Under the pieces are notes generated by a model that saw only the letters and a list, made by a program, of their open reading frames with translations, was not told where the DNA came from and did no database searches. From contig NC_135356.1 in assembly GCF_051622035.1 (NCBI RefSeq), positions 3,534,001-3,598,000 of the forward strand: DNA of 64,000 nt, given 5' to 3'. A program made the position numbers and the translations under genes. How positions within the stretch are numbered: the first letter of the stretch is position 1; each line of letters begins with the position of its first letter. This DNA is from Arctopsyche grandis (lineage: Eukaryota > Arthropoda > Insecta > Trichoptera > Hydropsychidae). Positions 1 to 64,000 of the stretch are shown one piece after another.

Positions 1-612
1 CAATTAATATGGGATAAATAAAAAGTTGACCAGATAATTGAGGCAAATTCAAGGTGAGACCTTACAAAGGAAAAATAAAGTAATTTTAGTACATAAGGAT
101 CATTAAAGGGTTTTGTTGAGCGGAGTAGGAATCCAAGAGATTTAAATGCTTTGTTGGTAATAAAAGAAATATGTTCAGAGAAATCTAGTTTATTATTGAG
201 TATTACACCAAGATCTTTAATAGAAGATGACGTGTTAAGGATTGAATGATTTAATTGATACCGATATTGAATAATTGACTTATTTCTAGTGAAATTTAAA
301 ATAGAGCATTTTTCTAGATTAATAAAAAGATCATTATTTAAACAATATATGGAGAATCTATCTAGATCTTCTTGTATCTTATGACAATCGTCTATGGTGT
401 ATATATGTAGGTTTGTAAATTTTTAAATCATCAGCGTAAAGAAGTATAAAGGAATGTTTGAAGATGTATGAGATATCATTAATATAGAGTAAAAAGAATA
501 AGGGACCTAAATGCGACCCTTGTGGGACACCGGAAGGAATATGTCTAAGTGATGATCTAAAACCATTGAGAATTATGATTTGGTGACGATTTAGTATATA
601 CGAAGAGATTCA
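1..612 (-). mobile_element. Jockey-type non-LTR retrotransposon, reverse transcriptase fragment
   Basis: Read on the minus strand, this encodes the core of a LINE reverse transcriptase: PSGVPQGSHLGPLLF near position 535, then LYINDIS, then LYADDLKI (the YADD-type catalytic box) near 430. A frameshift follows the YADD box, and the frame resumes with a conserved fingers/palm tail. The element runs off the left edge. Three further copies of the same family lie at 12882-13920 (+), 22995-23480 (-) and 52140-52845 (-); the last overlaps bases 1-190 almost word for word. It is a dead copy inserted upstream of, or in an intron of, the transporter gene that follows. Confidence 0.85.
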
Positions 613-623
613 ACGAAATAAAT

Positions 624-759
624 TATGGGGGTAGGGCGAGTGAGACGATTGTATTCAATGCAAAACTGTTTATTTCGACAGCCGGGAAGGAAGTGAATGC
701 TTACCAGCAAAATACTGGCCAACCGATGGTTTTACGGCCGGTACCTCGGGGTTGCCGCA
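624..759 (-). mobile_element. Probable solo LTR (Gypsy-like, short)
   Basis: On the minus strand the block begins TGCGGCAACC, carries AATAAACAG and ends CCCCCATA. The order of motifs (TG(T/C)GGC start, CTTCCTTCCCGG, AATAAACA, GTCTCA..TCG end) parallels the 160-bp LTRs at 40.5-43.5 kb, so a related solo LTR is the best reading. No internal region or clear target duplication was found. Confidence 0.4.
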
Positions 760-844
760 CTATATTAACTAATTAGCCAATTAAAGGATACATTATTCAT
801 ATATTTTCCGAAATACGTAATATAATACAATATTACCATTTCAG

Positions 845-3051
845 TTTGACATCCATCCTATGCTTATGACGATTCAAGTTGACATGAAAGAACGCACCAA
901 AATCAGCGCGGCAGTGATCATCGGTTTCTTTGGTAAGATTTACATAATTCTTCAAATCCCAAATTTCTTTTAAAAGTAACGCTACTAAATTCTATATTTT
1001 ATATATAATCCATACAGTAACAGGAACCATGTTCGCGTTGACTACCTTTTTGGCAGCGTATCGCTACGGCCGTGACATTCGACCAAATATACTTCAAGGT
1101 AACAAAGACATATATATTTTATACTGTATAAATATTAATATGCAGAAGTTTACATTAATTTTAATATACATAGGTATACCAGCAAGTTGGGTCCTGTACG
1201 TGGCTGTATTATTAGTAACATTTCAACTCTGCATATCCAGCGCTATCGGTAACTCGCCATTGTTTCAACACATAGAAGAAAAGCTCAACATTCCCAATAG
1301 TGAGTAAAATGAATATGAAACTATTTTCAAATTGATTGGGTTTTGATTCTACGATTGCCGAAGCATCAAAATTTGTCCCTGTGCAAGATTTCCAAACAGA
1401 TTCGGTCGTGGCTAGAGTTTCCAATTATTCGACTATTCGAATATCGAATAGTAAAATTCGAAATATTCGAATAGTTTTAAACAATAGAAAACAGTGTGAA
1501 ATATTAATTCAAAATAATTAAAATGAGTGGGGTCCACATACATTGAAAAGAAAAAGTAAATTTATCGTCATACATGAACTTTATTTTAATTTAAAAAATA
1601 ATAATGCGTTAAATGTTTCAATTCAAACAAATCTCGCCCTTAATTTTGCTTTTATTATTCCTGCTGTGGAGAACACTGTTTCATTAGCAGTTGACGTTGG
1701 CTTAATTATTAATAAAGTTTTTAGAGGGATATCTATAGCTTCGTTTCGTTTTTTATAGTTATCCAAGTACTTGAAATCTTTTTTTAACCTTTTGGACTTA
1801 TCTTGGAATTTGAAAAACGTACTTTTATAACGTGCACGCGCGCTCAATCAATTTATTTAATGTGAGAAAAAATACCCGGATGGATAACGTGTCATTACTA
1901 GAGGTCGGAATCTGAAGGGGCCGGAAACGTGCCGCCTATTGTTCAATTGTTGTAAATCCTTTGTAAAAAAAGGTTCGGCAAACCTTTAACAATGCATTTA
2001 CAATCTTTGAACAATAAACAGTCCCTTCAGAATCCAGGCTCTAGTCATTACGAACTCCGAAACACAACTGACGTTCAAAACAACATAAATGAAACGAAAT
2101 ATTTCTGCTTATCCATAAAAATTGCGTTCCCGCTTCGGACTGTGTTTTCGTTTCCACTGCAAATAAACGCTGCAATAAGTTCTCTTTCGTAAAATACATA
2201 AGTTCAATTTCTAAAGCGAGGAATTCCAATGTCAAGTTCCACGAATCCATTGCACTGGGGCGATAAAATGACTCCGAGTCGACGACTAATACGTCTTTCA
2301 CACAATACACTGTTGCGCACATTTCGAGTTGAAAATAAAACTGTATTATGTTAAAAGTTGTAAAATATTTTATTAAAATTTCATTAATATTATTCGAATA
2401 ATTGATCAAGTGTTCGAATAACGAATAGCTCAAAATAGACCGAATATATTCGAATATCGAATTTTCGGATTGGAAACTCTAGTTGTGGCACTACTTTTGA
2501 CTCGTACCCACTGATTAGAAAAGTTCTCATCGTTTCCTTATTGTTTTTAAGTCTTGGACTTCTAATAGTAATATTTGATTGGTGCAACTTTCTTAGATTT
2601 CAACATTCGACGCTGTTTGATTCGTTCGCTTATTGTCGCATTCGCCGTGCTCCTCGGCGAGATGGTTCCCCGGTTTGATCTCGTCATGAGCCTGATAGGC
2701 AGCACACTCACGGGTCCTCTCATGTTCATTCTGCCCCCTCTGTTCTACAGCAAACTGCTCAAGATGAAGAAGCAGCTGCACCAAGGAGAACTCGACCGTG
2801 CATGTCAAGAAACTGAGAAAAGACCCATCTTGTCGTACAATCATGAGCGGAGGGTGGGCAAGGACAGTAATTGTTTAAGGATTCCTTTCGAAAAGTTCGA
2901 TACTTTTGTTAGTTTCTTGATTATATGCTTCGGGGTGATTGTAACGATCGTCGCAACGTTCTACAATTGGATGAACATAATACAGTATGCACAGTTTAGA
3001 CCATCGTGTTTGATCAACATCACTACCAATTCGTTCATACTGGATCAGTGA
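845..3051 (+). CDS. Amino-acid transporter (solute carrier / AVT-like), C-terminal exons
   Basis: Partial gene: the last four coding exons at 845-932, 1018-1098, 1174-1299 and 2597-3051 (stop TGA). All junctions are GT-AG and the phases agree, giving 249 residues. The product begins FDIHPMLMTIQVDM, the conserved core of the amino-acid/auxin permease superfamily (SLC36/SLC38/VIAAT-like), and continues through about five hydrophobic segments: VIIGFFGVTGTMF, VLYVAVLLVTFQL, LIRSLIVAFAVLLGE, LVMSLIGSTLTGPLMFILPP and FVSFLIICFGVIVTIVA. The motif PRFDLVMSLIGSTLTGPL is typical of the insect members. The N-terminal half must lie before position 1, where a LINE and a solo LTR sit. The third intron was enlarged to 1.3 kb by a hAT element. 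The family moves amino acids across plasma or lysosomal membranes; substrate cannot be told. Confidence 0.85.
1413..2481. mobile_element. Non-autonomous hAT element in transporter intron 3
   Basis: Terminal inverted repeats TAGAGTTTCCAAT / ATTGGAAACTCTA are followed by ATTCGAATA-rich subterminal repeats on both sides. Flanking 8-bp target duplication GTCGTGGC (1405-1412) versus GTTGTGGC (2482-2489), 7 of 8 identical. No transposase is visible inside. A fragment of the same family end is seen near 26266. A younger MITE is nested within it at 1899-2043. Confidence 0.8.
1899..2043. mobile_element. Palindromic hAT MITE (family 1), nested copy
   Basis: A 145-bp element starting TAGAGGTCGGAATCTG and ending CAGGCTCTA, almost fully self-complementary (ACCTTTTTT...AGGTTCGGC...GCCGAACC). 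It has a perfect 8-bp target duplication GTCATTAC on each side (1891-1898, 2044-2051). A second copy sits at 46023-46162 in an intron of the plus-strand micro-exon gene. Confidence 0.88.
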
Positions 3052-3069
3052 TGGTAATGTTAAAAATAT

Positions 3070-3572
3070 GGTTGTGGCTATTTGCAGGCGCCATATCTTC
3101 AAATTATTGGCTATTTGCAGGTACTATATCTGTGAATTATTGGCTATTTGCAGGTACTATATCTGTGACAGGCGCAAAGCCTTCTGCGCATGCGCGTAAA
3201 CTGTCACTGTCAGCGTGTTTACTGTGAAAATTTTGTTTTCAAACTCTTAAAATTTAGTTCGAACTCGTAAAGTGACGTAGAGTAAAAAATATAATCCAAA
3301 TTAGTTAATATTATTAATTGTTACAAAATTATTATCAAATACAACGTATAATACCTAAATACAAGTTCAAGCCGCGAACTAGCTAAATGATATTATAAAT
3401 CTATTATAATAACGTGCGAAATTTTTTGCCGCATGTATAATGAAGGATTGATTAAACAAGTCTAGCATACATTAAATGTAAGAAATTATAATCGGATTAT
3501 AATTAAGTTCACGCGCATGCGCAGAAGGCTTTGGGCCTGTCGCAGATATAGTACCTGCAAATAGCCACAACC
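3070..3572. mobile_element. Mutator-like MITE with 9-bp target duplication
   Basis: Long terminal inverted repeats open with GGTTGTGGCTATTTGCAGG and close with its complement. Inner parts also match (CAAAGCCTTCTGCGCATGCG versus its complement near 3515-3530). The flanks repeat TAAAAATAT perfectly (3061-3069 and 3573-3581). The left arm contains a local direct duplication of a ~33-bp stretch ending CTATATCTGTGA. It lies immediately 3' of the transporter stop codon, probably in its 3' UTR. Confidence 0.8.
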
Positions 3573-3581
3573 TAAAAATAT

Positions 3582-4237
3582 TAAGAAAATTTCACTATTC
3601 TTCTATCGTAGAACAAATTTTAAACTAAAATTTTCGAAAGGTCACAAATGTCAACGATGCAAGTATAAAGCATAATTTATTATATTATTTTTAATATTTT
3701 TTTAGAAAGCACCGATTTAATAAGGTCTCTGTATAGTATGTGCGACGAATGTAAATTAAAGTCACAATGTTATATAGCAATAATATATTATATTATTATT
3801 ACATGTATTAATTTTATATACAATAAAATTTATTGATAATTATTTATAAATAAACAATAAATATACACATACAATCATTTCTTAATAAATACTTTGAGTG
3901 ATATTGCCATAAATATTGCTTTTGTGTTTGATAATATCAACTTTTTTAAATTATATTCTGTCACATCAATCATTTTCATGATTAATTAAAATATATATTT
4001 ACAATGTTTATCAATGATAATAAAATTGGTGATATATTTAAATCTACATTTTTTTAAAACCTTTGCCTGCAATAAAGATCGAATTAAAATCCATTCTTAT
4101 ACAATGTAATAAATATGTATTATATATTATAATTGAAACAATGGAAGCGATTAGAATTATTATTCATAAAATTTGAATTTTATACAATATTTTTTGTTTT
4201 TGTTCAGAACCGTAGTCGAAAATATACGATACAAAAT
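3582..4237. other. Convergent intergenic region, AT-rich
   Basis: About 650 bp between the transporter (+) and PDPR (-) stop codons. Very AT-rich with short poly-A/T runs; it must hold both 3' ends, but no unambiguous poly(A) signal can be assigned. No gene seen. Confidence 0.6.
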
Positions 4238-18394
<14,157 letters not shown>

Positions 18395-18522
18395 GCTGTC
18401 GACCTCTTGCAATCAAACCTAACCACAACTGTCAAACTGACAGTTCTACTTTTAGCGGAATGGCGGTCTAAGAAAGCGCATTCTTTGACCATGCCTTAGG
18501 CAAAACCTGAAACTATTTTAAA

Positions 18523-18650
18523 TGGTTCGGTGATTGGGTATGGTCCACTGCATCGAAAGTTGAAAGATCGAAAAGCAAATATCGGAAGGCAAAGGTCGAA
18601 AATCGAAAGTCGAAAGATCGAAAAGAATGTATGCATGGTAAACGGTACTA
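18523..18650 (+). repeat. Phrase-repeat element, TCGAAAG type
   Basis: Starts GGTTCGGTGATT and ends CATGGTAAACGG. The interior is built from drifting copies of TCGAAAG (GATCGAAAAG, GGTCGAAAATC, AAGTCGAAAGATC). Related segments: 19370-19400 (inverted), 22600-22705 and 26835-26940 (inverted). See finding on phrase elements. Confidence 0.55.
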
Positions 18651-18656
18651 TGTATT

Positions 18657-18663
<7 letters not shown>

Positions 18664-18730
<67 letters not shown>
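18664..18730. repeat. (TA)n microsatellite
   Basis: About 65 bp of uninterrupted TA, abutting a MITE at 18731. Similar MITE plus TA junctions occur at 22866-22990 and 26640-26650, so this MITE family targets TA tracts. Confidence 0.95.
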
Positions 18731-18733
<3 letters not shown>

Positions 18734-18893
18734 TGGCGTGCGGTGAAATTCTCTCTCTGTTTGTCGTACAGCCTTACTTAATGTGGATGGGCAGGATACA
18801 AGAGGAACAGCCTGTTTCTCTTGTATCTTGCTCACACACATTAAGTAAGGCTGTACGACAAAAAGAGAGAGAATTTTACCGCACGCCATTGAT
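18731..18893. mobile_element. MITE family 2 (CAGTGGCGTGCGGTG termini), copy 1
   Basis: Near-perfect palindrome of about 160 bp. Left end CAGTGGCGTGCGGTGAAATT, right end its complement ending CGCACGCCATTG. Inner halves pair (GTACAGCCTTACTTAATG with CATTAAGTAAGGCTGTAC). Other copies: 22705-22868 and 26652-26823. Confidence 0.8.
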
Positions 18894-18910
18894 ATACATA
18901 TGTATATACA

Positions 18911-19125
18911 TGGTTCGGTGATTACTAGTCAAATGTGAACCGGTCACAGGACAACTGGTCGCTCTAGATCGGTCACTCGTGATCACCCGTCACGCTAAAA
19001 ATGGTCACGAAAAAACTGGTCACATCCGAAAATTGGTCACGAAAAAACTGGTCACACCCAAAAATTCGGCCAATTTTTAATATTTGGGTGTGACTAGTAG
19101 AATATGACTAGTAGTCCGTTTACCA
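18911..19125 (+). repeat. Phrase-repeat element, GGTCAC type, copy 1
   Basis: Begins GGTTCGGTGATTACTAGTC and ends GTCCGTTTACC. In between, TGGTCAC or its complement recurs about ten times with variable 6-14 bp spacers. A second copy, same orientation, is at 29171-29404. Origin unknown. Confidence 0.65.
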
Positions 19126-19133
19126 TATACATA

Positions 19134-19332
19134 CAGTGCCGGTTTTATGGGGGGGGCTAGGTCGGGTGGTGCCCGAGGGCACCAAATAAGTTAGGACGCC
19201 ACTCTAAAATTTAAAATTAGAGTGCCAAAAGCAATACAAAATTTTATATTAGAGCGCTAAAGGTGAAATTTTTTTCTAAGGGTGTTTAGAAAAAATTGCC
19301 CGAGGGCGCCATTGAGTGTAAGGCCGACACTG
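19134..19332. mobile_element. hAT MITE with CAGTGCCGG terminus
   Basis: Termini CAGTGCCGG and CCGACACTG, with inner GCCCGAGGGC blocks at both ends. Flanking 8-bp target duplication TATACATA / TATATATA (7 of 8). Confidence 0.65.
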
Positions 19333-19339
19333 TATATAT

Positions 19340-20965
19340 ACTACCCGCTCTTCATATGTATGCATGGTAAACGAACAAGAATAAAGATTTCGATTTTTCG
19401 ACTTTCGATGTGGTGACGGCCACCGTCGGTGATTACATCGCAAAGGTGAATTGCTTCCAGGATAGCCGCCGCTACGAAAATCACGTGCGCGGATATCCGG
19501 TGCACGAAAATTTGGCGTACAGAAAATTCGGCTTACAGAAAACTGCGCAAACATTATTGCGAGATACTAAGAGTCTGTTTTGATAATTATCTTTATTCTT
19601 CTTATGAATATTTAATCCGGCACTTGTCTGTAATGTCCTCAAACGCAAATCCAGGAATTAGATCCCCGCCATATTAGGTGTGATGGCGAAATATACCGCC
19701 ATATTTTGAGATTGATCTGTACTCCCAATTCTCTTATGCCTGAGCCCAGATTATCTTCCGAACCCAATCCCTCTGCATCCGTCTATTCGGATAATTCTCT
19801 TTATTCTTCTTATGAATCTATAATCCGGCACATGTCTGTAATGCACATTTAAGAAACAGTATATACCCAATGCAAATCAGTGCATGCTATGCGGGATTTA
19901 ATTTTACAGAAAACGATGCTTATGGAGCACTTGTATATGTATATTTCAAACTACGAGAAGTACAAGATATGTACAATATATATTAACTTTTACTACAAAT
20001 ATGAGAGTACGGCTGGTCGCTGTTCCAAATGTGATGCGCCTTTCTAGAATGAATGTGAACTATTGTCACATTTAGATCTTGCTGTCGGCATACAAAAATA
20101 AACTACTTTCACGTTTTTTTTTATAAAGATTATCTTGAGTTTTTGTGTCATTACTATGTTTGTATACTCTATTTAGTCATTGAAAATAATCGGCCAATAT
20201 GTGGTTGTGGTTGTAAATTATTTTTTTAGTTAAATATTATACACATTTAGTTTATTGTTATCAACAATTTTCGATAGCCAACCAATTATTATTTGTTGTT
20301 CATATATTTTAGTTTTATATTGTTGCTACGTTGAAATTATTATACGTGCATACTTGTTATTTAGTATTAAAAATTATTATAATAGTGATCTCATCCTGAA
20401 AATAGTATTATAAAAATAAAATGTAACGTGTTACTTGAAATAAAATATATATTTTCGTTGAAAACAAAAAGTGGATTTATTTAAAATGAATCATTATATA
20501 AACATGAAGAGGTACACAAAAGTAGAGATACACACATACATATGTACATACTAAGAGAAGTAATACAAAAACAGTAAATGTTCAACTTAATATGTTATTT
20601 AGTTAATATGTTATTTTACTTAATATGTTATCCACAATTCTGCCAAACAGACCACAATACAAAATACTTTAGAGTAGAGCTTTTTTTTCATCTTAAAACA
20701 AAACAAAATACAATGTATATTTTAAGAATAAATTAACATATATGCTCTCTTCTGATAAATATATTGACTATAAATAAGTGCTTTCAATATATGTAACATA
20801 GTAACAAACAGGCTCAATCCGAAGTTACATAAATTTTCTCCTACTATAAAATTTTCAATCTTTGTCCAAAATTTAATAGATTTTTCTAAATATACGCAAT
20901 TATGAAAATTCTGGGTCGCATTTAATATTTTCATTGAATTCATACTAAATATTTCGTTAAATGTC
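19340..20965. other. Gene-free repeat-poor stretch with a duplicated 3' block
   Basis: No gene seen. 20330-20530 resembles 29985-30145 in the same orientation (shared TTGTTATTTAGTATTAAAAA, TTGAAAACAA and GGATTTATT-like blocks). Each lies downstream of a minus-strand gene of the micro-exon/SINHCAF-like cluster, so this may be the outer end of a segmental duplication. Confidence 0.45.
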
Positions 20966-20967
20966 AT

Positions 20968-21470
20968 GTTTCATATTTATTTATTTATTTATCCAAATAG
21001 CAAAACTGCTAATACATATAATACAAAATAACAACAAAAAATTGTAAATCATCTTCCACAAAGGTATCCATTTACACCCTTCAAGAAAGCAGCAATGTAC
21101 TTTAGAACTTCTAATGCCTTCAGGAAGGGCATTATACATTTGAACACCTCTGTGAAAAACACCTCCTGCAGTTTTAGCTTGACTCTAACTATAATTTATT
21201 TATTCCTATTTCTCATACAATTATTTATCAATATTTTACTTTTTATACTTAATAAATTTCTTAACCTACAAAATACACCAACTTTTTTTGCCATTTTTTA
21301 ATAATATAATCTGCGTGCACCTTAACACTTAATTTACAATCCAAATAAATGCCCAAATACTTAATATTATCTACTACATCTACCACTCTCCCATCCATAA
21401 TCACATCACTCACAACTTTTTTATTATTCATCCACATCATCTTAGTCTTACTTAAGTTCACCTTCAGTGA
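20968..21470 (-). mobile_element. Non-LTR retrotransposon 3' fragment (second LINE family)
   Basis: The minus strand encodes MNLSKTKMMWMNNKK, MDGRVVDVVDNIKYLGIYLD and KLSVKVHADYIIKKWQK, the post-catalytic RT region (NxxKTK...YLG block). A 3' tail with TTTATTTATTTATTTAT at 20968-20990 belongs to it. The middle is deleted. Confidence 0.7.
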
Positions 21471-21543
21471 ACATATAACAAAACGTAAACATGTTCAGTA
21501 ATAATTAACATATGTACGTATATAAATTGCAGTCTTGGCCCTG

Positions 21544-21623
21544 GTACACACTCGGCGCTTTCAATTGAGCGCTTTTGAAGCGCGCACTTCGAAAGCGCTC
21601 AATTGAAAGCGCCGAGTGTGTAC
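21544..21623. repeat. 80-bp perfect palindrome (32-bp arms)
   Basis: Arms begin GTACACACTCGGCGC and end GCGCCGAGTGTGTAC. All 32 bp of each arm pair, around a 15-16-bp centre whose own ends (GAAG/CTTC) also pair. Probably a tiny MITE, but no target duplication was recognised. Confidence 0.85.
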
Positions 21624-21914
21624 GGGGGGCTACTCTCAACTAACTGTTTATTATACATATAATATATTTGAAATTTTAATTTAATGTTTTAATTTGAAAT
21701 TTTATTTTAATGTACTTTTAAATAGGTACATACACACATACATATATTTCAAGCATATACAAACTAAATGGTCGTCACAGATCACAGAAATATATTTGAT
21801 TTGAATTAATATAATACTATTATATGTAATACCCTCATTCGATCAGTTCACAAAATCAAAAATCATCAAACACATATGCAAACTTATCATATAATTTATC
21901 GCATTTTAATTATC

Positions 21915-22090
21915 ATGTCTTTAGTATAGTGAGTATACGGCTAGCTGACTATTTCGCACATGGCTATCTCGCACACGCACCTAAAATCTCGATCATGGAA
22001 TATGTGGTACTCGAAAATTCCACCCACCGAGAATCATACACGAAATATCAAACTAGCGAATATTCCAGTGTGCGAAAGAGTCCGTTTATA
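21915..22090 (+). repeat. Phrase-repeat element, TCGCAC type
   Basis: Interior made of drifting TTCGCACA, TCTCGCAC, GTGCGAAAG and CGAAAATTCC phrases; ends near GAGTCCGTTTA, the same kind of terminus as the GGTCAC elements. It lies just 3' of the SINHCAF-like gene. Confidence 0.4.
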
Positions 22091-22151
22091 TAAGTACACA
22101 TATACAAAAATATCTATTTTGTATACAAAATTTACATAATTAGAATAATTT

Positions 22152-25312
<3,161 letters not shown>

Positions 25313-25404
25313 ATGTTCGGAAAAACTTGTTTTTTCGAAGGATGTAACGAAATCTGAAAAAAAAAGAAAACTGTGATTTAAGTTGAAAATCAGAATACAG
25401 TGTA

Positions 25405-25600
25405 TTGAGCCCAATAGTTCAGTGGCTAGCATTGTTCAATGTAGTCATGGGCTCAATACCTGGATATATGTATGTGACTACAGGTCGACCGTTTCATATC
25501 AGAATTTGCCAATTTATCTGATTTAATTGTTTAAACGGTTCCATCAAATTAGCAACCTACTCTCGTTTCTCGAAAATTTGAGTTTCTAGCATCTCTGGTT
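25405..25600 (+). mobile_element. tRNA-derived SINE, copy 2
   Basis: A-box-like TAGTTCAGTGGCTAGC and B-box-like GGGCTCAATACC are followed by the same body as 4640-4850 (CAGAATTTGCCAATTTATCTG). It lies in the 5' intron of the SINHCAF-like gene. Confidence 0.65.
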
Positions 25601-25604
25601 ATTT

Positions 25605-26262
25605 GATTATTATTTATTTATTTATTCTAAACAGACCATTGTGGCATAACAGGAATTCCTAAAGCGCCACAATGGTCAAAAAATATAACACAAAAAAAAA
25701 AAAATAACAATTAAACATAAACATAAATACATCCATACATAAACATAAAAAATAGCATTTAATAATAACAGATAAAGTAAAAATATCAAATAAAATATAG
25801 CATAAGGAATGCCTTGCACCTACAGCCAGTTTCAATAAATATGTAAGAAACAACTACAAATACAAAACATCCCTGTAAGACCCAAATGGAAGAGAGTTAA
25901 TCAAAATTTCACTCATAAATCACAATCAATCATGAAAACAATGATGAGCGCAGACTACCAGAAATATGCTACCCACTCTACTCTGTAAAAGTGTATTTAT
26001 TTCTCCCAAAAATTTGATTTATATCATATTTGTCCATAAATATGTCTATAGTATTGTATAAAAATATAATTTTGTTTGTAAAATGTTTGGAATTTTTAGT
26101 ACCTACTTACTTACAAAAAATAGGTCTACCTGTAATAAAATTAAAATAAAAATGCAAAATTTTATTTAAGTGTTAATATGAATGGTTTCTATGTAAATCC
26201 ATTGGGCTCAATACACTGTATAAAGTCGAATATTAAAATAAAAAGTCGTTTGCATGCGTAGC
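25605..26262. repeat. LINE/SINE 3'-tail-like repeat and A-rich DNA
   Basis: Starts with TTATTTATTTATTTATTC and GACCATTGTGGC, and shares GCCACAATGGTC with 49720-49780, pointing to a common retroposon 3' end. The rest is A-rich without recognisable coding sequence. Confidence 0.4.
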
Positions 26263-26265
26263 TAG

Positions 26266-26340
26266 AGCCTCCAATTCGAATATTCTAATACCGAATATAT
26301 TCATCCGTTTATTAAGTACTAGTGTTTTTACACCCGGTTT
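26266..26340. mobile_element. hAT terminus fragment and Helitron-like end
   Basis: TAGAGCCTCCAATTCGAATA matches the terminus of the 1413-2481 hAT family. It is followed at 26318 by ACTAGTGTTTTTACACCCGG, a Helitron 3'-end signature in minus orientation. Confidence 0.45.
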
Positions 26341-26651
26341 CGCTCGGTATTTGTAATATAAATCTAATCGTAAAAAATTTATGAAATTTATTTGAATAGT
26401 TTTATTTTATTTAAATTTATTTGAATACTCATTTGTCCGATGACGTCACGGATTTACGAACCAACAATAATTTTCAAAACGTATTGAAGCTGTCACAAAC
26501 ATACCTATGTAAGCAGCGGCGGTTTCGGCGGTTGCAGCGGCGGTTCAGTGGTTCGGCGGTTTCAGCGGCTCCGTATCTCCGACAGTAAAAAAGTCGAAAA
26601 TATTCGTTTATCATGCATACATGTGAAAAACGGTTAGTATATATTGTATAT

Positions 26652-26823
26652 CAGTGGCGTGCGATAAAACTCTTTCTCCCCCCCGTCGTACATCCTCACT
26701 TAATTTGCGCGAGCAGGATACATCAGGAACAAGAGGGACAGGCTTTTCCTCCCGTATCCTGCGCGCGCACATTAAACCAAGCTGTATGACAAAAAAAGAG
26801 ATAATTTCACCGCATGCCACTGA
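26652..26823. mobile_element. MITE family 2 (CAGTGGCGTGCG termini), copy 3
   Basis: Termini CAGTGGCGTGCGATAAAACT and its partner ending CGCATGCCACTG; same inner CGCGAGCAGGATACA blocks as copy 2. Followed at 26835-26940 by an inverted TCGAAAG-type phrase element that begins CCATTTACCATGCACCC. Confidence 0.75.
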
Positions 26824-26989
26824 TATATATTATATATACATAGTACCATTTACCATGCACCCTTTTTTTAATCTTTCGACTTAAGATATTCCAATATTTG
26901 CCTTTTCGACCTTTTCACTTTCGGTGCCGTGAGGTAGACCCGAATAAATGAAATTAATACCCATTTTATATAGTATTGTAAAATATAAT

Positions 26990-27070
26990 ACAGTAGAACC
27001 TCGATTATCCGGACTAATTAGGGATGGAGGTAGTCCAGGTAATGAAAAATCCGGATAATCGAAAAAATCA
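26990..27070. mobile_element. Tigger/pogo-like terminus
   Basis: CAGTAGAACCTCGATTATCC is followed by GGATAATCGA about 45 bp later, the usual terminus of pogo/Tigger-type DNA transposons. A similar degraded end is near 40103 (CAGTCAAGTCTCGAATTACG). Confidence 0.45.
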
Positions 27071-27146
27071 CAATTAACAAGGAAAGACGAGTACATTCAG
27101 TATGAATAATTTTTACTTTGTCTATGATTTTTATTTGTCTACATCA

Positions 27147-27444
27147 TCTTCTATATATATAAAAATTAATGTCTGTGTGTGTGTGTGTGTGTGTGTCTCT
27201 AATAGGCTGCTAAACCACTAAACCGATTACGATGAAACTTTCAGGATTTGTTGTGTGCATGTCCGGAAAGATTACTGTGAAAAAAACGGGAAAAACGGGA
27301 ATGAGGGTCATTACAACGCAATAATTTCAAATGTGTTCACTACCTGCGTTTTCCCGACAAATGGGAACGGGAACGAGAACGGGAACGGGAACGGCAATTG
27401 CATGCGTTATTATGGCATTGCAACGCATGCCGGGGTTCAGCTAG
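27147..27444 (+). mobile_element. Non-autonomous Helitron
   Basis: 5' end TCTATATATATAAAAATTAA, then a TG microsatellite, AATAGGCTGCTAAACCACTA (a block common in insect Helitrons), GGGAACGGGAACGGG, a 3' hairpin GCATTGCAACGCATGC, and the terminus CTAG before T. No Rep/helicase. Confidence 0.75.
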
Positions 27445-27539
27445 TATATAATATATTTTACATATAAAACACTAAAGTTTTTTCGTATGTAGGTACATAT
27501 ATATGTACGTATTTTTTTATTAAATTTATTTGGATTGAA

Positions 27540-27780
27540 ATCAAATAATACTCGGAACTGAAATTGGAATCGAGAATCAGAACTGAAATCAGAATTGGAA
27601 CTGAAACAGGAATCCGGACCCGGAACTGAAACAGGAATCGGGAGCCCGAACTAAAAAAGTAATCCAGATCTGAAACTGAAACAGGAATACGGATTCGGAA
27701 CTGAAAAAGGGATCCGGATCCGGAACTGAAAAAGGAATCGGGATCCGGAATGGAAAAATGAATCGAAATCGAAATCAATA
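27540..27780. repeat. Minisatellite (GGAACTGAAACAGGAATC-type)
   Basis: Roughly a dozen diverged ~18-24-bp units based on GGAACTGAAA + AGGAATCCGGATCC. The minus-strand open frame rich in FQFR/IPVSV is a by-product. Confidence 0.8.
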
Positions 27781-28077
27781 TGGATAAAACATCTCTTTCG
27801 AAATTATATATTAGATTAGATGAAGATCAATATTAAATTATTCTTTATAAAAAAATTCAATTATGGGTTTTTGCTTTTGTTTAAAAACATCTTTATAAAA
27901 AAAATCGCGATCAAATTTTCGAGAAAAAAGCGTCCTTGAGTATAGAATTTTGAAGGGTCTATGTGTTACAGTTTTAGGTTATCATTTGACGTATATTTCA
28001 ATTAAAGAGTACTTAATTGAACTGAAGCCGAAAATGAAGATACGGCGAAAGGGATGCGTTTCATGCAACTTACCGCG

Positions 28078-28224
28078 TTAGCCCTTTGTCTCCCAGTGGT
28101 GCCGTGGAATGACCACAATTTCATTATTTTTCCCTAGTTTCCCAGTGGTTCCATTTCGACACCACTTCGATTTTAGCGTTACCAGTGAAAAGAAGAAAAA
28201 AGAGGCTGGGCCATAAAGGGTTAA
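28078..28224. mobile_element. piggyBac-like MITE
   Basis: TTAG + CCCTTTGTCTCCCAG on the left and GCTGGGCCATAAAGGG + TTAA on the right form imperfect inverted termini. The CCCTTT start is shared with the elements in PDPR. Confidence 0.55.
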
Positions 28225-28745
28225 AAGATTTAATACATAAAAAAAATAATGCCCAGTTTCATATATGTATGTATGTGCGAAAACAACAAACGTACACGCG
28301 TCGAGTGGGTGGGTTCGAGTGTGTTCTTTGATAATGTAATGTATGAATCCATATTGATAGTGTAATATATCAGTATTATGATAGTAGCGAATCTGGATTG
28401 TTCAAAAATCCAAGGTATTTAAATAACGATCTGTATTGATGGTGTAATACTCAACAATGGGGCTATTTTTCGCTGGGGTACCCGTGACGTCATCGTCGCA
28501 ACAAAGGGTGGTCTAGATTTCTCTCACGCATTACGAACTCACTGACGATACGTGAAATCATCAGCTAATCAAAAACAAAAACAAAAACAAAAAAATCGCC
28601 GCGCAACAACGTTTATCACAATTTGCAAAAATTACGCGTGAACATATGCAATCGCCAATATTACTAGAATTACATAAAGCCAATGAACAAATTACATAGA
28701 AACGTTCGCGGGGGTATTGGGGAAAAAAGCAGAATCTGAACTTAC

Positions 28746-28895
28746 TTTGAACTGTAATCCTCACATAACGATGGGTGTGGCCAAAGATGTACGGTCTCAC
28801 TGAGCGAAACCAAAGTGGTGATAACAGACACTTCTACTTTCTCCTTCAACTTCCGACGCCTGCGAGTAACTGAATCCTATAAGCGCCTTAAATAA
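28746..28895 (-). promoter_or_regulatory. Candidate 5' non-coding exon and promoter of the SINHCAF-like gene
   Basis: On the minus strand a GC-richer block ends CAGTTCAAA followed by GTAAGTTC, a strong donor that could join the acceptor at 25353 upstream of the first ATG. TTATTTAAGG and an initiator-like TTCAGTTAC lie upstream, but their spacing (about 23 bp) is short for a TATA/initiator pair. No usable ATG reads through into the next exon, so it would be 5' UTR. Confidence 0.35.
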
Positions 28896-29170
28896 CCTTC
28901 CCTTCCAGCAACAGGCATAGACCATACTGACCAACCTCACTCGAGCGAAATGCGAAACGCAATACAGGCGAGTACATTCATTTCATCTCGTTTAGCACAA
29001 ACATAACCAAATATATAGCGGCCAGGACACAAAAAAATATACAGTGTCTTTTATTTCAGTTATTAAAAATAATATTGACAAAATTATTTATATAGGTTTG
29101 TAAAAAATATAAACACGTGAAATCGATTAATTGATTTCTTATATGACAATAAATATCATGATTTTATAGA

Positions 29171-29404
29171 GGTTCGGTGATTACTAGTCAAATGTGAACT
29201 GGTCACAGGATAACCGGTCGCTCTAGATCGGTCACACGTGATCACCCGTCACACTAAAACTGGTCACGAGACAACTGGTCACACCCGAAAATTGATCACG
29301 AAAATACTGGTCACACCCAAAAATTTAATCTGTTGTCACACCCAAAAATTAAAGCGACCGGTTGTCCTGTGACTGGTTCACATATGACTAGTATTCCGTT
29401 TACC
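29171..29404 (+). repeat. Phrase-repeat element, GGTCAC type, copy 2
   Basis: Same termini as 18911-19125 (GGTTCGGTGATTACTAGTC...CCGTTTACC) and the same TGGTCAC phrases, but a different number and order of phrases. The ends also contain a weak inverted pair, TAGTCAAATGTGAAC / GTTCACATATGACTA. Confidence 0.65.
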
Positions 29405-29408
29405 TTTA

Positions 29409-29690
29409 TATGTAGAAGGGCGCTAGTGGTATATATAGTAATGGCGCGACAACGCGGTGTTTAGTTCAGTTGCCGCGCGAAGCCGAGCGAAATCCGAAAA
29501 CACACGATCGTGAGGCGGCAACTCATCTCGGTCCATCTCGTCGTGGGACTTCACCCAACTGCAACTGGCATTGCGATTCGTTTCCATCTTCACTGCCTTT
29601 CCTTTCCTTTCCTTTCAGACAAGTGACTCGCCAGTGGCTGCGAACGTCACTCGGTTCGATCACACTTACCTATGCGATTTACTACAGTTT
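29409..29690 (+). promoter_or_regulatory. Promoter-like/first-exon-like block, partly repeated near 38.75 kb
   Basis: GTATATATAG is followed about 30 bp later by an initiator-like GTTCAGTTG, then GC-rich DNA with CCTTTCCTTTCAG acceptor-like sequence near 29617. The segment 29583-29655 (TTTCAGACAAGTGACTCGCC...) recurs inverted at 38745-38812. The open frames are not recognisable proteins, so it is more likely part of a transposon or a non-coding transcript start. Confidence 0.3.
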
Positions 29691-29699
29691 AATCTGCAC

Positions 29700-29818
29700 C
29701 AGTGGCGGCTCGTCCATATGGGCTGTTCATGCTATTTTTGTTTGCATTTGGTTAACAAGTTTCTACAGTTCGATTCATCTATGCAGGCCCCTACTTTAAA
29801 TTTCGCGAGTCGCCACTG
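29700..29818. mobile_element. 119-bp hAT MITE
   Basis: Termini CAGTGGCGGCTCG and CGAGTCGCCACTG; 8-bp target duplication ATCTGCAC / ATCGGCAC (7 of 8). Confidence 0.8.
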
Positions 29819-29984
29819 ATCGGCACTCATTATACTCACATTGACATTCTTTTGAGTGTTGACTGTACGTACATATGTAAAATATATTTCACGTTTCTCA
29901 TGCGACCTTATGACAAAGTTCAAATGACATAAAAATGGCATTTCAAGCGAAAATTGTTTATAGATATATGTACATAGAAATACC

Positions 29985-30340
29985 AGTTGTGACGTTGAGA
30001 TTATTATACATTCTTGTTATTTAGTATTAAAAATTAAGTTGTGATAATATATATATATATATATATATATATTATTTTTTTTTTTTTTTTTTTTTTTTCT
30101 TTGAAAACAAGAGTATATTTATTCAAAAATAATAAATTCATAATAAAGATTTGTGATGCCCATTCGCTTCATACATAATTGGACCAAAGAATTGACGTCA
30201 ATCCAATTGTGCAAGAAGATGTAAGCAGGCAAAAATAGACAATGGGAGAAAATAATAAAATAAAAAGACCTTATTCAATATCAAATTATATTTCGATTAA
30301 ATCTTCAAGTTAAAGAATAGACTATGTATATTTTCTTAAA
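29985..30340. repeat. Outer 3' flank of micro-exon gene A (inverted copy at 50.75-50.97 kb)
   Basis: 30150-30330 read on the minus strand matches 50760-50950: AGTCTATTCT.TAACTTGAAG, TAATCGAAATATAATTTG, AGGTCTTTTTATT, TTTTTGCCTGCT and CTTCTTGCACAATT.GATTGA. It marks the outer limit of the A/B inverted duplication. A (TA)n and poly-T run is at 30046-30100. Confidence 0.75.
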
Positions 30341-33300
30341 CAATATTCAATTAAAAATATCACATTGAATTAATCAGTCTTATATGTTAACGGAACAACT
30401 GATCAATAGCTAATGCATGCTCATTCTAAAAAAAGTACAATAAAAGGGCGCGTGTCGAAGACACCATATTTGGTTGAAATAGGTATATTCTATTAACAAC
30501 TATCACATTGAACTTATCAGTCTTATTAATTGAACTTACTAATTATTAATAGTATACATTTAAACAGGCACATAACTTTGTTTTGCCAATCACAATATTC
30601 AATAGCTTTGCTATATAAGGCTACGTTCATGTAAAATACTAAATATTATAACGAGATGTTACCCAAAAGAGGTCTACATCGAATACAAAAATTATTAAGG
30701 AAATTGTACTCTAATATCAGTGTAGTTCTTGGAACATCAATTTGAAATGTTTATATTTAATAAATATTTTAGATTTCATACTGAATAACAATTAAATAAA
30801 CTCACTAGTGTAGTATTATATGACTGTAATTAATACCCTACACCACAAATTAAAAATTCTATAATAAAACTCACAATATTTTCTTAAAAAATATTCAATT
30901 AACAAATATCACATTGAACTTATCAGTCTTATTAATTGAACTTACTAATTATTAATAGTATATATGTAAAAAGGCACATAACTTTGTTTTGCCAATCACA
31001 ATGTCTCATATGTATGTTATCGGAACAACTGACCAATAGCTAATGCATACACATTCTAAAAACCGTACAATAAAAGGGTGTGTATCGAACACACCATATT
31101 CTATTAATAAGTATCACATTGAACCAGTCTTATTAATTGAACTTACTAACTAACAATACATTTGTATGTATAAAGGCACATAACTTTGTTTCGCCAATCA
31201 CAATATTCAATAGCTACGCTATATAAGGCTACGTTCATGTAAAATACTAAATATTATAACGAGATGTTACCCAAAAGAGGTCTACATCAAATAAAAAAAT
31301 TATTAAGGAAATTGTACTCTAATATCAGTGTAATTCTTTGAAATGTTTATATTAAATAAATATTTTAGATTTCAAACTAAATAACAATTAAATAAACTCA
31401 CTAGTGTAGTATTATATGACTGTAATTAATACCCTACACCACAAATTAAAAATTCTATAATAAAAATCACATTATTTTCTTAAAAAATATTCAATTAAAA
31501 ATATCACATTGAATTAATCAGTCTAATATATTAACGGAACAACTGATCAATAGCTAATGCATGCTCATTATAAAAAAAGTACAATAAAAGGGCGCGTGTC
31601 GAAGACACCATATTTGGTTGAAATAGGTATATTCTATTAACAACTATCACATTGAACTTATCAGTCTTATTAATTGAACTTACTAATTATTAATAGTATA
31701 TATGTAAAAAGGCACATAACTTTGTTTTGCCAATCACAATATTCAATAGCTTTGCTATATAAGGCTACGTTCATGTAAAATACTAAATATTATAACGAGA
31801 TGTTACCCAAAAGAGGTCTACATCAAATAAAAAAATTATTAAGGAAATTGTACTCTAATATCAGTGTAATTCTTTGAAATGTTTATATTAAATAAATATT
31901 TTAGATTTCAAACTAAATAACAATTAAATAAACTCACTAGTGTAGTATTATATGACTGTAATTAATACCCTACACCACAAATTAAAAATTCTATAATAAA
32001 AATCACATTATTTTCTTAAAAAATATTCAATTAAAAATATCACATTGAATTAATCAGTCTAATATATTAACGGAACAACTGATCAATAGCTAATGCATGC
32101 TCATTATAAAAAAAGTACAATAAAAGGGCGCGTGTCGAAGACACCATATTTGGTTGAAATAGGTATATTCTATTAACAACTATCACATTGAACTTATCAG
32201 TCTTATTAATTGAACTTACTAATTATTAATAGTATATATGTAAAAAGGCACATAACTTTGTTTTGCCAATCACAATATTCAATAGCTTTGCTATATAAGG
32301 CTACGTTCATGTAAAATACTAAATATTATAACGAGATGTTACCCAAAAGAGGTCTACATCAAATAAAAAAATTATTAAGGAAATTGTTCTCTAAAATCAG
32401 TGTAATTCTTTGAAAGCATATATTTGAAATGTTTATATTAAATAAATATTTTAGATTTCAAACTAAATAACAATTAAATAAACTCACTAGTGTAGTATTA
32501 TATGACTGTAATTAATACCCTACACCACAAATTAAAAATTCTATAATAAAAATCACAATATTTTCTTAAAAAATATTCAATTAAAAATATCACATTGAAT
32601 TAATCAGTCTAATATATTAACGGAACAACTGATCAATAGCTAATGCATGCTCATTATAAAAAAAGTACAATAAAAGGGCGCGTGTCGAAGACACCATATT
32701 TGGTTGAAATAGGTATATTCTTTTAACAACTATCACATTGAACTTATCAGTCTTATTAATTGAACTTACTAATTATTAATAGTATATACATATGTAGAAA
32801 GACACATAACTTTGTTTTGCCAATCACAATATTCAATAGCTTTGCTATATAAGGCTACGTTCATGTAAAATACTAAATATTATAACGAGATGTTACCCAA
32901 AAGAGGTCTACATCGAATACAAAAATTATTAAGGAAATTGTACTCTAATATCAGTGTAGTTCTTGGAACATCAATTTGAAATGTTTATATTTAATAAATA
33001 TTTTAGATTTCATACTGAATAACAATTAAATAAACTCACTAGTGTAGTATTATATGACTGTAATTAATACCCTACACCACAAATTAAAAATTCTATAATA
33101 AAAATCACAATATTTTCTTAAAAAATATTCAATTAAAAATATCACATTGAATTAATCAGTCTAATATATTAACGGAACAACTGATCAATAGCTAATGCAT
33201 GCTCATTCTAAAAAAAGTACAATAAAAGGGCGCGTGTCGAAGACACCATATTTGGTTGAAATAGGTATATTCTTTTAACAACTATCACATTGAACTTATC

Positions 33301-35700
33301 AGTCTTATTAATTGAACTTACTAATTATTAATAGTATATACATATGTAGAAAGGCACATAACTTTGTTTTGCCAATCACAATATTCAATAGCTTTGCTAT
33401 ATAAGGCTACGTTCATGTAAAATACTAAATATTATAACGAGATGTTACCCAAAAGAGGTCTACATCGAATACAAAAATTATTAAGGAAATTGTACTCTAA
33501 TATCAGTGTAGTTCTTGGAACATCAATTTGAAATGTTTATATTTAATAAATATTTTAGATTTCATACTGAATAACAATTAAATAAACTCACTAGTGTAGT
33601 ATTATATGACTGTAATTAATACCCTACACCACAAATTAAAAATTCTATAATAAAAATCACAATATTTTCTTAAAAAATATTCAATTAAAAATATCACATT
33701 GAATTAATCAGTCTAATATATTAACGGAACAACTGATCAATAGCTAATGCATGCTCATTCTAAAAAAAGTACAATAAAAGGGCGCGTGTCGAAGACACCA
33801 TATTTGGTTGAAATAGGTATATTCTTTTAACAACTATCACATTGAACTTATCAGTCTTATTAATTGAACTTACTAATTATTAATAGTATATACATATGTA
33901 GAAAGGCACATAACTTTGTTTTGCCAATCACAATATTCAATAGCTTTGCTATATAAGGCTACGTTCATGTAAAATACTAAATATTATAACGAGATGTTAC
34001 CCAAAAGAGGTCTACATCGAATACAAAAATTATTAAGGAAATTGTACTCTAATATCAGTGTAGTTCTTGGAACATCAATTTGAAATGTTTATATTTAATA
34101 AATATTTTAGATTTCATACTGAATAACAATTAAATAAACTCACTAGTGTAGTATTATATGACTGTAATTAATACCCTACACCACAAATTAAAAATTCTAT
34201 AATAAAACTCACAATATTTTCTTAAAAAATATTCAATTAACAAATATCACATTGAACTTATCAGTCTTATTAATTGAACTTACTAATTATTAATAGTATA
34301 TATGTAAAAAGGCACATAACTTTGTTTTGCCAATCACAATGTCTCATATGTATGTTATCGGAACAACTGACCAATAGCTAATGCATACACATTCTAAAAA
34401 CCGTACAATAAAAGGGTGTGTATCGAACACACCATATTCTATTAATAAGTATCACATTGAACCAGTCTTATTAATTGAACTTACTAACTAACAATACATT
34501 TGTATGTATAAAGGCACATAACTTTGTTTCGCCAATCACAATATTCAATAGCTACGCTATATAAGGCTACGTTCATGTAAAATACTAAATATTATAACGA
34601 GATGTTACCCAAAAGAGGTCTACATCAAATAAAAAAATTATTAAGGAAATTGTACTCTAATATCAGTGTAATTCTTTGAAATGTTTATATTAAATAAATA
34701 TTTTAGATTTCAAACTAAATAACAATTAAATAAACTCACTAGTGTAGTATTATATGACTGTAATTAATACCCTACACCACAAATTAAAAATTCTATAATA
34801 AAAATCACATTATTTTCTTAAAAAATATTCAATTAAAAATATCACATTGAATTAATCAGTCTAATATATTAACGGAACAACTGATCAATAGCTAATGCAT
34901 GCTCATTATAAAAAAAGTACAATAAAAGGGCGCGTGTCGAAGACACCATATTTGGTTGAAATAGGTATATTCTATTAACAACTATCACATTGAACTTATC
35001 AGTCTTATTAATTGAACTTACTAATTATTAATAGTATATATGTAAAAAGGCACATAACTTTGTTTTGCCAATCACAATATTCAATAGCTTTGCTATATAA
35101 GGCTACGTTCATGTAAAATACTAAATATTATAACGAGTTGTTACCCAAAAGAGGTCTACATCAAATAAAAAAATTATTAAGGAAATTGTACTCTAATATC
35201 AGTGTAATTATCAGTGAACGTATATATTTGAAATGTTTATATTTAATAAATATTTTAGATTTCATACTGAATAACAATTAAATAAACTCACTAGTGTAGT
35301 ATTATATGACTGTAATTAATACCCTACACCACAAATTAAAAATTCTATAATAAAAATCACAATATTTTCTTAAAAAATATTCAATTAACAAATATCACAT
35401 TGAATTTATCAGTCTTATATGTATGTTATCGGAACAACTGACCAATAGCTAATGCATACACATTCTAAAAACCGTACAATAAAAGGGTGTGTATCGAACA
35501 CACCATATTCTATTAATAAGTGTCACATTGAATCAGTCTTATTAATTAAACTTACTAACTAACAATACATTTGTATGTATAAAGGCACATAACTTTGTTT
35601 CGCCAATCACAATATTCAATAGCTACGCTATATAAAGCTACATTCGTGTAAAATACTAAATATTTAAATGAGATGTTACCCTAAAGAGGTCCACATCATA
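30340..35700. repeat. Tandem array of ~0.55-kb units 3' of micro-exon gene A
   Basis: Nine occurrences of the anchor CTCACTAGTGTAGTATTATA (30801, 31397, 31933, 32483, 33035, 33587, 34139, 34735, 35287) give spacings of 536-596 bp, mostly 552. Each unit is very AT-rich. Every intact one carries GCCAATCACAATATTCAATA and, 25-30 bp on, GCTATATAAGGC. Two unit types exist: one with CGTGTCGAAGACACC, one with GTGTGTATCGAACACACC. The order of types around 30.84-31.98 kb is repeated around 34.18-35.3 kb, so there is a higher-order period of about 3.34 kb. No coding capacity. One diverged unit lies inverted at 50270-50700, beside gene B. Confidence 0.92.
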
Positions 35701-35755
35701 AACAAAAATTAAGTATTAAGGACATTAAGAAAATTATCGATGCACAGTTGATGAT

Positions 35756-38016
35756 TCAGAATTTTGGCCGAGGTCGAAGAGAATACGGGTGAGACGGAGG
35801 CAATCGCCTTTTTTTACATATTTTTGACTGGCGCATCGCTAACCTACAATAGTACAATAGTAATGATTAATACAGCAGATGATAACAAATAATAATAATG
35901 TGTACATAAATATAAATATGTATTGTACAAGCACGACTTACGTTTCCGAAGTCATCGGTGATCCCGATCTAACCGGCTCCACGTCGCTATCAGAGCTGAA
36001 ATTTAAATGCGATTGCCATTATAAACATATCCAAGAATTGATAATAATACAGGAATAATATTAATCGGTGAGACTTACTCTGTTGATGAGGATGCAGCCT
36101 CGCTATTGGACCTGAAAGAATGGTAATTGTAATTATAAATATTGTTAGACATGGAGAAACATTCACAAATTACATACATGTTCGATGCACTTATTACTTA
36201 CATTTCCGATGGCGCTTTCCAGTCATTATCCTCGGATTCACTCTCCGAGCTGAAATTTTAATGCGATTGCGATTATTAACATATCGTAGATAATCAGATA
36301 CTATACATATATGTATAAGTATAAATAAATAGACATGTGTGATTTACCCGTTCAACGAGTTAGCACACTCTTTGACGGACCTGAAATTAAAGTGATTGTA
36401 ATTATGAATACTGTCTACCATCGATAAATAATGTAAGCAGTCAAAACTTACATTTCAGGTAGCGTGGCCCGGAAAAGGGGTTCTTCGTTTGCACAACCCC
36501 TTTTGAGGCTGAAATTGAAAATAATTCGATTCATAACAAATCCAAGAACTGACAACAGAAACAATATGTAAATGTAAGTTAAAACTTACGTTCGGTATAT
36601 AACGGTCGAATTTTGACTGACTTCGGAATCGCTATCCGAGCTGAAATTTAAATTAGTGCGATTATTTACATATCCGGAAATTAATAATGTGATTTACTAT
36701 AAATTATCATACGTATATTATAAGCAGTTACAACTTACGTTCCGTATAAAGTCAGCGAGCTTTCACTTTTTGTTTCCGAATCACAATCCGAGCTGAAATT
36801 TAAAAGCGATTGAAATTATTGACATATCCAAGAATCGATAATATAATAATACAGAAACAATACATATAAATGTATGTGACTTACTCGTTTGGCAATGTTG
36901 CTGCCTCGGAGATGGGTCTGAAAGAAAGGTGGTTGTACATAATTATGGATAAAGTCAATCATTGATAAAAAATCATACTCGTACTGTAGGTACATTAGAA
37001 CAACTTACATTTTCGATGGCCCTGCCGAAGGTGGGCTCATCATCTCAACTTCGTTTGCAATTATTAACATATCCAAGAATTGATTCGCGATATACGGGAA
37101 TAATATATATATAAATGAACGTGACGTGACGTGACTTACTCTCTTAACGGTGTTGTTGGCTCGGTGATGGACCTGAAAGAAAATTGATTGTAATTATTAG
37201 TATCGTCAATCATTGATAAATAATCAAACTCATACTGTAGGTACATTCAAACAAATTACATTTTTGATGACGATGCCGAGGCTGGGCTCAACATCTCAAC
37301 ATCGGATGACCAGCTGAAATTTATAAGCGTTTGCAATTATTAACATATCCAAGAATTGATTCGCGATATACGGGAATAATATATATATAAATGAACGTGA
37401 CTTACTCTCTTAACGGTGTTGTTGGCTCGGTGATGGACCTGAAAGAAAATCGATCGTTGATAAATAATTAGACTCGTACTGTTTGTACATTGAAACAACT
37501 TACATTTTCGACGGAGATGCGGAGCGTCGACTCCTCATTGCCACACCGAGCCGACTCTCGGAGCTGAAATTGAAATTGAAATTGATCGCGATTAATAATA
37601 GACAGAAAAACATCGGTTGGTACACAGTTGGGAATGACTTACTCGCGAGGCTCTCGTGGATCCAAGATGTGCTCCAGCTCGGCAGCAATCGACTGCCACA
37701 TTTTCTTGACTTTGGCGGCGCTGATCTTGGAGACGTCTAACGAGGTCGGGTTGATCCTGGACTTGGTCTTGATGACTCCTCGAGGCCGGTGTCGGATCCG
37801 GTCACCCAACCAGGTCAGAAGTGGAATCCTGGACCCGAAGGCTGCAGCTTGCCGGTCGATGAAGCTGGCGACGCGGCCAGCTCGGACTCCGACCGTTCGC
37901 ATCGATTCGCAAATTGACACGTTGCTGTTGCCATTTGCATTTGCATCTCCACTGCCACTGCCACTGCCACTGCCACTGCCACTGCCTCCGTTGGGGTTGG
38001 GGTTGGGGTTGGCCAT
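35756..38016 (-). CDS. Micro-exon gene A: Ser/Asp/Glu-rich protein with modular exons
   Basis: Fourteen exons, minus strand: 37643-38016, 37504-37563, 37406-37438, 37260-37313, 37140-37172, 36885-36917, 36739-36792, 36590-36640, 36452-36508, 36348-36380, 36202-36249, 36079-36111, 35942-35995, 35756-35843; 334 aa. The ATG at 38016 is in good context (AAGATGGCC). Exon 1 encodes MANPNPNPN, a (GS)n run, then a basic region with KISAAKVKKMWQSIAAELEH. The next 12 exons are 33-60 nt, all multiples of 3, all phase 2-2. They mostly alternate a long type (DSDSE... or SDVEM...S.SKM) after a TTTCAATTTCAG-like acceptor with a short 33-nt type (MSI(S/T)E...). The last exon gives a basic tail (MRQSKICKKRRLPPSHPY, stop at 35756). 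No known family recognised. The Ser-acidic clusters are likely CK2 phosphorylation sites (inference). Confidence 0.75.
37009..37051 (-). pseudogene. Decayed micro-exon in gene A (acceptor deleted)
   Basis: Aligned with the exon at 37260-37313, this copy keeps VEM(M)SPP...SK and its donor (GTAAGTTG), but about 27 bp containing the branch/acceptor and first codons are gone, so AACGAAG meets TTGAGATG. Using that AG would shift the frame into a stop. It is best treated as skipped. Confidence 0.6.
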
Positions 38017-38384
38017 CTTCAGTTGCTCAATTGATCTTTCAGAGTGCGTCGACCGAAACGTGCAGACTCGACCGAACCCGCGCACCGACTGTCACTTTCG
38101 CAAAACTCGCCTCTCGAAGTAAACACAAATGTTATCGGAAAAAAATATGTAGTTAACCGCTTAACAACCGCTTCAATTTTATTTTACTTGTCAACGCAAC
38201 GTTTATCGAACTAAATTTCACTAATTTACTTTTTCGAACTAAATGCATTTCATTTATAAAATACAATCGTAAACAAATCCGATTATCGTTATCCGGATGA
38301 CAACACTTTAAATATTATTTTATTTTTCATTGTAGAAAATGTTAGTAATTGCATTGTATCGAATATAATATGCAAATACTTGCA
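38017..38384. promoter_or_regulatory. Upstream region of micro-exon gene A
   Basis: The first ~95 bp above the ATG (minus sense) is GC/CpG-richer than its surroundings and probably 5' UTR. No clear TATA box was recognised. The remainder is AT-rich with no gene. Confidence 0.4.
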
Positions 38385-38990
38385 CAAGACAAAAGTTCTA
38401 CTTCCGGTTGTCGGATTTTGTTCAAATTTTTTTTATTATTTAAAATCAGTATAATTATTATACACATTAAATATCAAGAAGATAAAAATAATTTCAAAAT
38501 AAAATAATTAAATATTATTAAATATTTTTATTATTTAAATAAAATATTAAATTTTATTTTATTTTTCATTGTAGAAAATGTTAGTAATTGCATTGTATCG
38601 ATCGAAATACATTTACAATTAGAAGATGCAATCGAAAAAATGTATTCTTATTTATCCGGTTGACGACAGTTACAGTAAATATTACTGATCAGATTGACAG
38701 CAATAATCAAAATATTGCACCATCGTATCGCATCGCATCGCGTCCCGTGCCGAGTGACGTTCGCAGCCACTGGCGAGTCATTTGTCTGAAAGGAAAGGAA
38801 AGGAAAAAATTCAAGTATTGATCTTGTATTAATGTTATGAAAATAAAAAAACTCACTAAATTCAATAAACCGGAAGTGGGATTTTATCCTCTTAGAAAGG
38901 TCAAAAATGTTGTCGCCTGGATCCTGTCCACACCCGTGAACGTATTAAGCTGAAAATTTATATTTGTATTATTTATGTACGAACTTAGGG
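38385..38990. repeat. ACCGGAAGT repeat family, copies 1a/1b
   Basis: 38385-38485 (CTTGCACAAGACAAAAGTTC ... TACTTCCGGTTG) is complementary to 41880-42010. 38807-38990 (ATTCAAGTATTGATC ... CCGGAAGTGGGATT) is repeated directly at 41624-41815. A third related copy is 51600-51720. 38745-38812 is an inverted match to 29583-29655. 38320-38350 and 38560-38590 are also repeats of one another (CATTGTAGAAAATGTTAGT). Confidence 0.7.
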
Positions 38991-38992
38991 TT

Positions 38993-39130
38993 ACACGACA
39001 ATTGGTGCAAGTCCAAAATGTTCAACGACAAAATGTACCCGAAAATTAGTGCACTGACAAAATGTACCCGCGACAAAATGTAAACGGAAAAAATGTTCAA
39101 GCGACAAAATGTTCAAAAATGTTCAAAATG
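38993..39130 (+). repeat. Phrase-repeat element, GACAAAATGT type
   Basis: ACAAAATGT plus ACCC, TCAA or AAAC recurs about eight times with drift, ending in three AAAATGTTC copies. Architecture like the GGTCAC and TCGAAAG elements. Confidence 0.5.
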
Positions 39131-39665
39131 TTCAACCGTATCCAATATTTTCTTATTTAAATTGAAAAAAAAAACTTTCCGAGCGTATGAACAGGGCTTC
39201 TCAACCGTCTCCAAAATTTTCTTTATTTCAAATGAATAATCTACTTTTCATCGTACACATCGCGGGCGTTATTAAATTAGTATAAATGTCAGGGGTTCTC
39301 AACCGTATCCAATATTTTCTTATTTAAATTGAAAAAAAAAACTTTCCGAGCGTATGAACTGCAGATTACATTGCATTAGTTTATACGGCAGGGCTTCTCA
39401 ACCGTCTCCAAAATTTACTTTATTTCAAATGAATAATTTACTTTTTATCGTACACATCGCGGGCGTTATTAAATTAGTATAAATGACAGGGGTTCTCAAC
39501 CGTATCCAATTTTTTCTTATTTAAATTGAAAAAAAAAAAGTTTTTATGCGTATTGCAGATGTCAATGAATTAGTTTAAATGTCAGGGGTTCTAAACCGTA
39601 TCCAATGTTTACTTATTTAAATTGAAAAAATTACTTTTTAAGCGTATGTCATTGAATTAGTTTAA
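39126..39665. repeat. Tandem repeat with two alternating half-units
   Basis: Half-unit one (TCAACCGTATCCAATATTTT...) recurs at 39126, 39299, 39497 and 39594. Half-unit two (CTTCTCAACCGTCTCCAAAA...CACATCGCGGGCG) recurs at 39198 and 39392. Full period is 170-200 bp. No gene. Confidence 0.8.
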
Positions 39666-40502
39666 CACCCTCACAGAGGTGCGAAGACCTCTGTGAGGGA
39701 CAGTACATATAAGATAATTATAAATTTTAGAGTTATTTAGAGTTAAGTAATTAAGATGTATTTTTAAAATTAGCTTTATAGCTAAGATAATATATAAATA
39801 AATAAACGTAGAACGCCACGTTTTATTTTGATAAAACAGTTCCCAGCCAGCGGTCACGTGTACTTCGAGTTTTAACATTGAATGTGACCTTTACGGCGTC
39901 TCTAAATCAAATTCACATAATTTTTTTCCAAAATTTTGTTTAAAATGCAATTATTTTATTTCTTCTGCAAATAAGTCTTCTAGTGTACATTCGCAAGCTA
40001 TATGTATAATGAAAGTTTTTTTTAAACTTAATATTTCATTATACAATTATAAGGCAAGAATATCAAATATTAATTTAGATAAATTTAATGTATTATTTTA
40101 CAGTCAAGTCTCGAATTACGACTATTCGGATTAACGATGGAGAGATTTTACTTAGTGTTTAGCAAAAAACAAATGTATGAATCGGACATTGTATTGTAGA
40201 AAAAAGGAGGTATGTAAAAAAGGCAGACATTAGAAATTTACAGCTAAAATTATTTTTACATACCTCCTTTATGTTTCACATTAATATTGCATCATTTACA
40301 ACTAACTATTATGCGTAAGGGTTGCATACAAAATTTAATTTTGACATGTAAAAGACAATTAAAATGTAAATGTAAAAAAAATCACGCGCGTTGAATAGAG
40401 ATGGCAAAACAATAATATATTTTGAAATTAGTTCTATGATTGACAAATGAATTGTCTACACAAATGGACGAAAATATTGATCTTATTATAAATATTATTA
40501 TT
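39666..40502. other. Intergenic; two hairpins and a Tigger-like end
   Basis: 39667-39698 is a near-perfect hairpin (CCTCACAGAGGTGCG / ACCTCTGTGAGG). 40205-40270 is a MITE-like inverted repeat (AAAGGAGGTATGTAAAA at both ends). CAGTCAAGTCTCG near 40103 resembles a pogo-type terminus. No gene seen. Confidence 0.5.
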
Positions 40503-40503
40503 A

Positions 40504-41606
40504 TGGAGGATGAACGAATGAGACGACTGGCATGTTAATGCACGTGTTTATTATATGACAGCTGAAGACAGAGTGAGTAGTAGCTCTCCGAACCCAGCCG
40601 GGTTGGTCCCCACTCGCAGGAAGGCAACCAAACTCGACCATGTCGTATAAGCGAGCCGCCACATCACTCCCCCCCCAGCATCAGCGATACCAAAATTACA
40701 AAGAAACAAATTTTACAAAAGAAAAAAAATTATTGTTACACAAAGAGAAAAAAATTATTACGTGGGGAGAAAAAAAAAATGTTGACGTGGGTCATCCGCT
40801 GTGTACATAGGTGTACCGCCCTGAATGGTCGGTAGATTCGAGGGCGGTGACGTCGCGAGCAGGACGGTGGGTGGTCCGATGGTCGCGCGATGCGATGCTG
40901 CGGCGGCGCCGCTCTTCCGAGGCTGATGTCGGTTGGTGGGGCGGCGGGGGCGGCAGGGGCATCGATGTGGTTGATGATACTCCGAGCTGGACTGTGAGTC
41001 GTTGTGGCTCGTGGAGGTGTTGTAGCGCTACCGCCCGTCTCGGCGTGACGACGCTCGTGGGGACGGACGGGGCCTTGATGATGATGATGATGATGATGGT
41101 GCTGAGGTGGTGTATGTCTTGTGGTGCTGGATGACCGTTCTATGTGTAGTGGATCGCGCATGACTCCACATCCAGCTGTCAAGATCGTCGTCTCATTCGC
41201 TCCCCCATTTTTTAAAAGCACCTGTCGTCGACGTTGTGGCTGGACGTCGGTAGGTAGGTAGGTAGGTAGGTAGCCGTGTCTGCTCGTTTATTGTCACCCG
41301 CGGGCCGCGACGCGTGTTGATGGCGATGGGGGCGCGGCGGGTAGCTTCTCCCGCCTGACTCGGCGAGGCAGGGATGAGCGGCATGGGATGAGCGGCATGT
41401 TGAAATTGATCGAGGCTGCGTGGCTCGATGTCGGGGGTCACCAGTATGGAGGATGAACGAATGAGACGACTGGCATGTTAATGCACGTGTTTATTATATG
41501 ACAGCTGAAGACAGAGTGAGTAGTAGCTCTCCGAACCCAGCCGGGTTGGTCCCCACTCGCAGGAAGGCAACCAAACTCGACCATGTCGTATAAGCGAGCC
41601 GCCACA
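40504..41606 (-). mobile_element. Short non-autonomous LTR retrotransposon (TRIM-like), copy 1
   Basis: Two 160-bp LTRs (40504-40663, 41447-41606). On the minus strand they start TGTGGCGGCTCG and end CATCCTCCA, with an AATAAACACG signal inside. A G-rich polypurine tract (GGGGGGGGAGTGA) abuts the downstream LTR. TGGTGACCCCCGACATCG, a primer-site-like sequence, follows the upstream LTR. The ~780-bp interior has no gag/pol, only low-complexity frames (HHHHHHHH, proline-rich). Flanks TTATT / TTATA may be the target duplication. Confidence 0.82.
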
Positions 41607-42377
41607 TTATAAATATTGATTGAAAAAAATTCAAGTATTGATCTTGTATTAATGTTATGAAAATAAAAAAAACTCACTAAATTCAATAAACCGGAAGTGG
41701 GATTTTATCCTCTTAGAAAGGTCAAAAATGTTGTCGCCTGGATCCTGTCCACACCCGTGAACGTATTAAGCTGAAAATTTATATTTGTATTCTTTATGTA
41801 CGAACTTAGAGTTGCTAACGTTTTGGTCAGAATTCGTAAACCGGAAGTAGTATTTTTTTTTAAACAATATTTCATTATTTTATTTTGACCTTTTAAATTA
41901 TTTTTATCCTCTTGATATTTAATGTGTATAATAATTATACTGATTTTAAATAATAAAAAAAAAATGAACAAAATCCGATAACCGGAAGTGAAATTTTGTC
42001 TTGTGCAAGTTTCCATACATTTGCCCTCAATTTGTATCGCTATCATACGATAGTTATTAGTTCAATTTCGAATTTTGTTTTGTTACCCTCTTATATTCCT
42101 CAAATACATAGATAAAGTCATGGGTTGGTCACACCCGAATTGTTGTTTTTTTGTTGACAATGCGTAGTATCTTATTGAGTTTATCTACAAAGTATTTGGT
42201 GCAGTATTGTTCATACAAATATTTTAAACGCAATTGAGTGTAGAAGCACACTTTTTATCCGAAATAGACGTTTGCTTCCTTCCGAAAAAAAATTACTTGG
42301 GAAGATTAAAACGAAAATATTTTTTATTCTACATTTCTATAATATCTTTAAAAAAAAAAAATTAAATGTTAATACTA
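41607..42377. repeat. ACCGGAAGT repeat copy 2 and gene-free DNA
   Basis: 41624-41815 is a direct repeat of 38807-38990; 41880-42010 is an inverted repeat of 38385-38485. 42011-42377 shows nothing recognisable. Confidence 0.65.
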
Positions 42378-43457
42378 TGGAGGATGAACGAATGAGACGA
42401 CTGGCATGTTAATGCACGTGTTTATTATATGACAGCTGAAGACAGAGTGGGTAGCAGCTCTCCGAACCCAGCCGGGTTGGTCCCCACTCGCAGGAAGGCA
42501 ACCAAACTCGACCATGTCGTATAAGCGAGCCGCCACATCACTCCCCCCCCAGCATCAGCGATACCAAAATTACAAAGAAACAAATTTTACAAAAGAAAAA
42601 AATTATTGTTACACAAAGAGAAAAAATTATTACGTGGGGAGAAAAAAAATTGTTGACGTGGGTCATCCGCTGTGTACATAGGTGTACCGCCCTGAATGGT
42701 CGGTAGATTCGAGGGCGGTGACGTCGCGAGCAGGACGGTGGGTGGTCCGATGGTCGCGCCGATCAATGCGATGCTGCGGCGGCGCCGCTCTTCCGAGGCT
42801 GATGTCGGTTGGTGGGGCGGCGGGGGCGGCAGGGGCATCGATGTGGTTGATGATACTCCGAGCTGGACTGTGAGTCGTTGTGGCTCGTGGAGGTGTTGTA
42901 GCGCTACCGCCCGTCTCGGCGTGACGACGCTCGTGGGGACGGACGGGGCCTTGATGATGATGATGATGATGATGGTGCTGAGGTGGTGTATGTCTTGTGG
43001 TGCTGGATGACCGTTCTATGTGTAGTGGATCGCGCATGACTCCACATCCAGCTGTCAAGGTCGTCGTCTCATTCGCTCCCCCATTTTTTTAAGCACCTGT
43101 CATCGACGTTGTGGCTGGACGTCGGTAGGTAGGTAGCCGTGTCTGCTCGTTTATTGTCACCCGCGGGCCGCGACGCGCTCTGTTGATGGCGATGGGGGCG
43201 CGGCGGGTAGCTTCCCCGCCTGGCTCGGCGAGGCAGGGATGAGCGGCATGTTGAAATTGATCGAGGCTGCGTGGCTCGATGTCGGGGGTCACCAGTATGG
43301 AGGATGAACGAATGAGACGACTGGCATGTTAATGCACGTGTTTATTATATGACAGCTGAAGACAGAGTGGGTAGCAGCTCTCCGAACCCAGCCGGGTTGG
43401 TCCCCACTCGCAGGAAGGCAACCAAACTCGACCATGTCGTATAAGCGAGCCGCCACA
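42378..43457 (-). mobile_element. Short non-autonomous LTR retrotransposon (TRIM-like), copy 2
   Basis: Same family as copy 1: LTRs 42378-42537 and 43298-43457, only a few differences between them. The interior differs from copy 1 mainly by small indels (for example GTAGGTAGGTAG repeat number). A perfect 5-bp target duplication ATACT flanks it if the element is taken from 42377. Confidence 0.85.
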
Positions 43458-43920
43458 ATACTTTTAAAATATGAATTTATTATTAGTTTTTTAATTGTTG
43501 TGTTGTCTTTAAATGGAATATAAATTTTATTAAAATTCATCGAAACTGTTTATTATTTGAAATTAAACTGTTCATAAAAATAGATGCTAAATAGACGTTA
43601 AAAATGCAAAATTTGACAAAAATACATGCCCAAAATACGTGTCTCTACCCATTACTAATGAATTGATTGACAATGACATTAGTGCGGAAGGTCCAGATAA
43701 ATTGACAATGGATATTCATGTCCGATCATTATTTACCTCTCTTTCCTCGGCCCGGCCTAAAAAATTCTCCTGGCCTAAATCCCATTAGCAAATTCATATT
43801 TTAAAAGTATACGAGATACTGCACCAGATATTACGCATTGTTTACAAAAAAAAAAAAAAAAAAAAAATACATGTACAATAAATAAGAGACATAATATATA
43901 TGTAAATATAAACAGTATGG
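43458..43920. repeat. Gene-free stretch with a dispersed repeat
   Basis: 43650-43790 is an inverted, diverged copy of 61735-61950 (CTACCCATTACTAATGAATT, TCCAGATAAATTGACAATGG, ATCATTATTTACCTCTCTTT). A 28-bp poly-A run is near 43848. Confidence 0.6.
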
Positions 43921-44480
43921 GGGACCAATCACAGGCGCGTATTCGAAACGCCGGCAGCGTGGTAGTGGTAGTGGTAGTGGTAGTGGTGGGGGAGTGAGTG
44001 GGGAATTTGTTGCCGGCAGCACTACTACTACTGCAGTACGTTTTGACAGTTGCGGTCTGACAGCCGGTGCGTGCGCTGCTCTCGTCGCCGTGTCGTCTCC
44101 TTCGGTTGCCGACCAATCGAGTACGTACTCTTTCATTCAAATACATATGTATATTGGAAATGATACCTTTACGTACGTCATTTTTTTACATACGCGTACT
44201 TCAATCGTCTGACATTTTGACATTTTGACATTTTGACGTTTCCCGTTTACCGTTGCCTTTCAGCTCGTACTTGAAGCTCGAGCTCGAGGCTTTCCGCTTT
44301 CCTTCGCTCTTATTTTCTTCGACCTTCCGTCATCACAGCACTTTTTCTCGAGACACCGTCTACGTATACGTATCCGTATCCGTCACAATGTGCAATCCTC
44401 AATGTCATTCGCACATGATTCCTTTCGATCGCTTTAGCATCTTTCAATCTGAAATACTCTCATCCCAGTGAGGTTAACGT
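43921..44480 (+). promoter_or_regulatory. GC-richer candidate 5' region of micro-exon gene B
   Basis: CpG-richer than the surroundings, with GTGGTAGTGGTAGTGG repeats and possible donors (TCGAGTACGT near 44119, CCAGTGAGG near 44467). Gene B's first coding exon needs an upstream non-coding exon, and this is the nearest plausible place. No recognisable protein. Confidence 0.25.
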
Positions 44481-45775
44481 TAAGGTTGACGTTTGGATAA
44501 ATGGTGCAATCTAACCTTAACCTCTAACTCCCGCGGCTTCTATCCTCGATCTTACTTCCAAGATACATACAGGTATTCTTGTGACAGTGACGGATAACAG
44601 TCTACATACCAGTGTATACCAGTGCTACTCTAACATTTTCAGTTGGCGGACCGGCATATTCAGTAACATTCAGTAATTCTCACGGACCACCATCGTATTT
44701 TTAAATTGTCATATTAATTAAGCTCCTCTATCCTCGTTCGTGAATTGCTAGCAATCTTCCATGATTTTAGTTTTGTTACGTTTCAACCTATCCGTATTGT
44801 CAAAACAATATGACATTCTTCCTTGCAAGGAAAAATTTCATTCAAAATCCAAAAAAATAGACTTGGGCTCCACTCGCTACCGGTGCGCGATGGTCAATTT
44901 TATCGATCGAATCGATTCGATCTCTGATTTCTGATTTCATCATTTCTTTGCTTTTCTTCGATTCAATATCATTCGATCAGCATAGAAGAGCTCGACCCCT
45001 TGGTCCGGTGCGTTTGGAGCAGTAGGTGCATATATGTATGTACATACTTCAATAACATTCAATGAAAAAGGTTTAACAGCCAATTTTTGACACATCTCAT
45101 AGCCTCCTCGTTCACCCACTCCGTCCACTTTTTATGACGACCATCATCATTGCCCGAATAGTATACATACTTATGAATAGTATATACATCCACACAACAT
45201 TCTCCAGAACTACATAGGTCGTCTCATTTCGCTATTGCCCCCATCAAAGTCAGATCCAATCTTTTCATTTCTCTAACAACATTGTGAGGCACATGGCTTT
45301 CCTCGTCTCGGGGTCGCGGCCACTGGAGTTGTCATTCAAGTGCTGCTCACGAGTGTCAGAAAGTGTGCCGAGCTGTATGATATGTACGTCATACATCCCC
45401 GCACTTCTGTACAGTCTGCAGCTGATGATGGTTTCTCTCTTACCTTCTGCACCGCAGTAATTCTTTTGAATTTCTCTAACTTGCCAATGCTGCTGGGGAC
45501 AGGGACAGGGACTTGTTTCTGGAGTTAGCTTCTCACGATTGGGTGGAGTCACGGAGTCACAAGCTAACTAAGCCCAGGCTGTGCTTTTGTTAAGTGGCGG
45601 CGGCACTTCGCCAATTCGCTACTGTCCCGAGACTGTCTCAGTGTTGTGTAATTAATTATGCAAACGATTCTTACTTAAATGTAAAATGTACCTCGTGATT
45701 GAATTTTATTTACATACATACATATGTATTTTATCGTTTACAACTTTAATCAGCACGGTTTTTTCTTTTTTTCAG
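44481..45775. other. Uncharacterised stretch upstream of gene B
   Basis: A minus-strand open frame at 45265-45552 (CPCPQQHWQVREIQ...) and another at 44940-45128 have coding-like composition but match no family I know and lack clear splice partners. No further structure seen. Confidence 0.3.
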
Positions 45776-45801
45776 ATTTCGTTACATCTTTCGAAAATAA
45801 C

Positions 45802-48800
45802 ATGTATTCACCATACGACTCCGAACCGTCGTCAGATACCGAAATGGCTTCCGATGCTGAAACGCCAACGGATCGAGAAATGTTGACGGAGCATGAAGTC
45901 TCGACGGATGACGAGTCATTGCCAGACTCTTATACGTTTAATCATAAAAGGGCTAAACGTATGAGAGTCTCTAATAGGTAAAATAATACTATTTAATATT
46001 ACGTACAAATGTGTGTTATAATTAGGGGCCGGAAACGTGCCGGCCGCCTATTGTTCAATTGTTGTAAATGCTTTGTAAAAAAGGTTCGGCAAACCTTTAA
46101 CAATGCATTTACAATCTTTGAACAATAAACAGCCCCTTCAGATTCCGGCCTCTACATATGTAGTTATAATGATATATTTAAAAGTGTAAATCTGTTTGAA
46201 ACGTGTTTCATTTCATTACATATGTACATATGTACATATATCGAAAGTGTATTATATGGAAGTTGTACTCTCATATGTACATATGTAAGTGCAGGATGAT
46301 TTTTCAGACTGACGCAATGTTTCGGATAAACGCAATATCCAGACCATTTTCATGATTGTTTCCGGTGTTTCAAATATATTTACCAATTTTTAATACCAGC
46401 AGCAGCCTCTACAGAGCTACACTTTTTTCGAAAATTATTCCAATTTTATATTAGATTTTTCAAAATTTGACTTTTTTTTTTTTATTCAAGATATCGATCG
46501 AGATGAACTTCAAATAAAAATGCTGATTGAATTTATGATTCTATAAAATAATTCACAAGTAATTATATGTACGGTCGAAATGATCGTATACAATTTCTTG
46601 TGCTGTTTTATACGATCGAGGCTTCCATTGGCATCCTAGGTATATATATTTAAATTTTGTATTTTGCACATGCTTTCTGAAAATTCTTTTCATAATTTAC
46701 ATGCACCTAAGTACATGTATGTATGTATGTAGTGTTTAGCGAAAGCTTTTGCGGACTTGCTTGTGCGACTTCAGATGGTCGTGCTAACTGCTAACAAATA
46801 GCTTACGTATACTATTTTTTGATTGATTATTTATTATTTTGTGCGCTTACATCAAGCGACGTGTTGACATGCAATATACATACATATGTATAATTTCAAG
46901 GAATCCTGAATCCATTGCTTTCATCCATTGATTTGTTGCTTCCCTTGTTCTTCCCACTGACTTGAAATTGAACAATATGCATATTGACGAAACGTCTAAA
47001 ACTGGAATGCTTGCTTTTTATGTATTTTTAACTATAATATTATTATTGTAATCAATGTTGTGAAATCGACCGAAACGTTTCCATATGAAATACATATCGA
47101 TTACAATTCATTGTTGGATGTTTCTTCATATAACGATTTTTAACATTCAGAGTGAGATTTTTCACGACTCGACTCGACAACATTGATTGTAATGATATTA
47201 TGTGTGTATGTAATCTATTACATTACATATACATATGTACATACGTATGTATAATGCTTTTATGCTTATGATTATTTATAGTAAATCCCACATATATTTA
47301 TATATTGTTTCTGTATTATTATCAATTCTTGTACATATATGTATATGTATGTTATTAATCACAATAATTTCAATTTTGGCTCGGATAGCGATGATGAAGA
47401 AAATCGCCGACCAACTACACCATGCGAAACGTAAGTGTTGACTGCTTATATACATAATATCTGTATTATTATCAATTCTTAAATATATATATTATTAATC
47501 GCAATAATTTCAATTTCAGCTCAGACAGCGATTCCGAACGGAGCTCGCTCGCTACGGTACGCGGAACGTAAGTTTTAACCCTGTATATATTATACCTATA
47601 ATTATTTATTTATATTAAATCACAAACATAAAGTTATATATTGTTTCTGTATTATTATCAATCTTTGGATATGTTATTAATAACAATAATTTCAATTTCA
47701 GCTCTGATAACGATTCTGGAGAGGGCTCGATCGCTACGCTGCGCGGAACGTAAGTTTTAACCCTTTATATTACATATATGTATACCTATAATTATTTATA
47801 TTAAATCACATACATATATTTATATGTTGTTTCTGTATTATTATCAATTCTTAAATATATATTATTAATCGCAATAATTTCAATTTCAGATCAGACAGCG
47901 ATTCCGAACGGAGCTCGCTCGCAACGGTACGCGGAAAGTAAGTTTTAACCCTTTATACAATATAGACCTATAATTATTTATATTACATCACATACATATA
48001 TTTATATATTGTTTCTGTATTATTATCAATTCTTGGATATGTTATTAATCACAATAATTTCAATTTCAGCTCGGATAATGACCGCGATTCCGGCCTATGT
48101 CAAGCCTCAACTATTTTATACGAAACGTAAGTTTTAAGTATGATTATTTATAGTAAATCACATTTATTTATATATTATATATTGTTTCTGTATTATTATC
48201 ACTTCCTGGATATATGTAAATAATCGCAATAATTTCAATTTCAGCTCGGATAGCGATTCCGAGGTTAGTCAAACCCCGAGCACTTTATACAGAGCGTAAG
48301 TTTTAACTTATATTTTACTATACGTATGATTATTTATAGTAAATCACAATTAAAATCGCTTTTAAATTTCAGGTCCAATCGCGACGTTAAGATGAGGAAC
48401 CCGGTATCCAGAATGTAAGTTGATTCTCTATAATTACAGTATGAGTATGATCATTTATCATCGATTGACAATATTCATAATTACAATCATTTTACTTTCA
48501 GGTCTATCTGCTCAGACGCGGGCCCATCGAAATGGTAAATCATATCTATTTATATATGTACATATTATCCATGTTTTATTATTATATGGATGACAGTTTC
48601 TATATAATATTTTATATAATGCTTCTATCTATACCAGCGGTTTCCAAACTTTATGCTACCTTTTATTTTTCAATAGATATAATAATATAGACACGTTTTA
48701 AATAATAAACCTTTAATGACAGAATAATAAAAATGTTTGGCTATAACATAAATTTATATATTAAATTACTAATTAAACTACATCTCAGAACACATCAAAA

Positions 48801-50217
48801 TTAAATGCGAAGGATGTTGTTGTTTATTGGCACAAAGTTTAGTTTTATCAATTTTTCTTTTTCGATGGTTGTCAGCTCGAATTCGTCTTCTTCTTTAATG
48901 TAGTTATTAATTGATTCTGGATCCACAACAACTTTGGGAAATCAAGGTCTTTGAAATAATTGGAAAAATGCAGCACTAAACCATCCAAGTGGTCAATAAA
49001 AAGATTTTTACTTCTTCTCCGGATAATTTTTTATAGTAATTAAATGTATATATAAAAATGAAAGAAAAATAAAAATAAACATTCATGCATTGAATTTTTA
49101 CTGTTAAGCTACGATATGAAGTTTTATTTATTTGGAGTTTATAGATTATGGTATGAAAATTATTTTTTTATTAAAAAGTTTTGGTGCCTCCCAGTTTGGA
49201 AACCGCTGATCTATACCCTATATAGGCTTATGACTATATTTATAGTAAATATATTTATGTATATATTGTTTCGGTATTATTATCAATTCTTGGATATGTT
49301 ATTAATTGCAATAATTTCAATTTCAGCTCAGAAAGTGATGTGGAAATGATGAGCGTTCGCTCGGCATCGCCAACAAAAATGTAAGTTGTTTCAATGTACA
49401 GAACAGTACAAGGATGATTATTTATCAATGATTTACAATATTCATAATTACAATCACTTTTCTTTCAGGTCCATCTCCGAGGCGGGATCTTCGTCAAACG
49501 AGTAAGTCACATACATATACATATATTGTTTCTGTATTACTATCAATTCTTGGATATATTAATAATCGCATTCGCTTTTAAATTTCAGACTCAGCGATGT
49601 TGAGATGAGGAGCCGGAGCTCAGTGTCGCCTACCAAAATGTAAGTTGTTTCTAATATTATATAATTGTATGTTTTTTTTCTTCTTTTTTGTATTTTTTCC
49701 TTTTGCTTTTTGTTCTATCTATTATTATTATTATTTTTTTATGCCACAATGGTCCGAAACTTTTAAATAAATAAATAATTACAGTACAATTATGATTATT
49801 TATCAATGTTTGACAATATTCATAATTACAATAACCTTACTTTCAGGTCCATCTCCTCGGACGCGAGTTCATCGAAAAGGTAAAATCGCATATCTTTACA
49901 TATTATTCCTGTGGTATTTTCAATTCTTGTTGGTTACGTTATGCTAACAATCGCAATCATTTCAATTTCAGCTGTGACAGCGATGTGGAGCTGATGAGTA
50001 TCGGATCATCAACGCTTTAAGAAATGTAAGTCGCGGTTATTTATAACTTATGTACATATTATTACTGATCATCTGTTGTATTAATAATTACTTTTATTTG
50101 TTTAGGGATTTCGCCAACAATTCTCCAATTCCCAAGTTAGCGATTCGGCAGTCAAAAATGTATAGGAAATATTCTTCAAACCGACGTCCTCGATTTAAAA
50201 GATGTTCAAATAATTAG
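45802..50217 (+). CDS. Micro-exon gene B: Ser/Asp/Glu-rich protein with modular exons
   Basis: Exons: 45776-45977 (ATG 45802), 47520-47567, 47702-47749, 47890-47937, 48070-48126, 48245-48295, 48373-48414, 48502-48534, 49327-49380, 49469-49501, 49589-49639, 49847-49879, 49972-50025, 50106-50217. A further exon body, 47380-47430, has a GG instead of AG acceptor. Internal exons are all multiples of 3, phase 2-2. Exon 1 encodes an acidic start (SDTEMASDAETPTD, STDDESLPD) homologous to the SINHCAF-like gene, then a basic patch (NHKRAKRMR). The repeats follow (SDSDSERSS, SESDVEMMSVRSASPTKM, SISEAGSSSNE). Exon 49972-50025 contains TAA in frame (50018-50020): inclusion ends the protein at 240 aa; skipping it gives 261 aa with a basic tail (KLAIRQSKMYRKY...) homologous to gene A's end. 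Function unknown. Confidence 0.75.
46023..46162. mobile_element. Palindromic hAT MITE (family 1), copy 2
   Basis: Starts TAGGGGCCGGAAACGTGCC and carries the same palindromic core as 1899-2043, with an extra CATATGTA at the right end. Perfect 8-bp target duplication GTTATAAT (46015-46022, 46163-46170). In intron 1 of gene B. Confidence 0.85.
48635..49208. mobile_element. Non-autonomous hAT element in gene B
   Basis: Termini CAGCGGTTTCCAAACTTT and CAGTTTGGAAACCGCTG; perfect 8-bp target duplication ATCTATAC on both sides (48627-48634, 49209-49216). 574 bp, no transposase. It enlarges the intron between exons 48502-48534 and 49327-49380. Confidence 0.88.
49670..49790. repeat. Retroposon 3'-tail-like insert in gene B intron
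   Basis: T-rich run, ATTATTATTATT, ATGCCACAATGGTCC and AAATAAATAAATAA; shares GCCACAATGGTC with 25640-25680. Probably a LINE or SINE 3' end. Confidence 0.4.
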
Positions 50218-50955
50218 ACTGATACTAGAAGAGTAAAACGTCTACTTAACTTTTGTGTTTGATGATGGATACCTCTTTTGGGTAACATCTCATTGTAATA
50301 TTTAGTATTTTACATTAATATAGTCTTATATAGCGTAGCTATTGAATATTGTGATTGGCAAAACAAAGTCATGTGCCTTTATATATATTTATTCTTTATA
50401 TATGTATATAAATGTTAAATAAGTAATTAGTATCTTCAATTAATAAGACTGATCCAATGTGATAGTTGTTAATAGAACACATACATACCTATTTCAACCA
50501 AATATGGTGTTCGATATATGTACACCCCTTTATTATATGTACATTCTATAGAATGTGCATGTGTTAACTATTTGTTAGTTGTTCCTATAATACATATGTA
50601 TATAATATAAGACTGATAAATTCAATGTGATATTTGTTAATTGAATATTGTTTAAGAAAATATTGTGATTTCTATTATTGAATATGAATTTGTTATTATA
50701 GTTATATAAGTGATACAAGTGAGTTTATTTATTTGTTATTTAGTATGAAATCTAAAATATGCAAAGTCTATTCTGTAACTTGAAGATTTAATCGAAATAT
50801 AATTTGGTATTAAAAAAGGTCTTTTTATTTAAATATTTTTTCCCTTTGTAAATATTCTTTTGTCGATTTTGCCGATTCATCTATTTTTGCCTGCTATATC
50901 TTCTTGCACAATTTGATTGACGTCAATGCTTTGGCTCAATAATGTAAGAAGTGTC
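50218..50955. repeat. 3' flank of gene B: one inverted unit of the 30-35 kb array plus outer flank
   Basis: 50275-50390 read on the minus strand is the array unit core (GCCAATCACAATATTCAATA, GCTATATAAG, TGTTACCCAAAAGAGGT). 50440-50700 matches the rest of a unit in diverged form. 50760-50950 matches the outer flank 30150-30330. Together with the exons this makes the two loci an inverted duplication. Confidence 0.82.
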
Positions 50956-52139
50956 CGTGTCAAAAATGATAAACAATTGTAATGTCCGTCTCAAATGGTA
51001 AACAATTGTTGCCGAAGCAATTTCTATGTTGGATGTTTCAATTAAAGGATTTTTCTAGATTTAGATTGCTTTCAAATTATTCTTGGATCAACACGCGCAA
51101 TTCGTGTGCGCCAAAAAGTATTGTGGGTTAATGTGTTTTTATAGATATAACATATTTCCTCTTGCAATTTTTTATGTTTTTTTTATTTAAGTGATATTTT
51201 ACATCCAAAATATTTTATCGCAAAGACGAAATAATCCCTCGTCACGATAAATTATTCTCCGTTTTCTTCAAAGAACTTTTTGTTGGTTAAGCGGGATTTG
51301 TCAATGGCAAAGGAACCAGCTTAAGACGGGTAAGACAAATTATAGAATAAAGCTGCGAGTTCAATATACCAGTGGTGCTTTGTTTTTGATTGTGTGAAAT
51401 TTTCTTGCACAACTGGATTGGGCAAAAATTCGTTAAAAACAGCCAAGTTAACAATTAACTTAGGTCTCGGGTGTATTCTGAACTCGCCAGCAACATAGAT
51501 ATGGGAGCGAGAGGTACCAAAGACAACAAACTGTTAACGATTCAAGAGATATGATTTAAAAAATTGGACTAATCTGTCAAGAAAGCCACAAGTGGACATT
51601 TTCTTCATAGTTGATAAGGTTGATATTTAATGTGTATAATATTTACAGTGAATTTAAGAAATAAAAAAATTTGAACGAAATCCGACAACTGGTAGTAGAA
51701 ATTTTTTCTTGCGATTACTATAGTATAATACAAGGGAATGGAAAATAATTCGTCTGACAAATGATACTGCGAGATAACCGAAGCGGGAGAGTCAAACGTG
51801 GGATTTTCTATTGCTGAGGTGGGGAAAACTCGTTCTTTCCGAATAAATCGTCGGTAGGTGAACACACAGATAAAGGAAAACATTCTTAAGCTACAAACCT
51901 ACATCTTAATGCGAATATACTGTCGAAAGCGAAAGAACATTTCAAAGAATTAGAATTCTATGCGTGTGGAAATTTCCCGAGTAAACAATACTAAAATTAA
52001 AATTATTTCTCATATATTCTAATACAACTGGGATAATAGTTATAAAAGTATATGTAAATGAGACATTTTTAATGGTCATTAAAACTATCACAAATTTGAC
52101 TAAAGTAAAATTTGTTAATTGCTACCTTAATTTATTTTT
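50956..52139. other. Gene-free stretch
   Basis: 51600-51720 is a diverged copy of the ACCGGAAGT repeat family (see 38385-38990). The long minus-strand frame at 51605-51883 crosses it and is not recognisable. Nothing else seen. Confidence 0.5.
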
Positions 52140-52845
52140 ATTTTATTTATTGAAAAATCAACAGACAACAGGATGCACATAGATATGTATATATGTATAA
52201 AAATATTGGAAAAATAGAATAGGAGAAGAAATGAATCAATCGGTCAAGATTCTCTTGATGTTAGACCTGAATTGATGTAGGGAAATACCAAACAGATCAA
52301 CCTCATTCAGCTCTCCGTTAAACATACGATAAACGCGCTGCAGATAAGAATATTTTTGGGAATTAGTATTGAAAGGATCAAGTGAAAAGAGTGCAACGCG
52401 TCTAGAGTACCGAACTGGGATTCTGAAATTAACCTTATTCGGTAAATCAGAACAATCAAGGAAACCATTTATGAGCTTAAAGAAGAATATAGCATCAGTA
52501 TGTCGTCGCCTGACAGAAAGATTGTTAAAAGAAAGGATTTTTAAAATGTCGGAAACAGTAGAATGGGTATAGGTAGGAAAAAGGTAGCGTAAGGATTTAA
52601 TAAATTTAAGTTGAACTTTCTAAATACAATTAATATGGGATAAATAAAAAGGTGACCAGATAATTGAGGCAAATTCAAGGGAAAATAAAGACCTTACAAA
52701 GGAAAAATAAAGTAATTTAAGTATGTACATAAGGATCATTAAAGGGTTTTGTTGAGCGGAGTAGGAATCCAAGAGATTTAAATGCTTTGTTGGTAATAAA
52801 AGAAATATGTTGAGAGAAATCTAATTTATTATATATATATATATT
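52140..52845 (-). mobile_element. Jockey-type LINE, 3' fragment (same family as 1-612)
   Basis: Minus strand: starts in the RT tail shared with bases 1-190, continues through the VRRLTDDAIFF-like and YRMLNGELNEVDLFGISLHQ regions, and ends at a 3' UTR terminating TTGATTTTTCAATAAA. Interrupted by frameshifts. Confidence 0.82.
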
Positions 52846-53313
52846 TTATATATTTGTATATATATATTTTTTTAATTTTATTTACACATATACCAGGAAG
52901 GCCTTACAGGTAAATCTCAATGCGCCTTCCTGGCCAATTACAAATTACAAATTACAATTATAAACGTTCACATAAAGTAATTAAAATTTTTATAAAATAT
53001 ACAAAAAAACAACAATAAAATAAAAATTTAAAAATACAAAAATATTTTTATACGTTCTTTACTTAACGTTTAATATTTTTACAGTAAGCTTCCCGGACAT
53101 GCATACACAACAAATATCCTGAAAGTGGAGTGACAGACAGACACATATAGACACACACATTATTTCTAGATCATGAAAAAGTGATCAGTGATCAGTGACC
53201 GATTGTGAGTATGCCACCCGTAATACATAGCTCTTGGATATTCACATTATAACGATATTTTGTGTTGCCAAGGTAAGTTGATGTGTACATAAATAGTACT
53301 ACTCAACTGAGTA

Positions 53314-53349
<36 letters not shown>

Positions 53350-53412
53350 TTCAACGTGTCTTATTTGCATACGAGATCACATCATCATCATCATCATCAT
53401 CAAAAGATCACT
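52846..53412. repeat. Retroposon-like 3' end and (TA)n; ALYREF 3' side
   Basis: 52895-52985 (ACCAGGAAGGCCTTACAGG...) resembles a LINE 3' end with AATTACAAATTAC tail repeats. (TA)n at 53320-53346 and (ATC)n at 53380-53402. No gene. Confidence 0.45.
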
Positions 53413-54153
53413 TTATTTCCTTAAGGTGTAGGCTTCGAGTTCCGCATCCAACTGTTCGACGGTGGGTGGGGGTGGACGTTGTCGGCCACCACGTCCACCA
53501 CCGCGCCGACCACCTCCTCTTCTTTGTCTTCCAGCACCAGCACCAGCACCGCGACTCTGTCTTGAGCGTTGCTGTGGAAGTGCTGCTCGGGCATTTCTGT
53601 CAACAACGGCGCCTTGACGATTTGCTGCGCCCCCTCGGCGGCCGCCTCCCAGGGCTTCCGCGATGTCTGACGTCACCAACTGAATGTTCATGGCGCGGCC
53701 GTCGAGCGGCACACCGTTGTATTCCTTGATCGCTTTCACAGCATCCGCACGTCGTTCGAAAACAACATTAGCGGTACCCAACGATCGTCCAGATCGGTCG
53801 TAGTGCATGGACGTGCGGCGCAGCACGCCAAACTCGCCGAACAGCTCCTGTATGTCCGACTCGGACACGCCAAAGTCGAGATTGGACACGAGCAGCTTGG
53901 TGGAAGTGGTCGAGTTTAAGTCTGTCGCCGCTTTCTTTATGCCAAAGTCGTACATGTCGTGCTTCCATGCGCCGTTGACATCGCCCCTGGTGTAGGCGAG
54001 TGACTTGCGCTGGTTGCGTTGGATGCCGCCGGCTCGCACTCGCCCTCGCCCTCCCCCTCCTCCTCCTCCTCCTCCTCCTCCTCCCGCCCCTCGCCTGCCG
54101 CGCTTCGACGACCTGATGATGTCGTCCAGACTCATGTCGATTCTGTACACCAT
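53413..54153 (-). CDS. ALYREF: THO/TREX mRNA export adaptor, ALYREF (Aly/REF) family
   Basis: Single-exon gene, 246 aa, start ATG at 54153. Order of parts: N-terminal UAP56-binding motif [13 protein letters not shown] (residues 7-19), a poly-Gly/RG-rich arm, then a spacer with GAWKHDMYD. An RRM follows from about residue 85, with RNP2-type [10 protein letters not shown] and RNP1-type LGTANVVF. Next is a second Arg/Gly-rich arm ([13 protein letters not shown]), then the C-terminal UAP56-binding motif [11 protein letters not shown]. This is the full ALYREF architecture and size. The protein couples spliced mRNA and the TREX complex to nuclear export. The stop codon overlaps an AATAAA hexamer (AAATAAAG), so the 3' UTR may be very short. 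No intron is present, so a retrocopy or an intronless true gene are both possible; the frame is intact. Confidence 0.93.
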
Positions 54154-54782
54154 GGTGGGTTCGGCTTTGGCTTGGTTGGGGACGCGTTCAGATCACACAC
54201 ACACACACACGCGCACAAGAGAGACTTCCGTCAGTGAGCAAATGGAGGAGAGGACATCGACCCATACATATGTCGGGACCAATCAAGGATGACGGGCTAC
54301 CAACGGCGGAGTGGGCTCTGGGCAGAGTCACTCGCGCATCCTCCCGGGAGCAGACGCAGTGACCATGGCCTGATTCAGCCAAATCGGCCCCGCTCCCAAT
54401 AAGTGCTAGTGAAACACTCCCCTCCCCAGTGATCAAATAGGGGGAGAGCGACTGATAAATTAAGTGCTGCAAAAACAATTAATTAAATAAACGTCAAAAT
54501 TATAAAAATAGCAGTCATTACAGTCATTCACCTGTCAAAACGAATAACAATAATAAAATTCCATCTGTCAAAACAAACTATAATAACAATTCAAACTGTC
54601 AAACAAGACATTTTTCTTTTTTGATAACAAACAATTATATTATCCAACGAGACATCGATCTCTTTCTTCAATAATAACAACAATAATTCGGATAAACCAT
54701 CATGATTGATCCACTTATGCTAAATCATCTTCTCCGATGAACTTTAACCGTTTGAACTCCCAAAAGCCGTTTCAATTGTACG
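54154..54782. promoter_or_regulatory. ALYREF upstream region
   Basis: Just above the ATG is a (CA)n run at 54197-54210, then GC-richer DNA to about 54450. The remainder has repeated CTGTCAAAACAAA phrases (54535-54610). No TATA box or gene recognised. Confidence 0.35.
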
Positions 54783-57383
54783 CAGTGGCGTTACTACCGC
54801 GCCCGCAGACCCCGCAATGCGGGGGGGCGCGTCTTTTTCACTGATTTTTTAACTTTTTCTGTAAATTTTTTTGTGACAATTTTTTAAACACTACTTTATT
54901 TTTCAAACTATTCGCATCTCGTTTTATGTTATGTACATGTATCTGAGAATTCTCTCCTACTTTTGTACATACATATTAAACGTTAAAACAATAACACAAA
55001 ATTAAATGAGGCGTGAAAACCAATTAAAGTTTACAACTTTGTATTTATTTTCGAGAATAGCATTGAAATCTCCGACCAAAATTATTTCATTGCAGACCGT
55101 CATAAAAGTCAAAAGCATGCATGTCGGTTTTATAATGGGTCCACCTTTTTTTCAACATAAGTATAACGTCTTTCCATTAATAAATCATAGAACGCGACCA
55201 AAATATGTCAATTTTACAACTTTACTCATAAAATCATTGTGTTCGTTCGGACTTTTCTTCAGTTGATTTTGAACACGCTCTGGAATCGGATCGCGATTGA
55301 TTATCATTAAAACTAGCTCCCGAAACGTGTTTGATCATTGTATATAAAAACTAACTCATTGCTCAGGGTAAAGTGACGTGAAGTGTACCATTGTGTTATT
55401 GAGAAATAACTGTAGTTGAGAAATCTTTTGCGATACATATATTTTTTTAATATGAGTAGTTTTAAGAAAAAATTCAGTGGAGCAGAATCTCGAAAGCGAA
55501 AATATACTCAAATCGCGAGTTCATCGAAATTGACTAAAATCCACAAATTTTTCAAAGCCTCTAGTGACATAGTGGAATTAAGTCCTCCAGCAGTTTTATC
55601 AGAAAAACAACCGAGCTCTCCTTTGAGCAATACCGATGTAATTGAACCAGCAGTTACGGATAATACGGCGAACTTAACTGTTGCAGAAATTTAGTCGACT
55701 AGCTCTTCTTCCTCAAACATTTCTGGTAAAGTGGTCGATTCAGTCGATAAGGTTCCTTCTTCAAGAAAAATATCCGACTGACCGAGGACATTACACAAAT
55801 GAGCTGACAGAAAATGACACTAATCTGAGGAAATTTATATTGAATCACGGTACTTGTCAACCTGATCTTGTATCTTTTCCTCGAGACCTCGTTGGAAAAA
55901 GATGCTTTTCTAAAAAATATTTTAAGTGGACCAACCAGTCAAAATTTCAATTCACGAAAAATCTCAAGTACACACTAAATCCTGAGACAATTGATGAATA
56001 TATCTCGTCAGAATTGAATAGTCGTGTAAACTACTGGCGTCAAGTGATTCATCTTATTATTAATGTAATATTAACATTGGCCAAATGTAATTTGGCATTT
56101 CGAAAATTTCTTTCTCTTATTAAATTTCTGGCAACTTATGATCCTCTTTTGGAATCATTGATAACCAAATATAAGGCAGGTTTTGTGACTTATTTGAGCG
56201 CGAAAATTCAAAATGAAATCATCCAATTAATTTCGACACAAATAGAAAATTAAATATTTAAAGAGATAAACATTTCGCCTTTCTATTCAATCATCATTGA
56301 CGGTACTCAAGATTTAAGTAAAATTGAGCAAGTGAGTGTTGTTTTTCGATACATTGTTGTTCAAAAAGATGAAATTCAACGTCCAATTGATGTTGAAATT
56401 AAATAATCATTCGTTGGGTTCTTTAATGTTAAAAACAGAAGTGCAGAGGGTTTAAAAAAATTATTTTGGATTTATTGACAAGTAAAGGACTAGATATTGC
56501 GAAATGTAGAGGACAGGGTTACGATGGTGCCAGAGTAATGAGTGGTGCATACAACGGTCTACAAAAGAAGATAACTGAACTCGAACCAAACGCTCATTAC
56601 GTTCACTGTGCAGCTCATAATTTAAATCTCGTCATTAAAGATACCGTATCTGATGTGCCAAAAGCTTCTTATTTTTTTGATGTGGTTGAACAAATTTATA
56701 AATTTTTCGCTGTCAGCATTAACAGGTGGGAAGTTTTTAAGGAAAATTCACCATCAGTTACTTTAAAAAGATTGAACCCTACTCGTTGGTCTTCAAGACT
56801 AGATTCCATCAATGCACTTCGATATTCATATACAGATGTCCTAAAATGTCTTACAGAAATAATTTTAAAAAGTAAAAGAAAGGATGAACAATCAGAAGCA
56901 AAGGGACTAAAAAAGAAAATGGAAAGTTTCGAATTTATTCTCCTACTCGTGCCTTTTGATAACATTCTTCAGCCTCTCAACTTTGTATCAAAGCTCCTAC
57001 AATCAAAAAACGTCGATGTTATCAGTGCTCAGTCGATGATCAAAAATGCATACGACAATCTCAATCGTTTTAGGAATACATTTGAAGAATTTGTAACGAT
57101 TTCATCAATGATTGCAACAAAATGGGGTTTGGAGCTTTGTCATTGAAATATGTGTCATTATCCCAAGGAGTCATATACGACTCCGTCGATTTTGATTTTT
57201 TTTTTTTTTTCAGGAATATGAGATATTTAAACGCAATTTCTCTTATGCATATTATACAATAAGTCCTACTGTACAAGAAACATAAAGATAAATAAAAAAC
57301 TTACGTATGTTTTCTCTTCGACATATCCGCAAGTCGAAAAGCGCTCGATGTTATTCCCTCAAAACTCCAAAAGGAACTGATTT
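54783..57383 (+). pseudogene. hAT transposon with broken ZMYM1-like transposase, plus copy
   Basis: Left terminus CAGTGGCGTTACTACCGCG at 54783. The transposase gene starts at ATG 55452 (MSSFKKKFSGAESRKRK). In-frame stops or frame changes occur near 55693, 56251 and 56403, so it is dead. Recognisable blocks: GHYTNELTENDTNLRKFI and FPRDLVGKRCFSKKYF (TTF/zinc-finger region), IIDGTQDLSKIEQVSVVFRY, GLDIAKCRGQGYDGARVMSG, NAHYVHCAAHNLNLVIKD and LNPTRWSSR, as in ZMYM1-like hAT transposases. The 3' end is cut at 57383 by the Gypsy fragment. From 55943 on it is an almost perfect inverted copy of 62560-64000. Confidence 0.85.
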
Positions 57384-58061
57384 GAACTGAACTGGGACAG
57401 TAACACATGGACGTACAGCATCGAGCAGGGAAGAAACACGGCAACGCCGACGCCGACGCCCTCTCGAGACGTCCATGTGATCCAGACTGCCCGAAATGCG
57501 CGAGCAAATAGCACCCGAAGCCAAACTCGTCACTCTAGGGAAACCACAAAGTCCCCAGGCCACCGACTCCACAATCTCACGCTTCATCGCCTGGAAAGAG
57601 TCCGGGAGACGGCCACTGTGGGAAGAAGTGTCGGCAGAAGAACCCGAAGTTCGGATTCTATGGGCCCAGTGGGACGCCCTAACTGTCGACCAGGGTCAGC
57701 TCTTCCGGCGATGGGAAAGCCCAAACGGCGAGCGTCAGATCCTGCAATTGGTCATTCCCGAGAGCCACGTAAACGAAATCCTGTGGGAGATGCACAGTTC
57801 CCCGACTGGCGGACACTTCGGCGTCAATAAGACGCTAAAGAATGTCCGCCGCCGATACTACTGGCCAACATGCCGCCCCGATGTTATAAAATGGTGCGAA
57901 AAATGCCCCAGGTGTGCCCAATGCAGAACAGGGCGGCCATGCGGCAATACGTGTCAGGGGCACCGATGGACCGAATGGCGATCGACATATTGGGACCGGT
58001 ACCGGTTACCAATAGGGGGAACCGTTACGTGCTAGTGGCCGCTGATTACTTCACAAAGTGA
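57384..58061 (+). pseudogene. Gypsy-type LTR retrotransposon pol fragment (RNase H end, integrase)
   Basis: Begins with the end of an RNase H domain (QHRAGKKHGNADADALSRR), then a linker, the integrase H2C2 zinc finger (GHFGVNKTLKNVRRRYYW...CEKCPRCAQCR), and, in a shifted frame, the first part of the integrase core (MDRMAIDILGPVPVTNRGNR, ADYFTK). It stops at 58061. GC-rich relative to its surroundings; flanked on the left by hAT sequence. Not functional. Confidence 0.85.
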
Positions 58062-59505
58062 AGCGAAATTATTTCCAACTCATCCCATCTCATGAAGCTG
58101 AAATAAACTTTATTATATTTAATAGTTCAGAGGTATGCAGAAAATACTTAGACTGGCTTAAACTTTTGTTTTCCATAAAAATATTGTTTATTTATAGTTC
58201 CAAACTGACTAAAATATCACGATTAGATTATAACCTTGTTTTCACATTGTTCTACAAGAACTTAAAATTGATACATAATTTTTTTTGTATATATGTATGT
58301 ATCTTCATATTTTTTAAATTATGTATATATGTTTTTACCTTTTCTAAATAATTAATGCTTTACATATATTGTTTGTTTATAATGTTTTACCTTTATTACT
58401 TATTTATATTGTTAAAATGCAATTTTTCTTAAGATGTGTAATTCTCTGTTATTCTCATAATTACATTTATGACTTAAATATTAATTAGCTAATCACTCAC
58501 CATATAAAGTTTATCTCTTTTAATTCAAATAATTTAATAGTTCTAATGATTGTCTTTTACCTATTCTCTTGCGAAAAGTCCATTATCGATATTGTGTCTT
58601 AAAACTCATGAAAAGAATTCACCGAAGAACGGAGACATCTGATTTTTTTTTATTTGGTGATTCTTCAATGATTCAATGTTGAAATCACTTATTTCATGTG
58701 TCTTTTTTGTGTTTTACATTAATGAATATATATTTTTTGTTACGATTGTTTTAAATGTTATTAAAATTATATTTTAATGCTTTTATATGAATAAATGCTA
58801 TTCTGTTGCTTGAGTGGCCCGTATTTAAACCCAATTACCTGACTCTTATTTCAATTTAAAACCGAAAAATCAAGGTGGACGAGAAATGGTCAAGCATCAA
58901 AAAAAAAAAAAAATAGCCAATGTTTGGGAATTCCGAGTCATATTATATTTACACGATCAATCATAAATTGGGATTTCTTTCAGTGAATTAAGATTTCGAA
59001 ACATACTTAAGTAATTATAACTCTATAAAATTGCATTATGATACAGTTATTTTCTTTCTTAAATATAACATGTAAATTAAAAAGCAGAAATAGTAGATTG
59101 TAAGCAGAATATACTACGATGACAATTCATATGTGTGTAGCGGCTGGCGAGCTTTTCTGAAATAAAATTATTTTGTGGAGCGAATAGCTTGTTACAGGGA
59201 CGAGGAAGAGATGATAAAAATTATAACCATTATTCTCAAATGCTTTTATTATATTTTCCAAATAGCAGTTTTGTGTAAACAAGATTTAGGTAGACAAGTT
59301 TTGAAATTTTGAAAGGAGTATCTATACAATCAGAATGATATTTGAAAGTATAGATTTGAATAGGATGTGTGATTGTAGAGTGTTGAAACAATAAAGGTTT
59401 TATTTGTTTATTTAAGATATAGCCAAGCTTAATAACTAATTATATTCAATCACACAAATAATAATGTATTAATATATACACATACATTCACATATGTACA
59501 TAGAT
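58062..59505. other. AT-rich gene-free stretch
   Basis: No recognisable coding sequence, inverted repeat or tandem repeat; many TTTATAT and ATATGTATGTA tracts. Confidence 0.5.
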
Positions 59506-59509
59506 ACAT

Positions 59510-60120
59510 ACACACTGTTTGAGGTGTTACCTTACAGCTACCATAAGTTTATCAATATTACAAGTATATTTGTAATTTCATCTGGCAGCTTATTATAAGT
59601 AACAACACTTCTATACATACACGTTTTTCCTACTCTTATTTAATTTTAAATTCTGTGATTTATTGCTACCTCTAATGCTATATTTATGTAAATGTAACCC
59701 TCTGTGGTGACCGCCGGGGTTCTGGCAGTACCAATGGGATGCACGGTCAGTCACCGTTTTGCGGGAAGCATTCTCTTCGTCAGAATAAACAACACCGTCA
59801 CTGTTGCACTCGCCTTCCCCCATACCTCTAATAAAATATCTATCGAAATACCTAGGTAACATTTTCTTATCCAACTTATAAATAAAAACCGACATATATA
59901 TTTTCAGAGTATCATCAAATTTATAAAATACTTTAACACGGATCTTATACTAATATACCTATTTATGTGCATCTAAGATACTCTTCGTGGCTCTATTCTG
60001 TAATGTTTGTAGCCTATCTTAGCCTAGCCTACAGAAAAGATCCACAACACATAAAATGTGGTCGGACAATTGCATTATATATGATAACTGCCTCCACCAC
60101 ATCCACTAAACTATGAAAAT
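59510..60120 (-). mobile_element. LINE (Jockey/CR1-like) 3' fragment, third family
   Basis: The minus strand contains VVEAVIIYNAIVRPHF-like sequence near 60090, then LQTLQNR-like and SVFIYKLDKKMLPRYFDRYF (59880-59820), and ends YSIRGSNKSQNLKLNKSRKN. A ~110-bp GC-rich insert (59700-59815) interrupts the tail. Dead. Confidence 0.7.
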
Positions 60121-60463
60121 AGCATTGAAATCACTTGGAAACGATCCACCTTGAATTTGTTAGACCAGCATACAATGAAATCCATCCCGGCAAAAAGCTT
60201 TATGGATAAGCCGTCATCTGATGTGGAACCCATGGGGTTATGTTTGTATTCTTTATAAAAGTTGGACATGATAGAGGAGGGGCAGTAGATGTTAGATATG
60301 CGTTCAGCTATATCAGCGGCTTCGAAGAAAAGTGACTGACTGACTGACTAACTCATGAATGGATAATATATGTCGCGGTACGAATGCACACACGTCAAAT
60401 GTAAAAACGTAAACAAATGTCTGTTAGTGTGTGTGTGTGTGAGCTATCGACGCGACACCGGTG
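60121..60463. other. Gene-free spacer
   Basis: Contains CTGACTGACTGACTAACTC and a short (GT)n at 60429-60442; nothing coding. It ends with the left target duplication CACCGGTG of the next element. Confidence 0.5.
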
Positions 60464-61722
60464 TAGGGCTGCCATAATTGTCGGACCATAGACCGGGACA
60501 CCCTCCCCCCCCCCCCCAATAAAAATAATTTATTATATTTTTTGATAGTTTAATTAAAATAAATTGAATCATGTTTAATTATATTATTAACAGATTGTAA
60601 TTGAATCATGTTTAATTTTATTTTACTCATTCTCTCTTGTCTTCACTCTTCCCCAACTTCTTGAACTCGATCTTCAATGCTCTTCGTTGCCCAATCATAC
60701 TTTTTTACTTTTTGAAGGAGTTCCTTTTTCTCTTTTACATAATTATAAAATTCGATGCATGACATTTTATAATTGAAAACGCACTGAATTATGCTTTCTA
60801 CTGTGTCAATTGAAAGCTTGTTTCGTTCATCTGTCCACCGAGTATTAATTAATGAAAATACACGCTCAACGTGTGCATTATGTGCTGGGACAGCGTACAG
60901 GCACAATTTCAGTAGGTTAGTTTTTCTTTCTGTTTCTTTAGTATTTTTAAAAAAGCATAACCATTTATCATGTACATATTTGGTATCCCATTCTTCATGT
61001 GTTTCATTTTCAATAAATGATTTCATGTACACTAATTACTTCCTCGTGAATTGAATCCGTGAAAAATATATTGATGTTACTTAAATATGCAATAGTTTCT
61101 TCAACTCGTTCCCATTTGAGTACATCATTGAGAAGCATCCATGAAAAAACATCATATTTCGCGATTGGAACAGACCACTGTTCCAAATATTTAATTTCAA
61201 CTTTGAAGAAATTATCCACTTCTTCATCAAACACTTTTAATTGTGTTATCGTAACTTCTTTGCATTCTTTCAGTTTGTTGTAGGTTTGTTTTGCTTGTAT
61301 TTACTAGTTAATCTTTCCATTAATTGTTTTTTTTGTATCTTCTAAAATATGTTTTACTTCTATTGTAATTATAGCCTTTTCAGGCTTTTTAATTTGCTTT
61401 TCAAATAAAAACATTTGACTGTGTACAAACATGGTGTTAAGTTCTGACAAAGGATTTTTAAAGAAATCAATTATCGCTTTTGGAGCATTTTCTTCATTGG
61501 AGAAAAAGTCTTTCAACGCCTCCCACATACTTAGTATTCTTGTAATTGATGGAAGGAGTGATAACCATCTGCTTCTAGCGCAAAAACACACTTAATTATA
61601 TATTATCGGAAAGTATTATTTTTAAATAATATCTGGGACAAATATCCTTCTGAAGGGGACACTGGGACGCAAGCCTCAAAACGGGGACATGTCCCCGTAA
61701 ACTGGGACGTATGGCAACCCTA
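60464..61722 (-). mobile_element. hAT element with perfect 8-bp target duplication and partial transposase
   Basis: Termini TAGGGCTGCCATAATTGTCG and (complement) TAGGGTTGCCATACGTCCC. The target duplication CACCGGTG is perfect (60456-60463, 61723-61730) and itself palindromic. Minus-strand blocks in order: RWLSLLPSITRILSMWEALK, FLFEKQIKKPEKAI, VDNFFKVEIKYLEQWSVPI, then the C-terminal dimerisation domain LLKLCLYAVPAHNAHVERVF, SLINTRWTDERNKLS. The N-terminal half and most of the catalytic core are missing, and at least two frame breaks exist. It is an internally deleted derivative of an autonomous element. Confidence 0.88.
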
Positions 61723-61730
61723 CACCGGTG

Positions 61731-61955
61731 GCGAGTACTAGTAATTACGTCAATTCGGATGGGAAACTTAGATATGCGGCCAGGAGAATTGCCGGGCCGA
61801 GGAAAGAGAGGTAAATAATGATCGGACATGAATGTTTTTTTTTTATTTTTATTGTTGTTTGACAGGTTGCATTATCCTACATATCCATTGTCAATTTATC
61901 TGAACCTTCCTTACTAATGGGAAGGTCAATCAATTCAGTAGTAATGGGTAGAGAC
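61731..61955. repeat. Dispersed repeat shared with 43.65-43.79 kb
   Basis: Inverted, diverged match to 43650-43790 (GAAAGAGAGGTAAATAATGA, CCATTGTCAATTTATCTG, ATTCAGTAGTAATGGGTAG). Copy 43650-43790 lacks the T-rich insert present here. Nature unknown. Confidence 0.55.
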
Positions 61956-64000
61956 CAGTGGCGTAACGTGAATTCCAGGCGCCCCCCCCCCCCCCCCCAT
62001 ATACACATATTATTTTCTTTTCGGTAAAATAATTTTTCAAAATGCATACCTTTTTACGTAGAAAAATCTGTTCTTCTGGACTTCGCATTGGCAAACACTT
62101 CGATTATTTCGTTAAAATTCATTTTATTTGTTCTCTCATGTTCAATACTAATCAGCGCTAATCCTTTGAGTCGATGTTGTGACATAGTTGACCTTAAGTA
62201 ATTTTTAATAAGTTTCAACTTAGAGAACGAGCGCTCAGCAGTGGCTACAGTTACCGGAAGCGTGAGGAACAAGATGATTGCGGTGGCGATATCAGGAAAT
62301 GACGAATTTATAGTGTAAAAATCACAAATGAAGAGCTTCGCCAAATTATGAACACTGTCGATCTTCTCTATTTTTTCTCTTAACCCATTTGAACCCACGC
62401 GGTCAGTTATGAACTTACACGATGTATGCCAGCGCGGTCGTTCACGGCATTTTACAATTTTGCGTCGTAAAATAAAGGGATCACTCAGGCCGGCCGTAAA
62501 ACCTTTCATTACGCTTGGTTAGATGTTGGTGATGAATTTTAAGAAAGTCACACGAAATTAAATCAGTTCCTTTTGGAGTTTTGAGGGAATAACATCGAGC
62601 GCTTTTCGACTTGCGGATATGTCGAAGAGAAAACATACGTAAGTTTTTTATTTATCTTTATGTTTCTTGTACAGTAGGACTTATTGTATAATATGCATAA
62701 GAGAAATTGCGTTTAAATATCTCATATTCCTGAAAAAAAAAAAAAAATCAAAATCGACGGAGTCGTATATGACTCCTTGGGATAATGACACATATTTCAA
62801 TGACAAAGCTCCAAACCCCATTTTGTTGCAATCATTGATGAAATCGTTACAAATTCTTCAAATGTATTCCTAAAACGATTGAGATTGTCGTATGCATTTT
62901 TGATCATCGACTGAGCACTGATAACATCGACGTTTTTTGATTGTAGGAGCTTTGATACAAAGTTGAGAGGCTGAAGAATGTTATCAAAAGGCACGAGTAG
63001 GAGAATAAATTCGAAACTTTCCATTTTCTTTTTTAGTCCCTTTGCTTCTGATTGTTCATCCTTTCTTTTACTTTTTAAAATTATTTCTGTAAGACATTTT
63101 AGGACATCTGTATATGAATATCGAAGTGCATTGATGGAATCTAGTCTTGAAGACCAACGAGTAGGGTTCAATCTTTTTAAAGTAACTGATGGTGAATTTT
63201 CCTTAAAAACTTCCCACCTGTTAATGCTGACAGCGAAAAATTTATAAATTTGTTCAACCACATCAAAAAAATAAGAAGCTTTTGGCACATCAGATACGGT
63301 ATCTTTAATGACGAGATTTAAATTATGAGCTGCACAGTGAACGTAATGAGCGTTTGGTTCGAGTTCAGTTATCTTCTTTTGTAGACCGTTGTATGCACCA
63401 CTCATTACTCTGGCACCATCGTAACCCTGTCCTCTACATTTCGCAATATCTAGTCCTTTACTTGTCAATAAATCCAAAATAATTTTTTTAAACCCTCTGC
63501 ACTTCTGTTTTTAACATTAAAGAACCCAACGAATGATTATTTAATTTCAACATCAATTGGACGTTGAATTTCATCTTTTTGAACAACAATGTATCGAAAA
63601 ACAACACTCACTTGCTCAATTTTACTTAAATCTTGAGTACCGTCAATTATGATTGAATAGAAAGGCGAAATGTTTATCTCTTTAAATATTTAATTTTCTA
63701 TTTGTGTCGAAATTAATTGGATGATTTCATTTTGAATTTTCGCGCTCAAATAAGTCACAAAACCTGCCTTATATTTGGTTATCAATGATTCCAAAAGAGG
63801 ATCATAAGTTGCCAGAAATTTAATAAGAGAAAGAAATTTTCGAAATGCCAAATTACATTTGGCCAATGTTAATATTACATTAATAATAAGATGAATCACT
63901 TGACGCCAGTAGTTTACACGACTTTTCAATTCTGACGAGATATATTCATCAATTGTCTCAGGATTTAGTGTGTACTTGAGATTTTTCGTGAATTGAAATT
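61956..64000 (-). pseudogene. hAT transposon with broken ZMYM1-like transposase, minus copy
   Basis: The terminus CAGTGGCGTAACG starts at 61956, next to a run of 19 C. The minus strand continues out of the window. It carries the same transposase blocks and the same disabling stops as the plus copy, plus the 3' part that copy has lost: the dimerisation domain LPVTVATAERSFSKLKLIKN, HRLKGLALISIEHE (62509-62054). Between the core and this domain lies the same non-coding spacer with the 15-nt A/T run. Confidence 0.85.

Follow-up and report, generated by a model that had tools for sequence, protein, structure and literature searches.

Described micro-exon gene families

The bicycle genes of aphids, phylloxerans and coccids are a family for which sequence searches find few homologues and strong positive selection is reported (PMC9168663). 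Membership is judged, among other traits, by CYC motifs, an N-terminal signal sequence and salivary-gland expression. The micro-exon genes (MEGs) of Schistosoma have exons of 6-81 bp, the vast majority of 15 bp, and introns from 100 to almost 5000 bp; they encode a constant signal peptide, with a conserved hydrophobic motif behind it, and are reported to be alternatively spliced (PMC10526429).

Genes A and B of Arctopsyche grandis share with the bicycle genes (PMC9168663) an insect host, many small internal exons that are nearly all of phase 2, orphan proteins and membership of a multi-gene family, but they belong to Trichoptera instead of Hemiptera, encode Ser/acidic proteins and give no sign of positive selection where it was measured. 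With the MEGs (PMC10526429) they have in common short exons with lengths mostly divisible by three, highly variable proteins and a multi-copy organization, and 25 of 25 exons (33-60 nt) fall inside the 6-81 bp range; however, none of the 25 has 15 nt and introns under 100 nt make up 19 of the 27. The likeness to schistosome MEGs put forward in the original prediction is borne out for architecture, and homology of A and B to MEGs or bicycle genes is unsupported. The prediction also stated that no insect family with this sequence was known, which stands within the limited candidate sets searched; an insect family with phase-2 micro-exons is nevertheless known, namely the bicycle genes (PMC9168663).

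Architecture of genes A and B

The window, i.e., the whole stretch of 64,000 nucleotides analyzed, contains gene A on the minus strand (38016-35756) and gene B on the plus strand (45776-50217) in the head-to-head layout that had been anticipated. The splice-site scan and the gene models gave a total of 25 micro-exons of 33-60 nt, all divisible by 3 and all of phase 2-2, and confirmed the predicted number of 12 usable internal exons in each gene plus a defective one. The introns (n = 27; 65-222 nt in 25 of them) are not frame-symmetric like the exons, their lengths leaving residues modulo 3 of 9/4/14. The micro-exons contain a single in-frame stop; read in the two remaining forward offsets they have 25 and 13, and composition shuffles (n = 500) had 16 stops on average and never one or fewer (0/500).

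A plain scan for TTTCAG followed by the first GTAAG, GTAAA or GTAAT within 24-99 nt found, in the sense direction, 12 matches in A and 12 in B, all of them multiples of 3 and 11 of those in B stop-free; the antisense direction yielded one match in A and none in B. The remaining window, read on both strands, gave 12 scattered matches, 8 being multiples of 3 and 6 of these stop-free. Since this background symmetric fraction is no lower than chance, the contrast shown by A and B resides in the clustering and homology of the matches and not in the fraction alone.

The micro-exons are of two kinds, long (L) modules of 42-60 nt that typically encode S-D-S-D-x-E and short (S) modules of 33 nt of the M-S-x-S-E-A type. 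Their alternation is not strict, as gene B has seven consecutive L exons. Tandem units comprise exon and intron duplicated together. Of the 26 exon bodies that the two genes hold, 2 have lost a splice site. Short internal exons of one phase and with lengths that are multiples of 3 were found in A, in B and in A', a near-identical copy of A.

Gene A has a candidate first coding exon (37643..38016) with an open frame of 124 aa from the ATG and a phase-2 donor. This exon has no Pfam match at E ≤ 0.01 and no protein match at E ≤ 1 among 3416 candidates, its structural model is helical and of low confidence (mean pLDDT 58.2), and it is absent from the NCBI model of A', whose protein P0001 (LOC143922837) begins at an internal Met. 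In the gene model, the L exons of gene A lie at 37504..37563 (60 nt), 37260..37313 (54 nt), 36739..36792 (54 nt), 36590..36640 (51 nt), 36452..36508 (57 nt), 36202..36249 (48 nt) and 35942..35995 (54 nt), and the 33-nt S exons at 37406..37438, 37140..37172, 36885..36917, 36348..36380 and 36079..36111; the second S exon is identical to the first, and A' differs there. An additional L body (approximately 37010..37055) has lost its acceptor and is intact in A'. The terminal coding exon (35756..35843) provides a basic C-terminus and the stop, and P0001 ends with the same peptide.

The NCBI protein P0002 (LOC143922832) is a letter-for-letter translation of gene B exons in the window. The NCBI model starts with exon 1 (43917..43993), doubtful as coding, and exon 2 (44050..44120), followed by the head exon (45776..45977), which contains a conserved ATG at 45802 and a phase-2 donor. 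A micro-exon of 42 nt (47389..47430) is usable only through an AG located nine bases inside, because the original acceptor, before 47380, reads TTTTGG. Gene model and P0002 agree on the L exons 47702..47749 (48 nt), 47890..47937 (48 nt), 48070..48126 (57 nt), 48245..48295 (51 nt), 48373..48414 (42 nt), 49327..49380 (54 nt) and 49589..49639 (51 nt) and on the 33-nt S exons 48502..48534 and 49469..49501; the L exon 47520..47567 (48 nt) and the S exon 49847..49879 (33 nt) are, like 47389..47430, omitted in P0002. These three omissions, one of which concerns an exon with a makeshift acceptor only, are the sole hint of the combinatorial alternative splicing proposed in the original prediction. The last L exon (49972..50025) contains an in-frame TAA, and the NCBI model closes its CDS in this exon (50020). 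The terminal exon (50106..50217), which encodes a basic C-terminus and partly resembles that of gene A, is in frame only if 49972..50025 is skipped. The NCBI models for this family may be partly ab initio. Absent from the original prediction were exons 1 and 2 of the gene B model, the copies beyond the A-B interval, and the fact that tandem duplication alone produces exons of equal phase.

Copies elsewhere in the genome

A' and a copy of gene B (B') sit in an inverted duplication outside the window, which may be a true palindrome or an assembly fold-back; on contig C2 its inverted arm spans 3,614,600-3,634,000, and the A-B interval 3,569,756-3,584,217. P0001 is the product of A', where every tested piece of this protein was found. 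The 13 micro-exons of A' are all symmetric and stop-free, a 14th scan match falling in its terminal exon. Between A and A' one acceptor has been lost and one exon is different, with the frame intact; frame-neutral exon loss thus occurs between near-identical copies. A further array (D, at 2.12 Mb of contig C2) has 11 of 12 plain-scan matches symmetric; when the pattern is widened, the figure is 12 of 13.

The head exon was found at E ≤ 10 in eight places, all on contig C2; five head-exon loci lie outside the window. For the head exons at 12.94, 0.51 and 0.39 Mb, no family-like micro-exons were recognized in the approximately 4.5 kb that follow downstream, and for those at 35.02 and 2.10 Mb none were recognized up to 1.5 kb away; such loci may have decayed or may have long introns. 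Three 57-nt in-frame matches in locus L054 recur as another repeat. Within the window, a third relative (C) has a head exon with an open frame (25172..25354, minus strand) and no micro-exons recognized nearby, and about ten tandem copies of a block of approximately 540 bp (30328..35726, minus strand), which shares homology with gene B at its 3' end (50193-50760), lie just downstream of A. Other contigs carry dispersed five-exon cassettes, 29 of which were aligned. This copy list is a lower bound, and further copies may exist.

Triose-phosphate isomerase is a Z marker in moths. The best of its three matches is on contig C3 and none is on C2, which argues against a Z-linked ampliconic sex-chromosome family, but only weakly, because a single marker was used.

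Selection and divergence

The head exons are under purifying selection across loci: NG86 estimates for six distinct copies gave dS > dN in 13 of 15 pairs (e.g., dS 1.27 vs. dN 0.26, and dS 0.37 vs. dN 0.13), with one tie and one pair in which dS was saturated. The comparison of C with the copy L046 shows no sign of constraint (dS = dN = 0.026 each; one synonymous and four other differences). The dispersed cassettes (n = 29), which serve as a control, evolve neutrally, with pS 0.051, pN 0.053 and introns 0.052, and 34 of their 131 exons are without a splice site, against the 2 of 26 in A and B.

Exons diverge more than introns. In the tandem units of B, 171 of 483 exon sites differ versus 151 of 1079 intron sites (summed over 10 pairs), or 103 of 619 when only the intron body without splice sites is considered, and the same direction was found in 113 of 136 long and 25 of 28 short module pairs. 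Taken by unit pair, with this intron body, the exon excess was significant in 7 of 10 (Fisher p < 0.05), the others being U1-U2 (p 0.83), U2-U3 (p 0.056) and U1-U3, where the direction is the opposite (p 0.25). Nevertheless, pS exceeds pN both over all module pairs (0.72 vs. 0.49 and 0.54 vs. 0.39) and in the closest module groups (0.28 vs. 0.14 and 0.32 vs. 0.28), so the exon excess is not evidence of positive selection on the micro-exons, which was rejected. In a test of intron homogenization within genes as the possible cause of the exon excess, the nearest neighbor was in the same gene for 18 of 41 introns and 20 of 41 exons.

Predicted proteins

The predicted proteins have pI values of 4.7 and 4.4, in line with the anticipated Ser/acidic character, and the sequence after the conserved start codon is polar and acidic, in contrast to the constant signal peptide of MEGs. 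P0002 has 24 CK2-type sites, a number attained by 0 of 1000 shuffles, and P0001 has 14 (8 of 1000), an enrichment that agrees with the phospho-regulated modules proposed in the original prediction. The S-x-E motif, recognized by secretory kinases of the Fam20C type, is at or below the shuffled level (0 vs. 3.7 and 3 vs. 3.8). The AlphaFold mean pLDDT of 38.7 (single sequence) is a weak sign of disorder. Acidic, disordered CK2 substrates are a generic class of proteins with clusters of S/T-x-x-D/E and basic ends. The A and B products share both traits with this class and differ from it in that each module is one exon; no homologue was found.

Protein searches at E ≤ 10 (a capped set of 7979 candidates in one and 981 in the other, the sets being limited by shared words and length) returned only the A. 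grandis proteins P0001 and P0002. Pfam gave no match above the cut-off for the A or B products, the single sub-threshold match of P0001 being COLFI (E 0.11), and a PDB sequence search with P0002 gave none. No Rfam match at the gathering threshold and no tRNA were found in the window. The literature searched contained no paper on micro-exons in caddisflies (Trichoptera) and none on this family, which is apparently undescribed and known so far only from A. grandis.

Discussion

We consider it rather probable, judging from the sequence, that A and B belong to a lineage-restricted family of intracellular, disordered, acidic phosphoproteins that has expanded as a pair of micro-exons, one long and one short, was duplicated in tandem. 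From the DNA we infer the expression, splicing pattern, phosphorylation and location of their products. We see somewhat less than an even chance that all micro-exons are normally joined, so that their common phase would be a footprint of duplication and variety would arise between genes and over evolution instead of between transcripts. Identical phases are the expected outcome when a single symmetric exon pair is duplicated in tandem, and thus alternative splicing is not needed to explain those of A and B; the units in which exon and intron were duplicated together fit constitutive splicing, as does P0001, which takes every A' micro-exon that follows its start and skips none. P0002, however, leaves out 47389, 47520 and 49847, the last two with ordinary splice sites, and gene B requires a choice at 49972-50025, since a transcript that keeps this exon meets its TAA and does not code for the terminal exon. 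It is probable that part of the transcripts lack some of the micro-exons.

That A and B encode a secreted effector or a silk-associated phosphoprotein, similar in function to MEGs or bicycle genes and with exons 1 and 2 of the NCBI model as signal peptide, appears unlikely. The N-terminus of P0002 upstream of the conserved ATG (by eye, polar residues including two Arg, then ten valines, a small-residue stretch and SVA-DQ) could be taken for a secretion or membrane signal, the phase-2 micro-exon architecture fits, and one of seven gene models, that of P0001, passes the bicycle structural classifier (printed coefficients) with 0.985 against a cut-off of 0.72. The valine run, however, is encoded by a GTGGTA repeat; the ATG downstream of it is in the same place in 7 of 7 head-exon copies read, whereas the frame upstream is out of register in three (L048-L050); S-x-E is not enriched; and the other six models score 0.011, 0.012, 0.017, 0.034, 0.503 and 0.63, although the outcome for the seven models varies with the first exon that is taken as correct. 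Of the secreted and nuclear alternatives originally raised, a nuclear or cytosolic location is the better fit. We give still less credit to the idea that A and B are better-preserved copies of a non-coding or pseudogenized cassette spreading in the genome. The neutral evolution of the 29 dispersed cassettes, the acceptor lost in A, the acceptor lost and the stop gained in B, and the equal dS and dN of C and L046 are consistent with such decay, but the 25 symmetric exons of A and B with their single in-frame stop, the 13 of A', the purifying selection on the head exons and the existence of NCBI models for A' and B argue against it.

In the phosphoprotein family that we favor, a gene opens with a head exon whose start codon is conserved, continues with an array of L and S micro-exons all of phase 2-2 and closes with a terminal exon that is short and basic; gene A is the exception, its first exon being of another kind and absent from the NCBI model. 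The array would have grown as symmetric exons were repeatedly duplicated in tandem, and, as only these preserve the frame on duplication, loss or skipping, symmetry may be both cause and product of this growth. The product would be an intracellular, disordered, acidic protein with many CK2-type sites between basic or cysteine-bearing ends, and the number of modules would set its charge and its number of docking sites.

A bolder proposal, to which we assign only a small chance, is that the micro-exon strategy evolved here independently of MEGs and bicycle genes for an intracellular phosphoprotein, where one exon would be one phosphorylatable module, the set of exons would vary from transcript to transcript (up to 2^12 combinations in A or B), and the arrays would be rebuilt by conversion from the neutral cassettes as a reservoir.

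The family adds an apparently unrelated lineage with phase-uniform micro-exon genes, outside the setting of parasite or plant effectors and probably without secretion. The single-exon differences between A and A', array D and the neutral cassettes as internal control make the origin and the symmetry of such exons testable in one genome, and with them the question of whether frame symmetry serves splicing or duplication only.

Structure of genes A and B

In the head-to-head genes A (minus strand) and B (plus strand), the exon list of the original prediction was matched by a splice-site scan and by the gene models. Gene A contains an open candidate first exon of 124 codons (38016-37643; the MANPN exon) and a terminal exon with its stop at 35756, separated by 12 usable micro-exons. 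Gene B contains a head exon of 202 nt (45776-45977) with a conserved ATG and a terminal exon that ends at 50217, with 12 usable micro-exons and one carrying an in-frame TAA (49972-50025) between them. The frame symmetry proposed for these exons holds in all cases, since 25 of 25 are divisible by 3 and in phase 2-2. The intron lengths are distributed over the residues modulo 3 as 9/4/14, and the reading frame contains a single stop versus 25 and 13 at the other two forward offsets.

About ten tandem blocks of ~540 bp (30328-35726), with homology to 50193-50760 at the 3' end of gene B, lie directly downstream of gene A. The spacer between both genes contains a tandem duplication (40489-41609 and 42363-43460; 95% identical). 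A long open frame (53413-54192, minus strand) has RRM and FoP_duplication domains and is Aly/REF-like.

Predicted proteins and probable start codon

Arctopsyche grandis is a caddisfly (Trichoptera: Hydropsychidae). A protein search with the gene A query found only P0001 (LOC143922837, A. grandis) among the best 7979 candidates by shared words, and the gene B query found P0002 (LOC143922832) and P0001 among 981 candidates. P0002 is identical to a translation of exons in the window; its NCBI model comprises 43917-43993, 44050-44120, 45776-45977, and nine micro-exons, stops at the TAA within a tenth (49972-50025), and omits the micro-exons at 47389, 47520, and 49847. P0001 is the product of A', a second copy of gene A, and starts at a methionine within a micro-exon and not in the MANPN exon, though this exon is also found upstream of A'.

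In the 475.7-Mb assembly containing the window (C2:3,534,001-3,598,000), the head exon was found at eight places, all on contig C2: B, its copy B', the third relative C in the window (25172-25354, minus strand), and five others (the weakest matches being two at E 0.33, and L048 at E 0.013). All seven copies read have the ATG at the same position, whereas in L048, L049, and L050 the preceding frame is out of register, which argues that translation most likely starts at this ATG; the valine-rich start of P0002 would then probably be an annotation extension. Among six distinct copies (B' and L049 excluded as duplicates), dS exceeded dN in 13 of 15 pairs; the two were equal for C-L046 (0.026 each), and in the remaining pair dS was saturated. 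Since the codon alignment imposes whole-codon gaps, gap lengths provide no separate evidence, but every copy is open from the ATG to the donor. B lacks the C-x-x-C stretch that closes the head exon in C, L045, L046, L048, and L050. The loci L049 and L050 (C2:389012 and C2:510200) encode the same peptide in opposite orientation and are perhaps a second inverted duplication.

P0001 and P0002 are acidic (pI 4.7 and 4.4) and contain 27-28% Ser/Thr. CK2-type sites number 14 in P0001 versus 7.8 in shuffled sequences (8 of 1000 shuffles reach 14), and 24 in P0002 versus 11.9 (none of 1000 reaches 24); S-x-E showed no excess over shuffles in either protein. A Pfam search of the products gave no match above the cut-off, a PDB search with P0002 found no relative, and its single-sequence AlphaFold model had a mean pLDDT of 38.7.

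Inverted duplication and exon exchange

The region 29.4-57.4 kb of the window is repeated in inverted orientation, in pieces, just to its right (G000:C2:3598001-3638000; L009-L012), the gene order being A, B, B', A'. Most long pieces are 95.7-99.5% identical and the outermost left piece 88-92%, with unmatched stretches in between. A and A' differ at 5 of 1005 exon sites and 26 of 1228 intron sites, and B and B' at 0 of 981 and 10 of 3799, respectively. Arms this similar may form a palindrome of recent origin or result from a fold-back in the assembly. In the 50.3-55.3 kb flank, the arms differ at 2 of 5028 sites. Two inverted element copies (55943-57383 and 62560-64000) are 99.86% alike, with a weak, sub-threshold match to DUF4371.

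A' has 13 intact micro-exons. Comparing A with A', one micro-exon lacks its acceptor in A and another is swapped for a copy of the short exon at 37406, in both cases without harm to the frame. This comparison shows an evolutionary tolerance of exon loss and exchange.

Dispersed cassettes and divergence of the micro-exons

A further micro-exon array, D (C2:2.123-2.126 Mb), gave 12 scan hits, 11 of them symmetric, and a five-exon cassette is dispersed over contigs C6, C9, C12, and C13; the genome may hold more cassettes, the search having scored the best candidates only. From 44 matches in the fetched loci, six from twice-fetched loci and six partial or over-long ones were dropped, and L013, L014, and L015 were left out of the 32 aligned, yielding a set of 29 (L016-L018, L020-L042), some of them in tandem with shared flanking repeats. 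These look neutral (pS 0.051, pN 0.053, intron 0.052) and show that cassette exon and intron mutate alike. In several, at least one of the five exons is missing, 3 of 29 are fully intact, and 131 exons include 13 out of frame, 34 without a splice site, and 4 with a stop. Elsewhere, L054 (C2:12944600-12947600) contains at 1889-2881 three near-identical 57-nt in-frame acceptor-donor matches, ~470 bp apart and unlike the micro-exon family; contigs C84 and C122, possibly bacterial, carry triose-phosphate isomerase frames that run for 241 codons without a break and have near-identical scores.

Beside this yardstick of equal exon and intron mutation, the tandem units of gene B are odd: summed over ten pairs, 171 of 483 exon sites differ versus 151 of 1079 intron sites (103 of 619 in the intron body alone). 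In the intron-body comparison, seven of the ten pairs are individually significant, and U1-U3 is reversed in direction. Positive selection on the micro-exons was rejected as the reading of this excess because synonymous change exceeds replacement change. Possible explanations are older exons within younger, partly homogenized introns, or constrained introns; in a nearest-neighbour test for homogenization, the closest counterpart came from the same gene for 18 of 41 introns and 20 of 41 exons.

Comparison with known systems and proposed mechanism

Schistosome MEGs share short in-frame exons with the A. grandis genes, but MEG proteins are secreted and MEG exons are mostly of 15 bp (PMC10526429). 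Bicycle genes are likewise insect genes with phase-2 micro-exons (PMC9168663). The published bicycle classifier, with coefficients as printed there and a cut-off of 0.72, gave 0.011, 0.012, 0.017, 0.034, 0.503, 0.63, and 0.985 for seven A. grandis gene models whose first exon is uncertain. The protein searches (7979 best plus 981 candidates) found no sequence relation of the A/B family to MEGs or bicycle genes, and both are treated here as analogues, not relatives.

Only symmetric exons can be duplicated in tandem, lost, or skipped without a frameshift. Exon skipping in the RNA is a plausible possibility. The product would most likely be an intracellular, disordered, modular phosphoprotein; the gain and loss of exons would be the main determinant of its number of modules, and exon skipping a secondary one.
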